Of a stretch of DNA of 64,000 nt, positions 1 through 64,000 are shown piece by piece. A program made the position numbers and the translations under genes. The notes under the pieces were generated by a model. The model was not told the DNA's origin. It searched no databases and saw only the letters and a program-made list of their open reading frames with translations. The number at the start of each line of letters is the position of its first letter. Positions within the stretch are counted from its first letter, which is position 1. The stretch comes from a gamma proteobacterium symbiont of Ctena orbiculata (GTDB taxonomy: Bacteria > Pseudomonadota > Gammaproteobacteria > Chromatiales > Chromatiaceae): contig QBVD01000052.1 of NCBI GenBank assembly GCA_003058525.1, positions 1 through 64,000 on the forward strand, given 5' to 3'.

Positions 1-2
1 AA

Positions 3-209
3 ACGATCAATGGCCTGTACAAAACAGAAATCATTCGCAATCCAAAGCGTGGCCCCTGGAAGACCATTGATGATGTTGAATATGCCACGCTGGAATGGGT
101 TGAATGGTTTAACAACAGGCGACTACTCGAACCGATTGGAAATATTCCACCAATGGAATATGAAAAGCAGTACTATGACAATATTGAAGGGTCTGCCATG
201 GCGGCATGA
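3..209 (+). pseudogene. IS3-family transposase OrfB, C-terminal fragment (continues beyond left edge)
   Basis: An open frame runs from the window edge to a TGA at 207-209 and encodes 68 residues. They include TINGLYKTEII, a DDVEYATLEWVEWFNNRR segment and LEPIGNIPPMEYE. This is the end of the DDE integrase domain of IS3-family OrfB; the final E...WF.N.R block is diagnostic. An IS-end-like sequence follows at once, so this is the 3' end of an insertion sequence. Whether the rest of the transposase is intact lies outside the window. An ATG-initiated reading in another frame over the same bases is a shadow. Confidence 0.85.
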
Positions 210-217
210 CTCAAACT

Positions 218-248
218 AAACACCCTCCGGTTTTTCCGGGGCGATTCA
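218..248. repeat. probable right terminal inverted repeat of the IS3-family element
   Basis: The stretch just after the transposase stop contains an internal CCGG-TTTTT-CCGG dyad and ends in GCGATTCA. Read on the other strand it begins TGAATCGCC, the TG-start form expected of IS3-family ends. The partner repeat is outside the window, so the exact boundary is inferred. Confidence 0.6.
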
Positions 249-250
249 TA

Positions 251-588
251 TAGGTAACTGGTATTCTATTCATATTGGATAAATGTCATACTGGAGTTCT
301 AACTCACTCGAGTTGAGCTACCATTCATTAAAGCGTACTGGGTCAGTACTAAAAATACAAAATAACAGTTGGCATCGTAATTGAGAGAAAAGATAATTGT
401 AGCGTAATAAGAACAAAATTCTGATAGAAAATGCAGGTTAGAGGCCTGGCGGACAATCAATATAACCGGTGATATCGGAGGGTGATTGTCCCTATTTTTG
501 TTATTTACTTTTTGATAAGTGAAACTGAAATTTGGATACTAGGTTAGCTGTCCATCTATTGTTAACGAATCCGGGGAGTGTTTGCAGC
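251..588. other. intergenic region with no gene seen
   Basis: About 340 AT-rich bases between the IS end and the DsrE-like gene. I see no convincing coding frame or hairpin with a T tract. A GGGGAG ribosome-binding sequence near 572-577 belongs to the gene starting at 589. Confidence 0.5.
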
Positions 589-1062
589 ATGCGCCTTTTC
601 TCTCTGATATTACTTCTCGCTTTATCGAGCCTATCCATGGCCGATGCACAGGTCGATCGACTGCTCGAGGCTGATGAAGCGCCTGTTGGCGTGGTCTTCG
701 AGATCATAGAGGATGATGACGACGCGTTAGGTTGGGCACTGCCCAAGATCGCGCGGCTCAGCGCCCAGTTACGCAAGCGTTTTCCTGAGCTGCCGATCGC
801 CGTGGTGTCACATGGCCGTGAGCAGTTCGGTCTGCTGGCTGATGAGGCCGAGGGTCTTTTGGCGCCGATCCATGATAAGGCACAGCAACTGCAAGACGAT
901 GACATCGATCTGCATGTCTGCGGTGTACATGCCGGGTGGGATGGATACACGCCCGAAGATTACCCCGCTTACGTGGATGTTTCCCCCTCGGGGCCGGCAC
1001 AGATCCGTGACTACCGGAATCTCGGATTCGTGCTGATCGTATTGCAGGGTCCCGATTATTAG
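589..1062 (+). CDS. exported DsrE-family-like protein
   Basis: 157 residues. The frame is open from 532, but ATG 589 has GGGGAG upstream and starts a clear signal peptide (MRLFSLILLLALSSLSMADA), so I prefer it. The mature part has the alternating alpha/beta pattern of the small DsrE/DsrF-like fold: VGVVFEI, a helix, LPIAVVSHG, a helix, DIDLHVCGVHA, then a final LGFVLIVLQ strand. The single Cys in HVCG sits where DsrE-type proteins carry their sulfur-binding cysteine. A periplasmic role in sulfur or persulfide handling would suit this organism but is inference. It has no operon partner, lying between an IS remnant and a transposase gene. Confidence 0.65.
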   Translation: MRLFSLILLLALSSLSMADAQVDRLLEADEAPVGVVFEIIEDDDDALGWALPKIARLSAQLRKRFPELPIAVVSHGREQFGLLADEAEGLLAPIHDKAQQLQDDDIDLHVCGVHAGWDGYTPEDYPAYVDVSPSGPAQIRDYRNLGFVLIVLQGPDY

Positions 1063-1128
1063 CGCTTGATGCAGCAGTCTCCCAACATCAACCAATATTG
1101 TTTCTTAGATTAAGTTTGAGAAGATTTA

Positions 1129-2124
1129 CTAGCCGAAATAGCGTTTGCATGCAGTAAGGTTTGGCGTACGTTGATAGCCTATATGCTGACAAGCTACTCT
1201 TAGTTTGTAGATTGCACCCACAAGCCCTTTGAAACTGCTTTCAAAATGCTGTGTCATGTAAAGCCAATGCGTTGGATCAATCTGCAATCGGGTCAGAATA
1301 GGGGGCTGGTTACCGGGGATACAGCCGCGTTTATGATCCAAGATTGCACGTCCCGTCCAATCGAGGAGTTCCAGATAATCTGCGAATCTGAATGGAATAT
1401 CGGTAGGCATGTGTTGACGTGGGTTGCCGACGAAAGGAAGTAAACCACTTGGGTTAGTATCATCCATTATTGGATTCTGGCCTTGCTTGAGTTCCTTTGT
1501 TCGCTCAGCAATGGAGGTGTAGTCGGATTGCTCCGGTGTTTCAGCTAACCCTGCTCTGACCGGGTTGAGATCCACGTAGGCCATACATGCAGCCAGTGCT
1601 TTTTCATCCAACAAAGCCTGGGATTTATAACGTCCTTCCCAGTAGCGTCCGATGCAGCCATCCTTATGATTGGCCTGACGGGCGATCGGTTCGTTCAAAC
1701 AACGCATAAACCAGCTGATATCCTGAAGACGCGTACGCCACTTCGCAATTAATTCTGATACTGCATTACGCTCAGCATTGCTAACTGCATCCTTGGAGAT
1801 AAATCGCTCGACTATGACAGGCAGGGAAAAGAGAGATCCCCAGCGTTCAATAATATCCTGCTCATTCCACTCCGAAGCGCGCCCGGTATCGACATGAAGT
1901 ACCACATGATAGTGATTGGACATCACCGCATAGGCGCATATATCAATTGCGAAAGTCTCGGCAAGCTGTTTCATACGATCGACAATCCACTGGCGACGAT
2001 GCTCATAGCTTTTACCGGTACAAGAATCCACACCACATAGAAAAGCGCGTCGAACACAGCGGGAGACACAGTGGTAATAGGGAGTATTATCGAGAGAGAT
2101 CAAAGCTTTCCTTGGCTTGGGCAT
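1129..2124 (-). CDS. REP-associated tyrosine transposase (RAYT, Y1/HUH type)
   Basis: 331 residues. The N-terminal half is a transposase IS200-like (Y1_Tnp) domain: YYHCVSRCVRRAFLCG, then the HUH metal-binding motif in VMSNHYHVVLHVD (residues about 86-98). A later block has GCIGRYWEGRYKSQALLDEKAL and YVDLNPVRAG, characteristic of the long RAYT-like branch. The catalytic Tyr is not pinned down. These proteins act on hairpin REP sequences rather than ordinary IS ends, and no IS ends are seen around the gene. REP-like hairpins near 40.3 and 41.4 kb are possible substrates. The C-terminal 100 residues are less conserved in my judgement. Confidence 0.85.
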   Translation of the reverse strand: MPKPRKALISLDNTPYYHCVSRCVRRAFLCGVDSCTGKSYEHRRQWIVDRMKQLAETFAIDICAYAVMSNHYHVVLHVDTGRASEWNEQDIIERWGSLFSLPVIVERFISKDAVSNAERNAVSELIAKWRTRLQDISWFMRCLNEPIARQANHKDGCIGRYWEGRYKSQALLDEKALAACMAYVDLNPVRAGLAETPEQSDYTSIAERTKELKQGQNPIMDDTNPSGLLPFVGNPRQHMPTDIPFRFADYLELLDWTGRAILDHKRGCIPGNQPPILTRLQIDPTHWLYMTQHFESSFKGLVGAIYKLRVACQHIGYQRTPNLTACKRYFG

Positions 2125-2449
2125 CGTATCGCTCCTTGATAACTGATGTGTTTAGAAGCTTGCCATACTGTTCCGTTTTTGGCAACTTTAGAATGGGTGT
2201 CTGTTTAATCTGCGTGCCACTTCTGTCTCCTTGATATCAAAAGGATACCAAAGCTTTTAGCTTCAGCTCAATAGGTTATTTAGTAGGGGTGCTATGATTC
2301 AAAAAAGTGCTAGCCGATAGATCAGTTTGTTATCATGTCAAATATGTCAGATAGTTAATTCTCTATTCGTATTCGAATGCGAGCGTAGAAATGATATATT
2401 TGATGTGTTCCTTTCCGAACGGTCAGCGATAGCATTCGAGCATGACACC

Positions 2450-5400
2450 GTGAGCAAGAGAAATAGAGACGATTTTTCACAGAAAACCATAAGTCAGATC
2501 GCGAAACGTGCGGGTTGGCTCTGCTCGTATCCAAAATGTCGAACACCCACAGTTGGTGCTACTTCGGACGGTGAAGGTGAAATAAATATCGGCACAGCAG
2601 CTCATATATGCGCGGCCGCACCTGGTGGCCCCCGCTATGATGAAAAGATGTCACCTGAGGAGCGCTCATCGGCGAGTAATGGTATATGGATGTGTCGCGA
2701 TCACGGGAAAGCCATCGACTCAAATGACCCCCAATTCACAGTTGAGTGTCTCCGTGGGTGGAAGAAACAGGCTGAAATATACTCATGGCAGCAGGTGCTT
2801 CGCAATAAAGAAGTGAATGGTCCAGGGGTAACAACGGATAAGCAATTGCAGTTGCTCATCCAGACTGCTGCTGAAAAGGATCTAAAGGTATATCAACAGT
2901 CGTCGAAATGGCCCACGACATCGGTTGCGTTAACTATTGACGTGGACGGGCTTGACGAACACATGACTACACATGATCTCGTGGTTGCCGATACATCATT
3001 GGGTGATTTAGTTTTAGTCGCGCCACCTGGCATGGGGAAAACATCGACAATCTTTCAGATAGCCAATGGAATGTTATCTAGTGGTAATGGTACACCTCTT
3101 ATAGTATTGCTAGGTGATTGGGTTGCAGAACGCGAACCTGTCCTAAACTCTATCCTAAAACGACATGCATTCAGCGATATTTCAGAAGATACTTTCCGTA
3201 TGGCTGCAAGCCAGCCCGGTGTAGTGCTACTGTTAGATGGTTGGAATGAATTGGATGCAGAAGCACGTAATTATGTGCGGGTACAGGTTGATAATCTAAA
3301 AGCGGAATTACCTGAGCTTGGTCTCATTGTCTCGACACGTAGGCAACAACTTGACGTACCCTTTGGGGGTAAGTGCATCGAACTTATGCCGCTAAATGAG
3401 GAACAGCAAATGCAGATTGCTGTTGAAATACGTGGCGAAGAAGGGGTGAAGACTCTGGATCAGGCCTGGCGCACGGCTGGGGTACGAGAACTTGTAACAA
3501 TTCCCCTCTATCTGACTGCGTTACTATCATTTCCCGCCGATGTGGTTTTCCCAACAACGAAAGAGGAAGTGCTAAGGCACTTTGTAGCCTCTCACGAAAA
3601 GGATGCAAGCCATGTCGAGGCACTTCAATCTGTCTCATTAGGCTTTCAACAAGATTTCCTTATAGACCTTGCCGAGTTCACCACGCGAGCTGAGAATACA
3701 TCCATCACCGATTACAATGCAAGAAAGACTATATTCCTGACAGAGAAACGGCTAGCCGAGAACGGACAGATCACGATAAAACCACAACCAAATGCAGTGC
3801 TTAATGTACTTATTAGTCACCACGTACTCATGCGTGTGGGCGATACGACAGGCATCTCTTTCCAGCACCAACAATTCCAGGAATGGTACGCGTCTCATTT
3901 AGTTGAGCAACGGATTATAAATGAAATCACCGATCCGAATAGGCGTGAGACCCTTAAGGCAGAGGTTTTTAATATTCCTGCATGGGAGGAAGCAATTCTC
4001 TTTGCGGTCGATCGTTTGGCGCGAGGTGATGCTCACCAGCGTACTATGTGTGGCAATGCTATCGTTGCCATGTTTGAGGTCGATCCTATCCTTGCTGCCG
4101 AGATGATATATCGCGCTACAGAAGAAGTGTGGAAACAAATTGCTGAGACAATTCTAAGATACGTGGAGTACTGGCACAAACCAGAAAAAGTGGATCGCGC
4201 ATTTCGCTTTATGCTAACGTCAGGTCGCTCAGAATTTATAGACACAGTCTGGCCTCATATCACCAACCAAAATGAGCAGATAAGCCTCAAAGCACTTAGG
4301 AGTTGCCGACAGTTTAGACCATCAATCCTCGGAAAAGACGCAGAAGCAAAAATTATGGCACTGTCACAGCGTACCAGGTTGATTTTACTGTGTGAGATGG
4401 CTAGTCACAGTGGCGTGGACGGTCTTGACTTAGCGAGCGCTATCGCAAAGAAAGATACTGATCCTGAAGTGCAAGCATCAATTGTTTCTGAACTGTCGTT
4501 TCGACGTGCGGATCGACACATAGCGTTGGTCTTGCAAGGTGCGAGCGAAAAGACTTTCGATATGGTTATCCGCAAGTGCATTATCGATGAAGTTGATGAC
4601 GAAGAGGTTAAAAAAGGTATCGAGGTAGCACACAAGCGCATGGCTGCTGAGAAAACGTCGGCTTATGATCGTTTACGCATAATCCTGTACAAACTAGACG
4701 ATAAGGATCGAGATGCGGAACTAACTGATATCATCAGCTCGATAGAGATTGAGCAGCAGGATACCTATGAATCTTTAATTCATGAAGCTTTCAACCACTA
4801 TCCGAGAGCTATTACAGATGGCCTGTTGATTCGCTTGATTGAAGGTCGCAGATTGTTCTATGGCGCTGACGATATACTCGCCACAGGTGGGTATAGCCTT
4901 AACGACGATGAGATACTTCAGCTTGCATTAACGGATAATCCTAATCATTCTGTCAACGCGAATGCAGCTGCATCCGTGTTGGGCTCACAGGCAGTGGGTC
5001 GTATGATTGACGCTCTAATGGATGCAGTGACACTCCTGATTGACGCAAACGGCAAAAGCGACAAAGCTGCAAATGATCGTTGTCGGACCATTGAAGCGCG
5101 AATTGCCCACGTGCAAGGTAAAAGCCTTGTGAACGCCGTTCAGTTACGTTCAGTACAAGCTGATAACGAACAGATGGCTCGCTTAGCTGAGCTTTTATCA
5201 CGTCACCCTACTGGTGATGATGATCGTGACAGGCCCTTTGATGCAGAAGACCTCGAAAATATTCGTACATTTGCTGAAGACTGGGGTAACCGTATGTTGA
5301 TCTCTGGTAGTGCAAAACGAAGGCAATTATCATATATAGCCGCGTTGATGAGGCGTACCCCAGATATAAGCTTACTACCTCTGCTGAAGAAGATGTTGGA

Positions 5401-6802
5401 TGATAACCTTCGGCGGTATGCAGCCTTCCGTGAAGAAGCAGAAGCTGTTAGATGGCGTCATTGTAATGCTGTAATAGAAGCGCAAAGTCCCATGATGGTT
5501 GAGTATCAACGTACGTTTTACGCAATTAATGCACCAGAAACTAAAAAGCTAATGTGTGAATACTTGAATGATCCGTATTTTGGCGAGCTTGCAGCACAAG
5601 TTATTGCTTGGCAATGGATAGCTGAAAATGAGTCACAGTCTGATGATAAGGAAATCTTAGGTGATTTGAATGCCAGTCGGGTGAGGGGAAAACGAATAGA
5701 GCGTTCAAAAAATCCAACCACCACCTCAGCGGAAGCGGAAGCTATTTTCTCTGTGATTGAACCTCTAATTGTCGATGATGCATCCGCCGACCAAAAAAAG
5801 CATGCAGCTTTACTAGGAATTGTGGCTGTGCGCTTACCACATGGTGAGCGTCATACAACAATCGAAAAGCTTATTGCTCTAACACCCCTGAGAATACGTA
5901 ACAAATTGTTTTTAAACCTTATCCAATCGGGTATAGAGATAAACAGCAAATATGTATTAGACAGCCTTGCCGAGACATTAGAGATAGCGAAGAAAAAAAC
6001 GTGGATGCTCTCAGATTGTGATGGTTACGAGATACGCAAATGGCTTGATCTCTTGCCATTCACGAACCGTCCAGTAGATACTCTTGTAGCACTACACTGG
6101 ATTCCGGATACCCTAAGACAGCCTATACTATTGGAAAAGTTGGTCAGCGCTCTCGCCGACACACCCTCTGATGGTGGCGAAGAAGTCTTATTAAAAATTG
6201 CTGAGGAAGATCCACGCTTTTATCAAAACTATATGTGGCGTAAAGCTGTCTTAAGGCTCGGTACCATGTCCTCCGCACATAGCTTAATTGAAATTACTGC
6301 AAAAAATGTATTCGATGGTCAGTCACACTGTGAGTGGTATTGGTCAGAAGAACTCGGCAAGCTGATCGCAGAATTTCCTGAAGTGCGCAGGCAAGTATAT
6401 GATCTGTTGAAGTGTGGAGTGTCGTCAACGTCTCTCTCGCTGGCAATCTCAAATAATCCCGATATGGAGGGGTTGCTGCTCCTGATCGATATTGAGAACA
6501 AAGAAAAACAGTCCGGGATTTGGAGGCGTGCGATTCAGAATTTAGTTACTGAACACGTCCCAGACGACACTTGGACCAATTCTTATAACATTGTTCCAGT
6601 ATCTGCTGTTGAATTGCGTCAGAAGTTGCTTGCTATCACAACAGATGGTGGGCCAACGGATGTTGCCGCAAGATGCCTGAACATTATTGACAACATCAGG
6701 GATACATATGGACTTCCAGTATCAGAGCCACGACATCCAGATCTTTCATCCGGTAAACCGTGGCCAATTTTGACACCGCACCATGTCGTAGCACCGGTGT
6801 AG
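2450..6802 (+). CDS. HNH-like nuclease / NACHT NTPase (STAND), candidate anti-phage defence protein
   Basis: 1450 residues from GTG 2450; the frame stays open back to TTG 2327, but those extra 41 residues look non-coding. The N-terminal domain (about 10-120) has an HNH/zinc pattern: C25-x4-C30, AAH52IC, GGPRYD, and WMC82RDH85GKAID. A NACHT-type P-loop NTPase follows, with Walker A APPGMGKTS near 190-199 and Walker B VVLLLDGWNELD near 257-269. The remaining 1000 or so residues are helical and repeat-like, as in sensor arms of STAND proteins. NACHT proteins with nuclease N-termini are known bacterial anti-phage systems that trigger abortive infection. The gene stands alone, is poorer in GC by eye than core genes nearby, and lies among transposon remnants and a tRNA. 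Activity is inference. Confidence 0.85.
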   Translation: MSKRNRDDFSQKTISQIAKRAGWLCSYPKCRTPTVGATSDGEGEINIGTAAHICAAAPGGPRYDEKMSPEERSSASNGIWMCRDHGKAIDSNDPQFTVECLRGWKKQAEIYSWQQVLRNKEVNGPGVTTDKQLQLLIQTAAEKDLKVYQQSSKWPTTSVALTIDVDGLDEHMTTHDLVVADTSLGDLVLVAPPGMGKTSTIFQIANGMLSSGNGTPLIVLLGDWVAEREPVLNSILKRHAFSDISEDTFRMAASQPGVVLLLDGWNELDAEARNYVRVQVDNLKAELPELGLIVSTRRQQLDVPFGGKCIELMPLNEEQQMQIAVEIRGEEGVKTLDQAWRTAGVRELVTIPLYLTALLSFPADVVFPTTKEEVLRHFVASHEKDASHVEALQSVSLGFQQDFLIDLAEFTTRAENTSITDYNARKTIFLTEKRLAENGQITIKPQPNAVLNVLISHHVLMRVGDTTGISFQHQQFQEWYASHLVEQRIINEITDPNRRETLKAEVFNIPAWEEAILFAVDRLARGDAHQRTMCGNAIVAMFEVDPILAAEMIYRATEEVWKQIAETILRYVEYWHKPEKVDRAFRFMLTSGRSEFIDTVWPHITNQNEQISLKALRSCRQFRPSILGKDAEAKIMALSQRTRLILLCEMASHSGVDGLDLASAIAKKDTDPEVQASIVSELSFRRADRHIALVLQGASEKTFDMVIRKCIIDEVDDEEVKKGIEVAHKRMAAEKTSAYDRLRIILYKLDDKDRDAELTDIISSIEIEQQDTYESLIHEAFNHYPRAITDGLLIRLIEGRRLFYGADDILATGGYSLNDDEILQLALTDNPNHSVNANAAASVLGSQAVGRMIDALMDAVTLLIDANGKSDKAANDRCRTIEARIAHVQGKSLVNAVQLRSVQADNEQMARLAELLSRHPTGDDDRDRPFDAEDLENIRTFAEDWGNRMLISGSAKRRQLSYIAALMRRTPDISLLPLLKKMLDDNLRRYAAFREEAEAVRWRHCNAVIEAQSPMMVEYQRTFYAINAPETKKLMCEYLNDPYFGELAAQVIAWQWIAENESQSDDKEILGDLNASRVRGKRIERSKNPTTTSAEAEAIFSVIEPLIVDDASADQKKHAALLGIVAVRLPHGERHTTIEKLIALTPLRIRNKLFLNLIQSGIEINSKYVLDSLAETLEIAKKKTWMLSDCDGYEIRKWLDLLPFTNRPVDTLVALHWIPDTLRQPILLEKLVSALADTPSDGGEEVLLKIAEEDPRFYQNYMWRKAVLRLGTMSSAHSLIEITAKNVFDGQSHCEWYWSEELGKLIAEFPEVRRQVYDLLKCGVSSTSLSLAISNNPDMEGLLLLIDIENKEKQSGIWRRAIQNLVTEHVPDDTWTNSYNIVPVSAVELRQKLLAITTDGGPTDVAARCLNIIDNIRDTYGLPVSEPRHPDLSSGKPWPILTPHHVVAPV

Positions 6803-6870
6803 CACTAAAAAAAACACGAAAATACCTAATGAGGTAAATGTCTATAACAAATTGAAATATAATATAAAAA

Positions 6871-6946
<76 letters not shown>

Positions 6947-7061
6947 CAAAGCGGGCAATTATAGACGCTGAGTTGATTTCCGGTCTAGTCTTTTGGGGTG
7001 TTTCAAACTGTAGTCCGCAGGCAAACACGCAGACATAACGGAATTCGATCACGCCTCAAAT

Positions 7062-8147
7062 TTATCTTTTAGCATCAATAGCATAGGGTTCAGGATCCAG
7101 GATCGGGGTACGTCCCAGCACGATATCCGCCAGCAATCTGGTAGATGCCGGCCCCAGCACCACGCCGTTACGGAAATGTCCGGCGTTGAGGTAGAGGCCA
7201 CCGATCTCCGGAATCGGCCCGATATAGGGGATGCCGCTGGGTGAGCCGGGTCTCAGGCCGGCCCAGTGGTGCTCGATTTCTACTTCACCCAGGCTGGGGA
7301 AGTGGGCGAGGGCGAAGGCCTTGAGTTCCTGCTTTGCCTGCTCGGTGGTGTGCTTGTCGAAACCTCTGTACTCCAGGGTGCTGCCGACCAATACCCTGCC
7401 ATCCTTGCGGGGGATGATGTAACGGTCGTTGTGCAGGACGATGCGGGTGATCGCGCCCGGTTGGTGGCGAAAAATGATCATCTGCCCCAGCACCGGTTCG
7501 ATGGCCGGGGGCGTGACGATGTCGCTCAGCAGGTTGCCGCTCCAGGCGCCGGCACAGACGATCACTTTGTCCGCTTCGAGGGTGCCGGTTGAAGTCTTGA
7601 CGCCACGTACCCGACCCTGCTCGATCAGGAGTTCAGTGGCCTCGGTCTGCTCGTGAATGGTTATCTTCTGCCGGATGGCGTGATAGAGGGATTTGGTGAG
7701 CCTGGGATTGCGTATCTGGGCAACATCGGGCAGCCAGACTGCCTCTGTGGCTTCGGTATCCAATCCGGGTTGGCATTCAGCGATGCCTTTTCGGTCGATG
7801 AGATGGAGCGGCTGCTCGAAACGTCCTGACCATGCCGTTGCTCGATCGGTATCGGTAGGCTCCAGGATCAGCAGCCCGCTCTTTAGATATTCTGGATCGG
7901 GCCCGCCCGCATCGATCAACATCCGGGCGATTTCGGGGTAGTGGGCCTGGCTCCATTGGGCGAGCTTGGAGATGGAATCGTCATAGCGCCAGGGATAGAG
8001 CGGCGAAACGATGCCGCCCCCCGCCCAGGAGGATTCGCGGCCGGGGTGTCCCTTTTCAACCAACGCGACAGCCATTCCCGCGGTGTGTAGTTCGTTTGCC
8101 GTGAGCATGCCGATGATGCCGCCGCCTACTATCAGGCACTCTGTCAT
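7062..8147 (-). CDS. thiO: glycine oxidase ThiO (FAD-dependent)
   Basis: 361 residues from ATG 8147, preceded by AAAAGG; the frame extends upstream to 8249 but without a good site. The N-terminus is a Rossmann FAD motif (CLIVGGGIIG, then VALVEKGHPGRESS, then AGGGIVSPLYPW). The C-terminal half has GRVLVGSTLEYRGFD, HHWAGLRPGSPSGIPYIGP and a final GHFRNGVVLGPAS motif, all typical of DAO-family ThiO. It oxidises glycine to iminoglycine for the thiazole part of thiamine. No thi genes or TPP riboswitch are visible beside it. Confidence 0.92.
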   Translation of the reverse strand: MTECLIVGGGIIGMLTANELHTAGMAVALVEKGHPGRESSWAGGGIVSPLYPWRYDDSISKLAQWSQAHYPEIARMLIDAGGPDPEYLKSGLLILEPTDTDRATAWSGRFEQPLHLIDRKGIAECQPGLDTEATEAVWLPDVAQIRNPRLTKSLYHAIRQKITIHEQTEATELLIEQGRVRGVKTSTGTLEADKVIVCAGAWSGNLLSDIVTPPAIEPVLGQMIIFRHQPGAITRIVLHNDRYIIPRKDGRVLVGSTLEYRGFDKHTTEQAKQELKAFALAHFPSLGEVEIEHHWAGLRPGSPSGIPYIGPIPEIGGLYLNAGHFRNGVVLGPASTRLLADIVLGRTPILDPEPYAIDAKR

Positions 8148-8339
8148 GAAAACAACCTTTTGAATGGTTTGACGATTGGCTTGGTCAGTTAAAACCGGGT
8201 CTGTGGTTCCAGAAGATGTTTCCGGAACAGCCCACGGATTCTGGTTCAAGGCTGCACCCCTTGCAGGTTACAGCCTTGTCGGTAAGTGGGGAGGATAGCA
8301 TGCCCAAGCGGATGATGTCTTTGGCGGCGCCGGACGCTT

Positions 8340-11189
8340 CTAGTCTTCTATCACCTCTTCCCAGTAGATGGGACGGAACCTGTCCCCCCACTCGTGTTTT
8401 TTCTCCAGATCGGCGAAGAGGAAAATCTTTTTGCCGAGTATGGGGTTGCCATCTCCATCTTCTCCTCCCGGAAATATCAACATGGGGGAGGGAGGGATAC
8501 CCTGTAGTGCCAGCTGTGTGGATCTGTCGCTCAGGGTGAGCGGAGCCTCGGTGGCACCATCCCAGTTGATGGCTGCGTTGGCACTGATCAGATCGAGCCC
8601 ATAAATGTTTGCAGTCCCTGTCGTGGATGAGGCTTCGCAGGGGTTTTCAGGTGCCACCCTGTCGGCACGATAGGTGGTGAAGAAGATGGCATAGTCGTAG
8701 AGAATCGCCCTTGAGTATGACTTCTCCCCCCCTGGCAGGGTGATGTACCAGCCTCTGACCTGGTCGTCGAGTACTTCACCGTTGTTCAGAATCGTAGATG
8801 TGGCATCGATGAAATCACGCTCGCCCGCCGGCGCCTGGGTAATTCGATTCTCCCAGATGTCGCCATCCTTGATCATATAGAAGCGGTCTCTGATATCCGA
8901 ATCCAGCGGGTTGGCATGGTCGCCGGTGCTGATCAGTAACACCAGGAACTGCCGGGTGCCCTTTGCATAGTAGCCGATCTGAGGTGTGGTGAAGAACTTT
9001 CTGTGGGCCGATGATTGCCGATTGATATCGGTAACGATTCCACCTGTGATGCTGTTTCCACTATTTTCGTCGTCTGCGAAGTCCACGCGTATGATCCTGC
9101 CGCCCACGTCGGCGGCATAGATGCGATCCACCAAGCCATTGCCGTTGATATCCACGGTGGCAAGGTTGCCGGGTATGGCGTAGTCCATACCGGCGACAGT
9201 GTGTGTGGCTTCATTGCTGGCTATGGATGCCAGCAGTGAGCCGCTGACGGCATCGACGATATAGATTGCATTGCCTTCATCATCCGGCCGGTTGTCGTTG
9301 TCCTGGTCGGGATCGTAACCGCCGCCGAAGATGAGCACGTCCCGTTCTGCCCCATCGATCCGCATCCTGACGAACAAGGGTTTCGACCAGGTCTGGCCCA
9401 ACCGGGCATAGTCTGTTGGTGATGCCTCCCGGGAGATTTCAGCGAGATAGTCGGGCTCCAGTCGATCCGTGATATCGAGCATATGGTATTTTCGGCCCCC
9501 TCTGCGCATACCGACGATAGCTATCTTTCTGCCGCCCGTTTCATAGACGCTGAGCGGTCCATCGAGTCCGTAGTTGGGTGTGACGGATGACTCGTTGTTT
9601 CTGATGTGGCGGATATCGGTCATCAGGTCTCTTGGCATGAAGGCCCAGAGTTCCCGGCCTGTGTTGGCGTCGATGGCCTCCAACACACCCTCGCTGGTGG
9701 GCAGATAGACAGTGCTCTCCTGACCATATCGAACCACCACGGGTTGGGTGTGGACCGGGGCGCCCATCACCCCAGCGTGTGCGGGTTGCTGTGCCGTGGC
9801 GATATAGGCGGGATCACGTGTGATCCAGTTGAGCAGGGTGGTGCGATCCTCCTCATTTGCAACACCAAGCGTCTCCACGGTGATGCCGGTTGTCTCCCGA
9901 TGGATACGGTTCGAGGGATGGGCAAGGGATAGCCCGGGATTCAGGTTTGTATACAGTATTCTCAGCCCTGCCATATTGTCTGCGACACCACCGCTTAACG
10001 GATCGCCACCGTCGGGCAGGCAACCGCCTTGGTTGCAAAACAGGTCAACGGTACTGGCGAAGGTGTGATCGTCATTGAGTACCCGTTGGCCGCCGGTTGC
10101 GAGCAAGCGAATATCATCGTCGCCGACGTCCACTCGGTATTTTTTCAGGTTACCCCGCCAGAATCCCCTGGCTTCCGGAAGGAACAGCGGAACATAGATA
10201 AAATCGCCGTTGATTGCCGCATTGTCCGGATTGAAAGGGATGGAGGGGGCATTTATGGCGTAGTCGATTGAGTCCTGCGCTTCGGCAACAACGGCGTTGA
10301 AGGCATTGACGATGGATTCTTCGTCAACCACATGCCATGACTCACCGCCGCCCCTGGCCGCGATTTGATCCATGAATCTATGGGTGGGGGAGCCGGGCGT
10401 TGTACCGAAAGAGAGGGTGTAGGTGAGGATATTCTGTACGCCGTCCCAACCCGTACCGGTTGCAAGATCTGTCTGATATGCCCAGGCGCTGATTTCATTG
10501 GCGCAGCGGGCGCCATCGTTGTGCCATCCCGGTCGCTCATCACTGAAGTCATCGAAAAGATGGACCTCGGCACATGCTATGCCCTCATACCCGGTTCTTG
10601 TGCTGGTATTGGGCGCGCCGTCTGACAGCAGAACGATCCGGTTCGGTGCGCATTTGAGTTCTTCAGGGTCGCCGGTCAATGGTGATTCGGAATGGCTGTT
10701 TTGAATCCGGTCGGGTCTCCTGTTCGGGTTGAACCAATCGACCGCGGCGGCTAGGGCATCGGTAGTGGGTGTGAAATTGAGTGATTGCAACTGGTCGATT
10801 GCTGAGCGGAAGTGCGTAATATCGTTGCCCACAATCGTGAAATCACCGGTATGGGCTATCAATCTTGTCGCAGTTGGATCTTCACTCAATGTAGTGTAGC
10901 CAAGCAGCGTTGCGTTCACGACGTCCAGCAGCCCAGCGTCAACTATCCTGTGCAGCGCATTTACCAGTGCATCCCTGCGGGTGACACCCGGCTCGACCAG
11001 GTTATCCATGCTGCCCGATTCATCGAGAAGGAAGAGAATATTGGGCGGTACCGGTTCCGGTGGTGGTTGCAGATAGACTTCAATATCATCCGCTCTGGCC
11101 GTCACCAGGGAGAACAGGACGAGTATTAATATTAAAGCCTGAAGTAAAGGACGTCTTCCATGATCAGGTATCGGATGGGTAAGTGACAT
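8340..11189 (-). CDS. pilY1: PilY1-like type IV pilus adhesin (cassette 1)
   Basis: 949 residues with an N-terminal signal peptide (hydrophobic 14-31, cleavage near ARA-DD). A von Willebrand A-like domain follows, with MIDAS motif FLLDESGSMD near residues 52-61 and a later LLSDGAPN. The C-terminal half is the PilY1 beta-propeller: [18 protein letters not shown], then [12 protein letters not shown] and a Ca-binding-type loop DINGNGLVD near 680, followed by RIYAADVGGRIIRVD. PilY1 is a surface or tip protein that primes and modulates pili with the minor pilins. RBS AAGGAG precedes ATG 11189. It is the last gene of a pilV-pilW-pilX-pilY1 run and resembles the protein at 14062-16929 along its whole length. 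Confidence 0.92.
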   Translation of the reverse strand: MSLTHPIPDHGRRPLLQALILILVLFSLVTARADDIEVYLQPPPEPVPPNILFLLDESGSMDNLVEPGVTRRDALVNALHRIVDAGLLDVVNATLLGYTTLSEDPTATRLIAHTGDFTIVGNDITHFRSAIDQLQSLNFTPTTDALAAAVDWFNPNRRPDRIQNSHSESPLTGDPEELKCAPNRIVLLSDGAPNTSTRTGYEGIACAEVHLFDDFSDERPGWHNDGARCANEISAWAYQTDLATGTGWDGVQNILTYTLSFGTTPGSPTHRFMDQIAARGGGESWHVVDEESIVNAFNAVVAEAQDSIDYAINAPSIPFNPDNAAINGDFIYVPLFLPEARGFWRGNLKKYRVDVGDDDIRLLATGGQRVLNDDHTFASTVDLFCNQGGCLPDGGDPLSGGVADNMAGLRILYTNLNPGLSLAHPSNRIHRETTGITVETLGVANEEDRTTLLNWITRDPAYIATAQQPAHAGVMGAPVHTQPVVVRYGQESTVYLPTSEGVLEAIDANTGRELWAFMPRDLMTDIRHIRNNESSVTPNYGLDGPLSVYETGGRKIAIVGMRRGGRKYHMLDITDRLEPDYLAEISREASPTDYARLGQTWSKPLFVRMRIDGAERDVLIFGGGYDPDQDNDNRPDDEGNAIYIVDAVSGSLLASIASNEATHTVAGMDYAIPGNLATVDINGNGLVDRIYAADVGGRIIRVDFADDENSGNSITGGIVTDINRQSSAHRKFFTTPQIGYYAKGTRQFLVLLISTGDHANPLDSDIRDRFYMIKDGDIWENRITQAPAGERDFIDATSTILNNGEVLDDQVRGWYITLPGGEKSYSRAILYDYAIFFTTYRADRVAPENPCEASSTTGTANIYGLDLISANAAINWDGATEAPLTLSDRSTQLALQGIPPSPMLIFPGGEDGDGNPILGKKIFLFADLEKKHEWGDRFRPIYWEEVIED

Positions 11190-11200
11190 GGCGCTACTCC

Positions 11201-11713
11201 TTAGTACCGTTGTCGTATCAATCCTACTTGCATGCGGTTATGCGTGCGGGCGGCACTTTCTCCGACTCTGCCGATGGCGTCTGCCAGAAACAGGTGGGTG
11301 GTGTTGTCCAACTGGTGACCGGAGAAAAAGAGACCCTGTCTCTCTCCCAGATACTCCATCCTGAGGCTGGCCCTCTGGGGAGGCTGGTCCGCCAGGGCAG
11401 GATCCAAGGGTTCACCCTGTGGAGTTTGGGTGGAGAAAAACGGGTCAGCCTCGGTGACTTCACCGACTGTGTTGGGAATATCCAGGTTGTCTATGACGGT
11501 TAAATCCGGCCCGGTGACAATCGCCAAGGCATTCTCTGCGGCACTGAAACTCAAGCCCTTGAACTGATGATTGACCGCGACTTTAGTGTCCAGATTGGTG
11601 TTTTGCATGGCGGTGACACTGAGTAGTGTGACTATCGTGAGTATGATCAGGCTGATTACCAGGGCAGTGCCGGATTGATTGGAGACTTGTTTTTTTAGTT
11701 GAGGTGGTGACAT
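11201..11713 (-). CDS. pilX: PilX minor pilin (cassette 1)
   Basis: 170 residues. A short basic leader precedes GTALVISLIILTIVTLLSVT, the hydrophobic helix of PilX N-terminal proteins. NTNLDTKVAVNHQFKGLSFS and AAENALA follow, the usual PilX signature. It lacks the classical FTLIE, as PilX proteins do, and should be an inner-membrane minor pilin that enters the pilus. RBS GGAG lies 7 bases before ATG. pilW ends 9 bases upstream and pilY1 starts 11 bases downstream. Confidence 0.88.
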   Translation of the reverse strand: MSPPQLKKQVSNQSGTALVISLIILTIVTLLSVTAMQNTNLDTKVAVNHQFKGLSFSAAENALAIVTGPDLTVIDNLDIPNTVGEVTEADPFFSTQTPQGEPLDPALADQPPQRASLRMEYLGERQGLFFSGHQLDNTTHLFLADAIGRVGESAARTHNRMQVGLIRQRY

Positions 11714-11722
11714 GACAACTCC

Positions 11723-12574
11723 TCAGTTATCGGCAAATTGACGATCCATGTGGTGCAGGTTCCGCAGTGAGATGGTTGTGCTGGCTGACTTGTAGATGAA
11801 GTTGTTATCAGGTGTGGTGAATGTGGCGCCCAGCAGGTCCAATTGTTCCGGCGTCTGTGGGCGATAGGGCCTGGGGAGTTCATAACCGACACCGGAACTG
11901 ACCACCAAACCGATCCTGATCGATACAACGCTCATCCAGTTGTGAGGTTCAACATGATCGGCAGTGAGATAGAGGTTCGCAACGCCATCGGGCTCCCTGT
12001 CCGTGTCGATGCCATAGAGCACGCGCATCTGACTGATGTCCGATGCGATGGGTTGTGATTGGATCAGTGATCCGTTTTGATAGACCTGGCAGTTAAGATC
12101 CCCCTCACTGTCCACGAGGAAACGGACAGTGACTGTGCCATCGTCCACGGTTTCGTCATTCAAACCACAGGGTGCGGGACTGGCGGCATAGCGGACCGCC
12201 ACGATGCTGGAATCCTCGGGGGCGGGACTCCACTCATCACCGGAGTGGGTGACGCCATTGACTATGCCATCGGGATAACGGTCAACAGCCGGGAATGTTC
12301 GCATACCCGTATCCTCCCGGCCATCGGTATAGGCGGCGGCGCTGTCGGCTGAGGTTGCTATTCCTCTACCGGCCATGATCAAGGCGCGTCGCATCTCCTG
12401 GAATACAAAACGGTACTTTTCAGTTGCAACCGAAATAGCCGCCCTGGCATTGAAGGCATTCTTGCTGTCCAGGTAGATCTTGCCGATTCCTCCGACAAGG
12501 AAGAGACTGATCGCACTGGCGATCATAAGCGATATCAGGGAGAAACCACTGTGAGAATGTTTCCTGCCTTGCAT
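11723..12574 (-). CDS. pilW: PilW minor pilin (cassette 1)
   Basis: 283 residues. The type III (prepilin) signal reads HSHSGFSLISLMIASAISLF, with PilD-type cleavage after the Gly; Ile/Ser replaces the usual E5 region, as in many PilW proteins. The core has IYLDSKNAFNARAAIS, FVFQEMRRALIMAGRG and the late IRIGLVVSS, all shared with the copy at 17476-18270. It begins TAATATG, only 1 base after the pilV stop, with GGAG inside the pilV end, so the two are translationally linked. Confidence 0.88.
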   Translation of the reverse strand: MQGRKHSHSGFSLISLMIASAISLFLVGGIGKIYLDSKNAFNARAAISVATEKYRFVFQEMRRALIMAGRGIATSADSAAAYTDGREDTGMRTFPAVDRYPDGIVNGVTHSGDEWSPAPEDSSIVAVRYAASPAPCGLNDETVDDGTVTVRFLVDSEGDLNCQVYQNGSLIQSQPIASDISQMRVLYGIDTDREPDGVANLYLTADHVEPHNWMSVVSIRIGLVVSSGVGYELPRPYRPQTPEQLDLLGATFTTPDNNFIYKSASTTISLRNLHHMDRQFADN

Positions 12575-12575
12575 A

Positions 12576-13142
12576 TTACGGCGCTCCTGGAATGACTGCC
12601 ATGACGATCTCTTCAGACTCGTTGAGATCTCTATCCGTCACTCTTCTTTGTCGTTGCCAACTGATGGTGATCAACTGGTGAGAGAGGTCACTGCATCCGT
12701 CTGCATCGTTCGGGTCCGAATCGAGGCAGGCGATCCGCAGTTGTCCATCCGGCAGGGTGTCTTGGATGCCTGAACCGCAATTGATTTGGTACAGGTCGTA
12801 AACGGCCATCTGTTCCGGTGTGCACTCCTCAAGTGATGAGGAGATGGCCATGGTCGGTGTCATTGCACAGTTCGGAACTGCCGGCCCTGATCCCGTATCG
12901 CAGGCTGGATTCCCAAGATAATGGTTATCGGCCACGCCAATGAGATTGGCGTGCATACGGTCCGAAAGCGCAGTGGCAATATCGATTGCCCTGGAACGGT
13001 AGCCGGCATTACTGGAACCTTGTAGCGCGGCTATTTGCATGCTCGCCACGCCAAGCAGGCCTATCGCCACGATGATTGCGGCTATCAACACTTCAATTAG
13101 TGTCATGCCCTGGTTTTTTTGCCGATATGCAATGAGTGACAT
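12576..13142 (-). CDS. pilV: PilV minor pilin (cassette 1)
   Basis: 188 residues. ATG 13142 (MSLIAYRQ) has GAGG upstream; the in-frame ATG at 13163 does not. The prepilin motif is KNQGMTLIEVLIAAIIVAIG, with Gly cleavage and Glu5, then LLGVASMQIAALQGSSNAGYRS, typical of PilV. Cysteine-rich C-terminal part (CTPEQMAVYDLYQINCG and a late CLDSD). First gene of cassette 1, expected to be transcribed on its own since 500 bases separate it from the pilE-like gene. Confidence 0.88.
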   Translation of the reverse strand: MSLIAYRQKNQGMTLIEVLIAAIIVAIGLLGVASMQIAALQGSSNAGYRSRAIDIATALSDRMHANLIGVADNHYLGNPACDTGSGPAVPNCAMTPTMAISSSLEECTPEQMAVYDLYQINCGSGIQDTLPDGQLRIACLDSDPNDADGCSDLSHQLITISWQRQRRVTDRDLNESEEIVMAVIPGAP

Positions 13143-13642
13143 TGGTTGCCTCGTTAACCACATCCATTCACAGCGGATAAGTATCCCTGTGAAAAATACA
13201 AAACATAGTCAGCGTTCCTTTCGAAACAGGCAGCAGGCTGCTATTTCGAACCAGGCCGAAAAGAAGGGGTAGGCATATGATGGTATAGCGCGGTGAAAAT
13301 CAATACCGCTGAGAAAGCGAATCCCTGCTTTAAGTCCATTGTTTGGAACACTCCATGTTCGACTTCAGATTACCGGTAGAAATAATTGAAGGTAAGTACC
13401 GTTTGTCGGGTAAGCTCTACCGTTTATTCCGGTAGTGCCCTTAATCGCCAGGGATGATTCGAGTAATTTGGGGGATGGCCATCAAAGCGGTGCGCGCGCC
13501 GATGATACCGCTACCTCTTAAAACACAATCTGTTGTACAACTCGGTATTGAAATGAGTCGGGATCCTCCGAATCGTCTTCAGAGGATCCCTTATCGATGG
13601 TTTACTATGTTCAATTAGGGTTTTGCGATCATTGGAATCTAT
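13143..13642. other. 500-base spacer between the two minor pilin cassettes
   Basis: No coding frame is convincing. It must hold the end of the upstream cassette transcript and the promoter of cassette 1. The only clear structure is the hairpin at 13560-13590, listed separately. I did not find a sigma-54 or PilR-type site I would defend. Confidence 0.55.
13560..13590 (-). terminator. hairpin after the pilE-like gene, possible terminator of cassette 2
   Basis: Perfect 9-bp arms GGGATCCTC (13560-13568) and GAGGATCCC (13582-13590), extended by a GAA/TTC pair inside the loop. It lies about 50 bases past the pilE-like stop on the minus strand. There is no strong T tract after it, so termination is plausible rather than certain. 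Confidence 0.5.
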
Positions 13643-14065
13643 CTATTTCCAGCCATTTGTCCATCCACCTTCATTCCGCTGTTTCAAGCCGGTCGAACTG
13701 AGGCGATAAGCTGTCACTCTATCTTGATCTTGTCCATTCTGCCCGGTGATTTCAATCACGTAGCAGCTGACGATGGGGCAATCCGCGGTTGCCGCCACAA
13801 TATTGAGATTGGTATAAAAGCCCTCTACGCTTGTGGCGTTGATGTTTGCTGCGGCAAGCGTCGTCTGGTAGGAGCCGGTGCGTGCGCGCACTACCTCCAG
13901 CTTTTGTGCCGCATCGAGGAGGGCGTTCATGCCGTCATTGCGGCGCCCCTTCCTGACCGAATCGACATAGCTTGGGTAGGCTATCGCGGCCAGGATACCA
14001 ACGACTGCCACCACGATCATGAGTTCAATCAGGGTGAACCCACGCTGCTTATGGTATCTACTCAT
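13643..14065 (-). CDS. pilE: PilE-like type IV pilin
   Basis: 140 residues from ATG 14065, which overlaps the pilY1 stop as ATGA and has AGAGG upstream; the frame continues to 14110 inside pilY1. The prepilin motif is [28 protein letters not shown], the standard PilE form with Glu5 (shown here in two overlapping parts: [12 protein letters not shown] and [13 protein letters not shown]). Next come [17 protein letters not shown] and a two-Cys C-terminal loop ([14 protein letters not shown]). In many gammaproteobacteria a pilE gene closes the fimU-pilV-W-X-Y1-E operon, and here it does so for cassette 2 only. Confidence 0.92.
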
Positions 14066-16929
14066 GGTACAACCTCTTCCCACCAGATCGGTATGTATTG
14101 TAAATCCCATTTCTCGACTTCTTCTATCCCGGCAAGTGCAATCACTTTCATACCGGGTACACTCACGGCTGTCTGTCCATCACCGGATAAGATATCAGGA
14201 AAGACAAGGGTAGGTGCCGGGGGTATGCCAACCATGTGCAACAATTTTGTGCGATCATCCCCGTCAAGGGTGCCCTCGCTTCCGCCCAGACCGTCGAACA
14301 CAGCTGCGCCACTGGTCATATGGACAGCGTAGAAACGGGACGTACCCACAGCACCCCGCGCCTCACAGCTGGCCAGTTCACCGCTGCGCTCGGCACTGTA
14401 GGTCGTGAACAATACCGCGTAGTTGTAGAGCACCGCCTTCGAGAATGATTTTTCGCCGTTGTGCTCAAGGTCCATCCGCCATCCCGATGCCGCTGATAGG
14501 TCCGCTTGGGCCTGCAGCATTTGACTGTCGCTGCCGTCTTGGATGAGGTTGTCGGTCGCATTATACAGGTCCGAGTAGGTGACCGTTACATAGCTGGTCG
14601 GCGCGGCCCAGACATTCGGATCCTTGATCATGTAAAACTGGTCCGTCAGCGTCTGATCCAGCGGGGATGTTCTGTCGCCGGATCCGATGAGTACGGCCAG
14701 GTATTGACGTCCTCCTCTGTTGAAGTAGCCGACTTCCGGGGTATTGAAGAAACGACGGTACGGCAAACTGGTGGACGAATTGATATCGGCTATGACGCCG
14801 CCGGACAGAGAGGTTGTGCCGTCTTCGGGGATGTCGATACGGATAATCCTGCCGGCCACATCCGCCGCATAGAGACGATCCAAGGTGCCGTTGCGGTTCA
14901 CATCAAATGGCAGGACATCGCTGGGAATGCTGTTGTTCATGCCGGAGACATTCGAAGTGCTGTTTGAAATCCTGCGTATGAATGTGCCGTCCGAGGCCCG
15001 GATGATATAGATTCCGTTGCCCTGATCGTCATCGGCTCTTGAAGTGGCGCCATCCTGATCGGGGTCGTAGCCGCCGCCGAATACAAGGACGTCGGTGATG
15101 GATCCACTGACATACATGCGAGCCAACAGGGGTTTTGACCAGGTCTGTCCAAGCGTATCGTAATCACTGCCTGAACTGTCGGGGTCGGGGTCCGAGATCT
15201 GTGTGACGAACCGGGGATTTAACCTGTCTGTAATATCCAGCAGGTAATAGCTGTGACCGCCACGGCGCATGCCGAAAATGGCCATAGTGCGATTGCCGGT
15301 TTCATACACCGTCAGGGGGCCGTCCAGCCCGTAATGAGGCACGGTAGAGTCGTTATTGTTTTTCAGGGTCAGGATATCGTCCAGGAGGTCGCTGGGCATG
15401 AAGGCCCATAACTCCGCACCGGTGTCGGCATCGATCGCTTCGAGCACGCCTTCGCTGGTGGGCAGATAGACGACGGTATGGTCACCGGGATAGTCTACCA
15501 CGCTGGGTTGGGTGTGTATCGGGGCGCCCATTTCGCCTTCGTGGACATTAAAGGCGTCCTGCCAGCTGATCCAGTCGAGGACTTCGGTCCTGGTTGCGTC
15601 TGTACCCACGTTGAGCAGTTCATTGGTAATGTATGTTGTGTTGGTGCGATGCACCCTGTTCGTGGTATCCGACAGGGGGACACTGGTGTCGGGATTTACA
15701 TTGCTGTAGATATTCCTGCTGCCGGCGGCCAGCATGTGGGATGCAGCACCTCCGACCAAAGGATTGCCGCCGTCATCGCCTGAGCCCCAATGGTCTTGCG
15801 AAGAGACAAACTCGAAACTGTCGTTGATGATAGGATCTCCAGTCGCATCCTGGAGGACAATGGAAATCTCGTCACCCGATGTTTCTGTTGTGATGGTATA
15901 ACTCTTCAAATTGCCTTTCCAGAATGTCTCCCCTTCCGGCACCAGGAGCGGCACAAAGATACGATCGCCGCTCACTGCCGCGTTGTCCTGGTTGAAAGGT
16001 ATGACAGGCGCCGTATAGGCATAAGGTATGGATTGCTGCGCATCCACGACAATTGAAGTAAAGGCGCTGACCAGATCGGAAACACTGGTTGCCGGATAGT
16101 AGCTGCCACCACCTGCGTCAGATATGCTTCTCATGAAATTTTCAATCACATCGTCATTGGTGTCGAAACCGATGGTATGGGTGACGATGTTCTGCGTCTC
16201 TTGCCAAGCTGTGCTGGGCTCCATATCGGTGGTATAGGCGTAACTGGCTATTTCCCTGGCGCAGCGTCCGCTTTGATTACTTGAGGTGGCGTCGCTGACG
16301 CATGGGTCGAAGGTTTCATAACTGGTCAAACCGTACGCCTCTCCGCTTGTGGGAGAGTTTGAATTGGGGCGACCGTCGGTGAGGACCACCATGTGGTTGG
16401 GGCGGCACCAGTTGTCCGCCGCAGTGCCGTCGATGGGTGAGGTCGTGGCGAAGCCGTTGGCGTCGGTGAAGGTCCGGTCGCGCCGGAACCAGTCGACAGC
16501 AGCCTCCATCGCCTTGACCGTGGGGGTGTAGCTGCGGGTCTGCAGGTTATCCGCCGCATTCAGGAAGTTGCTTCTGTTCGTCTCTATGAGGGCGAAATTA
16601 CCGCTGAGCGCACGCAGGAAAAGTGGACCGTTGTTACCCGTGTTGGTCGTGTAGCCGAGCATGGCGGCATTTACATTTTCCATGTCCGGGTCGTTGATCA
16701 ATATCCTCATCGCATCTTCCAGGCGGTCTCTGCGGCTAGGGCTGCCACTGGACATACTGCCCGATTCGTCGAGTACGAAGAGTACGTTCGGGGGTACGGG
16801 ATCGGGTGGCTCATGCAGGTAGATCTCTATATCATCCGCAAGTACAGATATGCTTGCGGAGGTCAGACTCAGTAGGAGCCCAAACCAAGTCGCCCTATGT
16901 TTGAGACAGTGTGGTTGAAACGTATTCAT
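14062..16929 (-). CDS. pilY1: PilY1-like type IV pilus adhesin (cassette 2)
   Basis: 955 residues with an N-terminal signal peptide ending near SVLA-DD. Domain order matches the other copy: vWA-like domain with [14 protein letters not shown], a VLTDGRPN motif, then the beta-propeller with [30 protein letters not shown] and a Ca-type loop DVNRNGTLD near 676, followed by [22 protein letters not shown] precedes ATG 16929. The two PilY1 proteins share long identical stretches in the propeller but differ in the N-terminal vWA insertions, where this one has a Ser/Gly-rich loop after the MIDAS. Confidence 0.93.
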
Positions 16930-16954
16930 GAATGTTTACTCCTAAATACCCTAA

Positions 16955-17473
16955 CTACTGTGATATCAGTACAACCTGCATACGATTGGTGGTATGAGTG
17001 CCGCTTTGAGCGACAAACCCCTGGGCAGTAGCAAGGTATGTATTGAAAGCATTACCCAATGGATAGCCGGAGACAATGATGCCCGGTGTTGTTGGAGTCG
17101 CCGGTTGGTTTTTGGCAAGGCCATAGAGATAGGTCATGGTAAGGTCTGCGGACAAGGCGGGTTGATTCGCAGTCGCGGGAGATGTGAAGTAACCCAGGTT
17201 ATCAGCAGTTTCACCTGGTACAGTGTTTGGAACCAGAGGGATGGGTGATGGATTCGGCGTTGTTGCCATGGCCAGTGCGCTTTCGGCCGCCTGGAAACTC
17301 AGCTCTTTGAGCTGGTGATTTACGGTGATCTTGGTGTCGAGGTTGGTCGTGCGCATGGCGCTGACACTCAGGATTGTAATGATCACCAGGAATATCAGGC
17401 TTATAGCCAGCGCGGCCCCCCTTTGATGGGAGGCTGTACGGCATCTTTTGTGTGTAAGGTAGCCTTGTCTCAT
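16955..17473 (-). CDS. pilX: PilX minor pilin (cassette 2)
   Basis: 172 residues. Basic leader, then GAALAISLIFLVIITILSVS and TTNLDTKITVNHQLKELSFQ-AAESALAMA, closely matching the cassette 1 PilX. The rest is Pro/Thr-rich and diverges from the other copy. It starts 2 bases after pilW stops and precedes pilY1 by 25 bases. Confidence 0.88.
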   Translation of the reverse strand: MRQGYLTHKRCRTASHQRGAALAISLIFLVIITILSVSAMRTTNLDTKITVNHQLKELSFQAAESALAMATTPNPSPIPLVPNTVPGETADNLGYFTSPATANQPALSADLTMTYLYGLAKNQPATPTTPGIIVSGYPLGNAFNTYLATAQGFVAQSGTHTTNRMQVVLISQ

Positions 17474-17475
17474 GA

Positions 17476-18270
17476 TTACTGTCTCTGAACCACGCCGTTA
17501 CGGTTTCTCAATGAAATTGTGGTGCTGGCGCTTTGATAGAAGTGGGTTGTGTCGGGCGCGGTATATGTCATGCCCAGGATATCCAACTCATCAGGTGCCG
17601 CAGGCCTGTAGACCGCGGGCAGCAACTCCGTATCGCTTGAACTGGTGACGAAGCCGATGCGGATGGCGATGACAAAATTCCATAGATCGGCATCATCCAC
17701 CTCATCGGCGGTGAGGTATTGATCTGCGGTGTTATCGTCTTCATCCAGGTTGATACCGTACAATGCCCGTATGATGAGGATGTCCGAGGCCAGTAGCTGA
17801 GAAGTCTCGACTCCGCCAATATCGGCTTCGCAAACCAGGTTGCCATCGTTGTCGCGCAAAAAACGTACCGTACTGAAAACGCCACCGAGGGTTCCCGCTT
17901 GACCGCAAGGCGCCGGTCCATCGGCGTAGCGCACGGCGATCACGCTGGAGCCGTTGCCGTCTGTATTGAGAATGCCGTCCGTGCCGACGGCCGGGAATGT
18001 CCGCATATCGTTGTCAGCGTTTTCATAGGCAGCGATATCGTCGTTCTTTTGCGGGATCCCGCGACCTGCCATGATAAGTGTGCGGCGCAGATCCTGAATG
18101 ACGAACCTGGTCTTTTCCGATGCTGAAGCAATAGCCGATCTGGCGCTGAAGGCATTTTTGCTATCGACATAGACCTTTCCCGCTCCACCGATCAGGAACA
18201 GACCGATTGCACTGGCTATCATCAGAGAGACGATGGAAAAGCCGGCTTGTTTTTGATGATTCAGAGGCAT
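17476..18270 (-). CDS. pilW: PilW minor pilin (cassette 2)
   Basis: 264 residues. Prepilin signal KQAGFSIVSLMIASAIGLFL, then KVYVDSKNAFSARSAIASAS, FVIQDLRRTLIMAGRGIP and a late IAIRIGFVTSSSDTE. The same blocks occur in the cassette 1 PilW. Both proteins end in a SASTTISLRN motif near the C-terminus. Confidence 0.88.
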   Translation of the reverse strand: MPLNHQKQAGFSIVSLMIASAIGLFLIGGAGKVYVDSKNAFSARSAIASASEKTRFVIQDLRRTLIMAGRGIPQKNDDIAAYENADNDMRTFPAVGTDGILNTDGNGSSVIAVRYADGPAPCGQAGTLGGVFSTVRFLRDNDGNLVCEADIGGVETSQLLASDILIIRALYGINLDEDDNTADQYLTADEVDDADLWNFVIAIRIGFVTSSSDTELLPAVYRPAAPDELDILGMTYTAPDTTHFYQSASTTISLRNRNGVVQRQ

Positions 18271-18275
18271 GGCGG

Positions 18276-18821
18276 TTATTCCCCAGGTACAAAGATAGGC
18301 GCGCCAGGCATGATTGTGGTCTCTACCTGCTCGGTACGGAAGGCGGCATTGGCGTTTTGGGTCTGCCAGCTTACGATAATCTGCATGGGAGTATTTTCAA
18401 GGCAACCACCAGGACAGGCTACGGTGATCTGACCGCCCGGCAGGGTGTCTTCCACTTTGCAGCGTATATCCCATAAGTCGAACAGGGCCATCTGATCAGG
18501 GGTGCAGTCCGCTGCGTTATTTACCGTGTCATCCGCATCCATGGAACAGATATCCGCAGGCTGCGTGGCTGCGCAGGTTGCCGCCGCTGTGTTGTATGTA
18601 TTAAGGGCATCGAGATTTGCACGAACCCGATCCACCAGTGTCGCGGTCAGATCCGTGGCCTTGGACCGAAATTGCGCGTTACCGGAGCCTTGTAAGGCGT
18701 TGACCTGTAGCGCGGCGACACCCAGTAAACCGATACCCAAGACGACTGCCGCAATCAGAACCTCGACAAGCGTCATGCCGCCGTGGCGGCGGTGTGACTG
18801 TTTAGATGGATTTACGCTCAT
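18276..18821 (-). CDS. pilV: PilV minor pilin (cassette 2)
   Basis: 181 residues. Prepilin motif HRRHGGMTLVEVLIAAVVLG, followed by LLGVAALQVNALQGSGNAQF, and a CTPDQMALFDLWDIRC block that parallels CTPEQMAVYDLYQINC in the other PilV. ATG 18821 overlaps the FimT stop by 4 bases, and 5 bases separate its stop from pilW. Confidence 0.88.
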   Translation of the reverse strand: MSVNPSKQSHRRHGGMTLVEVLIAAVVLGIGLLGVAALQVNALQGSGNAQFRSKATDLTATLVDRVRANLDALNTYNTAAATCAATQPADICSMDADDTVNNAADCTPDQMALFDLWDIRCKVEDTLPGGQITVACPGGCLENTPMQIIVSWQTQNANAAFRTEQVETTIMPGAPIFVPGE

Positions 18822-19291
18822 GGGCAGTCTCCCTCATCGACTTTCTTGATGGACGGGCGTCCAATGAGGTTGATGCAGACACGACTTTTAAGCGTGCCAT
18901 CGTAACTGATCTCGATCGAGTCTCCGGCCGATGCGGTGGCCCGGCCCCTGGGATTGTAGGTGAGTGTATCGCCATCGAGGTCTTCAGCTATCGATATATT
19001 CGCATTATCGATTTGATATGCGAGAACAGTGGCGTCGACGGTGCCGTCTAGGTCAGCGTCAACATCGACAGTCCAGCCATTTGCATCAAGAGTAAAGATG
19101 GTGTTCCCCTCTTGCCTGACCGCCTCGCTACGGGCGTAGAGCAACGCGGCCACCAGTTCGTTGCTAGCCGAAGATACACTGTTCCTTTGAATCATGTCGA
19201 AGAAACTCGGTATGCCTACAGTCAGCAGAATGGCTGCAATGACTACAGTGATCAGCATCTCTATCAAGGTGAACCCCTGATTTTTTTGCAT
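18818..19291 (-). CDS. fimT: FimT/GspH-type minor pseudopilin
   Basis: 157 residues. Prepilin motif KNQGFTLIEMLITVVIAAIL, then PSFFDMIQRNSVSSASNELV and ALLYARSEAVRQ, the GspH/FimT signature. The end carries Asp-rich turns (DANGWTVDVDADLDG) and two cysteines (RVCINLIG and EGDCP), usual for FimT/FimU. RBS AGAGG precedes ATG. It is the first gene of the longer cassette, and its counterpart is missing from the shorter one. Confidence 0.9.
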   Translation of the reverse strand: MQKNQGFTLIEMLITVVIAAILLTVGIPSFFDMIQRNSVSSASNELVAALLYARSEAVRQEGNTIFTLDANGWTVDVDADLDGTVDATVLAYQIDNANISIAEDLDGDTLTYNPRGRATASAGDSIEISYDGTLKSRVCINLIGRPSIKKVDEGDCP

Positions 19292-19824
19292 AGCGTAAAC
19301 CTCTTTTGTTCTGCATTAATAGCTTAGGTCGGTTAATGATGGTTGGATACACCGCTTATCGGGCAAGTCATTCCGTATATCCTGAAAAAACAGAAATTTG
19401 GGAACCACTTCACTTGTACACGCAGTTAAGGAAATAAATTACTTAACGATGTGCTCACTCGTCCAAAAGAAAAGGATTCTTGACTGAACAAAACTAAGTA
19501 GAGTCAGTGGTTGATATGCCAAGCGTGTGGCAAGTTGACAGGAAACTGTAATCCAGACATAAAGGTTTTCGGTCTGCCATAAGTCACTAGCAACTGCAAT
19601 AGAATGAATCTCTAGCTTTCGAGCCGCCCCGGCATTTTTACATTCATTGTCTTCCATCGAACTGGGAGGTATAGGGGGTATACGACATCTCAACAACAAA
19701 TATATGGATCTGTTTTTTTAAAGTCTTAAGGATGGACTATTCAGCAGTATGATGAAAAAATCCTAACAAGGTGTATGTTTTGCCCGAGTAGAGGTAAGCA
19801 CATTAACTTACTTTTTAAGGAACT
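19292..19824. other. 533-base intergenic region upstream of the pilin cassette
   Basis: AT-rich DNA between the minor pilin operon and ispH, both on the minus strand, so it should hold the pilin promoter and the ispH transcript end. No convincing coding frame, tRNA or strong hairpin was seen. A short TTTTTTT run lies near 19710. Confidence 0.5.
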
Positions 19825-20772
19825 TCATAATAGAGACTTTGGTAATGCAAATACAACCTGTTCCTCTTTACCCTGAGTTTCGATCACCTTAATAGCTCCC
19901 CACTCCCTTAGTTTGTCGATCACATTTTCAACCAGAATTTCAGGGGCGGAGGCGCCTGCGGTGACGCCGATGTTGTGTTTACCATCCAACCATCCCGGAT
20001 CGATATCCTCGGCGCCGTCGATGAGGTATGCAGAAGGGCCGAACTTTTCCGCGATCTCTCTCAGGCGGTTGGAGTTGGAGCTGTTTGGAGACCCCACCAC
20101 CAGTACAAGGTCACACTGTTTGGCGAGTTCCTTGACGGCATCCTGACGGTTTTGCGTGGCGTAACAGATATCGTTCTTTTTGGGGCCGATAATATTCGGG
20201 AATCGCTGTTGTAAGGTGTTGATGATCTGTTGTGTATCGTCGATGGAGAGGGTGGTTTGCGTGACGAAAGCGATTTTCTCTGGATGCCCTAGATCCAGCA
20301 CCTCGACATCTTCGCTGGTGACCACCAGGTGGATGCGGCTGTTATCGTCGTCCGCCATGCACTGTCCCATGGTGCCCTCGACCTCGGGGTGCCCCCTGTG
20401 GCCGATCAATATCACTTCATAACCGTCCCGACAGCGGCGGGCGACTTCAAGATGTACCTTGGTCACGAGTGGACAGGTGGCGTCGAACACGCGGAGCTGC
20501 CGCTGTTTCGCCTCCTCGCGGACCGATTGGGAGACACCGTGGGCACTGAATATCACGGTATGTCCATCCGGAACATCTTTCAGTTCATCGACGAAGATGG
20601 CTCCTCGGGCACGCAGACTCTCTACCACAAAACGGTTGTGGACGACTTCGTGGCGGACATAGATTGGCGCCCCCAGGAGCTCCAGGGCGCGTTCGACGAT
20701 TTCGATCGCGCGATCGACGCCGGCGCAAAAGCCTCTGGGATTGGCGAGTAGTACCTGTGGTGTTTGGTTCAT
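19825..20772 (-). CDS. ispH: 4-hydroxy-3-methylbut-2-enyl diphosphate reductase (IspH/LytB)
   Basis: 315 residues, the usual length. Key motifs are [15 protein letters not shown] (first cluster Cys), [29 protein letters not shown] (second Cys), [14 protein letters not shown] and QTTLSIDDT. The third Cys is in [10 protein letters not shown], with [10 protein letters not shown] and [10 protein letters not shown] near the end. It performs the last step of the MEP isoprenoid pathway with a 4Fe-4S cluster. It sits 24 bases after fkpB, the classical fkpB(slpA)-ispH pairing of gammaproteobacteria. Confidence 0.97.
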
Positions 20773-20796
20773 CGATTGTTTGCCGGTCTCGCGTCT

Positions 20797-21282
20797 CTAA
20801 TTGGAACCGGGGCCGCTCCTATTATGATCCGGATCCGGGGCCTCTTGAACATCAAGGATAGTGACTTTATAGCTGAATTGCTTGCCGGACAGAGGATGGT
20901 TGAAATCGACTTGAACGCCTTCATCGTCGACCTGTAGAACCGTTCCGGCTAGCTCCTCGCCTTCAGGGGTGGTGAAGGCGATGATCTCACCCGGATTGAG
21001 CGGTTGAGCTGTCGAAAATTCCTGTTTATCAAGCCAATGGATCAGGCTGTTGTCTCTGGATCCGTAGACATCGTCGCCTTGGACAAGCAGTTCCTGCTCG
21101 TCTCCTGCACGCAGCCCGAGAATGGCGAACTCAAGCATCTGTTCCATGGTGTTGTCACCCAGGTTGAAATCCAAGGGTTCATCGCCATAGGTGGAGATGA
21201 TTTCCGTACCATCCGGCAAGGTCAGTGAAAAATGCATCTTGACCCGGCTAAGGGGAGCGATCTTTGGTTTGAACTCAGCCAT
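20797..21282 (-). CDS. fkpB: FKBP-type peptidyl-prolyl isomerase FkpB (SlpA)
   Basis: 161 residues. Sequence VKMHFSLTLPDGTEIISTYG, then LDFNLGDNTM-EQMLEFAILGLRAGDEQELLV and VDFNHPLSGKQFSYKVTIL gives the SlyD/FkpB arrangement: FKBP halves around an insert-in-flap domain (LNPGEIIAFTTPEGEELAGTV). No His-rich metal tail as in SlyD. Cytoplasmic prolyl isomerase and chaperone. It starts 4 bases after the upstream gene stops. Confidence 0.93.
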   Translation of the reverse strand: MAEFKPKIAPLSRVKMHFSLTLPDGTEIISTYGDEPLDFNLGDNTMEQMLEFAILGLRAGDEQELLVQGDDVYGSRDNSLIHWLDKQEFSTAQPLNPGEIIAFTTPEGEELAGTVLQVDDEGVQVDFNHPLSGKQFSYKVTILDVQEAPDPDHNRSGPGSN

Positions 21283-21285
21283 TTT

Positions 21286-22071
21286 TCACGACTCGGGGAT
21301 ACTCTGTTGCAGTGCGCGCAGCTGAGGCAAATCAAGCTTCAGGCGCCCGGCATGGGAGAGCGCTCGTTGCAACCTGGCCCGGGCGCTGCGTCCCATACAT
21401 TGATGCTGCGGATCACCCTCGAATGCCATAACCATGGCGGCAATCAACGCCTCCCGGTCGAAGGTTCTGTTTGTCAGAGCTTCCTGCAAGGATATGATCT
21501 CCCCGGCAACCTGCCGGGCAAAGGTTTGATGGTGTTGCCAAAGCTCACCCACATTACCACCGGTGCGCAGTCCGGCTATGTTGGTGGTGAGAATGTAGAG
21601 ATTCTTCAGTACCAGCTGAAACAGCAGCTGTTCCTCATCCGCCAGGACCGTCACCGGGATGTTGACCGCGGCCAGGGCGCGAAGCATCAATTCAGACTGA
21701 GGGCCGAACACCGGGGAGGGTATGATGACCTTGGCGTCGATGCCCGGCTTTTTTTCGAACCAGATGGAGATGACAGTAGGCGAGTCCACCCCCTGCCAAT
21801 CGTCAGGTAATAATTCATTCTGCAGCAGGCAGAGACCTGATCGCCATTTCTCGGGTATCCCGTCGAGTACGCCACTCAAGGCGTTTTCACCGACCGCCAC
21901 GATCACCAGCGCCGGCTGCCCGATCCGCGCGGCTAAATGGTGACTGTCGGTCTCTCGGGTTACCGGGTGGACAGTGAAGCCCAGGCGGAGAAAACCCTTG
22001 GCCAGAACGCCGCCTATCTCTCCGATACCGATTAAAACAACCTCATTTCCCGGCATATCATTACTCACCAT
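21286..22071 (-). CDS. Rossmann-fold NAD(P)-binding-like protein of unknown function
   Basis: 261 residues if started at ATG 22071; ATGs at 22056 and 22110 are also in frame and none has a strong RBS. The start NEVVLIGIGEIGGVLAKGFL is a GxGxxG dinucleotide-binding motif. It is followed by PVTRET and ALVIVAVGENALSGVL, as in the N-domain of ketopantoate-reductase-like or 6PGDH-like proteins. A helical C-terminal region carries KNLYILTTNIAGLRTGG, where the Lys is in the position of the ketopantoate reductase helix. The catalytic set is not clear enough to assign a reaction. It is next to fkpB-ispH, probably one operon. Confidence 0.7.
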   Translation of the reverse strand: MVSNDMPGNEVVLIGIGEIGGVLAKGFLRLGFTVHPVTRETDSHHLAARIGQPALVIVAVGENALSGVLDGIPEKWRSGLCLLQNELLPDDWQGVDSPTVISIWFEKKPGIDAKVIIPSPVFGPQSELMLRALAAVNIPVTVLADEEQLLFQLVLKNLYILTTNIAGLRTGGNVGELWQHHQTFARQVAGEIISLQEALTNRTFDREALIAAMVMAFEGDPQHQCMGRSARARLQRALSHAGRLKLDLPQLRALQQSIPES

Positions 22072-22170
22072 TGGTTCTACTTTGCAGGACGCATCATAGC
22101 GGATTTGCATTATTTTTATAAAGGTCTAACATATCCTTAAGTAGGAGGATTAATAAATATAGGCAGCACC

Positions 22171-22371
22171 ATGATAAATAAAGAAATTATTGTCAATCAC
22201 GAGCTTCCTCTCTATGAAGTTCAAGAGGTTTCCCTACTCGATGCGATGTTACTTTTGAAAGAGCAGGGTAGTTCTGCCCGGGAGTCGTCGATCTCCCGCG
22301 CCGCTGAAATGATAAAGCATCGAAGCCAGGCGCGATCGATGAACGCAGATTGGCCCATGACTGGCACATAG
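22171..22371 (+). CDS. small hypothetical protein
   Basis: 66 residues with a plausible amphipathic middle (EVSLLDAMLLLKEQGSSARE). An AGGAGG lies at 22142-22147, which is too far from the ATG to be its RBS; only a weak AGG is closer. No family recognised. It is divergent from the Rossmann-protein gene and could be a chance frame. Confidence 0.4.
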   Translation: MINKEIIVNHELPLYEVQEVSLLDAMLLLKEQGSSARESSISRAAEMIKHRSQARSMNADWPMTGT

Positions 22372-22503
22372 AGGCTCAGTAGGCCAAGTTTCAGTAGAAA
22401 GGTAGGGAGGTCGAGCAGGGTGATATTCTGCCGTATTGGTCAGCCTGGATCACCATAACAATACAGGCTGAGTTGTGCAGATGCATCCTCTCAATCCGCT
22501 GAT

Positions 22504-22644
22504 TCAGACGAGTATCTCCTGGGTGACGAAGAGGATACCTATAGAGACGATGACCACCGCCACCGCCAGGTATTGAAACAGAATACAGATTCCAGGTAGG
22601 TCATTGCAGACTTTGCTGAATCGGCAAATCTTGCAGTTTTTCAT
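22504..22644 (-). CDS. 46-residue four-cysteine membrane protein
   Basis: Starts at ATG 22644 with GAGG 7 bases upstream; a second ATG 6 bases earlier would add MR. The sequence begins MKNCKICRFSKVCNDLPGIC, placing four cysteines at residues 4, 7, 13 and 20 (C-x2-C-x5-C-x6-C). A hydrophobic segment FQYLAVAVVIVSIGILFV follows at about 24-40, then the short tail TQEILV. The layout suggests a metal- or Fe-S-binding N-terminus tethered to the membrane. I do not recognise a named family. The small size explains why it is easily missed. Confidence 0.65.
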   Translation of the reverse strand: MKNCKICRFSKVCNDLPGICILFQYLAVAVVIVSIGILFVTQEILV

Positions 22645-22984
22645 TCTCATACCTCACAAACTACAGAGGTCGGCAGCTCTACTTTATAAGATGAGCCGAC
22701 CGTTGCTGCTTAGGCCAGGGTGGCCTGAGCGATGGCTCATTGAGCCCATCTTATTCCACTATGCACAACACGATCGCTCAGGTGGCTGGTGTTCCTGGAC
22801 GACGCTGGGTTGCAGTAATCAACCGGCAATCATGGTCGCACACTTTCTCAGGTGTTGGAAGTGGGCAGTCTTGCCGGAAAATACCAGGGTATATCTAAGT
22901 ATTTGTTTTTAGAAGGTTCGCTTTGATGATGTCTGTGATCGTATTAACATATCCCCTGGTTTCACTCGATATATGGAGAAGCGG
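22645..22984. other. intergenic region with no gene supported
   Basis: 340 bases between the divergent small membrane protein gene and the gene at 22985, so it should hold promoters for both. One frame (22604-22912, plus) is open but has Trp/Arg/Ser-rich composition and no RBS, and I do not accept it as a gene. Confidence 0.45.
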
Positions 22985-23317
22985 ATGCTGATTGAAGGCC
23001 CTTTGAAGATTGCCGTGCTGGATGATCCTGAACAACCGGGGCGCGAACTGCATATCAGTTTTACCTCTGAGTTTCAGGCGCTTGAGCAATCGGGCCAGGC
23101 AAACACCTTCGTCGAGTATCTACAACTCCTGGGACGCAGTATCGAGTCACTTTCGGAGGGCGATCCCAATCGGGCAGGGATGTTGATCGTACAACAGATC
23201 GCAGAACAGCTGTTGCCACATCTGCAGACCGGGGATTTGGAGATCTCGGAGACGATTATCGTCGAGATGGGACGGGATTATGCCAGTGACTCCCTCATGG
23301 GCCTGCTCAATTCATGA
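22985..23317 (+). CDS. conserved-looking hypothetical protein paired with a thioredoxin/TPR gene
   Basis: 110 residues from ATG 22985, with GGAG upstream; an in-frame ATG at 22973 lacks a site. The sequence is acidic and soluble, without signal peptide or cysteines: MLIEGPLKIAVLDDPEQPGR, then a helical region and [18 protein letters not shown]. No family recognised. The stop overlaps the next ATG by 4 bases (ATGA), so it is probably co-translated with the CnoX-like gene and may work with it. Confidence 0.7.
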   Translation: MLIEGPLKIAVLDDPEQPGRELHISFTSEFQALEQSGQANTFVEYLQLLGRSIESLSEGDPNRAGMLIVQQIAEQLLPHLQTGDLEISETIIVEMGRDYASDSLMGLLNS

Positions 23318-24177
23318 GCGATGCCGCTTATATCCTGGAGGGGACAGTTGACAACTTTGACCGGCTGGTGGTGGAGAACTCCAAACGGGGTCTGGTAATA
23401 GTCGATTTCTGGGCGCCCTGGGTGGGACCGTCCCTCAAACAGCGTGAGATTTTTGTCGACTTGGCCAAGCGTTACCAGGGGCGTTTCCTGTTGGTATCGA
23501 TCAACACCGACGAACAGAAGCCGCTGGCTGAACGGTTCGCTGTGCGCAGTCTGCCTTCATTCAAGCTCTTCCACCAGGGAGAGATGGTGGCGGAGTTTCA
23601 TGGGGTGCAGCCGGAAGCCGATTATTCACGGATTATCGACGAATATGTACAGCGACAGCCCGATCCTATCAGTCGCGAGGCGATTGCCGCCTGGCAGGCG
23701 GGAGATCCGGAAAAGGCATTGCAATTGCTAGCCGAAGCGGTGCTGGCCGATCCTGAAAACCTTGCCTTGCCGGCGTTGATGAGCAAGATCCTCATGCGTC
23801 AGCAACGCACTCGTGATGCCCATGCCCTGCTGAGTTCACTACCGGAGCAGGCCCGGGATGCGGTGGAAGTGCGCAACCTGCTGGCGCATCTGGATATCAT
23901 CGTTACTGCTGAGGATGCGGATCCGCCAACAACCCTGATGCAACGTTTGCAGGCAGACCCCAAGGATGCCGATTCGCTCTATCAGCTTGCCGCGGTACGC
24001 CTGGTCGGAGATGATTTAGAGGCAGCCCTCAAGCTGTTGCTTGAAGTTGCACGTAGCCATCCTGGTTATCGTAACGGTATTGCGCGTAAAGCCATGCGGG
24101 CCGTACTGGATCAACTCGATGCCGGCGATGAACAGGTTGCACATTATCGTCGTGAACTCTACCGGCTCGATTACTGA
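23314..24177 (+). CDS. CnoX/YbbN-like thioredoxin-TPR protein lacking the CXXC motif
   Basis: 287 residues. The N-terminal thioredoxin fold (about 1-115) has [16 protein letters not shown] where WCGPC would be: both active-site cysteines are replaced (V37-G-P-S40). The cis-Pro region is retained in [12 protein letters not shown]. The rest is tetratricopeptide-like ([40 protein letters not shown]), matching the CnoX (YbbN) architecture and length. CnoX proteins are chaperedoxins that protect clients and hand them to GroEL or DnaK, and their CXXC is often degenerate. Here no redox activity is expected, so a holdase or adaptor role is inferred. Confidence 0.85.
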
Positions 24178-24187
24178 ATTCGAAAAG

Positions 24188-25528
24188 ATGCCTGAAACAC
24201 CCCCACAGATCGGTTTTGTCAGCCTGGGTTGTCCCAAGAACCTGGTCGATTCGGAGCAGATACTGAGTCGTCTACGGGCGGAAGGGTATCAGCTTTCCGC
24301 CAGTTATGATGGCGCAGATCTGGTACTGGTGAATACGTGCGGTTTTATCGATGCGGCTGTGGAGGAGTCTCTTGAGGCAATCGGCGAGGCACTGGAGGAG
24401 AACGGCAGGGTTATCGTGACCGGTTGCCTGGGCAAGGATGAGTCACGTATTCGAGATGCACACCCACAGGTACTGGCGGTGACGGGGCCCCACGCCTATG
24501 CGGAGGTGATGGATGCTGTACACCGGCAGCTTCCGCCTCCCCATGATCCTTTTACCAGTCTGGTTCCACCGCAGGGTATAAAACTGACCCCCGGGCACTA
24601 TGCCTATCTGAAGATCTCTGAAGGCTGTAATCACAGCTGCAGCTTTTGCATCATTCCTGATCTGCGCGGTCCCCTGGTGAGCCGGCCTTTGGGGGAAGTC
24701 ATGCTTGAAGCCCAGCGGCTGGTCGAATCGGGAGTCAGGGAGTTGCTGGTCGTCTCCCAGGACACCAGTGCCTATGGCGTGGATATCAAATACCGACCCG
24801 ATTTTTGGCAGGGCAGGCCGGTCGCCACGAAATTAGCATCCTTAGCCGCTGCCCTTGGGGAGTTGCAGGCCTGGATAAGACTCCACTATGTCTATCCCTA
24901 TCCCCACGTGGATGACCTGATCCCATTAATGGCGGAGGGCCATGTCCTGCCCTATCTCGATATGCCGCTGCAACACGGCAATGTACGGATTCTGCAAGCC
25001 ATGAAACGGCCGGCTGCCACCGAGAAGGTATTGGGCAGAATTGAGCGCTGGCGTCGGGAGTGCCCGGATCTGACCCTGCGCAGTACGTTCATTGTCGGAT
25101 TTCCCGGTGAGACAGAGGCGGAATTCGAAGAACTGCTGGCATTTCTGCGCGAGGCACAGCTCGATCGGGTGGGTTGTTTTGCCTACTCACCCGTTAAGGG
25201 AGCCCAGGCCAATGATCTGCCGGACCCGGTGCCGGACGAGGTCAAAGAGGCCCGTCGTGCCAGGTTTATGCAGGTACAGGCGGAGATCAGCCGTGAACGA
25301 TTACAGGCGAAAATAGGTAACAGGATGGTGGTTCTGGTTGATGAGGTCAGAGATAAACAGGTGGTGGCCCGTAGTGCTGCGGATGCCCCCGAGATCGACG
25401 GTCGGGTATTCATTCCCGGCGCCTGGGATCTGCAACCTGGGGATTTTATAGAGGTACGGGTTACTGCCGCGACGGCCCACGATCTGCGGGTGGAACCTGT
25501 GGATGTGGATGAATCGGAGAGTGAATAG
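24188..25528 (+). CDS. rimO: ribosomal protein S12 methylthiotransferase RimO
   Basis: 446 residues from ATG 24188; the frame is open back to 24041, inside the previous gene. The N-terminal UPF0004 domain has [31 protein letters not shown] and VTGCLGKDE (three cluster cysteines). The radical SAM motif is [13 protein letters not shown] (CxxxCxxC), followed by [13 protein letters not shown] and a C-terminal TRAM domain. It adds a methylthio group to an aspartate of S12. Starts 10 bases after the CnoX-like stop, so possibly co-transcribed. Confidence 0.96.
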
Positions 25529-25539
25529 GGTAGTGGATC

Positions 25540-25557
25540 TGGCGCATCCATGCGCCA
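25540..25557. repeat. perfect 8-bp hairpin after rimO
   Basis: TGGCGCAT (25540-25547) and ATGCGCCA (25550-25557) around a 2-base spacer. A GTAG lies 10 bases to the left, faintly like a REP head. It may simply be part of the rimO transcript end. Confidence 0.5.
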
Positions 25558-25572
25558 TGCCAACCGAAGGAG

Positions 25573-25587
25573 AGGGCGAATCGCCCT
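25573..25587. terminator. probable terminator between convergent rimO and the DUF2892-like gene
   Basis: AGGGCG-AAT-CGCCCT hairpin followed on the plus strand by TTAATTT. It lies in the gap between two convergent genes and could serve both strands. Confidence 0.55.
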
Positions 25588-25609
25588 TTAATTTGTGATG
25601 GCCATTAAA

Positions 25610-25810
25610 TCAGAATGCAGAGCCGCTCTGCCTGCCCATCTTCTTTAGAATTGTAGCCAATGGACAGAATCCGGTGAATGCGGATTGTAAAAGATTGAGC
25701 CCAACGAAGGCGGTCAGGAAGAGCCAATAGGAGTGATGGTAGTGTGAAAGCACTACACTCAGAAGGATTACAACACCCGCAAAAGCGAGAACGATTCGGT
25801 CGATATTCAT
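25610..25810 (-). CDS. small membrane protein, DUF2892/YgaP-transmembrane type
   Basis: 66 residues: [20 protein letters not shown], a first membrane segment, [20 protein letters not shown], a second, then the signature [15 protein letters not shown]. The TGFCP motif with its single Cys is typical of DUF2892, also found fused to rhodanese in YgaP. RBS GAGG lies 9 bases before ATG. In sulfur bacteria these small proteins often accompany sulfurtransferases, but none is beside this copy. Confidence 0.88.
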
Positions 25811-25969
25811 GGATTTGCCTCTAAACTGTCTATGTTAATCCATCAGCCACACCTGAAATAGATGGATCAGGATGTGTCATTCATGGAATCAGCCATCGCG
25901 ATAACAGCCTGCGAAAAATTGGGCGCTATATTAGCACTATCTAATATTTAGTCAAGGACATAACCAATC

Positions 25970-27538
25970 ATGACCCTGAACCATGAAGAAGCAGATATAC
26001 AGGATCGTTTGATAGCGCGATTGGTGCATTGTCCGGTGTGCTTTGGCGATCCCCAGTGTGAAGTGGAGCATATTGAGACCCATATCTCACACCTGCTTTT
26101 GGCGGGGGATCGGGTCTATAAGATCAAGAAACCACTGGATCTCGGATTTCTCGATTCCTCAACCCTGGAAAAACGGCGACAGTGTTGCGAAGAGGAGCTG
26201 CGTCTCAACAGCCGATTGGCGCCGGACCTCTACCTGGGTGTGGTGGGCATTGGAGGCACTTTGGATTCGCCGCGAATCGATGCGGATGAGGGAATCATCG
26301 AGTATGCGGTAGAAATGCGCCGGTTTCGCCAACAGGATCTGCTCAGTCACGCGCTGCCGGACAGAGAACAGATCGAGTATCTGGCCCGCTTACTTGCAGA
26401 CTTCCATCATTCAATACCCTCGATCAGTCATGGTATGCCCTACGGTACTCCGGAGCATATCATTCAGCCCATTCTGGAGAACTTTCGGCTCATACGGGGC
26501 TTGAAACAGCCGCTGTTTGAAATCGAACGATTGAATGTCCTGCAGACCTGGGCCGAGCAACAAAGCACGGTTCTGCAACCCATCATGGAAGAGCGCTATT
26601 ATGCAGGCCATATCCGCGAATGCCATGGTGACCTCCACCTGGGTAACATCACACTGTTTGAAAATAAGATCACACCCTTTGACGGCATCGAATTCAATCC
26701 CGATCTGCGCTGGATAGATACCCTCAGCGATATCGCCTTCCTGCTCATGGATCTGCAGCATCGCGGGATGAATTCTGCGGCTTCCCAGCTTCTCAACAGC
26801 TACCTGGAGCGAACGAACGATTACGCAGGATTGCCTTTGCTGCGCTTCTATCTGCTCTATCGCGCCACCGTGCGGGCCAAGGTTAGCGCCATCAGGGCTA
26901 CGCAGTCGGGATTGCAACATGAGGAGTGGGAGCAGCAACTGGAAGAGTATCGAAGTTTCCTCAGCCTGGCGGAGTCGGTGATTCGCCATCCGCCCGCTTC
27001 GCTGATCCTGACCCATGGAGTCTCCGGCTCGGGAAAGAGTACAGTCAGTGGCTGGCTCGCAGAGCAGTTGATGGCGATCAGGATAAGATCCGACGTGGAA
27101 CGCCGGCGTCTGTTTCCTGAGCGGGAGGGCTCCGGTGTTGAAATTGAGCGCTACAGCGAACGTGCATCACGCATTACCTACAATCATCTGGCGGGAATGG
27201 CAAAACAGCTGCTGCGATCGGGTTTTTCGGTGATCATCGATGCCACCAGTCTGGCACAATGGCAACGAGAGTTGTTTCTTCAATTGTCGCAGAGCCAGCA
27301 GGCACCGATGGTCATCATCGATTGTCAGGCAGAGGAATCGCTGCTGAAAAAACGTATCCGGGAGAGGTGTGACAGCGGGCAGGACGCCTCTGAAGCCGAT
27401 CTTGCAGTACTCAAGCTACAGCAAGAGAAACGCCAGCCGTTAACCGCCTCGGAACTGGAAAGGACAATTGTCGTCGACAGCGAACACTTTCCACCTTCGG
27501 GACTGCTGGCCACTGTGCTGCAACGATTGATGCGATAG
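25970..27538 (+). CDS. two-domain protein: aminoglycoside-phosphotransferase-like kinase plus P-loop ATPase
   Basis: 522 residues. The N-terminal part (about 1-340) is APH/kinase-like, with HISHLLLAGDRVYKIKKPLD (the Lys strand), then the Brenner motif HGDLHLGNI and FDGIEFNPDLRWIDTLSDIA, where the metal-binding Asp follows. The C-terminal part starts ILTHGVSGSGKST (Walker A) with SDVERRRLFP, VIIDATSL and a final DSEHFPPSG, as in the zeta-toxin/gluconate-kinase-like AAA_33 group. This fusion is widespread in proteobacteria (bifunctional APH/ATP-binding proteins), but its substrate is not established. It stands alone. Confidence 0.85.
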   Translation: MTLNHEEADIQDRLIARLVHCPVCFGDPQCEVEHIETHISHLLLAGDRVYKIKKPLDLGFLDSSTLEKRRQCCEEELRLNSRLAPDLYLGVVGIGGTLDSPRIDADEGIIEYAVEMRRFRQQDLLSHALPDREQIEYLARLLADFHHSIPSISHGMPYGTPEHIIQPILENFRLIRGLKQPLFEIERLNVLQTWAEQQSTVLQPIMEERYYAGHIRECHGDLHLGNITLFENKITPFDGIEFNPDLRWIDTLSDIAFLLMDLQHRGMNSAASQLLNSYLERTNDYAGLPLLRFYLLYRATVRAKVSAIRATQSGLQHEEWEQQLEEYRSFLSLAESVIRHPPASLILTHGVSGSGKSTVSGWLAEQLMAIRIRSDVERRRLFPEREGSGVEIERYSERASRITYNHLAGMAKQLLRSGFSVIIDATSLAQWQRELFLQLSQSQQAPMVIIDCQAEESLLKKRIRERCDSGQDASEADLAVLKLQQEKRQPLTASELERTIVVDSEHFPPSGLLATVLQRLMR

Positions 27539-27607
27539 CATGTTGTGGGTAGCGGGTAATCCCTTTTTATATGAACCTATTTGATAGATGACATACAGGT
27601 TTTAATA

Positions 27608-27946
27608 ATGCGTTTTCCTCAACTCAAGATCGGCCAGCAATTCGAATATCAGGGCAAGCAATATACCAAGACAGGCCCTTTGACTGCCTCTGAAGAGGGA
27701 ACGGGCGCCAGCGCTATGATCAGGCGTTCGGCAGAGGTGACACTCATTGATGGAGCAGTATCTGGAGCACTAAAACAACAAGTCAAGCAGAGCTACAGCC
27801 GGGAAGAGGTGAATGAGTTGTGTAAAGGATACAGGACTAGAATTATCCAGGAATCGCAGAAGATAGCTGATGTAAATGGCACCTTGCAACTCGAACAACT
27901 GCTTGTATTAATCAAAGATAATGACATGTTTGAATCAATCCTGTGA
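27608..27946 (+). CDS. hypothetical protein
   Basis: 112 residues from ATG 27608, with AGG about 10 bases upstream; the frame is open from TTG 27581. The sequence MRFPQLKIGQQFEYQGKQYT looks like a small beta domain, followed by helices rich in Glu/Gln. No cysteines, signal peptide or recognised motif. It lies 70 bases after the kinase/ATPase gene on the same strand. Confidence 0.6.
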   Translation: MRFPQLKIGQQFEYQGKQYTKTGPLTASEEGTGASAMIRRSAEVTLIDGAVSGALKQQVKQSYSREEVNELCKGYRTRIIQESQKIADVNGTLQLEQLLVLIKDNDMFESIL

Positions 27947-28050
27947 TTAATGCTTTATACCAAACGGTGGTTGACCTGCTGGTTTCAGTAAAAGAATGCT
28001 GAATTGATTGACTGCAGGTTTGTTGATCTGCGTCATTTTGATTTTATTAT

Positions 28051-28135
28051 TGTCGTAGTTATGATTCCCCACTGATTTTCTTTAAAGCAGTATCATTCTC
28101 AGTTTGCCTGCTTTGGCGGACTGTCGTAGTTATGA
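28051..28135. repeat. two direct copies of a 14-base sequence upstream of the PKD protein gene
   Basis: TGTCGTAGTTATGA occurs at 28051-28064 and again at 28122-28135, 71 bases apart (about seven helical turns). The second copy is 26 bases before the ATG at 28162, so it could be a regulator site. Not palindromic. Confidence 0.45.
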
Positions 28136-28161
28136 ACTGGATTTCATGTAGGTGAACAAGG

Positions 28162-31100
28162 ATGCTCAATCATTCCGCAAAATCGTCTCCATATTCTTTC
28201 ATAACTTTACCTCTTATCATATTTACATGCCTATTGATCGTTGAAAGCGATCTAAATGCTGCGCTGATTGTAAACGCCGGTCCCGACCAGATTGTTACAG
28301 CAGGTGAACAGGTTCAGTTGGATGGAAGTGCCAGTAGCGAGACAGACGGCACCATTGCCAGTTTTCACTGGTATCAGGTACGTGGCCCGGTAGTCACTCT
28401 TGAGAGTGCCAGAACAGCCATTGCCAGCTTTCAAGCGCCGGCAAACGCCGAGCTTGAGTTTGGCTTAAGATTGGTTAGTGACACGGATGAAGTCGCAACT
28501 GATCGGGTAGTTATCCGAACAGATCCTTATAATAATATACTACCACAAGCCAATGCGGGAATTGATCAAATAGTCGCAACTGGCGATCTGGTGCAACTAG
28601 ATGCCACAGCCAGTAGTGATGCCGATGGCACGATCATAAAATATCGTTGGCATCAATCTCGTGGACCCAATGTACAATTGATTGATGCGCAGACTGCGGT
28701 ATCCAGCTTTCAAGCGCCGCCTAATGCTGAATTGGGATTTTCACTGAGGATTGAAGATAACGCGGGTGCAATTGCTACAGATGGCGTTGTCATTCGAGTG
28801 GAACCTTATACCAACCAACCACCTGTTGCCGATGCGGGTATCGATCAGACAATTGCCGCCGGTGAGACGGTACAGCTGGACGGTAGTGCGAGTAGCGATG
28901 CGGATGGCACGATTGTCAGATACATCTGGACCCAAAACCGCGGGCCCTCGGTGGTGCTTCAAGACAGCCGGACGGCGACACCGAGTTTTACGATGCCGGC
29001 GAATGCCGAGCTGGCATTTACACTGACTGTCATCGATGATTCGGGAGCAGTCACGAGAGATGGCGTTGTGGTTCGCAGTGCGATCAATATCAATCAACCA
29101 CCTGTTGCCGATGCGGGTATCGATCAGACAATTGCCGCCGGTGAGACGGTACAGCTGGACGGCAGTGCGAGTAGCGATGCGGATGGCACGATCGTCAGAT
29201 ACATCTGGACCCAAAACCGCGGGCCCTCGGTGGTGCTTCAAGACAGCCGGACGGCGACACCGAGTTTTACGATGCCGGCGAATGCCGAGCTGGCATTTAC
29301 ACTGACTGTCATCGATGATTCGGGAGCAGTCACGAGAGATGGCGTTGTGGTTCGCAGTGCGATCAATACCAACCAACCACCTGTTGCCGATGCAGGACCT
29401 GACTTGGTAGTAATTGAAGGTGAATTGGCTCAACTGGATGGTAGTGCAAGTTCAGATCCGGATGGAGAAATATCTCGCTTTATCTGGTCGCAACGTAGTG
29501 GGCCGACAGTTCAACTCAACGACAAAAATAGTGCCACACCGAATTTTGTTGCTACTACAGCAGGGGATATCCTATTACGATTGATCGTTGAAGATGATCG
29601 CGGCACACGGGTAACAGATGATGTACATATAACTGTCCAAGTAGGTGGTAATTCCCCCCCGATTGCCGATGCAGGCCCTGATGCAACACATTTAGAGACG
29701 CGTTATCACCAATTTAACGGTAGATCAAGTAGCGATAGTGATGGTTCCATTGCCAGTTATTTATGGGAACAAATCTCAGGTCCAACAGTAAATATTAGTG
29801 AAGCAAACGCATCGAGATCTATTTTCAGCGTTAACATGCCCGAGGTTGATCAAGACACAGAACTTCGTTTTAGACTCACCGTGACTGACGATGGTGGATT
29901 AAGCTCGTCTGACGAGATCGTTGTTTTGGTGCTTGACAACCTACCACCTCAACCCTTGGCGATAGACGAAATAACCATAGTCGAAGGCAGCTATCATGTT
30001 CTGGATGCTTCTCAATATTTCTCCTTTCAACCAGAAGATGGTTTTTGGTCTTTGACTGGCTATCAATGGCGGCAGATCAGTGGTCCTCCAGCGATATTGC
30101 AATATAGGCAATATCGGGAACAGGTCAGGATACTGGCGCCGGAAGTTGATGTTGCGACTGACTTGATATTTGAGGTGGGGGTTGAAGATCGTTTCGGCCT
30201 GCCAGCAACCAACACGGTTACAGTACATGTTGTCAACCCAGAAGATCTTCCGCCAAATAACCCGCCAGTTGCTGTTGCAGGCGAGGATAGAATCAGCTCA
30301 AGTAAATACTTTCTTATTGTTGATGGTACGAACAGCCATGATATAGATGGCGAAATTGTATCCTATGAATGGTCGGTTATCGATTCACCAGGTTATGTCG
30401 GATCATTCAGAGGAGACAGCCAATATCCAATAAATCATGCCTCGGTCTATGAACCTGGTGATTACACTCTACGGTTGACGGTAACGGATGACAGGGGTGG
30501 CATATCCACCGATGACGTGATTGTCAACTTCAATCCATATACGAGTTCGACAGATAATCCACCAGATGCCGATGCCGGTACCCACTATAAAACGCCCCTC
30601 AGATATTGGCAATTGGACGATTCATTGAGGCTTGATGGTAGTGACAGTGCAGATGCAAACGGTTCAATCGTCTCATTCCAATGGCAACAGCTATCGGGGC
30701 CAACAGTGGATATTGCCAATCCAGACAGCTCGGTTACCTCATTTATCCCTCAACCATTCGATGGCTCCGCAACCAGTTCTAACCCTATTGAATACCGGTT
30801 TCTCTTGATGGTCACTGATGACGAAGGGGATAAGGACGAGAGTTTCGTGAGGCGTCAGATCTATTTAGTAAATAGCGAGCCCACTGCAAATTTCAACCAC
30901 CAGCCAATCCTAAGCTTGGCGGATAGCGTCATTCAATTGGATGCGTCATCAAGTTACGATCGCGATCCCAATGACTATATCTCAAGCTATCGCTGGAGCC
31001 AGTACTATGGTCCTACAGTCACATTCCTGGACAATTCGGTCCAACCAAGGGTACAGCTGCCGGATAGAAATACGGTCTCCGGTTTGGCGAGTGTGGGGAT

Positions 31101-32808
31101 CGAACTCATTGTGACTGATCTCTATGGCGCTGACACACGTTTTCCTGAAACCCTGCCATTTTGGATCGTTTCACCTGATTATCAAGCAGCGCTGTTTACT
31201 GCCGGTGACGATATCTATGTGCAGGCGGGATCCCAGGTGACTATAACGGGAGAGCCTTATGTGCCTGCAGAGTGTAATCCGATCACCGGCTGTGTGGACG
31301 ATAGCGCCGGTCTCCACTGGTTGCAGCTCGCGGGACCCCCTATAGAGTTGATGCAGAGTCGTGGTTGGAGCCTCTCTTTCACGGCTCCGCCTGTAACCGA
31401 GCGTGTGGAATTGATCTTTGGCTTGACCAAGATAGTGTCCGCTTTCAATAATCGGGCTGTGACGGAAGTCGATCCGGTCAAGGTGTATCTACTTCCTCAG
31501 GGGGCCGCACTGACGGCCGATGCGGGTCCGGATCAAGAGAGTCCGGAGAAAAACCTGGTAACCCTTGACGGCTCCGGCAGCTATGATCCGCATGGCTTGA
31601 TAGAACAATTTCATTGGATACAGTTGGAGGGTCCGCAGGCCTTGTTGACTAAGCCACATGAAGCGATAACTGAGGTGGCTCTGCCTGCTTTGGCTGTTGA
31701 AGCGGATCTGGTGTTTCAACTCACTGTGGCCAACGATTGGGAGATGGAGGCGGTCGATACGGTCAGAATAAGAGTGACGCCCGATCTGACCGACGGCGAT
31801 ATCGATGCCGACGGCGTCAGCGACGACAACGACCGCTTTCCCGATAATCCAGGCGAAGCCTACGACTTCGACGATGACGGTATCGGCGACATCGGGGACA
31901 CTGACAGGGATGGGGATGGTGTTGAAAATGATCTCGATTATTATCCCAACGATCCGCAAAGACAGAATCCGCCTCAGATAGATATAACAGAGCCGATGAA
32001 CGGTGCGGATATCGAATCGGGATACGTCATCGTAAAGGGCACACTAGACGGACCGGCAAGCATAGGCGCCACCGTTAACGGCATTGTTGCAGAGAGAGGG
32101 GGAGAGCCCTATGGCAGTGAATTCGTCGCCAGGATACCGCTTGCCGTGGGCGCCAATGAAATTGAGGTTTTGGCGACAACACTAAGTCGTCAACAGGTGA
32201 GCCAGACCCTGACCGTCAATCGGGTTGGTTCTAGCCCGATTCGATTTTTCGTGTCTGAAAGCAGTGGCCTGACACCATTGGAAAATCGGCTAAGCCTGGT
32301 CAACGAAGGTGAGAGTCCGATCACTCAGGTCGATATCGACTACGAAGGCGATGGGGCTATCGACGAGACTTTGGTCGACGACTTCGAGAGGGATCTGTTG
32401 TATGTCTACGAAACGGAGGGAATCTACTATCCGACCGCGATCGTGACGGATGTGGATGGCGTGCAATACACCCTGACTCAGGTTGTCAACGCAATCCCAG
32501 AAATGCGCATACTAGCCCAGTTGGAGGATCACTGGTCCGGTATGAACAATGCCCTCAATGACGGCAATCTCGGCTTGGCGCTGGAACATATTGCTGCCAG
32601 CCACAGCGAGAAATTCAGCAGGCAGTTTACCTATCTGATGCCAAGAATGCCTGAGATCATTGCAAGTTATTCTTCTTTATATGTCGAATCTCTCTCACCG
32701 GATCACTCCTTTGTCCATGTGGTGCGAACCATCGATGGTGAGAATCGAGTCTTTACGGTCGGTTTCAACCAAGACATTTTTGGGGTGTGGAGGATCATCA
32801 GTATGTAG
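28162..32808 (+). CDS. giant secreted PKD-repeat protein with a calcium-binding tail
   Basis: 1548 residues. Signal peptide at 1-32 (FITLPLIIFTCLLIVESDLNA), then at least ten PKD/K319-like beta-sandwich repeats of about 93 residues. Each starts like ADAGPDQ and contains VQLDGSASSDADGTI, YRWxQ, GP and RLTVTDD. Two units are nearly identical in DNA (28822-29379). At about 1208-1270 an Asp-rich stretch (GDIDADGVSDDND, DFDDDGIGD, DRDGDGVEND) matches thrombospondin type 3-like calcium repeats. A Glu/Ile-rich domain and a helical end follow. No anchor or sortase motif is seen. AGGTGA lies about 12 bases before ATG. It heads a four-gene surface cluster; adhesion is the likely role but is inferred. 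Confidence 0.85.
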   Translation: MLNHSAKSSPYSFITLPLIIFTCLLIVESDLNAALIVNAGPDQIVTAGEQVQLDGSASSETDGTIASFHWYQVRGPVVTLESARTAIASFQAPANAELEFGLRLVSDTDEVATDRVVIRTDPYNNILPQANAGIDQIVATGDLVQLDATASSDADGTIIKYRWHQSRGPNVQLIDAQTAVSSFQAPPNAELGFSLRIEDNAGAIATDGVVIRVEPYTNQPPVADAGIDQTIAAGETVQLDGSASSDADGTIVRYIWTQNRGPSVVLQDSRTATPSFTMPANAELAFTLTVIDDSGAVTRDGVVVRSAININQPPVADAGIDQTIAAGETVQLDGSASSDADGTIVRYIWTQNRGPSVVLQDSRTATPSFTMPANAELAFTLTVIDDSGAVTRDGVVVRSAINTNQPPVADAGPDLVVIEGELAQLDGSASSDPDGEISRFIWSQRSGPTVQLNDKNSATPNFVATTAGDILLRLIVEDDRGTRVTDDVHITVQVGGNSPPIADAGPDATHLETRYHQFNGRSSSDSDGSIASYLWEQISGPTVNISEANASRSIFSVNMPEVDQDTELRFRLTVTDDGGLSSSDEIVVLVLDNLPPQPLAIDEITIVEGSYHVLDASQYFSFQPEDGFWSLTGYQWRQISGPPAILQYRQYREQVRILAPEVDVATDLIFEVGVEDRFGLPATNTVTVHVVNPEDLPPNNPPVAVAGEDRISSSKYFLIVDGTNSHDIDGEIVSYEWSVIDSPGYVGSFRGDSQYPINHASVYEPGDYTLRLTVTDDRGGISTDDVIVNFNPYTSSTDNPPDADAGTHYKTPLRYWQLDDSLRLDGSDSADANGSIVSFQWQQLSGPTVDIANPDSSVTSFIPQPFDGSATSSNPIEYRFLLMVTDDEGDKDESFVRRQIYLVNSEPTANFNHQPILSLADSVIQLDASSSYDRDPNDYISSYRWSQYYGPTVTFLDNSVQPRVQLPDRNTVSGLASVGIELIVTDLYGADTRFPETLPFWIVSPDYQAALFTAGDDIYVQAGSQVTITGEPYVPAECNPITGCVDDSAGLHWLQLAGPPIELMQSRGWSLSFTAPPVTERVELIFGLTKIVSAFNNRAVTEVDPVKVYLLPQGAALTADAGPDQESPEKNLVTLDGSGSYDPHGLIEQFHWIQLEGPQALLTKPHEAITEVALPALAVEADLVFQLTVANDWEMEAVDTVRIRVTPDLTDGDIDADGVSDDNDRFPDNPGEAYDFDDDGIGDIGDTDRDGDGVENDLDYYPNDPQRQNPPQIDITEPMNGADIESGYVIVKGTLDGPASIGATVNGIVAERGGEPYGSEFVARIPLAVGANEIEVLATTLSRQQVSQTLTVNRVGSSPIRFFVSESSGLTPLENRLSLVNEGESPITQVDIDYEGDGAIDETLVDDFERDLLYVYETEGIYYPTAIVTDVDGVQYTLTQVVNAIPEMRILAQLEDHWSGMNNALNDGNLGLALEHIAASHSEKFSRQFTYLMPRMPEIIASYSSLYVESLSPDHSFVHVVRTIDGENRVFTVGFNQDIFGVWRIISM
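28822..29379 (+). repeat. two nearly identical 279-bp tandem repeats inside the PKD gene
   Basis: Unit 1 is 28822-29100 and unit 2 is 29101-29379, each encoding 93 residues. By eye only about three bases differ across the units (GGT/GGC, ATT/ATC and the ATC/ACC at the unit ends), and the encoded proteins are the same apart from an I/T at the junction. Such homogeneity implies recent duplication or gene conversion. Confidence 0.93.
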
Positions 32809-32861
32809 CATCTGACTTGTGTAAACTCATGAAAATATGGTGAGAGAATTGAGTGACTTTT

Positions 32862-33668
32862 ATGAGACAACAGAGTAACTATTTACAACTGCCATGGCCC
32901 GGTCGATTAGTACAAATAGGATTGATTGGTCTTATGCTGATCCTGTTTGCGGGGTGCACCTATATGCCTTCCGCTCACAACTTTGCGACATCAGGGCGTA
33001 ATATGGGGCGCTGTAACGATAATCGGAATATCTACTGCAGGATGAGCATCGAGGCCGTCCATGGAACGGTGGTCGACAGCCGATCGGGCAAATCTCTGGA
33101 GGGAGTCCTTGTCATGGGGTATTGGCCGAAGGTGATGACCTCACCTCATTGGAGGGCTACAGTAGGCGTTGCTTATCTGGCAGAAGCATTGAGCAACGCA
33201 TCAGGCAGTTTTGAGATACCTGCCTGCAAGCCGCCCTGCAAGGTTGATGGTTATTTTGCCTACTATCAACCTGACATCCTCTTTTTCAAGACGGGTTACT
33301 ACCCCAAAGTGCTCTCCAATCCCATCTCGGAAGTCGATTATGATCCACATTTATCAGAGCATATCCTGTGGCGCTGGGACTGGAATGGCAAAGCCATTGG
33401 GCTAGAAAAGGTCAGCAACGACAACGACCCAAGACTCAAGGCGGCCTACTCCCTCTCACCAAGACTCTATCTCAACGACAACTGTAACTGGATGAAGATA
33501 CCGAAGACCCTGATGTTCAAGGCCCAACAGATGCAACTCAGGGAGCGTGACAAGAAAAAGGCTGCCATGCCTGTATCAGAGTATCTTGCAGGATTTTATT
33601 TGAAGAAACAGAAAAAATGCCATCCTGATCCTGCAAGCTACTTGAAGGAGGCCGTTCGGTATGAATAG
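32862..33668 (+). CDS. lipoprotein with carboxypeptidase-regulatory-like domain (CHPDP family, copy 1)
   Basis: 268 residues from ATG 32862; a GTG at 32853 is also in frame. Signal IGLIGLMLILFAGC with lipobox Cys32. Then VHGTVVDSRSGKSLEGVLV, a carboxypeptidase-regulatory-like beta sandwich, with NASGSFEIPAC. The C-terminal half is unlike any family I know: DNCNWMKIPKTLMFKAQQM and FYLKKQKKCHPDPASYLKE. The same two motifs recur in the next gene. It starts 54 bases after the PKD gene and overlaps the next gene by 8 bases. Confidence 0.8.
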   Translation: MRQQSNYLQLPWPGRLVQIGLIGLMLILFAGCTYMPSAHNFATSGRNMGRCNDNRNIYCRMSIEAVHGTVVDSRSGKSLEGVLVMGYWPKVMTSPHWRATVGVAYLAEALSNASGSFEIPACKPPCKVDGYFAYYQPDILFFKTGYYPKVLSNPISEVDYDPHLSEHILWRWDWNGKAIGLEKVSNDNDPRLKAAYSLSPRLYLNDNCNWMKIPKTLMFKAQQMQLRERDKKKAAMPVSEYLAGFYLKKQKKCHPDPASYLKEAVRYE

Positions 33669-34446
33669 GAATAGGAATGAATCGTTGAGCTTGCAAACAC
33701 AACACGAGGAAATAATAACATTTCAGGCATGGCACACCCTTTTTATACTTTTTAGCCTGTCAGTTTTAACCGCATGTGCAGCGCCCGGTTACTACAGCTT
33801 CACCCGGGAGGTTACAGGCCATGTGGTTGATGGTGCAACGGGCATACCGATGGAAGACGTGATTGTCGTTGGTAGCTGGCCATGGATCGGCAACACCCTC
33901 TGCGGTGATCATGAGGCGATGGAATCGCATGTCTACGAAACAACGACAGACCGCACTGGTGCGTTCAGGATACCAGGTTGTGTCGGATCCACAGGTGTTT
34001 TTTTTCACAGTGATGCCAGTATCAGCTTTTATAAGCGTGGTTATTTTCCAAAGAAAAGTAAAAATGATCCCTCGTGGAACATAAGCATAGGGAAAGGCAA
34101 ACTGGGCTACAGCGGACCGGGATGGGTATGGCAGTTCCAGAGATCGGTTATTGAGTTAGAACCGTCAGGGGCTATCTCTAAGACAAGATTAGACAAGATT
34201 CTAAAGTCAAAGAATATTCATGTGGTCAGTGATTACGACAGTGTTCCGTTTAAAGACTGTTATTGGATGAAGATGCCAAGAATGACAATGGCGATTGGGC
34301 ATAGGGAAAGAGAAAAAAAAGATAGTCCGGAAATGCAGAGAAAGCCATTGGCGCAGTATTTGGTTGATCATTGGTTTGAGAATCCTGAGCGATGCCACCC
34401 CGACCCGGTAGGATACCTGATGGAGTACAAGGATTATGAGGAGTAG
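33661..34446 (+). CDS. lipoprotein with carboxypeptidase-regulatory-like domain (CHPDP family, copy 2)
   Basis: 261 residues. The N-terminal arm is long before FILFSLSVLTAC (lipobox Cys39). VTGHVVDGATGIPMEDVIVV and DRTGAFRIPGC give the same sandwich as copy 1. The C-terminus has KDCYWMKMPRMTMAIGHRE and HWFENPERCHPDPVGYLME, plainly paralogous to copy 1. The two proteins are therefore a tandem duplication that has diverged strongly elsewhere. The start overlaps copy 1 and the stop overlaps the following ATG by 11 bases. Confidence 0.8.
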   Translation: MNRNRNESLSLQTQHEEIITFQAWHTLFILFSLSVLTACAAPGYYSFTREVTGHVVDGATGIPMEDVIVVGSWPWIGNTLCGDHEAMESHVYETTTDRTGAFRIPGCVGSTGVFFHSDASISFYKRGYFPKKSKNDPSWNISIGKGKLGYSGPGWVWQFQRSVIELEPSGAISKTRLDKILKSKNIHVVSDYDSVPFKDCYWMKMPRMTMAIGHREREKKDSPEMQRKPLAQYLVDHWFENPERCHPDPVGYLMEYKDYEE

Positions 34447-37189
34447 AGAACTATTGGGTGTGGCGGTAGCCGTATTGGTTTACACTTGTCCCGCGCCTGC
34501 CTATAAAGCGATGACCCACAAAGCGATCACCAACCATGTGGCGTCTAGGACAGCCCTGTCGAATGAAGAACTGATGGCAGGGATGGGTTTTGGTGTTATT
34601 GTCCCTGAGGATGTCAATAGTTTGCTGATAACCAATGATAAAGGTGATGATAAGTGTGATTCCGCCGAGCGAGATTCAAACATAAAGCATTTTTATTGTG
34701 GTGCGGCATTCGAGGATATTGGTCTGCGCTCCTTCAATCATTTTATTGATCCCGTTAGAAACCTGCCGCTGCACCGTCTCGGTGTGCCATTGCCGGGTTT
34801 TCGCCGATCGCCGGATTGGGCGCTCGAGGATATGGAGGAGTATAACAGCCAGGATTTCTCGCTCCGGGATGCATACCGCTATTTACTTGGATCAAAGACG
34901 CAACCGTCTCAAGGGATCCGGGACGAGAACGAGCAGAAACTCTTCCTCGCCCTTGGGCATGCAGTTCACCATCTCCAGGACATGGCGCAGCCGGCCCATG
35001 TGCGTAACGATATGCATTGCGATGCAGAGATAGACCGCATGACCAAATGCGTGGGCTATCTGGCCCATGATCCCAGTATCTATGAACGTGATACTGATAG
35101 AAATAATGTATACAAGGTATTACCTCTAACCGGTTATGCGGATTTAGACCTGAACACCTTCCGCAAGGCCCGCGACTTCTGGAAAACCGGTGGTCAATGG
35201 CAGGGTATAGGGATGTCGGAATTCGCCAACTGGAACTTTGTCAGCCAGGATACCAATTTTGTCTATGTCTACAATCCTGTATTTCCGACGGATCAACTAA
35301 ATCTTTACCCCAGTCTTTTCTATGACAATCCAGTACCGGAACCCCTGGGTACCGGTATTGAGATTTCCAGTGAAATGGACGGTGTCCTAGGCACCCAATG
35401 GTTTATCGGCAACCAGGTGACAGATCGATACCGGCCCGAGCAGTCGGGTTTCAACACCCAGGCCAGTACCCTGTCGATATTTCACAACGATTTACAAGAG
35501 TATGAGTATCTGCAGCATCCTGAGAATACGCTTAAGTTGGATCCTCGTACTTTCGCTGCTGCCAGACCCTTTCTGATCCCCCGCGCCGTGGCCTACAGCG
35601 CCGGTCTGGTCAACTACTTCTTTCGTGGTCAAATGAAGGTCACAGGCGCCAGGATATATAATACCGGTTCTACGACAACAGATAGCCTCGGTGTTACCAT
35701 TGTCAATGCATCGAGTGAGCATACGCCCGGCAATGCGCCCTTCGACTTCAGTGATGGCCGCTTCAGCCTTTATTATGAGACACTGCAAGGTGAACGACGG
35801 TCTGCGGCTCCGCATGATCGGGACGAAGTGGCGCTTGGCCAAACAGATGTGTTGCGTGACCAGGAAGACAAGTATCTGTCATATCAAATACCGATAAGTC
35901 AGTGGGATCGGACTAAACCCATGACCTTGATCTTTGACGGTATTGTCGGTGAAGAACGGGGTATCGTAGTTAAGGAATTTTATCCGGATCCACTTTTGGC
36001 CTTTTCCGTTGATGGTGTTGAAGGGGAGTCGCCCGTCCCAAATATCATTACTGTCTCCGCTTCTTACGACATGGGCTTTACCTGGGAGTACAAGGGTGCA
36101 TTTTACAAGCCCGTTAGTGATACAACCCTGTTTACAGGCAATCGCGTACTGGTCCACAACGCGATCAATTTAGGTGAAGGTGAGCTGCTCGTTCACTTCA
36201 GCTATATCGATTACATGGATGATGAAGGGAATATCATGACAGGCAGATCAGAGAATAGCATGGCGCGTAGTACGGACTATGGTCAAACGTGGGAGCTTGT
36301 CGATTTTACTTGGCAGCCGTTACTTGTTGGTGCAGCACTTGGTTCGGATGTTTTTTCTGTCTATGAAAGCATTGTCTATACAGGTGAGCAAGGCTTGGCG
36401 GGGATTAGGATTCAGCATCCGGAAGAGCGAGGTGAACCACGCTCGTTTCAGCTTTTTCAATCCAATGCCTTAGGTGCGCCGGGAAGCTGGATAGGTGCAC
36501 CGGGGCTGGGTACCGGGGGATTGCCGGAGCTAGACTACCTGGGTAGCTCATCTTTTGGCTTTGCCGGTTACCTTGAGGGCGATCCGCCCGGGGGACGGGA
36601 GGGTGGTGACTTTCCATTTGATTCAATCATGGTGCGAACTGACGATGGGGGCGCCAGTTATTATCCGTTGACAGACTTTTCCTCTGAATGCGGCGATCCG
36701 AATGATCCTGATAACAAGGTTACTTATTGTATCCAGCACTTTGAATACCTAGGGGATGAGCGGTTACTCGGTTGGGTGGATCTGCGTTCCGAGTCACTTG
36801 CTGATTATCATAATGGCTTAACTTTCCATCTCTCCTCTGATGGCGGTATGACTTGGTTGAGCGCCATGAATGCACCCTTTGATCAGGCCTGTGAATCACT
36901 GCCTGTCTGGGAGGGAAGAGTTGAAAACGCGATCTATATCGGCAAGTCTCCTGAAGACAAGGATGTGATGATGGCTTTGACGCGCTGTCAGGAAGTGTAT
37001 GAGGACTCATCATCGGGCTCACCGCGAGTCTACTGGGACCAGGTTGTCGGCAAGAGCCTGTTTTTTACACGGGATGGCGGGGTACAGTGGTACAAAGTCA
37101 GGCTTCCGGGAGAATTCAACAACGAATCCGTATTGCTCTATGCGGGTGACAATGGCGCAATACCCGGTTTGTACCATCCGGAAATCTAG
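34436..37189 (+). CDS. secreted zinc-phospholipase-C-like protein with Asp-box repeats
   Basis: 917 residues with an N-terminal signal peptide ending near PAYA. The first 250 residues look like the zinc-dependent phospholipase C / S1-P1 nuclease fold: MTHKAITNHV, FNHFIDPVR, and LGHAVHHLQDMAQPAHVRND, the usual HxxHxxxD...PxH metal ligands. The C-terminal 400 residues hold at least five Asp-box (BNR-like) motifs: SYDMGFTWEY (about 543), STDYGQTWE (608), RTDDGGASYY (733), SSDGGMTW (800) and TRDGGVQW (877), suggesting a beta-propeller. Activity and substrate are unproven. It closes the surface cluster and its stop overlaps the convergent LysR gene by 4 bases. Confidence 0.78.
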   Translation: MRSRELLGVAVAVLVYTCPAPAYKAMTHKAITNHVASRTALSNEELMAGMGFGVIVPEDVNSLLITNDKGDDKCDSAERDSNIKHFYCGAAFEDIGLRSFNHFIDPVRNLPLHRLGVPLPGFRRSPDWALEDMEEYNSQDFSLRDAYRYLLGSKTQPSQGIRDENEQKLFLALGHAVHHLQDMAQPAHVRNDMHCDAEIDRMTKCVGYLAHDPSIYERDTDRNNVYKVLPLTGYADLDLNTFRKARDFWKTGGQWQGIGMSEFANWNFVSQDTNFVYVYNPVFPTDQLNLYPSLFYDNPVPEPLGTGIEISSEMDGVLGTQWFIGNQVTDRYRPEQSGFNTQASTLSIFHNDLQEYEYLQHPENTLKLDPRTFAAARPFLIPRAVAYSAGLVNYFFRGQMKVTGARIYNTGSTTTDSLGVTIVNASSEHTPGNAPFDFSDGRFSLYYETLQGERRSAAPHDRDEVALGQTDVLRDQEDKYLSYQIPISQWDRTKPMTLIFDGIVGEERGIVVKEFYPDPLLAFSVDGVEGESPVPNIITVSASYDMGFTWEYKGAFYKPVSDTTLFTGNRVLVHNAINLGEGELLVHFSYIDYMDDEGNIMTGRSENSMARSTDYGQTWELVDFTWQPLLVGAALGSDVFSVYESIVYTGEQGLAGIRIQHPEERGEPRSFQLFQSNALGAPGSWIGAPGLGTGGLPELDYLGSSSFGFAGYLEGDPPGGREGGDFPFDSIMVRTDDGGASYYPLTDFSSECGDPNDPDNKVTYCIQHFEYLGDERLLGWVDLRSESLADYHNGLTFHLSSDGGMTWLSAMNAPFDQACESLPVWEGRVENAIYIGKSPEDKDVMMALTRCQEVYEDSSSGSPRVYWDQVVGKSLFFTRDGGVQWYKVRLPGEFNNESVLLYAGDNGAIPGLYHPEI

Positions 37190-38100
37190 ACCAAGCCTTC
37201 GTCCCAATAAGGTCGTTCGCCAAACAGTTCACGAAAATATTCAGCCAGAACCCTGACCCGCTGCGGTATGAAACGACGATTCGGGTAGATGGCATAAGCG
37301 GTCGCAGTGGGGAGTTCGTAATCCGCCAGGATCGGAACCAGACGGCCCTCGAGGATGGTCCGGTAGGCAATGAAGGTGGGGGAGAGGCAGATACCGTGTC
37401 CCGATGCGGCGGCTTCCAGGATAATCTGGCCGTTGTTGGCCAGCATTCGGTTTTCCACACGCACGGTATGGGCCACACCTCTATGGTCGACAAAGCGCCA
37501 TTTTTGCGGTTCCGGCAGATTTGAATAACAGAGGCACTGATGACCTGTTAGCGCTTCAGGTGTCTCAGGAGTACCGTAGCGGGCGAGATAACCCGGACTG
37601 GCGCAGAGTATCGTGCGTATCGGCGCCAGGGGCAGGGCGACCATGGTGGAGTCCTCAAGCTGACCGATACGCAGTGCCAGGTCGACACCCTCCTGGATCA
37701 GGTCGACCTGGCTGTCGTTGAAGTCCATATCCAGTATCACACCGGGGTGCTTGCTCATGAAGCTGTTGAGCGCGGGCGCCAGATGCATCAGGCCAAAAGA
37801 GAGTGGGGCGGCCAGGCGGATTCGGCCGCTCAAGGCGTGCTGGGCGCTGGAGACGGACTGCTCCGCATCCGCCAGATCTTCCAGCAACTGAATCGCCCTT
37901 GGGTAGAAGGTGCGACCGGCATCGGTGAGGGATAGACGGCGTGTGGTGCGCTGGATCAGTAGGGCGCCCAGATACTCCTCGAGCTCCGAAACCCGTCGGC
38001 TGATGACCGATTTACCTAATCCTAAGCGTTCCGCGGCCGCGCTGAACTGACCCGACTCGACCACGGCGACAAAGCTCTCTAAGCACGCTAATCGGTCCAT
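37186..38100 (-). CDS. LysR-family transcriptional regulator
   Basis: 304 residues. The helix-turn-helix lies in VAVVESGQFSAAAERLGLGK-SVISRRVSELEEYLG, followed by the LTDAGRTFYP linker, then a substrate-binding domain containing RIRLAAPLSFGLMHLAPAL and VDLALRIGQLEDS. It is divergent from the pirin gene, with 115 bases between, and so is the likely regulator of the redox set to its right. It resembles the subgroup whose targets are pirin/flavodoxin operons. Effector unknown. Confidence 0.92.
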   Translation of the reverse strand: MDRLACLESFVAVVESGQFSAAAERLGLGKSVISRRVSELEEYLGALLIQRTTRRLSLTDAGRTFYPRAIQLLEDLADAEQSVSSAQHALSGRIRLAAPLSFGLMHLAPALNSFMSKHPGVILDMDFNDSQVDLIQEGVDLALRIGQLEDSTMVALPLAPIRTILCASPGYLARYGTPETPEALTGHQCLCYSNLPEPQKWRFVDHRGVAHTVRVENRMLANNGQIILEAAASGHGICLSPTFIAYRTILEGRLVPILADYELPTATAYAIYPNRRFIPQRVRVLAEYFRELFGERPYWDEGLV

Positions 38101-38215
38101 TGTTCCAAATTCTGCAACAGTGTTTCCTTAATTGTGGTCTTTATCTTTGTAATTGACAACCTAAACTGGCTAATAACTGATTAAAACACTATGCATTTTT
38201 TGCGAGGAGGCTGTC
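38101..38215 (+). promoter_or_regulatory. divergent LysR/pirin promoter region
   Basis: 115 bases between divergent genes. A TTGACA (38153-38158) on the plus strand is a good -35; the facing -10 is weak. AGGAGG before ATG 38216 is a strong RBS. LysR boxes (T-N11-A dyads) are expected here, though no single dyad stands out. Confidence 0.45.
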
Positions 38216-39061
38216 ATGGAACAACTTGTTACTAACAGACGAGGGATTAAACAAGTCGTTGTCGGCCAAGAGACTTCCGATGGTGCCGGCGTGCGCCTGA
38301 CCCGGGTTATCGGCGGACCGCAGTTGCCCCAATTCGATCCATTCTTGCTTCTGGACCACTTTGTGTCAGACGATCCCGATGACTACATCGGCGGTTTTCC
38401 TCCCCATCCTCACAGGGGATTCGAGACAGTGACCTATCTGTTGGCCGGCCAGGTGGAGCACCGTGACAATGCCGGTCATACCGGTCTTCTCGAGACGGGG
38501 GGCGTGCAGTGGATGACCGCCGGGCGAGGTGTGATTCACTCCGAGATGCCGCAACAGCAGGATGGCCTGTTGTCCGGTTTCCAGCTCTGGGTCAATCTGC
38601 CGGCCGGCGAGAAGATGATCGATCCACGCTATCAGGAGTTCGATCGCCAGGCGATACCGCTGGAGGCGCGGAGTGATGGTGTCGAGGTACGCGTGGTGGC
38701 CGGGCAGACATCCCGGCAGACGAGAGGACCGGTGTGTGAATTGGTGACACCGGCACTTTTTTACGATATCACGCTGCCCGCCGGTAGCCGCTTCGAAGAG
38801 CCTTTGCCGGAAACCTATAATGGCTTTGTCTACCTCATCGAAGGGGCGGTTTCAATCGATGGAATTGATCTGGAGGTAAATAGCCTGGCGGTACTAGATC
38901 AAGGAGATAGTGTTGAAATAACCGCCCAGGAGCCGAGTCGTTTACTGCTGGTGGCAGGCCAGCCGCTGTACGAACCCATTGCCCGACGCGGCCCCTTCGT
39001 CATGAACAGCGAAGCGGAGCTGCAGCAGGCCTTCAACGACTATCAGGAGGGTCGTTTCTGA
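38216..39061 (+). CDS. pirin-family cupin protein
   Basis: 281 residues with two cupin halves. The first has FPPHPHRGFETVTYLLAGQVEHRDN and GGVQWMTAGRGVIHSEM, holding the His, His, His/Glu metal ligands; the second has a typical degenerate cupin (FVYLIEGAVSIDG). Family members include quercetin-2,3-dioxygenase-like and redox-sensing pirins. It begins the operon under the LysR gene, and its TGA overlaps the next ATG by one base. Confidence 0.93.
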   Translation: MEQLVTNRRGIKQVVVGQETSDGAGVRLTRVIGGPQLPQFDPFLLLDHFVSDDPDDYIGGFPPHPHRGFETVTYLLAGQVEHRDNAGHTGLLETGGVQWMTAGRGVIHSEMPQQQDGLLSGFQLWVNLPAGEKMIDPRYQEFDRQAIPLEARSDGVEVRVVAGQTSRQTRGPVCELVTPALFYDITLPAGSRFEEPLPETYNGFVYLIEGAVSIDGIDLEVNSLAVLDQGDSVEITAQEPSRLLLVAGQPLYEPIARRGPFVMNSEAELQQAFNDYQEGRF

Positions 39062-39606
39062 TGCGCTTGGCCAATGACCGGGAGAACTATGGTCTGGTTG
39101 CCATTCTGCTGCACTGGCTGGTGGCCCTGGTGATCTACGGCCTGTTCGGTCTGGGGTTATGGATGCGCGATCTTGGCTACTACGATCCCTGGTATCAGCT
39201 TGGACCCTGGTGGCATAAAGGCATCGGCGTGATGCTCTTCTTCGTGTTCGTGCTACGCCTTGCATGGCGCTTCATCACGCCGCGTCCCGATCATCTGCCC
39301 ACCCATAAACCCTATGAACGATGGGCAACCTCCCTGGTGCACTGGCTGTTCTATCTGCTGATACTCATCGTCATGATCAGCGGCTATCTGATTACCACCG
39401 CTGACGGTCGTTCGTTGGAGGTATTTGACTGGTTCGAGATTCCGGCAACCCTGAGCGGCATCGACGGACAGGAGGACATCGCCGGCAAGATCCACCTTTA
39501 TCTTGCCTGGGGCATAGTGCTGCTCAGTCTGTTGCACACTCTGGCGGCCCTGAAACACCATTTTTTTGACCATGACCGGAGCCTCAAGCGCATGCTGGGG
39601 ATCTGA
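39061..39606 (+). CDS. cytochrome b561 (diheme membrane protein)
   Basis: 181 residues, four membrane helices. His ligands are visible in AILLHWLVALVIYGLFG, GPWWHKGIGVMLFF, ATSLVHWLFYLLILI and GKIHLYLAWGIVLLSLLHTL. This matches the bacterial CybB-type b561 that transfers electrons from quinol, including superoxide:ubiquinone oxidoreductases. It overlaps pirin by 1 base and precedes the flavodoxin by 23 bases. Confidence 0.92.
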   Translation: MRLANDRENYGLVAILLHWLVALVIYGLFGLGLWMRDLGYYDPWYQLGPWWHKGIGVMLFFVFVLRLAWRFITPRPDHLPTHKPYERWATSLVHWLFYLLILIVMISGYLITTADGRSLEVFDWFEIPATLSGIDGQEDIAGKIHLYLAWGIVLLSLLHTLAALKHHFFDHDRSLKRMLGI

Positions 39607-39629
39607 CACGACTCGGAGGAGAGAATCGG

Positions 39630-40229
39630 ATGATAAAAGTAGCAATCGTCTATCACAGTGGCTTCGGCCATACCAAGTTGCAGGCGGAGGCAGTGCATAA
39701 AGGCGCCGCATCAATCGATGGCGTGGAGGCCGTGTTGCTCACCGCGGAAGAGGCCGGCGCCGATCTGGACGGTCTCGATGATGCGGATGGGATCATATTC
39801 GGCACACCCACCTATATGGGAAGCATGTCGGCGGAGATGAAGAGGTTCCTTGAGACCGCGGCGGCCAAGTGGTTCACCCAATCCTGGAAGGATAAAGTGG
39901 CGGGTGCCTTCACCAACTCCAGTTCCTATTCCGGAGATAAGTTGAATACCCTGGTAGGGCTTGTGATCAATGCCATGCAGCACAGCATGATCTATGTCAG
40001 TCTCGGTATGCAACCGGCAGCCAGCGATCCGGATTCGATGAACCGTATCGAGGGTCCGGGTCCCGAGGTGTTGAACCGGATCGGTTCCTATATGGGACCG
40101 ATGGCGGCCAGTTTTCAGGTCAATCCCGGAGATGCCCCCTCCACGGGGGACATTGCAACCGCTGAGGCTTACGGTGCCAGGGTTGCCACTATTACTCAAC
40201 AGTTGGTGCGTGGCCGAAATGCGGCTTGA
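39630..40229 (+). CDS. WrbA-like flavodoxin / NAD(P)H:quinone reductase family protein
   Basis: 199 residues. The FMN phosphate loop is VAIVYHSGFGHTKLQAEAV, followed by GIIFGTPTYMGSMSAEMKRF and AGAFTNSSSYSGDK, as in the WrbA/flavodoxin-like group. The RBS GGAGGAG is strong. It probably takes two electrons from NAD(P)H to quinones, matching the rest of the operon. The family's flavin loops are all present. Confidence 0.9.
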   Translation: MIKVAIVYHSGFGHTKLQAEAVHKGAASIDGVEAVLLTAEEAGADLDGLDDADGIIFGTPTYMGSMSAEMKRFLETAAAKWFTQSWKDKVAGAFTNSSSYSGDKLNTLVGLVINAMQHSMIYVSLGMQPAASDPDSMNRIEGPGPEVLNRIGSYMGPMAASFQVNPGDAPSTGDIATAEAYGARVATITQQLVRGRNAA

Positions 40230-40272
40230 GTATTTATCAGCCAACACGTCTGGAGCACTACACAAGTTCCAC

Positions 40273-40376
40273 GCGGCTGGCGATCATCTTTCTACGCCGC
40301 CCCTGCAGCATATCCCTATGCTGAAGGGGCTACCGCGGCGTCCATGCCGCTGCTACGAAAGATGACCGCCAACCGC
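40273..40376. repeat. REP/BIME-like inverted-repeat element
   Basis: Outer arms GCGGCTGGCGATCATCTTTC (40273-40292) and 40357-40376 pair with 2 mismatches in 20. Inside are two more hairpins. One pairs CCCCTGCAGCATA with TATGCTGAAGGGG, 1 mismatch in 13. The other, read on the minus strand (40330-40356), begins GTAG, then GCGGC-ATGGAC-GCCGC, and ends in GTAG. A GTAG head with a GC-rich palindrome is the hallmark of REP sequences, which RAYT transposases process. It sits between the flavodoxin and yceI. Confidence 0.7.
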
Positions 40377-40421
40377 TCCCATACCTGTAGGTTTTGTGTG
40401 AATAAATAAAAGGAGAATATT

Positions 40422-40994
40422 ATGAAAATTTTTTTACTACCATTGATTACGGCCAGCTTTGTATTCGCTGCACCCCTTCAAGCGGAAGATTATGTGATCG
40501 ATACCAAGGGTGCGCACGCCTTCATACAATTCCGCATCAAGCATCTTGGCTACAGTTGGCTGTTGGGTCGCTTCAACGAGTTCAGCGGCCGTTTCAGCTA
40601 TGATGAGAAGAATCCCCAGGCCTCGAAGATATCGGTGGATATCAAACCGGCCAGCGTCGACAGCAACCATGGAGAACGTGACAAGCATCTGCGTGGTGAT
40701 GAATTCCTCTATGTTGACAAATACCCCAAGGCGTCATTCGTCTCAACCTCTTTTACCGAGAAAGGCGATGGCAAGGCGGAGCTCAAGGGCGATCTCACCC
40801 TGCGCGGGGTAACCAAACCGGTTGTGATTGCGGTTGAACATATCGGACACGGTAAAGATCCCTGGGGCGGATACAGACGTGGATTTTTCGGTACCACCGA
40901 GATCGCGCTTGCCGACTTCGGGATCCCCTTCGATCTGGGACCGGCCTCGAAAACCGTGCAGCTGGAACTCTCAGTGGAAGGGATCAGGCAGTAA
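40422..40994 (+). CDS. YceI-family periplasmic lipid-binding protein
   Basis: 190 residues with a signal peptide (MKIFLLPLITASFVFAAPLQA). The mature part has YVIDTKGAHAFIQFRIKHLG, FNEFSGRFSYDEKN and LTLRGVTKPV, the YceI lipocalin-like barrel that binds isoprenoid quinones or fatty amides. A strong RBS AAAGGAG precedes ATG. It ends the LysR-controlled set and may carry a quinone for cytochrome b561. Confidence 0.95.
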   Translation: MKIFLLPLITASFVFAAPLQAEDYVIDTKGAHAFIQFRIKHLGYSWLLGRFNEFSGRFSYDEKNPQASKISVDIKPASVDSNHGERDKHLRGDEFLYVDKYPKASFVSTSFTEKGDGKAELKGDLTLRGVTKPVVIAVEHIGHGKDPWGGYRRGFFGTTEIALADFGIPFDLGPASKTVQLELSVEGIRQ

Positions 40995-41077
40995 AGTGAC
41001 TCATAACCAGGTGATGGCATACTCTCTGTACAGGAAGAGGGGATGCCAATCGCCTGTTAGATTTGCATGAAAGATTA

Positions 41078-41277
41078 GCCGCAAATGAACGCTAGTCACC
41101 GCGAATGTACGCAAATGGTTGATGATGCTTGACCACCCACAATTCGTTGCTGACTCACGAGGATTTTATTGATTGTTGAGTGCAGATTGATCCAGGAACA
41201 TTGACCCAGGCACTCAACATGCGGAGGGTAAGTTACATATTCGCGAAAATTTGCGGTGATTAGCGTTCATTTGCGGC
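41078..41277. repeat. 200-base element bounded by long inverted repeats
   Basis: The left arm 41078-41102 and the right arm 41253-41277 pair with one mismatch in 25 bases; the similarity extends inward with about four mismatches in the next 13-20. Both contain GCAAATGAACGC-type units (GCCGCAAATGAACGC on the left). No coding frame is inside. It looks like a non-autonomous repeat of the kind present in many copies in proteobacterial genomes, and it fills the gap between yceI and dusA. Confidence 0.75.
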
Positions 41278-41360
41278 CTGCATCTTCACAGATCGCCAGG
41301 GATCTGGGGGTGGCCGTGAGTGAGCCGGATCGGTTTAGAACTGCTGGGCAGAAACAGTAG

Positions 41361-42383
41361 TCACTGTGACGAAACCGGCAATCGAGATGTAGGGTGCGGC
41401 TTGCCGCACCGGTTTACCGCTTCAGTAACCTGAGCTGCCGCCTTACGTAACAATTGGGCATCGGCTCCTGCCAAATGCACCCCTTCGCTCAACACCCGGC
41501 GCCACTTCCTGGCGCCCGGCTGACCCTGAAACAGGCCGAGTATGTGACGTGTGACGCGGTTGATCGGCGTTCCCTTCGACAGTTCATGCTCGACAAAAGG
41601 AATCAGTGACTCAACAACCTGGTGTCGAGTCAAAGGGGAGTCGGATTGACCGAAGATCAGGCGGTCGGCCTCGGCCAATATCCAGGGATTGTGATAGGCT
41701 TCACGGCCGATCATCACGCCATTAACCTGTTGCAGTTGTTCGCCAACCTGTTCAAGGTTAGTGATTCCTCCGTTGATGATAATTTCGAGATCGGGGAAGT
41801 CGTGCTTAAGGTTATGAACCGTCCCGTATGAAAGTGGAGGGATTTCACGGTTCTGCTTCGGGCTCAATCCCTGCAGCCATGCCTTGCGGGCATGCACGAT
41901 GAAGGTCCTGCAGCCGGCATCGGAGACTGTGCCGACAAAGTCGCAGAGTTCTTGGTAGCTGTCACGCTCATCCACACCGATACGGTGCTTGACGGTGACA
42001 TCAATAGTGACGCTGTCCCGCATCGCCTTGACGCAGTCACCGACCGCCCCGGGTGTCATCATCAGGCAGGCACCAAAACGGCCCGATTGCACCCTGTCCG
42101 AGGGACAGCCCACATTGAGGTTGATCTCGTCATAGCCCCAATGGCTGCCCAGTTTTGCAGATTCGGCCAGGGCTTGCGGATCGCTGCCGCCCAACTGGAG
42201 CGCCAGCGGGTGTTCGGTGGGATCAAAATCGAGGAAACGCGCCCGATTGCCATGCAGCAAGGCGCCGGTGGTGACCATTTCCGTATACAGCACCACGTGC
42301 TTGGAGATCAGACGCAGGAAATAACGACAATAGCGATCTGTCCAATCCAGCATCGGAGCGATGCAGAGTCTACGTACTATCAT
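41361..42383 (-). CDS. dusA: tRNA-dihydrouridine synthase A (DusA)
   Basis: 340 residues. Motifs: IAPMLDWTDRYCRYFLRLIS, VVLYTEMVTTGALLHG, ALQLGGSDPQALAESAK, DEINLNVGCPSDRVQSGRFG (active-site Cys), VKHRIGVDE, IVHARKAWLQGLSPKQNR and INGGITNLEQV, then GVMIGREAYHNPW. These fit DusA rather than DusB or C. It reduces U20/U20a of tRNA with FMN. The C-terminal tail HPTSRLPVSSQ is encoded in a REP-like hairpin (41389-41412), so it may be an extension gained by insertion. Confidence 0.95.
   Translation of the reverse strand: MIVRRLCIAPMLDWTDRYCRYFLRLISKHVVLYTEMVTTGALLHGNRARFLDFDPTEHPLALQLGGSDPQALAESAKLGSHWGYDEINLNVGCPSDRVQSGRFGACLMMTPGAVGDCVKAMRDSVTIDVTVKHRIGVDERDSYQELCDFVGTVSDAGCRTFIVHARKAWLQGLSPKQNREIPPLSYGTVHNLKHDFPDLEIIINGGITNLEQVGEQLQQVNGVMIGREAYHNPWILAEADRLIFGQSDSPLTRHQVVESLIPFVEHELSKGTPINRVTRHILGLFQGQPGARKWRRVLSEGVHLAGADAQLLRKAAAQVTEAVNRCGKPHPTSRLPVSSQ
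41389..41412 (+). repeat. REP-like hairpin inside the 3' end of dusA
   Basis: GTAG at 41389, then GGTGCGGC (41393-41400) and GCCGCACC (41403-41410), a perfect 8-bp palindrome with a 2-base spacer. It resembles the GTAG-headed REP form. It encodes part of the dusA tail on the minus strand. Confidence 0.65.
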
Positions 42384-42699
42384 TCAATAAATTACAGTAA
42401 GATCAAATCGGTCTATACTAACTCTTTTCATAGCCTAGTTGAATCGATGATCAGCCGCGTTCGTTAAAGCCTGCCTGTTTGTAGGAATCGATGTCGCCGG
42501 GCTCAGCTAAGATAGAGCCGAATCTCTTTTTCATAGTTGGATGAAACTATTAGTGGTATTTGGTTGTCCTCGATTAAAGCGGTGTTTGGTTAGCAATCCG
42601 GGGTACGAAAATGTTATGTGTGATCGAATGAAAAGATTGATTGAAATTCTGTGATTCCGGGTTGACGCTAGAGTAATTTGTCTTACATTATAAATACCT
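42384..42699. other. 316-base intergenic region upstream of the metal-efflux genes
   Basis: It holds the dusA promoter on the minus strand and the efflux operon promoter on the plus strand. A TTGACG (42662-42667) faces possible -10 boxes (TACATT at 42684, TATAAA at 42689) with imperfect spacing. A copper-sensing operator (CueR/CusR box) is expected but I could not identify one with confidence. Confidence 0.4.
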
Positions 42700-43047
42700 A
42701 TGAGAACCAATCGAGATCCTTGGGTTATATGCATTCTGTCGTTTCTGCTATTGCATGCAACGATGTTGATGTCGTGGTCCCAGTTCGCCGGAAATAGTGA
42801 TGGATCACCGCAAACATTCAACATGGAGGTGACTTCCGAGTATCTTAATTGTCACGATACCGGAGACCCATCTACCATCTTTTCGGAAAAAGGATGTGTT
42901 TTCTGCGGCTTCGTGACGCAATGCTCCAGGTCTCGAATAAGTGTCTTCGTCTCACTACAATCGGTGATTCTCACTCCTGTCACTGCGGCAGCTCCACGCT
43001 CAGAGCACCCTGTCGAAACGCCCCCACCAAAGATTTTCCCCGTATAG
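42700..43047 (+). CDS. small exported Cys-rich protein at the head of the copper efflux operon
   Basis: 115 residues. An N-terminal hydrophobic segment (VICILSFLLLHATMLMSW) could be a signal anchor. The middle has EKGCVFCGFVTQC, a CxxC pair reminiscent of small copper-associated DUF2946-type proteins, and the end is Pro-rich. No clear RBS. It lies 65 bases before the CusC gene; a role in metal binding is suggested only by position. Confidence 0.55.
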   Translation: MRTNRDPWVICILSFLLLHATMLMSWSQFAGNSDGSPQTFNMEVTSEYLNCHDTGDPSTIFSEKGCVFCGFVTQCSRSRISVFVSLQSVILTPVTAAAPRSEHPVETPPPKIFPV

Positions 43048-43112
43048 TTGCGTTCCTGACTTAAGGTTGGCTTTTGTTCACAAAGGTGAACTCATGCGTG
43101 GGGGGATATTCA

Positions 43113-44417
43113 ATGTACTCTGTTAACGCGGCGCTATTGTCGCGTAAATCATATTCTATCTCAGGTCGTTACGGCGTGCTGTCTAGTGGCCGCCGGTACC
43201 TGTATGTATTGCTGTTGATGCTTTATCTAGCCGTTGGTCATACAGCGGCGAGAGCGGAATTGACTCCACTTGAAGCAATGGTGGATCGCTTGCATGAACA
43301 CCCCGAGGTTCGTATGAATGAGTCGATTGCAAGGAAATGGAGCAATAACTCGGATGGCGCACTGGGTTTGCCTAATCCAAGCATAACGATCGGTTTGAAC
43401 AATGTGCCTGCAGATGATCCCTTGAATCTCGAACGCTATTTACCCAGCAACCGCAGCCTGGAATTTAAGCAGGCAATCCCCAATGGAGACGCACGGGAAG
43501 CAGTACGGCGTACACATCTTGCACGCTCGGAAGTGGCGGAATTGGAACGATTAAAAGTTCTGGCCAAGTTGAAGGAAAGACTGATAACCGCGTTGGCTGA
43601 AAGGCGACGGATTGTGGAATCCAAAGGAGCATTGAGCGGACAACTGGATCTTATCAGTGAACTGGAACGTTGGCTTCGCGGCGAGATGAAAGGAGGGAAT
43701 TCTGTTTACGCCCGCTTTGATGAGCTAGATGTACAACGCGGACGAATCGAGGAGAGACTGGTTGCGCTAGATGGCGAAGACCTTCGTTGGCAGGCCGAAT
43801 TAAGAGAGCTCCTCGATACGGTTCCGGATCAGAATATATTACTCGATATCGAACCTCGAGAATGGACGGGAAACGCTTCGGAATTGCTTGCCGTTCGGGG
43901 GGCGCAACGGAAACTCGAAGTGGCACGATTCCAAGTAAACGAAAAAAAGGCTGCATTATCTCCCGATTACGCTTTGGGTATGGCTTGGCAACAACGGGAG
44001 TCAGGATCGAATTTCGACGGTCAGGATTGGCTTACGTTCAAGTTCACCGTTAGCATCCCGTTTTGGGCGGATTCCAATCAACGGCCCAGATTGATTGCCG
44101 CGGAAGAGGCGGTAACGAGTGCGACGGCTGAACGGGAACACCGATTAAGAGAGGCACGGGGAAAATATGATGATGCCATGGCGGACTACCGTACATCGGA
44201 TAACTTGTTACGAGCATTGACCAGACGCAACGGAAGGCTGAGCGAGCTTGAAGCTGCCAACAGGAGGCGTTACGAAGCGGGTGACGGTTCACTTGAGGAT
44301 GTCATTCGTCCTGCGATTCAGCGAACCGAGATTGCACTGGACAAGGCGAAACAGCGCGCAGCGCGTACCATTTCCGCTGCCAGAATCAATGCCCTATTGG
44401 TGGAGGATGGCTCATGA
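43113..44417 (+). CDS. outer-membrane efflux protein (TolC/CusC family)
   Basis: 434 residues from ATG 43113 with GGGGGGA upstream; the frame is open back to TTG 43074. The signal peptide is around YVLLLMLYLAVGHTAARAE. The body is a long helical barrel (LTPLEAMVDRLHEHPEVRM through DKAKQRAARTISAARI), with an LPNPSITIGLNNVP beta region at 90-110. It should be the outer-membrane channel of the Cus-type pump. Its stop overlaps cusB as ATGA. Confidence 0.87.
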   Translation: MYSVNAALLSRKSYSISGRYGVLSSGRRYLYVLLLMLYLAVGHTAARAELTPLEAMVDRLHEHPEVRMNESIARKWSNNSDGALGLPNPSITIGLNNVPADDPLNLERYLPSNRSLEFKQAIPNGDAREAVRRTHLARSEVAELERLKVLAKLKERLITALAERRRIVESKGALSGQLDLISELERWLRGEMKGGNSVYARFDELDVQRGRIEERLVALDGEDLRWQAELRELLDTVPDQNILLDIEPREWTGNASELLAVRGAQRKLEVARFQVNEKKAALSPDYALGMAWQQRESGSNFDGQDWLTFKFTVSIPFWADSNQRPRLIAAEEAVTSATAEREHRLREARGKYDDAMADYRTSDNLLRALTRRNGRLSELEAANRRRYEAGDGSLEDVIRPAIQRTEIALDKAKQRAARTISAARINALLVEDGS

Positions 44418-46045
44418 CTCCGATTCAGTTATTGAATCCCCGCATGTTAGGGATTGTGTTGTTCCTGGTATCTTCTGTAGTGGGCGCTGGCGAAGAGGGG
44501 GACAGCGCCAAATATACTTGTCCGATGCATCCGCACTATATCGCCGACGAGATGGGGAGTTGTCCCATATGTGGTATGGACTTGGTAAAAATGACGTCTG
44601 GGCCAGAGCTGGCTGTCGAGGAAGAAGATACAGACGGTGAACGTGCCGCGATAACCATCGCACCAGAGACCATTCAGAACATGGGGGTACGCTACGCACA
44701 ACCCGAAGCCACGGTATTCGGCCGTCGTATACGTGCCTATGGCGTGGTGGCGGAGAACGAACGATTGCGTAGTGAGATATCGAGCAGGGTGGCAGGCTGG
44801 ATAGAGTCGCTCGCTGTAACCGCTGTCGGTGATAAGGTAAAACGCGGTAACTTGCTATACAGATTGTTCAGTCCAGACTTGGTAGCGGCTCAACAGGACT
44901 ATCTCAGCGCTCTGGAAAGACAAAGTGTAAACCGTATTCAGTCTGCAGCGATCAGGCTTGGTGCCTTGGGCGTTTCCAAGTCGTTTATCGCCACGCTGCG
45001 TAAGAAACGAAGCGTCGTGGAACAGGTACCTTTTTACGCTTCAGCCGACGGTACTTTGAGCGATTTACGGGTTAGGGAAGGAACCTATGTGCGGCCCGGG
45101 GAGACCTTGGCAGTAATTCAGGATTACTCCACGGTTTGGATTAATGCTGCTGTGGCAGAGAAGGACTTGGTGGCAATCAACAGTACGACACAAGTTCGTA
45201 TCATGCTCCCCAATCTTCCAGGCCAGGTGATTGAGACCAGCGTCGATTACATTCACCCAACCGTGGATCGATCGAGCAGGACCGGTACAGTGCGTTTACA
45301 GCTGGATAACAAGGATAACCGGCTTCGGCCCGGCGCATATGCCGATGTGCTGTTCGAGGTAGGGTTGGATCGTCGATTGGCGGTACCGGATAGTGCACTG
45401 TTAATCGGTGCCGATGGCCCCTATCTGGTTGTGGCGCTTGGGAACGGTCGTTTTCAGCCACGCCAGGTACGTACAGGACTGAGCAGTGGCGGATTTACCG
45501 AGGTGGTTGAAGGAATAGACAGGGATGAGCGTATCGTCGCCTCTGGCCAGTTTCTCATCGATTCTGAGAGTGCGCTACGAGAGTCTTTTCAGAAACTCCA
45601 GCGTCTCAAACTGGAGTTGGCCGATCTAAACCTGAGTAAGGCGCAGATGGCGATGGTGGATCATCTGGTCGACGCTGGCCTATATCTGCACGAGGCTTTG
45701 GCTGATGGTTACGATGTCGATCCCGTGCAGTTGCAGCCTGCACTGGAGATTCGCGACTTGCTATGGCCGAAGTTCGGTAATACCCGGTTGGGGCCGGTTC
45801 TAGACAATGCTAATCATGCCATCGCTGAAGCCCAACAGGCACGAACAGAGAGTGACTTGCGGAATGCATTACATGGTTTGGTCAGTGCTCTAAGGCCTTG
45901 GATGCTGGATGGTAGAAAAGACTATTACCACGAAAAGGGGGTGCGATTGTTCAAAGACGTAACCGATGGGCGATTGTGGGTACAGCAGGGCGACCAGGTA
46001 TTCAGCCCCTATCTCGATGGCAGCAAGGGGGCGTTGGTGCAATGA
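44414..46045 (+). CDS. cusB: copper/silver efflux periplasmic adaptor (CusB type) with an N-terminal heavy-metal-binding domain
   Basis: 543 residues. After a signal peptide (ILFLVSSVVGA-like) the mature start has YTCPMHPHYIADEMGSCPIC-GMDLVK, with Cys36, His39, Cys50 and Cys53: the heavy-metal-binding YHS-like domain also found in CusB and CopA-type proteins. The adaptor body follows: GWIESLAVTAVGDKVKRGNL (lipoyl-type hairpin), helices, and beta-barrel VREGTYVRPGETLAVIQDYS. A long extra helical tail of about 140 residues exceeds E. coli CusB (407 residues). Confidence 0.9.
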   Translation: MTPIQLLNPRMLGIVLFLVSSVVGAGEEGDSAKYTCPMHPHYIADEMGSCPICGMDLVKMTSGPELAVEEEDTDGERAAITIAPETIQNMGVRYAQPEATVFGRRIRAYGVVAENERLRSEISSRVAGWIESLAVTAVGDKVKRGNLLYRLFSPDLVAAQQDYLSALERQSVNRIQSAAIRLGALGVSKSFIATLRKKRSVVEQVPFYASADGTLSDLRVREGTYVRPGETLAVIQDYSTVWINAAVAEKDLVAINSTTQVRIMLPNLPGQVIETSVDYIHPTVDRSSRTGTVRLQLDNKDNRLRPGAYADVLFEVGLDRRLAVPDSALLIGADGPYLVVALGNGRFQPRQVRTGLSSGGFTEVVEGIDRDERIVASGQFLIDSESALRESFQKLQRLKLELADLNLSKAQMAMVDHLVDAGLYLHEALADGYDVDPVQLQPALEIRDLLWPKFGNTRLGPVLDNANHAIAEAQQARTESDLRNALHGLVSALRPWMLDGRKDYYHEKGVRLFKDVTDGRLWVQQGDQVFSPYLDGSKGALVQ

Positions 46046-46072
46046 GCAGAGATCGATTCAGAAGAAGGAATC

Positions 46073-49000
46073 ATGATGCATGATGCAAGCGATATTGTGG
46101 GAGAGGATCCCTCCCGGTCCTTTATCGCCCAAGTAATTAGCTGGTCGGTTCACAATCAGTTGATCGTGTTGATCTTAACCACGGCCTTGGCTGTCGCGGG
46201 TATGCTTGCGATTGATCGCACACCTCTGGATGCGATTCCCGATCTCTCCGATACGCAAGTGATTATCCGCACTGATTTCGCAGGGCAGGCGCCACAGATC
46301 GTTGAAGAACTGGTGACTTATCCGCTCTCCACCACCCTGCTAGGATTGCCAAAGACAGAAGCGGTGCGTGGTTTTTCCATGTTTGGAACGAGTTTCGTCT
46401 ACGTCATATTTCAGGATGGTGTTGATGACTATTGGGCACGTAGTCGGGTTGCTGAGGCTTTGGCGACGGTACAGAATGATCTTCCCGAAAACGCCACCCC
46501 TCGACTCGGTCCCGATGCCACAGGTGTGGGTTGGATCTACCAATATGCCCTCCTGGACCGAACCGGCCGCTATGATCTGGCCGAGTTGCGCGCGCTGCAG
46601 GATTGGTTCTTGCGCTTCGAGCTGGCAACTGTTTCCGGCGTATCTGAGGTTGCCGCTGTTGGCGGATTTGTACGCGAGTACCAAGTGCTGATTGATCCAA
46701 ACAGATTGCGCGCTTATGACATCCCGTTGGTTAGGGTACGCGAGGCGGTTGAAGCCGCCAGCATGGAGGTGGGTGGCAGGGTGTTGGAACGGGCCGAGAC
46801 CGAATTAATGATCCGTTCCCGAGGCTATGTATCAACCTTGGAGGATTTACAGAGGGTTGTGGTGCGGGCGCGTAACGGCACGCCTGTATTGATCACTGAT
46901 GTTGCCAGAGTACTGGAGGGGCCAGAGCTCAGGCGCGGGGTTGTGGAACTGGACGGTGAAGGCGAGGTTGTCGGTGGTATCGTGGTCATGCGTTCCGGAG
47001 AAAACGCGCTGAACGTGATCAAGGCAGTGAAGGAAAAGCTCGATATTCTGCGTCGAGGTCTGCCCGAAGGTGTGGAGGTCCGAACCGTGTATGACCGGGC
47101 ACCCCTGATCCGGGGTGCCGTTGATTATCTCAGCCACAAGCTGGTTGAAGAGGGAATTGTGGTTGCCCTGGTCTGCATCCTTTTCCTGTTACATGCACGC
47201 TCGGCCTTTGTCGCCATCATTACCCTACCGCTAGGTGTGCTGGGTGCGTTCACTGTGATGTCAGCACAGGGTATTACCGCCAATATCATGTCGCTCGGTG
47301 GCATAGCGATTGCGATCGGGGCAATGGTGGATGCTTCAATCGTGATGGTGGAGAACGCCCATCGAAAGCTCAGTGACATGCCAGATTCCGTGGGTCAAAA
47401 GGCGCGTAACGCAGCTATCCTGCAATCGGCCAAGGAGGTTGGACCAGGTCTCTTTTTCAGCCTCTTGATCATCACCGTCTCCTTTTTGCCTGTTTTTGCA
47501 CTGACTGGCGAAAGTTTCCGGTTATTCTCGCCGCTGGCGTACACCAAGACCTATGCCATGGCCTTTGCATCCCTGCTTTCGGTCACCATAGTACCTATTC
47601 TCATGCTTTGGCTGATCCGAGGCAGAATACGCCGTGAGGAGGCTAACCCACTAAATCGTCTCTTTGTTGCGTTGTACAAACCTGTCCTACAGTTTTCTAT
47701 GCGGGTTCGTTGGTTGACGCTGATGATCGCATTGCTGGGTATTGCCAGTCTGTGGTACCCGCTATCCAAGCTTGGCTCAGAGTTTATGCCCGCTCTCTAT
47801 GAAGGAGAATTGCTCTATATGCCGACCACATTGCCGGGTGTATCTATCACCAAGGCGAAGGAGGTCTTGGCACAGACCAACCGCTTGATTCGCTCCGTGC
47901 CCGAAGTGGAGCAGGTTTTCGGCAAGTTGGGACGGGCCGATACAGCTACGGATCCCGCACCAATATCAATGATAGAGAGTTGGATTCGCCTCAAGCCGAG
48001 GGAACTGTGGCGGCCGGAGGTGAATATAGACGAATTGATCAAGATCCTGGATCAACAGGTGAAGTTACCCGGTTTGGTCAACAGTTGGGGTTATCCCATC
48101 AAGATCAGAATGGATATGATCTCAACGGGTATACGCACGCCAGTCGGCATAAAGATATCCGGTGCGGATCTTGAAGAGATTGGGCGTATCGCACTAGATG
48201 TGGAAGCGGTAGTCAAGGATGTGGAGGGAACCCGTAGTGTATTTGCCGATCGTGTAACCGGCGGCAAATACCTGGAAATTACACCAAATCGAGATGAATT
48301 GGCGCGGAGAAATATCGATCTTGGTGTGTTTCAGTCTATTATTCAAACCGCGCTCGGTGGGATGAAAGTGGCGGAAAGTGTGCAAGGACGGGAACGATAT
48401 AACATCATTCTACGTTATGACAGGCCGTTCCGCGAATCTGTGCAGGACCTCACCGAGGTTCTTGTGCCGACACCTGGCGGTATGCATATTCCTCTCGGTG
48501 AACTGGCCGAAATCAAGTTTACCGAAGGCCCTCCTATGATCAAGTCGGAGAATGCCAGATTAACCGGTTGGGTATTTGTGGATATTGGTGAGCGTGATAT
48601 TGGCGGTTATGTGGATGAAGCGCGTAAGCTTGTGGCTGATCAAGTTACGTTGCCTCAGGGTTACGCTGTTACCTGGTCCGGTCAATACGAACAGATGCTT
48701 GAGGCGAGAAGCAACTTGAAAATCGCGATACCCGGAGCTGTTGCCATTATCCTTGTACTCTTGATGATTCATTTTGGCCGCACCGATCGTACGGTGATGG
48801 TAATGACCGCTTTACCGTTCGGCCTGGTGGGCGGTATGTGGTCGGTGTATCTTGCGGGATACAATCTTTCGGTGGCCGTGGCGGTCGGTTTTATAGCACT
48901 TGGTGGCATCGCTGTGGAGACTGCTGTGATAATGCTGCTCTATATCGATCAGCAGGTGCGTACTCTACCACCGTTGGACCGGCATCAATTGTTTGCCGCC

Positions 49001-49270
49001 ATTATGGCGGGTGCTGCTTTACGCGTTAGGCCAAAGCTTATGACCGTTTCAGTCATCATTGCCGGCTTGTTGCCAATATTTTTCACTGAGGGGCCTGGTT
49101 CTGATGTCATGCGACGAATTGCTTTGCCAATGGTGGGCGGTATGGTCAGCACTACCGTCATGACCCTTATCGTGATTCCTGTGATCTATTTAATCTGGGA
49201 GGCACGCCGGCTACCCGAGACTGTACCGACTTCTCAAAAAACCGATGAATACTCATCCAGACTGCCCTAA
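46073..49270 (+). CDS. cusA: copper/silver RND efflux transporter CusA
   Basis: 1065 residues with the RND plan: 12 membrane segments and two large periplasmic loops. TM1 lies in VLILTTALAVAGMLAI with DAIPDLSDTQVIIRTDFAGQ. Relay residues lie in AMVDASIVMVENAH; SEFMPALYEGELLYMPTTLP and MDMISTGIRTPVGIKISG carry Met-rich pump-pathway positions in the usual CusA places. RBS GAAGGA precedes ATG 46073. With the neighbours it forms the CusCBA complex that pumps Cu(I)/Ag(I). Confidence 0.96.
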   Translation: MMHDASDIVGEDPSRSFIAQVISWSVHNQLIVLILTTALAVAGMLAIDRTPLDAIPDLSDTQVIIRTDFAGQAPQIVEELVTYPLSTTLLGLPKTEAVRGFSMFGTSFVYVIFQDGVDDYWARSRVAEALATVQNDLPENATPRLGPDATGVGWIYQYALLDRTGRYDLAELRALQDWFLRFELATVSGVSEVAAVGGFVREYQVLIDPNRLRAYDIPLVRVREAVEAASMEVGGRVLERAETELMIRSRGYVSTLEDLQRVVVRARNGTPVLITDVARVLEGPELRRGVVELDGEGEVVGGIVVMRSGENALNVIKAVKEKLDILRRGLPEGVEVRTVYDRAPLIRGAVDYLSHKLVEEGIVVALVCILFLLHARSAFVAIITLPLGVLGAFTVMSAQGITANIMSLGGIAIAIGAMVDASIVMVENAHRKLSDMPDSVGQKARNAAILQSAKEVGPGLFFSLLIITVSFLPVFALTGESFRLFSPLAYTKTYAMAFASLLSVTIVPILMLWLIRGRIRREEANPLNRLFVALYKPVLQFSMRVRWLTLMIALLGIASLWYPLSKLGSEFMPALYEGELLYMPTTLPGVSITKAKEVLAQTNRLIRSVPEVEQVFGKLGRADTATDPAPISMIESWIRLKPRELWRPEVNIDELIKILDQQVKLPGLVNSWGYPIKIRMDMISTGIRTPVGIKISGADLEEIGRIALDVEAVVKDVEGTRSVFADRVTGGKYLEITPNRDELARRNIDLGVFQSIIQTALGGMKVAESVQGRERYNIILRYDRPFRESVQDLTEVLVPTPGGMHIPLGELAEIKFTEGPPMIKSENARLTGWVFVDIGERDIGGYVDEARKLVADQVTLPQGYAVTWSGQYEQMLEARSNLKIAIPGAVAIILVLLMIHFGRTDRTVMVMTALPFGLVGGMWSVYLAGYNLSVAVAVGFIALGGIAVETAVIMLLYIDQQVRTLPPLDRHQLFAAIMAGAALRVRPKLMTVSVIIAGLLPIFFTEGPGSDVMRRIALPMVGGMVSTTVMTLIVIPVIYLIWEARRLPETVPTSQKTDEYSSRLP

Positions 49271-49283
49271 GAGGATTTCGAGC

Positions 49284-49637
49284 ATGAACAAAGTAATAAA
49301 ATTGATCTCAATTGTGGTTGCCGGTGTGATTATCGCTGCTCCAGTTATAGGTGACAGCCACAGCGGCCATAGTATGCATGGTCACGGTGAAATGACGAGT
49401 AGCGCTAATCATGGTATGGGGAAGGGCGTGTTACACAAAATCGATATGGAAAACAAAATCGTCAATCTGACACACCAACCAATTCCCGAGCTCAATTGGA
49501 TGGGGATGACAATGGACTTGCCGGTTACAAGACGGGTCGACTTGTCTGGATTCAAACCAAATGACAAGGTTAACTTTACGGTAAAAAAAGGTCGTGACAA
49601 ACAGTTTCGTATTACCGTCATGGAATTGGACAAGTGA
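49284..49637 (+). CDS. cusF: CusF-like periplasmic copper chaperone
   Basis: 117 residues from ATG 49284, with GAGGATTTCGAG upstream; the frame also opens at 49245 inside cusA. Signal peptide IVVAGVIIAAPVIGDS, then a His/Met-rich arm (HSGHSMHGHGEM). The core has VNLTHQPIPELNWMGMTMDL, which aligns with the CusF His-x7-Trp-x2-Met-x-Met copper site (H, W, M, M all present). It hands Cu(I) or Ag(I) to CusB. Confidence 0.93.
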   Translation: MNKVIKLISIVVAGVIIAAPVIGDSHSGHSMHGHGEMTSSANHGMGKGVLHKIDMENKIVNLTHQPIPELNWMGMTMDLPVTRRVDLSGFKPNDKVNFTVKKGRDKQFRITVMELDK

Positions 49638-49753
49638 ATAAAGGGCGGTGAGCAAACAACCTCAACCATAACGAAGATCTCTTTGATCTGTAAAGGGTGC
49701 TGTCACAGACAAGTTGATCTTCAAAGGCATACAATGATGGCGAGGCTGCTGTA

Positions 49754-50938
49754 TTATAAAGTGGCGGTGTTTTGTTTGGTCTCGAACAGTCTCAGGCCGG
49801 CTATCAATAATGAGCCGATTATCATGATGCCGGCGGCCAGATAGAGACCGTCACTATAGCTGCCGCTACGTTCAGCCAGCACTCCCGTAATGGCAGGAAT
49901 GACGATCTGTGCAATGCCGTAGGAAATGGTCATTTTTCCCATCATTTTGGCGGGGCGGGTAGGGTAGTAGCGCCCGGCCATGGTCAGTACCAGGCTGACG
50001 ATGCCGATGAAAGTTCCGCCAAACAACAACGCCCCGGCCATCGTCATGATGGGGCTATGAGCTACCACCGGTAACAGGATGCCGACAGTCTGCAGCAGGA
50101 AGGCGATGAGCAGGGCGTTGAGATCGCCTGTTCGACGTGCCACCAGGTCCCAAAGGATACAGGCGGGCGCCGCGGCCATGCCGAGGATGAAAAAGCTCCA
50201 GGCGCCCAGCCCGTTGAGACCGGGTAATTGATCGATAATGGCTACGATAAAGGTGGCACTGACCACATAGCCCGCACCAGCACAAAAGTAAGCAGCCATG
50301 AAGAGTTGCAAAAAGCGTCGGCTGGGTGGTGTATCGACCATCACCTTACCGCTGCGTGTGACCTGGCTGGTATCGGGAGAAGGCAGCCATGCCCACGCGG
50401 GTAAAACCATCAGGGTTCCCATCAGGCTCAGCATCAACCATTGTCCACGCCAATCGAAATGGTGACTCATCAGTTCCACCGCAATGGCGCCAAACGCAAT
50501 GCCCAGGCCGACACCGCTGAAATGAATGCCCAGCTCGCTGCGATGACCGTGTCGTATGAGCCAGTTCAAAATGAGACCGGAGCCCAACAGCAGTCCCGCA
50601 GCACTGCTTAAACCTGCAACATAGCGGTAGAAGGACCAGAGCCATATGTTCTCTGTAAGTCCCATACCCAGGGTGGATACCACCGCCACGACCAGACCGA
50701 TACGATAGAGACGGTCTTTGAGTACCAGATTACTGATCAGTGATGCCGTGATAGCCCCGCTCAGATAACCTAGATAGTTGACCGCCGTTAACCAGCCTCC
50801 CTGGGAAAGTCCTAATCCGGCCTGTTCCAGCATGATCGGGAGTAGCGGTGTATAGGCAAAACGGGCAATGCCCAACATCAATATCAGGCTGATAATACCG
50901 CCAGCCAGTACTTTTAGCCGTTCAGTCTGGTTGTCCAT
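49754..50938 (-). CDS. YbfB/YjiJ-family MFS transporter
   Basis: 394 residues, 12 predicted membrane helices. The start GGIISLILMLGIARFAYTPL-LPIM and later GIHFSGVGLGIAFGAIAVEL, with AAYFCAGAGYVVSATFIVAI and MGKMTISYGIAQIVIPAITG, match the YbfB/YjiJ group of uncharacterised major facilitators. Substrate unknown. Convergent with the copper operon. Confidence 0.88.
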   Translation of the reverse strand: MDNQTERLKVLAGGIISLILMLGIARFAYTPLLPIMLEQAGLGLSQGGWLTAVNYLGYLSGAITASLISNLVLKDRLYRIGLVVAVVSTLGMGLTENIWLWSFYRYVAGLSSAAGLLLGSGLILNWLIRHGHRSELGIHFSGVGLGIAFGAIAVELMSHHFDWRGQWLMLSLMGTLMVLPAWAWLPSPDTSQVTRSGKVMVDTPPSRRFLQLFMAAYFCAGAGYVVSATFIVAIIDQLPGLNGLGAWSFFILGMAAAPACILWDLVARRTGDLNALLIAFLLQTVGILLPVVAHSPIMTMAGALLFGGTFIGIVSLVLTMAGRYYPTRPAKMMGKMTISYGIAQIVIPAITGVLAERSGSYSDGLYLAAGIMIIGSLLIAGLRLFETKQNTATL

Positions 50939-51209
50939 GTGGTGAGGTTTTTAGTACATATGATCTTAATTATATTCATTAAGAAGAGTCGTCTGAATCT
51001 GTTGTATTCAATATAACCGTTTATCGCCCATCTGATTAATGCAACATTTCACTTAGTGTGCTTTGAAATGCAGAACCAGTCCGGGAGTATAACCAAAATA
51101 TAAAAAACCTGATTAGACGTGTACTGTCCACACTGTTTTAGCGGTATTTATGTTGCAAGTTGGATCGACTTCCAAGCAAGGTGTTGATATCAGCAGATAG
51201 ACACGACAT

Positions 51210-53285
51210 TTAAGCATCAGTTTCGGTCAATCTTACTATTTCTTGGATCAAGACTTTAATGTCAACAGGCTTCTGCAAATAGATATCTGCTCCTGCATGT
51301 CTACATTGCTGTTCCGCTTCTTTCGAAATGTTAGCTGTAAGTACAATGAAGGGGATTTGTTTTTTCATCTTGTGACTTTTTTTGTATTGGCGTATGACAT
51401 CCAGTCCGCCGATGTGAGGCATCTGCATATCAAGAATTGCCAAATCAAACTCGGTTTCTTCAATTTTGTGCAAAGCGGACTCACCATCTTCGGCGAGTTC
51501 CACTTCAAATCCTGCTTTTGCCAGCAGTTCACTCAGAATTAATCGGTTAACAGCAGTATCCTCAGCTACAAGTATTTTCAACTTGTTCGGATTCTGTGTC
51601 TGGTCCCAACCATCGATTCCGTGTAGATTTTTTGAGGGGTTTGTGTCCAGAAATACTGAATGAATGGCATTGTAGAGTTGACGGTGGTTCTCCAGATCGT
51701 CAATAACAGAATCGATTTCCAAGGGGATTACTGGGAGTTGAAATCTGGCAACTGTATCTATCAGGATGATATGGATCTGTCCTCCTGTTCTTTCTTCTAA
51801 CTGGTTTGCCAGATGTTTCAAATTGATATCAACATACTCAGCGTCAACAAAAACAAGTGTCTGATGATTCGAGTTAGAGGTTGTATTTGATACAGCCTCA
51901 GCAAATTCATCAATTGTACTCACAGCATAATTGTTGATAGCCCATTGCTTCAGTGCTTGGCTGATCCTTTGATGAAATTGTGTGCTGTTGGTGTACGTGA
52001 TTGTAATATGTCCAGAATAGTGGTTTTCTTTTAAATTCGCTTGGATATCGAGAGGTAGGTCGAAAAAAAACCGTGTGCCCTTTCCCAATGTACTTTCCAC
52101 ATGAATCTCCCCGCCCATACAATTGACTAACTCTTTTGAGATTGTTGTACCCAGACCTGAGCCGCCATATTCTCTGGTAATCGAATCATCAATTTGATTG
52201 AAACGTTGGAAGATGTTTTTCAAACCCTCCTGTGAAATTCCAATACCTGTGTCTATAATATCAAACCGCAAGTTCAGCGAGGATTCAACTTTGAACAGCG
52301 GAAAGACTCTGATATCCACATAGCCCTGATGTGTAAATTTGATGGCATTGCCAATAAGGTTATTCAGTACCTGTTTGATGCGATAGGGATCTCCAATCAA
52401 GTTAAATGGTAGATCGGGCGAGATATGAGTCAGTAATTTGAGTTGTTTTTCCTGAGCAATTGGTTGAAATGAGGTGCTGACAGTTGTCAACAAGGTATGC
52501 AGGTCAAAATTCTGATATCCGATTTTAATTTTTCCGGCATCGATCTTTGACATATCAAGGATGTCATCAATTATTGTAAGCAGATGTTTTGCGGATGAAT
52601 CTATGGTTTTTATTTTTTTATCGATTCGATCTCCCAGGTTATCAGTCAATAGCAGTTGTGATATGCCGATGATACCTGTTAACGGAGTGCGCATGTCATG
52701 ACTCATGTTAGCTAAAAATCGACCTTTTGCCTGATTGGCATCCTCCGCAGCCGCGTTTGCCTCGACAAGCTGGTTGATTATCTTGGATACAAAAATAGGT
52801 ATCATAATATTGGTAATGATCAATCCGTAACCCACAATGGGGACGGATAGCCAGAAGGGTGTGGTGTTGATCACAAAGTAAAATCCTAATGTAGAAAGGA
52901 GCATGCCCAAATAGAGATAACTTGTGCCGAAACGAGCACCGTAACCAACTGTTATCCAGACCAGAACGGTAAATAGTGGGGCGCCGACCTCTCCCGCACT
53001 GTACATTGCAAGACAAGTCATAGAGTGGTCGCCTAACATTGTGACGATTTTCCGCACTATTGAACCATGTTTGACGTAGATAAAAGATAGCAGAATCAGA
53101 ATTGAGAAGAGCTCATACGCAAATGCTAATCTTGCTGCTGTAACATGGGAAATCAGCAGATAAATGAACACGATAAAAGTAAAAAATACGCGAATCAGTG
53201 CTTGCTCGCATTCCTGACGTGCTTCATCATTCAATCCTTGAGTCAAATAAGAAAAACCGGGTACTTTAAATACTTCTTGTATCAT
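51210..53285 (-). CDS. RpfC-like hybrid sensor histidine kinase with receiver domain (no HPt)
   Basis: 691 residues. The N-terminal sensor (about 20-180) has five or so membrane helices. HisKA: GRFLANMSHDMRTPLTGIIG with phospho-His196; HATPase_c: LIGNAIKFT (N box), DTGIGISQE, GGSGLGTTI (G2). A receiver domain follows at about 570-690: LKILVAEDTAVNRLIL, FDLAILDMQMPHIGG with phospho-Asp619, and VLTANISKEAE. There is no HPt, unlike RpfC and unlike the sister kinase at 54502. RBS AAGGT. RpfC-type membrane sensors detect DSF-family fatty acids; which signal this one reads is unknown. Confidence 0.9.
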   Translation of the reverse strand: MIQEVFKVPGFSYLTQGLNDEARQECEQALIRVFFTFIVFIYLLISHVTAARLAFAYELFSILILLSFIYVKHGSIVRKIVTMLGDHSMTCLAMYSAGEVGAPLFTVLVWITVGYGARFGTSYLYLGMLLSTLGFYFVINTTPFWLSVPIVGYGLIITNIMIPIFVSKIINQLVEANAAAEDANQAKGRFLANMSHDMRTPLTGIIGISQLLLTDNLGDRIDKKIKTIDSSAKHLLTIIDDILDMSKIDAGKIKIGYQNFDLHTLLTTVSTSFQPIAQEKQLKLLTHISPDLPFNLIGDPYRIKQVLNNLIGNAIKFTHQGYVDIRVFPLFKVESSLNLRFDIIDTGIGISQEGLKNIFQRFNQIDDSITREYGGSGLGTTISKELVNCMGGEIHVESTLGKGTRFFFDLPLDIQANLKENHYSGHITITYTNSTQFHQRISQALKQWAINNYAVSTIDEFAEAVSNTTSNSNHQTLVFVDAEYVDINLKHLANQLEERTGGQIHIILIDTVARFQLPVIPLEIDSVIDDLENHRQLYNAIHSVFLDTNPSKNLHGIDGWDQTQNPNKLKILVAEDTAVNRLILSELLAKAGFEVELAEDGESALHKIEETEFDLAILDMQMPHIGGLDVIRQYKKSHKMKKQIPFIVLTANISKEAEQQCRHAGADIYLQKPVDIKVLIQEIVRLTETDA

Positions 53286-54501
53286 ATCTATCGACCTTTT
53301 TTCATGCCTAACTCGCTGAATTTATGAATATTGAATAGTTAGGCATGATAGTGATCATGGTTAGTTCAAAGGCTGATTGCAGCTATGGACCTGGAATGAT
53401 ATTCTGCTTGATATCTTACCATTTAATATCAGGTAGGAGTAATAAGATCATGAAATTACTAATAAAATTACATTCATCCTAACACACTTCACTCAGTTCT
53501 TTAACGTGTCGATACGATTAGTCAGAACAATGAAGTTTGTCAGATTTGAAGAGTACAACATCATCTTAGTAAACATCATTTATTACAAATGGGTGGGAAT
53601 ACAAAATAATAGAGAAATTTATCTAGTTTTTATTAAAAACCAACGGTTATTTTCCTGACTAGGTTTCAATGTCTGACAATATATGTAGCTAGGTCCAGTG
53701 TATTTGTTCATTGATGAGGGTAGATTACCAGTATGGCATCACTGATAAGTGATTATTCTGCTTATACATAAATATGAACGCTCACTGTGTACGGTACTTC
53801 TAATATTCACACCAATAGACAGTACTGAGCATCTGTAGTAGGGCCTACTCATTTAATCCAAAGGTTACGATTCAAGGGTACTGGTATGAACAGCATAAGC
53901 GTTCAGTTGGAAAATGATGTAATATATATTGCAGTTGCGTTTGAGATTTACACTTCACCTTTGACTGTACTAATAGATTTGGATATGTAAGTGTTTATAA
54001 TTTCTGCTTTGCAGAAATTCTCCGTGCGGGTCGTACCAACTCATATCATCATACTAAAGGCTATGAGATATACAATTCGACTCACCGCAATAGGGTGGTT
54101 GACCCTGTGTTCTGACCTGTCCATGTTTAATCAACAAGTATGTCATGGAGGTGTATCTGCATCAATTTAATGGTGGGTGCATTATGAGGTTTTCGATGGG
54201 TGTCGTTACAGGGAATATATAAAATAGTCTGAAGGGACTTGATTACTCGATCCGGTTGGATATTTATATCTGGCTACAGAATGCATATGATCATTTAATC
54301 AATTAGCTTCTTCTGTAAAACGTTTTCTCATATAATACTCTTGAGTGTTGAATATGCCATTTTGCAAATAGTCAACTCATTTTCTAATAAAATATGGGTA
54401 ATCACTATCATCAAGGTTAGCGGAATGCCACTTATATTATAATTTTACACGTTAAATTATTGTAAACTTGAGATGTCCAAGATTATCAAGCGAAATGGTA
54501 G
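53286..54501. other. 1.2-kb AT-rich intergenic region between the two sensor kinases
   Basis: The two kinase genes are divergent, so both promoters should lie here. A perfect 9-bp hairpin AATTTCTGC-TTT-GCAGAAATT is at 53999-54019 without a T tract. A 34-residue frame (53886-53990, MNSISVQLENDVIYIAV...) has AAGG about 11 bases upstream; I treat it as possible but unproven. No tRNA or conserved ncRNA was recognised. Confidence 0.5.
53302..53348. promoter_or_regulatory. 12-bp perfect inverted repeat in the leader of the kinase gene
   Basis: TCATGCCTAACT (53302-53313) and AGTTAGGCATGA (53337-53348) are perfect complements around a 23-base spacer, starting 17 bases upstream of the kinase start. 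It could be a regulator binding site or an RNA hairpin affecting translation, since the RBS lies just inside it. Confidence 0.55.
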
Positions 54502-56991
54502 ATGACAGAACAAGATACCACTCGTTATTTTTCTATTGTTCAGAGGATTATTACTCGATTTAAAAATCGACCGGACTCTGAACATGAACAATCTATAGTC
54601 CGGATCGCTATTACGGTAATAGTGCTGATCTACCTTGGATTGTCGTCACTATTTGGCGAGCCTAGCGAATCTGTCAGGCATGGGCTGATTATTCTCTGCC
54701 TGTTCTTGGTGTTTTCCACATCGATTTTAGTAGCAATTGCAATCAATCCAGGCATCTCAGTCACCAGGCGGATAATTTGTATGCTTGGTGACATGGGAAT
54801 GATCTCATATCTTTTGTACTATTACGGTCAAATGATGACCCCACTCTATGTTGTATATCTATGGGTGTCATCTGGCTATGGGCTGCGCTACGGAAACCGC
54901 TATTTGGCTGCATCTACTGTGCTTGCTGCAATAGGCTTTATATTAGTAATGCGCTACAACGCAGAGTGGAGGGAGGATCCAACCACAGGTTGGAGTTTGT
55001 GGATCGGTCTAATTGTGTTGCCCATGTACATTGCCTCATTATTGGCCAAACTATCACGTGCTCTCGACGCTGCCAAATCTGCAAATGAAGCCAAAAGCCG
55101 GTTTCTGGCCAATATGAGTCATGAAATCCGTACACCTATTAATGGTGTAATCGGATTATTGGAGTTGTTAAGTGTTACACCTTTGGCGGAGAAGCAGAAG
55201 TCACTGGTACATGGGGCTCAATCATCAGCAGCTATGCTGTTGCACTTGATCAATGATGTATTGGATATTAGTAAAATTGAAGCAGGACGCATATCAATCG
55301 AATATGCTCAATTTGATTTACATGCTCTAGTAAATGGCGTTGTCGGATTATTTGATAATGAGGCAAGAAAAAAGAATCTGATATTAAAGCGAAATATTGA
55401 TCCGGCATGTCCATACTGGTTGATCGGAGATGAACTGCATTTACGCCAGGTTTTGGTTAACTTGGTTGGGAACGCTGTAAAGTTTACCAAGCAGGGGTGG
55501 GTTGAGGTGCGCGTAGAGGCCTGCAATATAACAAGTGAACGGGTGCAATTTAACATAATCGTCGAGGATACCGGGATAGGTATATCTGAAGAGGCCAAAA
55601 CCTATATTTTTGATCCATTTCGACAAGAGGATGAGAGGATTAACCGGCGATTTGGAGGCACAGGATTAGGCATGAGTATCGCCAAGCAACTAGTTGACTT
55701 GATGGAAGGGAAGCTTACGGCTTCGAGTGAGCCTGGTAAAGGCAGCCGGTTCACTTTAAATATGGAATGTCAGCGCGCTAGTACTCCTGCTAGTGTACAG
55801 TATTTGAGGTTTCCTGCCGGTATCCGTGTTGTCAGTAGTGACAGTACCTTAATCGAGACTTTGCGTGATTGGCTTGGAGAGTGGGAAGTAAGCTGTAAAG
55901 TAGACCTGGGAATTGCATTACAAACAGATTTTGACGAAACAGTTGTGCTTATTGATACACGTTGTTTGAAGGATGGAGATAAGTCGATACTAAGTAATTC
56001 CGGCCTTGCCAGTCGAGACCTGATACTGATTACTGACAATGCTCAAGAATGGCAAGATGATAGTAAATTCAACTATATCAATATACAGCCACTGCCGCTG
56101 GAACGGGAACGTTTATACAGCGTGCTACACAGTTTGCAGACTGCGTCATTCGACGAAACTGAATTACAGTCAACTCAAGATAATGCACCAGTAAAACCGT
56201 TAGTAACAGGCCATATATTAGTGGCAGAAGACAACAAAATAAACCAACGAGTAACGTGTGGATTTCTTGAGCAGGACGGGCATAAGGTGGTTGTAGTAGA
56301 TAATGGGGATGCGGCCCTTGATCAATTGGAGGCACAAGATTTTGACTTGGCGATCGTCGATATGATGATGCCTGGTCATGGAGGGCTGGATGTGGTCAAG
56401 TTATTTCGACATACACAGGGTAGTCGCACAGGCATGCCCTTTATCGTTCTCACTGCCAATGTGAGTAAGGAAGCACAGATGGCATGCGAGGACATAGGTG
56501 TTAAATATCTCAGTAAGCCACTGAGAGGAGTCGATCTAAAAGCAGAAGTTCAACAAATACTCATGCCAAGAAAGGATGAAGGATCTGGAACGAAGGTTGA
56601 ATCTATCATTGGTATCACGGGTGCTCCAATAATCGAGGAGAATATTTATCGGGAATTGGTAGAACTATTAGGCGAAGGTTCACGACTGGAGTCTACCGTG
56701 CAAGATTTCTACGATGATATCGACCAACTTATAAAGGAAATGGATTTATCAGTCAGTTCAAGTGACTGGCAAACTGTAGCAGATAATGCCCATGGCTTAA
56801 AAAGTGCTGCTGTTGGAATAGGTGCAAATCAATTAGCTGCTGCTGCCCGCAAATTGGAGGATGAAATGCGTAAAATCCCACCACGGGTCCAAAAGGACCC
56901 GCTGGCAGGAATAAATGCAGCATATCGAGCAGTACGGAACGAACTACAGTCGCGTATCACAATCCCAGGTGATTCAAGTGGCTTGTCGTAA
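54502..56991 (+). CDS. rpfC: RpfC-like hybrid sensor histidine kinase (HisKA-HATPase-REC-HPt)
   Basis: 829 residues. Five or so N-terminal membrane helices (about 30-190), then HisKA SRFLANMSHEIRTPINGVIG with His207, HATPase N box LVNLVGNAVKFTKQG and G boxes DTGIGIS and GGTGLGMSIAKQLVD. The receiver contains FDLAIVDMMMPGHGG (Asp620). The C-terminal HPt has NAHGLKSAAVGIGANQL (His764). This four-part layout is RpfC, the DSF receptor kinase. It is convergent with the RpfF-type gene, overlapping by 18 bp, as in Xanthomonas where rpfF and rpfC are convergent. No RpfG (HD-GYP) gene is in the window. Confidence 0.88.
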   Translation: MTEQDTTRYFSIVQRIITRFKNRPDSEHEQSIVRIAITVIVLIYLGLSSLFGEPSESVRHGLIILCLFLVFSTSILVAIAINPGISVTRRIICMLGDMGMISYLLYYYGQMMTPLYVVYLWVSSGYGLRYGNRYLAASTVLAAIGFILVMRYNAEWREDPTTGWSLWIGLIVLPMYIASLLAKLSRALDAAKSANEAKSRFLANMSHEIRTPINGVIGLLELLSVTPLAEKQKSLVHGAQSSAAMLLHLINDVLDISKIEAGRISIEYAQFDLHALVNGVVGLFDNEARKKNLILKRNIDPACPYWLIGDELHLRQVLVNLVGNAVKFTKQGWVEVRVEACNITSERVQFNIIVEDTGIGISEEAKTYIFDPFRQEDERINRRFGGTGLGMSIAKQLVDLMEGKLTASSEPGKGSRFTLNMECQRASTPASVQYLRFPAGIRVVSSDSTLIETLRDWLGEWEVSCKVDLGIALQTDFDETVVLIDTRCLKDGDKSILSNSGLASRDLILITDNAQEWQDDSKFNYINIQPLPLERERLYSVLHSLQTASFDETELQSTQDNAPVKPLVTGHILVAEDNKINQRVTCGFLEQDGHKVVVVDNGDAALDQLEAQDFDLAIVDMMMPGHGGLDVVKLFRHTQGSRTGMPFIVLTANVSKEAQMACEDIGVKYLSKPLRGVDLKAEVQQILMPRKDEGSGTKVESIIGITGAPIIEENIYRELVELLGEGSRLESTVQDFYDDIDQLIKEMDLSVSSSDWQTVADNAHGLKSAAVGIGANQLAAAARKLEDEMRKIPPRVQKDPLAGINAAYRAVRNELQSRITIPGDSSGLS

Positions 56992-57882
56992 ACTATTCTG
57001 AGGCAGTTCTGCCAGTTTAGCCGCTCGTTTGTTCTGTGCCCGTACGAGTCGTTGCATGACGTTGATTTCGTTTTGACGCAGATTAAGTGCCGCGTCTACC
57101 CACTGCGTTGTAATACCCAAAAGTTCCTCGTACGGAACGCTGTTGTAGTTCTGGCGTACATGGCGCAGAAGTTTAAGGGCATTTGTGCGGCGTTGAGCCG
57201 TGCGGATATAGTTTGACAGCGCAATATCTCCGGCGCCTTCGTCAGCTAATATATCGATAACACCAAGGTCATATAGGGTTTCTGCTGTGTAAAGATCACC
57301 ACTATAAATCAATCTTTCTGCGAGACTCGTACCGACACGACGCGATAAAAAGCTGTATGCCCCCATACCTGGAAACATGTTGAACAATACTTCGGGAAAG
57401 CCCAGGTGGGTTCCACGTTCAGCGATAATGACATTGCACGAAAGGGCTGCCTCGAAGCCTCCTCCCTGGGCATTTCCCTCCACCAATGCGATAGTAGTGA
57501 CGGGTTGACCAAGATGGCTGTGAAATCCATAAGCTCCATCTATACAGGCTATTGCGTAATCCATCAACTTCTCTCGATCACGTTGTTCTATGAGCTCTAC
57601 AAATAAGGCTAAGTCCCCGCCCAAATTAAAGGTTTGCTCATCTCCGGAAGCAAACACGATATATCTCCAGTCTGAGTGTCCCTTGGTTTGATAATCCACT
57701 CTAATAGTTTGAGTCATGTGACTCTGAAAAACGCGTATATCGTCTAACAGGGTAGGAGTGAAACAGGGTCTGGGGTGTGGTTGCATGCGAAAAACTGCTG
57801 TTCCAAGTGATGCGTTCAAGTGAAGCGTTGCCTGCTTTAGAGATGGTTTTTGGTTGATAGACGCTAAATTGACGGTTTCCAT
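56974..57882 (-). CDS. rpfF: DSF synthase RpfF (crotonase family)
   Basis: 302 residues from ATG 57882, with CGAGGT upstream; the frame goes on to 57915 but without a good site. Crotonase fold: SGDEQTFNLGGDLALFVELI, LVEGNAQGGGFEAALS with Glu144, and HLGFPEVLFNMFPGMGAYSF with Glu164. The two glutamates, 20 residues apart, match the catalytic pair Glu141/Glu161 of Xanthomonas RpfF, which acts as both dehydratase and thioesterase on 3-hydroxyacyl-ACP to make cis-2-unsaturated fatty acid signals. The PEVLF-FPGMGAYSF segment is specific to RpfF among crotonases. Neighbouring kinases fit. Confidence 0.93.
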   Translation of the reverse strand: METVNLASINQKPSLKQATLHLNASLGTAVFRMQPHPRPCFTPTLLDDIRVFQSHMTQTIRVDYQTKGHSDWRYIVFASGDEQTFNLGGDLALFVELIEQRDREKLMDYAIACIDGAYGFHSHLGQPVTTIALVEGNAQGGGFEAALSCNVIIAERGTHLGFPEVLFNMFPGMGAYSFLSRRVGTSLAERLIYSGDLYTAETLYDLGVIDILADEGAGDIALSNYIRTAQRRTNALKLLRHVRQNYNSVPYEELLGITTQWVDAALNLRQNEINVMQRLVRAQNKRAAKLAELPQNSLRQAT

Positions 57883-58766
57883 TGGGTACCTCGATAGTTG
57901 ATCTGATTCTCTCATTGGGTTATGGAATACCGGGCTGACCGGTATTGCTATCCCAGAGTATATATAATGAAGGGAAAGGGGGATTGAGGTTAAGGGGAGG
58001 GATATGAAAAAGCGTGACCAATTGCCATCGATCAGTTAAATCTATTCTAAACGTATAAAATTTATACACTTAGGGGCTGGGATAATGCACACATATGGGT
58101 TTATCTGATTACCACGCATTCTCCTGCTATCTGCGGCATCCAGTAATTTGCGGATTAGTTGTATCTGGGGCAGAGGGATTAGCAGAATCAGAATGGTATA
58201 TTCAGTCCCATAGAAGCGGGCTTTACTGAAATCGTTACGTCACCCTATCTATGAATAAATGATTACACCACCAAGCTAGTGTAAGCCAAGATTAGTCGAA
58301 GAGGGGTAGTTCCTGCATCAATTTTTTAGGATTGTGATGTCGGCTACCAATGATCATCAAATTCGGTTCTTATTCGTTGTGTAACCTTGAATCGTAATTG
58401 GTCCTAATTTTGGGAGGAATAAATCTCCCCAAATTCAGATAATGGCGACTCTGTAACGTCTGGGTGTCCGGCTGGATGTGCCCTAGGAGGGGATTGCTGT
58501 TGGTATTTTCTTACCTAGGCTAAGATTTAAAGTAGGCTTGCGTTTATCGTTTGGTGGTGGCTTGGTGATCTCATCAGATTCGTGACCATCTTTTGTTTTA
58601 TTTAATAAACAAATAGTTATATATCATATTTAATGTTGTTTAGTGGGTAGCTGTTTTTTTGGCTATTTTTTTGTGCGCTAACACCACTAACCAGACATCT
58701 GTTAGCGCAGAACATTTAATTACTCGTGAATTAGGGATTTGTCAAACGCTTGAGAGGAGAACACTT
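57883..58766. other. 880-base intergenic region between rpfF and cfa
   Basis: Promoters for rpfF (minus) and cfa (plus) should be here. It contains the dyad at 57926-57946, a perfect 15-base palindrome GTATAAAATTTATAC at 58053-58067, and a hairpin AATTTTGGGAG / CTCCCCAAATT (58406-58435, 1 mismatch). No convincing gene: the frame leading into cfa from 58659 has no RBS, so the real start is 58767 (GAGGAG). Confidence 0.5.
57926..57946. promoter_or_regulatory. perfect 8-bp dyad just upstream of rpfF
   Basis: AATACCGG (57926-57933), 5-base spacer GCTGA, CCGGTATT (57939-57946). It lies 44 bases before the rpfF start, downstream of an AT-rich TATATA-like element near 57958-57966, so it could be an operator overlapping the leader or an mRNA hairpin. 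Which regulator would use it is unknown. Confidence 0.6.
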
Positions 58767-59978
58767 ATGCCTTTCGAGAATATCAATCACGGCTTGCACA
58801 ATGGACCACGGAAAGAAATTGCGCCTCCCAAGGTCTTAGTTGATCTGCTTGCCCAGGCGGATATCCAATTCAACGGTAGTCGACCCTGGGATATTCTAGT
58901 ATATGATGATTCACTGTTCAAACGTGTGTTGACTCGGGGCTCACTCGGTTTTGGTGAAGCCTACATGGATTGTCTATGGGGCTGTGCAGCAATGGATGAG
59001 TTGTTTACCCGGTTAATGGCTGTTGGTATCGAAGAACAACTTGCCAGCTGGTTCAAATTTCGCATGCTAGTTGAAATTGTCCGGCAATATCTATTCAATC
59101 TGCAGTCAATCCAGCGAACCTTCCAGGTCGGTGAACGGCACTATGATATCGGTAACGATATCTTTGAGGCCATGCTCGACACCAGTATGACTTACTCTTG
59201 TGGCTATTGGGAGTCTGCCGACAATTTGGAATTGGCACAACAGGATAAATTAGAATTGATCTGTCGCAAGTTACAGTTGCAACCAGGTGAGCGATTACTC
59301 GAAATAGGTTGTGGATGGGGCTCCCTGATGCAATATGCGGCAGAGCATTTTGGTGTCAGCGTTGTGGGTGTCACGGTGTCTAAAGCACAACAACAAAGAG
59401 TCCGGGAACGCTGTAAGGATCTTCCTGTCACGGTTGAACTCAAGGACTACAGGGAAATTACAGGCAGCTATGACAAGGTGGTATCCGTAGGCATGTTCGA
59501 GTATGTAGGCCACAAGAACTATCGCACCTATTTCCATACCGTAGACAGATTGCTCAGGGATAACGGTTTGTTCCTGCTGCACACGATCGGCCAGAACAAA
59601 ACAGCGAAGACATTAGATCCCTGGATAGATAAATATATTTTCCCCAACGGTAAACTGCCTTCTGCACAGGAGATAACGCAATCCCTGGAATCTGTGTTCC
59701 TGATACAGGATTGGCACAATTTCGGACCGGACTATGACCGAACATTAATGGCCTGGTGGCATAATTTTGACCATGCCTGGCCTGAGCTGCGTAAGCACTA
59801 TGACGAACGTTTTTATCGCATGTGGAAATACTATCTGCACTCATGTGCCGGTTTTTTCCGCAGTCGCCAGGGGCAGCTTTGGCAACTAGGGCCTGTTAAC
59901 ACTAATCCAATCGGCTCTGTTGTGTCTGAAAATGCGCCAATCAAGGCGCGAGGAGTGAGGTTTGGTGATTCCAAATGA
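58767..59978 (+). CDS. cfa: cyclopropane-fatty-acyl-phospholipid synthase
   Basis: 403 residues from ATG 58767, with GAGGAG upstream; the open frame begins at 58659. Motifs: HYDIGNDIFEAMLDTSMTYS-CGYW, then SAM site LLEIGCGWGSLMQYAAEHFGV, KDYREITGSYDKVVSVGMFE (bicarbonate/active-site region) and YIFPNGKLPSAQEI. It methylates double bonds of membrane phospholipids with SAM. Conserved sequence stops at FFRSRQGQLWQ; the last 30 residues (PVNTNPIGS onward) are encoded inside an inverted-repeat element (59885-60157), replacing the usual C-terminal tail. Confidence 0.95.
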   Translation: MPFENINHGLHNGPRKEIAPPKVLVDLLAQADIQFNGSRPWDILVYDDSLFKRVLTRGSLGFGEAYMDCLWGCAAMDELFTRLMAVGIEEQLASWFKFRMLVEIVRQYLFNLQSIQRTFQVGERHYDIGNDIFEAMLDTSMTYSCGYWESADNLELAQQDKLELICRKLQLQPGERLLEIGCGWGSLMQYAAEHFGVSVVGVTVSKAQQQRVRERCKDLPVTVELKDYREITGSYDKVVSVGMFEYVGHKNYRTYFHTVDRLLRDNGLFLLHTIGQNKTAKTLDPWIDKYIFPNGKLPSAQEITQSLESVFLIQDWHNFGPDYDRTLMAWWHNFDHAWPELRKHYDERFYRMWKYYLHSCAGFFRSRQGQLWQLGPVNTNPIGSVVSENAPIKARGVRFGDSK

Positions 59979-60157
59979 GTGACGAGCAACGCCGAGTGGC
60001 GCATTTTCAGGCACAACCCGAAGGGCTGGGGCTGTTTTTCCACCCAGCGGCGTTATCATTCGCTCATTTAGCACGGCTAAACCTCGCTCATTCTGCCTTG
60101 CTGGGTAAAAAAACAGCTCCAGCAGAGCCGATTGGATTAGTGTTAACAGGCCCTAGT
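59885..60157. mobile_element. 273-bp MITE-like inverted-repeat element inserted in the cfa 3' end
   Basis: Perfect 35-bp inverted arms at 59885-59919 and 60123-60157, starting ACTAGGGCCTGTTAACAC. A CTAG could be the duplicated target site. Within it a second inverted pair (GTGTCTGAAAATGCGCCA, about 59920-59937, and TGGCGCATTTTCAGGCAC, about 59997-60014; 1 mismatch in 18) and a third (GGGCTGTTTTT... and ...AAAAACAGCTCC) fold into smaller hairpins. It carries no transposase. The left arm and first hairpin are read as the C-terminus and stop of Cfa. Confidence 0.85.
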
Positions 60158-60303
60158 ACTGAATAAACGTCAGTGTGAGGGTGTTTACCGCTCGGTGCGT
60201 TGACAACAATTGGATAGATCTGGTTGAGCAACAGATAAAAAAAGCGCCACAATGTGGCGCTTGAATAGCCTGTTTTTAGTCTTTCTACAAAGTGTTTTTT
60301 TTA
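59979..60303. other. cfa-fccB intergenic: element right half and fcc terminator
   Basis: The gap between convergent cfa and fccB contains the rest of the inverted-repeat element (to 60157), a short stretch possibly left over from the old cfa 3' end, and the terminator at 60237-60262. I see no gene. Confidence 0.6.
60237..60262 (-). terminator. intrinsic terminator of the fcc operon
   Basis: On the minus strand the hairpin AAGCGCCAC-ATT-GTGGCGCTT is perfect over 9 bp, and a run of seven Ts follows. It lies about 40 bases after the fccB stop. Confidence 0.9.
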
Positions 60304-61590
60304 TCAGGTGAACATATCTGAGGTGATATTCTTGAACCAGCTGCGCGCATACTGCGCCTCGATGGCTCTTGTCTCAGCGGATGCATCCATTGGCGAAAGA
60401 CCTCCGGCACCTTTGACACCGACGATCTTACCGTTAACCAATTGGTAGACAGCAGCTACCGAGATGCCCCAATCAGGTGTGATGATGCTGTAACAGGTGT
60501 TCACATAGGAGGGTTCGCCCGGTGCCTCACCGTTAAGCGCAGCGACAATGGCGGCGGCGCAGACCTTACCCTGTGAGTTGGCGGCATAGCCTGACTTGGG
60601 CATCTTGCCGGCAATACTGGCGTCACCGATGACGTGCACATCCTTATGGATCTTCGATTCGAATGTACTCTGGTTGACCGGACACCAGCCGGAATCATCG
60701 GTCAGTCCGGCGACTTGTGCGATCTTACCCGCCTTCTGTGCCGGGATAACATTGAGGACATCGCCTTTGTACTCGTCTACCTGTCCGACCAGAGTCATGT
60801 TGTCTGGATCGATTGCTTCGATGATACCGCCGTCGGCGCCACTAACCCACTCGATGGTATCGCCATAGAACTTCTTATAGCCCTGCATGAAAAGGCCCTG
60901 TTTGGAGAACTTATCCTTGGCGTCCAGGATAATGACCTTCGACTTGGGTTTGTGATGCTTGAAGTAGTGGGCGATCTGTGCAGCACGCTCATAGGGACCT
61001 GGTGGACAGCGGAAGGGATTGGGTGGCGCCGCGATATAGCAGACACCGCCATCCTTCATGGCCATGAGCTGTTTATGCAGGAGAGTGGTTTGCGGACCCG
61101 CCTTCCAGGCGTGGGGAATCTTCTCCGCCACGGCCGCACTGTGACCCTCGATCATTTCAAAACGGAAGTCGATGCCTGGGGAGATCACCAGTTTGTCGTA
61201 CTGGTACTGGTTACCGCCGGCACCCTTGACGGTATGGTTGGCCGCATCGATCTCCACCACTTCGTCGTGCACCACTTCGACATTGTGGTTCTGATTCATG
61301 GCCTTGTAGTTGAATGTGATGCTGCCGATATCCCGTTCACCACCCAGCACCTCGTTGCTGAGGGGGCAGGAGACATATTGGGTATTCTTCTCGATCAGCA
61401 TGACATCGATCGAGGGATCGGCCTTTTTAATATATTTAGCGGCGATAGCGCCACCGTAGCCGCCACCGATCACAATCACCCGCCCTTTGGCACCTTTACC
61501 GAATGATACCGGGCTGAATGAAGCGACGCTACCCAGTGCTGCACATGCGCCGGTGGCTTTGATAAATTTTCTTCGTGTTAGTCTGGCCAT
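60304..61590 (-). CDS. fccB: flavocytochrome c sulfide dehydrogenase, flavoprotein subunit
   Basis: 428 residues from ATG 61590 (GGGGAGAG upstream); ATG 61605 is also in frame. A Tat signal, RLTRRKFIKATGACAALG, points to export in folded form. FAD domain: GRVIVIGGGYGGAIAAKYI, then TQYVSCPLSN, where the Cys (76 here) corresponds to the covalent FAD attachment cysteine of the family. Redox cysteines of the disulfide lie in FRCPPGPYERAAQ and GWCPVNQSTFES. It oxidises sulfide to elemental sulfur in the periplasm and passes electrons to the haem subunit. The fccA gene is 11 bases upstream. Confidence 0.96.
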   Translation of the reverse strand: MARLTRRKFIKATGACAALGSVASFSPVSFGKGAKGRVIVIGGGYGGAIAAKYIKKADPSIDVMLIEKNTQYVSCPLSNEVLGGERDIGSITFNYKAMNQNHNVEVVHDEVVEIDAANHTVKGAGGNQYQYDKLVISPGIDFRFEMIEGHSAAVAEKIPHAWKAGPQTTLLHKQLMAMKDGGVCYIAAPPNPFRCPPGPYERAAQIAHYFKHHKPKSKVIILDAKDKFSKQGLFMQGYKKFYGDTIEWVSGADGGIIEAIDPDNMTLVGQVDEYKGDVLNVIPAQKAGKIAQVAGLTDDSGWCPVNQSTFESKIHKDVHVIGDASIAGKMPKSGYAANSQGKVCAAAIVAALNGEAPGEPSYVNTCYSIITPDWGISVAAVYQLVNGKIVGVKGAGGLSPMDASAETRAIEAQYARSWFKNITSDMFT

Positions 61591-61601
61591 TGCTCTCCCC
61601 C

Positions 61602-62270
61602 TCATTTCTCGCTCAGATAGTAGTGAGCCATGGCTTGCAACTCTTTCTGAGAGAGTTCGGCGACTCGTTTACCCATTTTTCTCGGCAGACAGCGCCGGCC
61701 TTTCTTGTGGCAATCCTTCAGGTAGATCATTGTGTAATCCGGCCACTGCCCAGCCAGCCGGGGAGCATCGTCCTCCTGAACTCTGCCGCCATCTTCATGG
61801 CATGTTTTGCACCGCTTTTCATGTATCTTTTTACCTATAGCAGCCAGCTTTTTGTCAGCTTTGGCGGGACTGGAGACCCAAGGCTGGCTGGCGATATAGG
61901 AAGCGATCGCCTTCAACTCATTGTCGGAGTAACCTTTGGCAATCCGGCCCATGATGGTCGAGTCCCGCTCGCCACTCTTGAACTCGGCCAGTACCAGCTG
62001 CATATACTCCTTTTCCATACCGCCGATGATCGGCATAGCATCGCCGGCGCTGGCACCGTCGGTTCCATGACAGCCGGCACATGTATTGGCAAGCATGCTG
62101 GGGGAACGGATACCTGGTGGCTTGGCGGGGGCCATCTCAGCCGCAGGTTTGGCTGCAGTTTTGGCACTCTCTTTTTTCATTGCGCTGTCGGTGGTGCTGC
62201 AGCTCGACGCCAGCCAGCCAAACATCACGCCAACGAAGAGTGCCGTTGACAGTTTTCTGTTTATTTTCAT
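61602..62270 (-). CDS. fccA: diheme cytochrome c subunit of flavocytochrome c sulfide dehydrogenase
   Basis: 222 residues. Two class I haem sites: NTCAGCHGTDG (Cys64-His68) and KRCKTCHEDGG (Cys154-His158), with Met ligands likely in MPIIGGM and KMGKRV. A signal sequence ends in LASSC (Cys24), which could be a lipobox, and an Ala/Lys/Pro-rich linker of about 35 residues follows. It is the electron acceptor subunit for FccB. The linker and possible lipid anchor are longer than in the soluble Allochromatium protein, so membrane tethering is possible. Confidence 0.92.
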   Translation of the reverse strand: MKINRKLSTALFVGVMFGWLASSCSTTDSAMKKESAKTAAKPAAEMAPAKPPGIRSPSMLANTCAGCHGTDGASAGDAMPIIGGMEKEYMQLVLAEFKSGERDSTIMGRIAKGYSDNELKAIASYIASQPWVSSPAKADKKLAAIGKKIHEKRCKTCHEDGGRVQEDDAPRLAGQWPDYTMIYLKDCHKKGRRCLPRKMGKRVAELSQKELQAMAHYYLSEK

Positions 62271-62296
62271 GAATATCTCCTCAGGTGGACTGTGGC

Positions 62297-62740
62297 TCAG
62301 TGTCCGGATTGTCCGGATCTTTGATCGAGCCAGGCCAGTACTTTATCGATATCTTGCTGTTTCGACGGACCCAGCTGCTCCGCTTCTTTCAATGCCTCTC
62401 TGGCCAGCGTGTAGCGGCCCAGATGCAGGTAGGCGACAGCCAGGCCGACGAAGGCATCCGCATTGTTGCGATCCAGCATGATCGCTTGTTGAAAACGCTT
62501 GATGCCGGACTTGTAGTCGCGTTGCAGCAGTTCCACGCCACCGAGCCGTGTATGGGCATGTGAAGATTGAGGGTCTGTCTCAACCGCTTTCACCAGTATA
62601 GCGTGCGCATCGTCAAGATTACCCGATTCGGACAATGCCTGTGCATCCGCAATCAACTGTTCGACACTCTCTTGTGCGATGGCGGTCGAGAAGCCCATGC
62701 TGAGCAAGACCGTCAGTAGATAGATGAGTTGTCTCCCCAT
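62297..62740 (-). CDS. exported TPR protein
   Basis: 147 residues with a signal peptide (MGRQLIYLLTVLLSMGFSTAIAQ). Three TPR units: LIADAQALSESGNLDDAHAI, AHTRLGGVELLQRDYKSGIK and DAFVGLAVAYLHLGRYTLAR. Periplasmic scaffold, possibly for assembly of the nearby cytochromes. The stop is 26 bases before fccA, so probably one operon with fcc. RBS AGGGG. Confidence 0.85.
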   Translation of the reverse strand: MGRQLIYLLTVLLSMGFSTAIAQESVEQLIADAQALSESGNLDDAHAILVKAVETDPQSSHAHTRLGGVELLQRDYKSGIKRFQQAIMLDRNNADAFVGLAVAYLHLGRYTLAREALKEAEQLGPSKQQDIDKVLAWLDQRSGQSGH

Positions 62741-62764
62741 GAATGACCCCTATACAGGAAGATG

Positions 62765-62802
62765 AAAAAAAGACCCCCTCAGGCTGTGAGGCCTGAAGGG
62801 GT
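62765..62802 (-). terminator. intrinsic terminator after the HAO-like gene
   Basis: On the minus strand ACCCCTTCAGGC - loop - GCCTGAGGGGGT forms a 12-bp stem with one mismatch, followed by CTTTTTTT. It starts about 20 bases after the stop at 62821 and separates this gene from the fcc genes. Confidence 0.93.
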
Positions 62803-62820
62803 ATGCAGCATTAAAGGAAT

Positions 62821-64000
62821 CTACTTGAGTGCACCTTTACCGTAGCGCTCTTCGAACCCTTTGCGGACCTTGTCGATGGCCTCTTTGCTCATGCCTTCGA
62901 AATACCAGGTATGACCGTCGATCGGCTTGAAGTACTTGTCCAGCATCTTGTTGGCGAAGTCTTCATTACCGTCTTTCTTCATGGCCACTTCCTTGAGTTC
63001 CGGAATCCACTTGAAGTAGGTGTGCTTGGCCACGTCGTAGATACCGTGCCACCAGGTGTAGTCCGGACCGTTCATGGAGGCGCCGTGACGGGCGCGCCGG
63101 CCTTCGTGATGCCAGATCTCCCACCAGGTCCATTCGATCTTATCGTCGAAAGGCGACTTGGTGATGTAGCCGTTCTTCTTCAACTCGCCCATGACGGCTG
63201 CGATCGGTTTGGCGAACTTCTCGTTATAGAGTTCCACCACATTGTCGAACTGGTTGTAGTGACCGGTGATGACACTGTCGCTGTGGCAGGCCTTACAGAC
63301 CTCCTGCATTTTCTTACGACGCTCTTTCCAGGTCACGACCTCGACCACGGTGGAGCCCTTGGCCTTGTCGCCCACGCTGGGAATTTCCTTGCCCTCTTTG
63401 ACGTCGAACTCCTGACCGTTCTGCAGGCGAACCAGATTGATCTTCTGAGAGATCGGCGGACGCAGTGTCCAGGAGATACGATCGCCCACGTTGTGGGTCT
63501 TACCCTCCTTGCCGCCGGCACTCATATGGCAGGAGGCACAGGTTGGGGCGGCCGAGTAGTCCACACCGGCGACCCACTTGTCGGACTCAAGGTTCATCTC
63601 ATCGACTTTGGCACGGTAGATGATGCCGTGCTTGGATTCGTTGTAGACCTCGATTTGCGGATGGTCGGGTCCGACATGGCATTTGCCGCAGGTATCAGGG
63701 GTACGTGCCTGGGCCTTGGAGAAGCGGTGACGGCCGTGGCATGCGGTACAGGAACCGGCGGATCCATCCGGGTTGATCCGGCCAATGCCGGTATTCGGCC
63801 AGGTGGTCGGTGCTGGTTTGCCGTCATCACCGATCTCAATCACTGAACCGTGACATTGGCGACAGCCTGCATTTACCGCTGCGGGTCCACCGACCACTTC
63901 GCCGAGCAGATTGTCCAGGGAGGCGAGTATCTGACCGCCTTTGGAGTGGTGGGAGCCATCCATCTCCTCGAATTCAGTGGAGTGGCATTTGGAGCAATCC
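62821..64000 (-). CDS. octahaem hydroxylamine-oxidoreductase-family cytochrome (5' end cut by window)
   Basis: The C-terminal 392 residues are visible and the frame is open to the right edge. Six CXXCH haem sites are seen: CSKCH, CRQCH, CTACH, CGKCH, CASCH and CKACH; HAO-type proteins have eight, so the others lie upstream. Then GHYNQFDNVVELYNEKFAKP, WEIWHHEGRRARHGASMNGP and DYTWWHGIYDVAKHTYFKW match the C-terminal helical part of the HAO/reductive-HAO family. I cannot confirm the cross-linking Tyr that would mark the oxidative enzymes. Members oxidise hydroxylamine or reduce nitrite/hydroxylamine. A strong terminator follows. Confidence 0.88.
   Translation of the reverse strand, partial: DCSKCHSTEFEEMDGSHHSKGGQILASLDNLLGEVVGGPAAVNAGCRQCHGSVIEIGDDGKPAPTTWPNTGIGRINPDGSAGSCTACHGRHRFSKAQARTPDTCGKCHVGPDHPQIEVYNESKHGIIYRAKVDEMNLESDKWVAGVDYSAAPTCASCHMSAGGKEGKTHNVGDRISWTLRPPISQKINLVRLQNGQEFDVKEGKEIPSVGDKAKGSTVVEVVTWKERRKKMQEVCKACHSDSVITGHYNQFDNVVELYNEKFAKPIAAVMGELKKNGYITKSPFDDKIEWTWWEIWHHEGRRARHGASMNGPDYTWWHGIYDVAKHTYFKWIPELKEVAMKKDGNEDFANKMLDKYFKPIDGHTWYFEGMSKEAIDKVRKGFEERYGKGALK

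Follow-up and report, generated by a model that had tools for sequence, protein, structure and literature searches.

Strain-variable synthase-receptor cassettes on conserved flanks are found in the Gram-positive pherotype loci agr and comQXPA, whose signals are peptides. Strains of these types are not known to retain, as part of that scheme, a receptor of the opposite type. Stenotrophomonas maltophilia has two alternative RpfF/RpfC alleles, rpf-1 and rpf-2, for which horizontal exchange has been invoked and cross-talk between the variants described; each strain has one RpfF/RpfC combination, with no kept HPt-less receptor of the other type (PMC4517397). Allelic rpf variation as such is already known from this case. 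According to the accessible sections of two further papers, DSF components also occur in sulfur oxidisers, namely RpfC and RpfG in Thiolapillus (Thiolapillus brandeum, PMC4136832), and complete DSF systems in Acidithiobacillus, along with 5 acidophile genomes that encode RpfC twice (PMC9040811); those sections describe no haplotype swap or HPt loss. The DNA analysed here, a window of 64,000 nucleotides, comes from a Candidatus Thiodiazotropha. This clam symbiont is a sulfur-oxidising, host-associated bacterium, as the initial annotation supposed, and it has DSF components in common with the sulfur oxidisers above, in which such genes were already on record (PMC4136832, PMC9040811). A search of the open-access literature, subscription papers being outside its scope, gave no DSF report for Ca. 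Thiodiazotropha.

The DSF locus proposed for this region, with one synthase and two RpfC-family kinases, is present with all three genes in place, and their identities are complete multi-domain matches, not chance. As in the Xanthomonas rpf system, there is an RpfF with both catalytic Glu residues, a convergent RpfC-type kinase with HPt and the canonical pre-TM1 residues, and a REC-HD-GYP RpfG in the genome. Unlike in Xanthomonas, RpfG is unlinked and located with a third RpfC-like kinase, the locus contains an extra HPt-less kinase, and a CMAS-type (cyclopropane fatty acid synthase-like) methyltransferase gene adjoins rpfF. The synthase gene, rpfF_B (56974-57915, minus strand), encodes an RpfF family crotonase of 313 aa; the gene end given initially, 57882, is a later start codon, and the full frame reaches 57915. 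The closest solved structure is Xanthomonas RpfF (PDB 3M6M, E = 1.3e-67). The top four PDB matches, 3M6M and 6DGN (named RpfF) with 7ZQ7 and 5FUS (same family), all lie at E <= 1.5e-53, and the fifth reaches only 1e-13. The Glu pair noted earlier, E155 (57451-57453) and E175 (57391-57393), aligns to 3M6M chain residues 157 and 177, which we take to be the catalytic E141 and E161 of Xcc RpfF after a tag offset of 16 (our own numbering). The protein also contains PEVLFNMFPGMGAYSF. It passes the PRK08788 model (345 against a cut-off of 177), and its 263.5 bits against the NCBIfam RpfF equivalog NF053515 are below a 550-bit cut-off that appears tuned to a narrower group. The protein groups with the RpfF family, so the refuting outcome named initially, a crotonase placed outside RpfF, did not occur. 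The tree sets it apart from the RpfF_A clade of the genus (AU p = 0.0016); RpfF_A and RpfF_B are 42% identical in amino acid sequence, and in a larger, quick tree their monophyly was not rejected (p 0.073).

Overlapping rpfF_B by 18 bp is the convergent gene kin2 (54502-56991, plus strand, 829 aa), a full-length RpfC-like kinase in which Pfam finds all of the previously assigned HisKA, HATPase, REC and HPt domains. The order sensor-HisKA-HATPase-REC-HPt is that of RpfC, with phospho-residues H207, D620 and H764. The HPt domain (56698-56937, plus strand) scores 39 bits with PF01627 against a cut-off of 24.6, its His764 being located by alignment, and the top PDB match of the REC domain is the RpfC REC, 3M6M_D. 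Simple hydropathy finds 4 TM helices in kin2 and 3 in kin1, where five are expected for RpfC. The pre-TM1 DSF-sensor motif RPDSEHEQ (54568-54591, plus strand) matches all five residues that matter for DSF sensing in Xcc RpfC, R15, D17, S18, E19 and Q22 (Cai et al. 2017, whose numbering is used).

The second kinase gene, kin1 (51210-53285, minus strand, 691 aa), is divergent from kin2 and, as first described, lacks HPt, its Pfam domains being HisKA, HATPase and REC. The frame ends directly after REC, and no HPt coding remnants were detected downstream. Phospho-His and phospho-Asp are intact as in kin2, and the REC domain also best matches the RpfC REC. The pre-TM1 motif EARQECEQ (53202-53225, minus strand, type A), aligned to Xcc RpfC 15-22, has counterparts of E19 and Q22 alone among the five residues and is without those of D17 and S18, both essential in Xcc RpfC (Cai et al. 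2017). RpfF-linked orthologs of kin1 have the same motif type. The kin1 motif is a genus-specific variant, and kin2 carries the canonical DSF-sensing residues, under a rule derived from Xanthomonas that may not hold for type A. In the kinase tree, kin1 is nested within the full-length genus RpfC_A clade (support 99), the members of which adjoin the gene of the genus synthase, RpfF_A, and are divergent from it. Because of this orthology and the different motif type, kin1 more likely comes from the receptor of another signal, and the earlier suggestion that two receptors read the same signal is not borne out. In that alternative, kin1 and kin2 would both read the RpfF_B signal and kin1 would borrow the kin2 HPt, giving two inputs to one relay. 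The common locus, the RpfC-type anatomy and intact phospho-residues of both kinases, and the HPt-bearing kin2 adjoining kin1 are as it would predict. However, the genus orthologs of kin1 are divergent from the other synthase clade, the D17 and S18 equivalents are missing from kin1 while kin2 has all five residues, and an HPt-less kin2 persists in two genomes without RpfF_B (G056 and G009), so that we regard such sharing as unlikely.

The closed genome of a conspecific, G056, has near-identical flanks around a different DSF block of ~9 kb. Identity of the window to G056 is 98.8% up to 51100 and 99.8% from 60154, and falls to 71-87%, with rearranged order, between these flanks. Since the final 272 bp of the right-hand match are a common repeat at 99.6%, the right border of divergence is set at ~59885. 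The strain-variable block thus delimited (51101-59885, unstranded) has a GC content of 42.6% versus 52% for the remaining window. The repeat at its right edge (59886-60157, unstranded) has paired inverted arms and is dispersed through the genome in dozens of full or partial ~272 bp copies, many at contig ends. The AT-rich, non-coding 1.2 kb gap between kin1 and kin2 (53286-54501, unstranded) can be aligned to relatives only over the ~105-120 bp before kin2; no rpfF or rpfF_A remnant was found in it, nor any Rfam match in the block.

Haplotype A, as in G056 and Ca. T. endolucinida, combines RpfF_A with an HPt-bearing kin1 and a kin2 that lacks HPt; haplotype B, in the window, has the distant RpfF_B, a full-length kin2 and the HPt-less kin1. 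The two mutually exclusive haplotypes are therefore mirror images, and each retains the receptor of the other in a form without HPt. Alternative RpfF/RpfC alleles within one species are shared with S. maltophilia, but the synthases here are far more different (42% aa) and receptor retention is reciprocal. The strain-variable cassette on conserved flanks is shared with agr and comQXPA, with a signal that is presumably of fatty-acid type and not a peptide. Between the window and G056, dS is 0.003 for the flanking MFS and FCC genes and 0.53 for CFA, 0.54 for kin2 and 2.2 for kin1 in the block. G056 and G009 both have haplotype A, with block dS of 0.12-0.20 resembling the 0.13-0.16 of their flanks, which makes haplotype A the inherited form and B the newcomer. 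Complete haplotype B occurs in one genome only; in another genome, G005, a contig breaks off after the initial ~88 residues of an RpfF_B. The mirror image could in principle come from strains mixed in a metagenome-type assembly, given its 112 contigs, the many-copy repeat at the block edge and the G005 contig that stops inside rpfF_B. The block, however, lies within a 107 kb contig, contamination is 0.08%, and rpfF_A is absent from the rest of the assembly. G005 independently has, in the same orientation, rpfF_B beside the CMAS-type gene (58659-59978 in the window, plus strand; PF02353, 315.8 bits), which is inside the block and adjoins rpfF in both haplotypes; haplotype A is present in the closed genome G056 and also in G009. 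Such an artefact is very improbable.

The best reading is that the DSF pherotype was recently swapped and kin1 is the kept receptor for the other type's signal. We lean towards a DSF locus with two alternative haplotypes in Ca. Thiodiazotropha, kin1 being an HPt-less former RpfC_A and likely a listener. The product of rpfF_B would be a DSF-type fatty acid, which kin2 (RpfC_B), as the convergent partner, would sense through the membrane. A His-Asp-His phosphorelay would then lead to the unlinked core RpfG, with a lowering of c-di-GMP as the expected output. In this reading the former receptor of module A, kin1 no longer has its synthase or an HPt and retains the sensor, kinase and REC domains; it most likely listens for the type-A signal of neighbouring strains or species. 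Strains with haplotype A are the mirror image, with RpfF_A, full RpfC_A and an HPt-less RpfC_B. The kin1 branch (0.29) is ~4 times longer than those of its full-length sisters (0.06-0.07), and there is a 9-residue gap near TM1; together with the altered pre-TM1 motif, this means that kin1 is possibly decaying or retuned. If decaying, it would have lost first rpfF_A and then HPt on the way to a pseudogene; in Ca. T. endolucinida COS, a frameshift likewise interrupts rpfC_A. Yet the frame is open over 691 codons with catalytic residues intact, and the sensor and kinase domains remain 76-82% identical to G056 kin1. The parallel HPt-less kin2, sister to the window's kin2 (support 100), is maintained under constraint in two species (dN/dS 0.196 between the two copies), with 94% conservation between haplotypes in the sensor, 97% in DHp and 76% in the linker, and at least 7 genomes retain a kin4 that also has no HPt. 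We consider decay quite unlikely.

RpfG is indeed missing from the window, and the proposed genome search located it on contig C39 (389 aa, REC and HD_5, motifs HDIGK and GEGYP). Across the genus, RpfG is core (21 of 22 genomes), and RpfF is found in 16 of 22. The kin1 REC would pass its phosphate to an HPt in trans, for which the candidate donors are kin2 and kin3, the latter encoded away from this locus. A kinase-less TM-REC-HPt-like protein beside RpfG was rejected as donor, its REC Asp being Asn and its HPt His being Gln; both changes are conserved in the genus members examined. Phosphotransfer might not be the job of an HPt-less kinase if it were a decoy whose REC holds RpfF inactive. The Xcc RpfC REC is cited as binding and blocking RpfF in PMC4517397, and the kin1 and kin2 RECs best match the RpfC REC of the RpfF complex. 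The kin1 REC, however, comes from the partner of RpfF_A, only 42% identical to RpfF_B, and a pure decoy needs no His, Asp or ATPase domain, yet all are kept. A decoy role is thus improbable.

Within this RpfC-like kinase family, HPt was lost ~5 times. No loss falls among the 33 tree members adjacent to an rpfF, nor among the 50 complete kinases encoded no more than 2.5 kb from one; an independent-pairs test of loss against adjacency gives p 0.06. Some kinases without adjacent rpfF retain HPt, and HPt-less kinases retain their catalytic residues. These counts suggest a simple rule: a synthase-adjacent kinase keeps HPt, and an orphan kinase may lose it. Only tentatively do we extend this to exchangeable pherotypes, in which the own-signal kinase has HPt, an HPt-less receptor serves the other pherotype, and HPt loss marks the change from self-sensing to listening, ~5 times in the genus and only without an adjacent synthase. 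If true, DSF signalling would have strain-specific dialects like those of peptide systems, strains may listen to each other's chemical signals, and a genetic record would be visible of a self-sensing receptor becoming one for a neighbour's signal. Single clams are shared by several Ca. Thiodiazotropha types (PMC13167027), so the signal could bear on coexistence within the gill. HPt presence was called by alignment to the kin2 His, since a strict motif search gave false negatives; two kinases near rpfF considered as HPt-less (L162 and L167) proved to be short but with HPt present.

The three genes of the DSF locus proposed in the initial annotation are all present as described, based on domain search. 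The hybrid kinase kin1 (51210-53285, minus strand, 691 aa) is a HisKA-HATPase-REC protein, kin2 (54502-56991, plus strand, 829 aa) a HisKA-HATPase-REC-HPt protein, and the synthase RpfF_B (56974-57915, minus strand) has 313 aa. RpfF_B matches Xanthomonas RpfF (3M6M) at 1.3e-67; its E155 and E175 align with the catalytic glutamate pair of 3M6M, as had been claimed, and the stretch PGMGAYSF was also found. It scores above the cut-off of the broad crotonase model PRK08788 and, at 263.5 bits, below the RpfF equivalog cut-off of 550 bits. The best solved relative of both the kin1 and kin2 REC domains is the RpfC REC in the 3M6M complex.

The window was compared with G056, a single-contig genome recorded as the same species. 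The left (47071-51100) and right (60154-64000) flanks are 98.8% and 99.8% identical, and dS is 0.003 for the flanking MFS and FCC genes. The ~9 kb between them is rearranged, with 71-87% identity and dS values of 0.53 for the CMAS gene (cyclopropane fatty acid synthase-type methyltransferase), 0.54 for kin2 and 2.2 for kin1. The window order (haplotype B) is MFS, kin1 without HPt, a 1.2 kb gap, kin2 with HPt, RpfF_B and the CMAS gene. In the same orientation, G056 (haplotype A) has MFS, a 701-aa kin2 that lacks HPt (plus), an 856-aa kin1 that has it (minus), RpfF_A (plus) and the CMAS gene, its RpfF_A sharing 42% of residues with RpfF_B. The GC content of the block is low in both strains (42.6% in the window, 43.2% in G056), the remainder of the window being at 52%. 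Since the dS of haplotype A genes between G056 and G009 (Ca. T. endolucinida COS), 0.12-0.20, resembles that of the flanks (0.13-0.16), haplotype A was inherited and haplotype B arrived in the window's lineage after the split from G056. It should be mentioned that rpfC_A of G009 (L047 4986-7554) is split by one frameshift near residue 246, possibly a draft error.

The right block edge falls on a dispersed repeat of ~272 bp (59886-60157) whose 24-nt inverted arms form two pairs; it is missing from the corresponding site in G009. Full or partial copies occur at dozens of sites across the 4.74 Mb genome (112 contigs, the window lying on C8), many of them at the end of a contig, and one lies upstream of rpfG (C39:222-491). 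The repeat encodes the final residues of the CMAS ORF (58659-59978), which adjoins rpfF in both haplotypes and could act on the fatty acid signal or on membrane lipids. In G056, a small ORF beginning MRQVESLSHTRWECKYHIVF (L187:5046-5474), which by eye we take to resemble an IS200/REP-type transposase, is inserted immediately next to this edge repeat.

The RpfF_A sequences of the genus, whose matching members bear the name Candidatus Thiodiazotropha, form a single clade (support 100/100) with RpfF_B outside. The careful tree rejects a topology that forces the two together (AU p = 0.0016); a larger tree, built quickly, does not (p = 0.073). Kin1 is nested in the full-length RpfC_A clade of kinases beside RpfF_A (support 99), on a branch ~4x longer than its sister branches, and the window kin2 is sister to the HPt-less pair from G056 and G009 (support 100). 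HPt was therefore lost in kin1 independently of its loss in the G056/G009 kin2. We regard the evolutionary part of the proposed account as very probably correct.

The phospho-accepting His and Asp are retained in the alignment of all seven distinct HPt-less kinases. The pair of HPt-less kin2 copies has a dN/dS of 0.196. For kin1 the value is 0.086, although dS is saturated there and the gene was full-length for part of the history compared. Between haplotypes, kin2 is 94% identical in the sensor, 97% in DHp and 76% in the linker. Of the complete kinases encoded no more than 2.5 kb from an rpfF, both here in the genus and in other proteobacteria, 50/50 keep the HPt His. On the kinase tree, with about five HPt losses, HPt-less rows number 0 of 33 rpfF-adjacent and 13 of 25 others. 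Independent pairs relating HPt loss to rpfF adjacency all point in the same direction, though their number is too small (p about 0.06). Because the kinases were collected by way of rpfF and of this genus, they are not a random sample. Elsewhere, in G029, one rpfF is flanked by two kinases that both carry HPt (L049, 5325-11682), a second one-synthase, two-receptor layout, without HPt loss.

DSF sensing by Xanthomonas RpfC needs R15, D17, S18, E19 and Q22 just ahead of TM1, with S18 replaceable only by Thr (Cai et al. 2017, PMC5391125). The window kin2 has all five in its RPDSEHEQ. The A-type kinases carry (D)EARLEYEQ at this position, and the EARQECEQ of kin1 keeps only the E19 and Q22 equivalents. 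Because A-type kinases adjoin RpfF_A, their motif probably serves a different ligand or a different binding mode. It is established in Xanthomonas that DSF triggers RpfC autophosphorylation, with phosphate passing through REC and HPt to RpfG, which lowers c-di-GMP. We propose that a high RpfF_B signal would induce kin2 autophosphorylation, and infer that phosphate would pass through REC and HPt to RpfG, whose activation would make c-di-GMP fall. Kin1 would respond to the type-A signal of neighbours, and its relay would need kin2 or kin3, a third RpfC-like kinase, to supply an HPt in trans. We put this listening function of kin1 forward tentatively, at an even chance or somewhat less.

The genome-wide search for RpfG suggested in the initial annotation found a 389-aa REC-HD-GYP protein at C39:523-1692, in which the motifs HDIGK and GEGYP are both present. 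RpfG is present in 21 of the 22 genus genomes, beside kin3 (833 aa, HPt His kept) in those inspected, and thus the receiving and output half of the DSF system is core to the genus. RpfF occurs in 16 of the 22 (G000, the window's own genome, G005 and 14 carrying RpfF_A). Five of the six genomes without it (G004, G010, G012, G013, G014 and G018) still carry RpfG, the exception being G012, and these may be receive-only species.

The rpfG gene pair of G000 also includes an RpfC-like protein of 636 aa without a kinase domain (L042:1689-3599, plus strand, on C39), with orthologs at L196:2717-4627, L200:2991-4910 and L201:3962-5872. In all four genomes examined, its REC Asp is Asn and its HPt His is Gln ('DQAQILLDSAGQLGA'), substitutions that predict a conserved, catalytically dead RpfC-like protein and rule it out as the HPt donor for kin1.

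Allelic rpf variants with cross-talk are already known in Stenotrophomonas (PMC4517397), and DSF genes have been reported in sulfur oxidisers (PMC4136832, PMC9040811). Among the open-access papers searched, none was found that describes reciprocal HPt-less receptors or DSF signalling in Ca. Thiodiazotropha. In other gammaproteobacteria, ketosynthase genes that we take, from reading their sequences, to be FabF-like lie beside rpfF/rpfC (L162:5312-6685, L167:7825-9219, L054:10964-12169 and L055:12990-14201), and may provide dedicated chain-length control of the signal.
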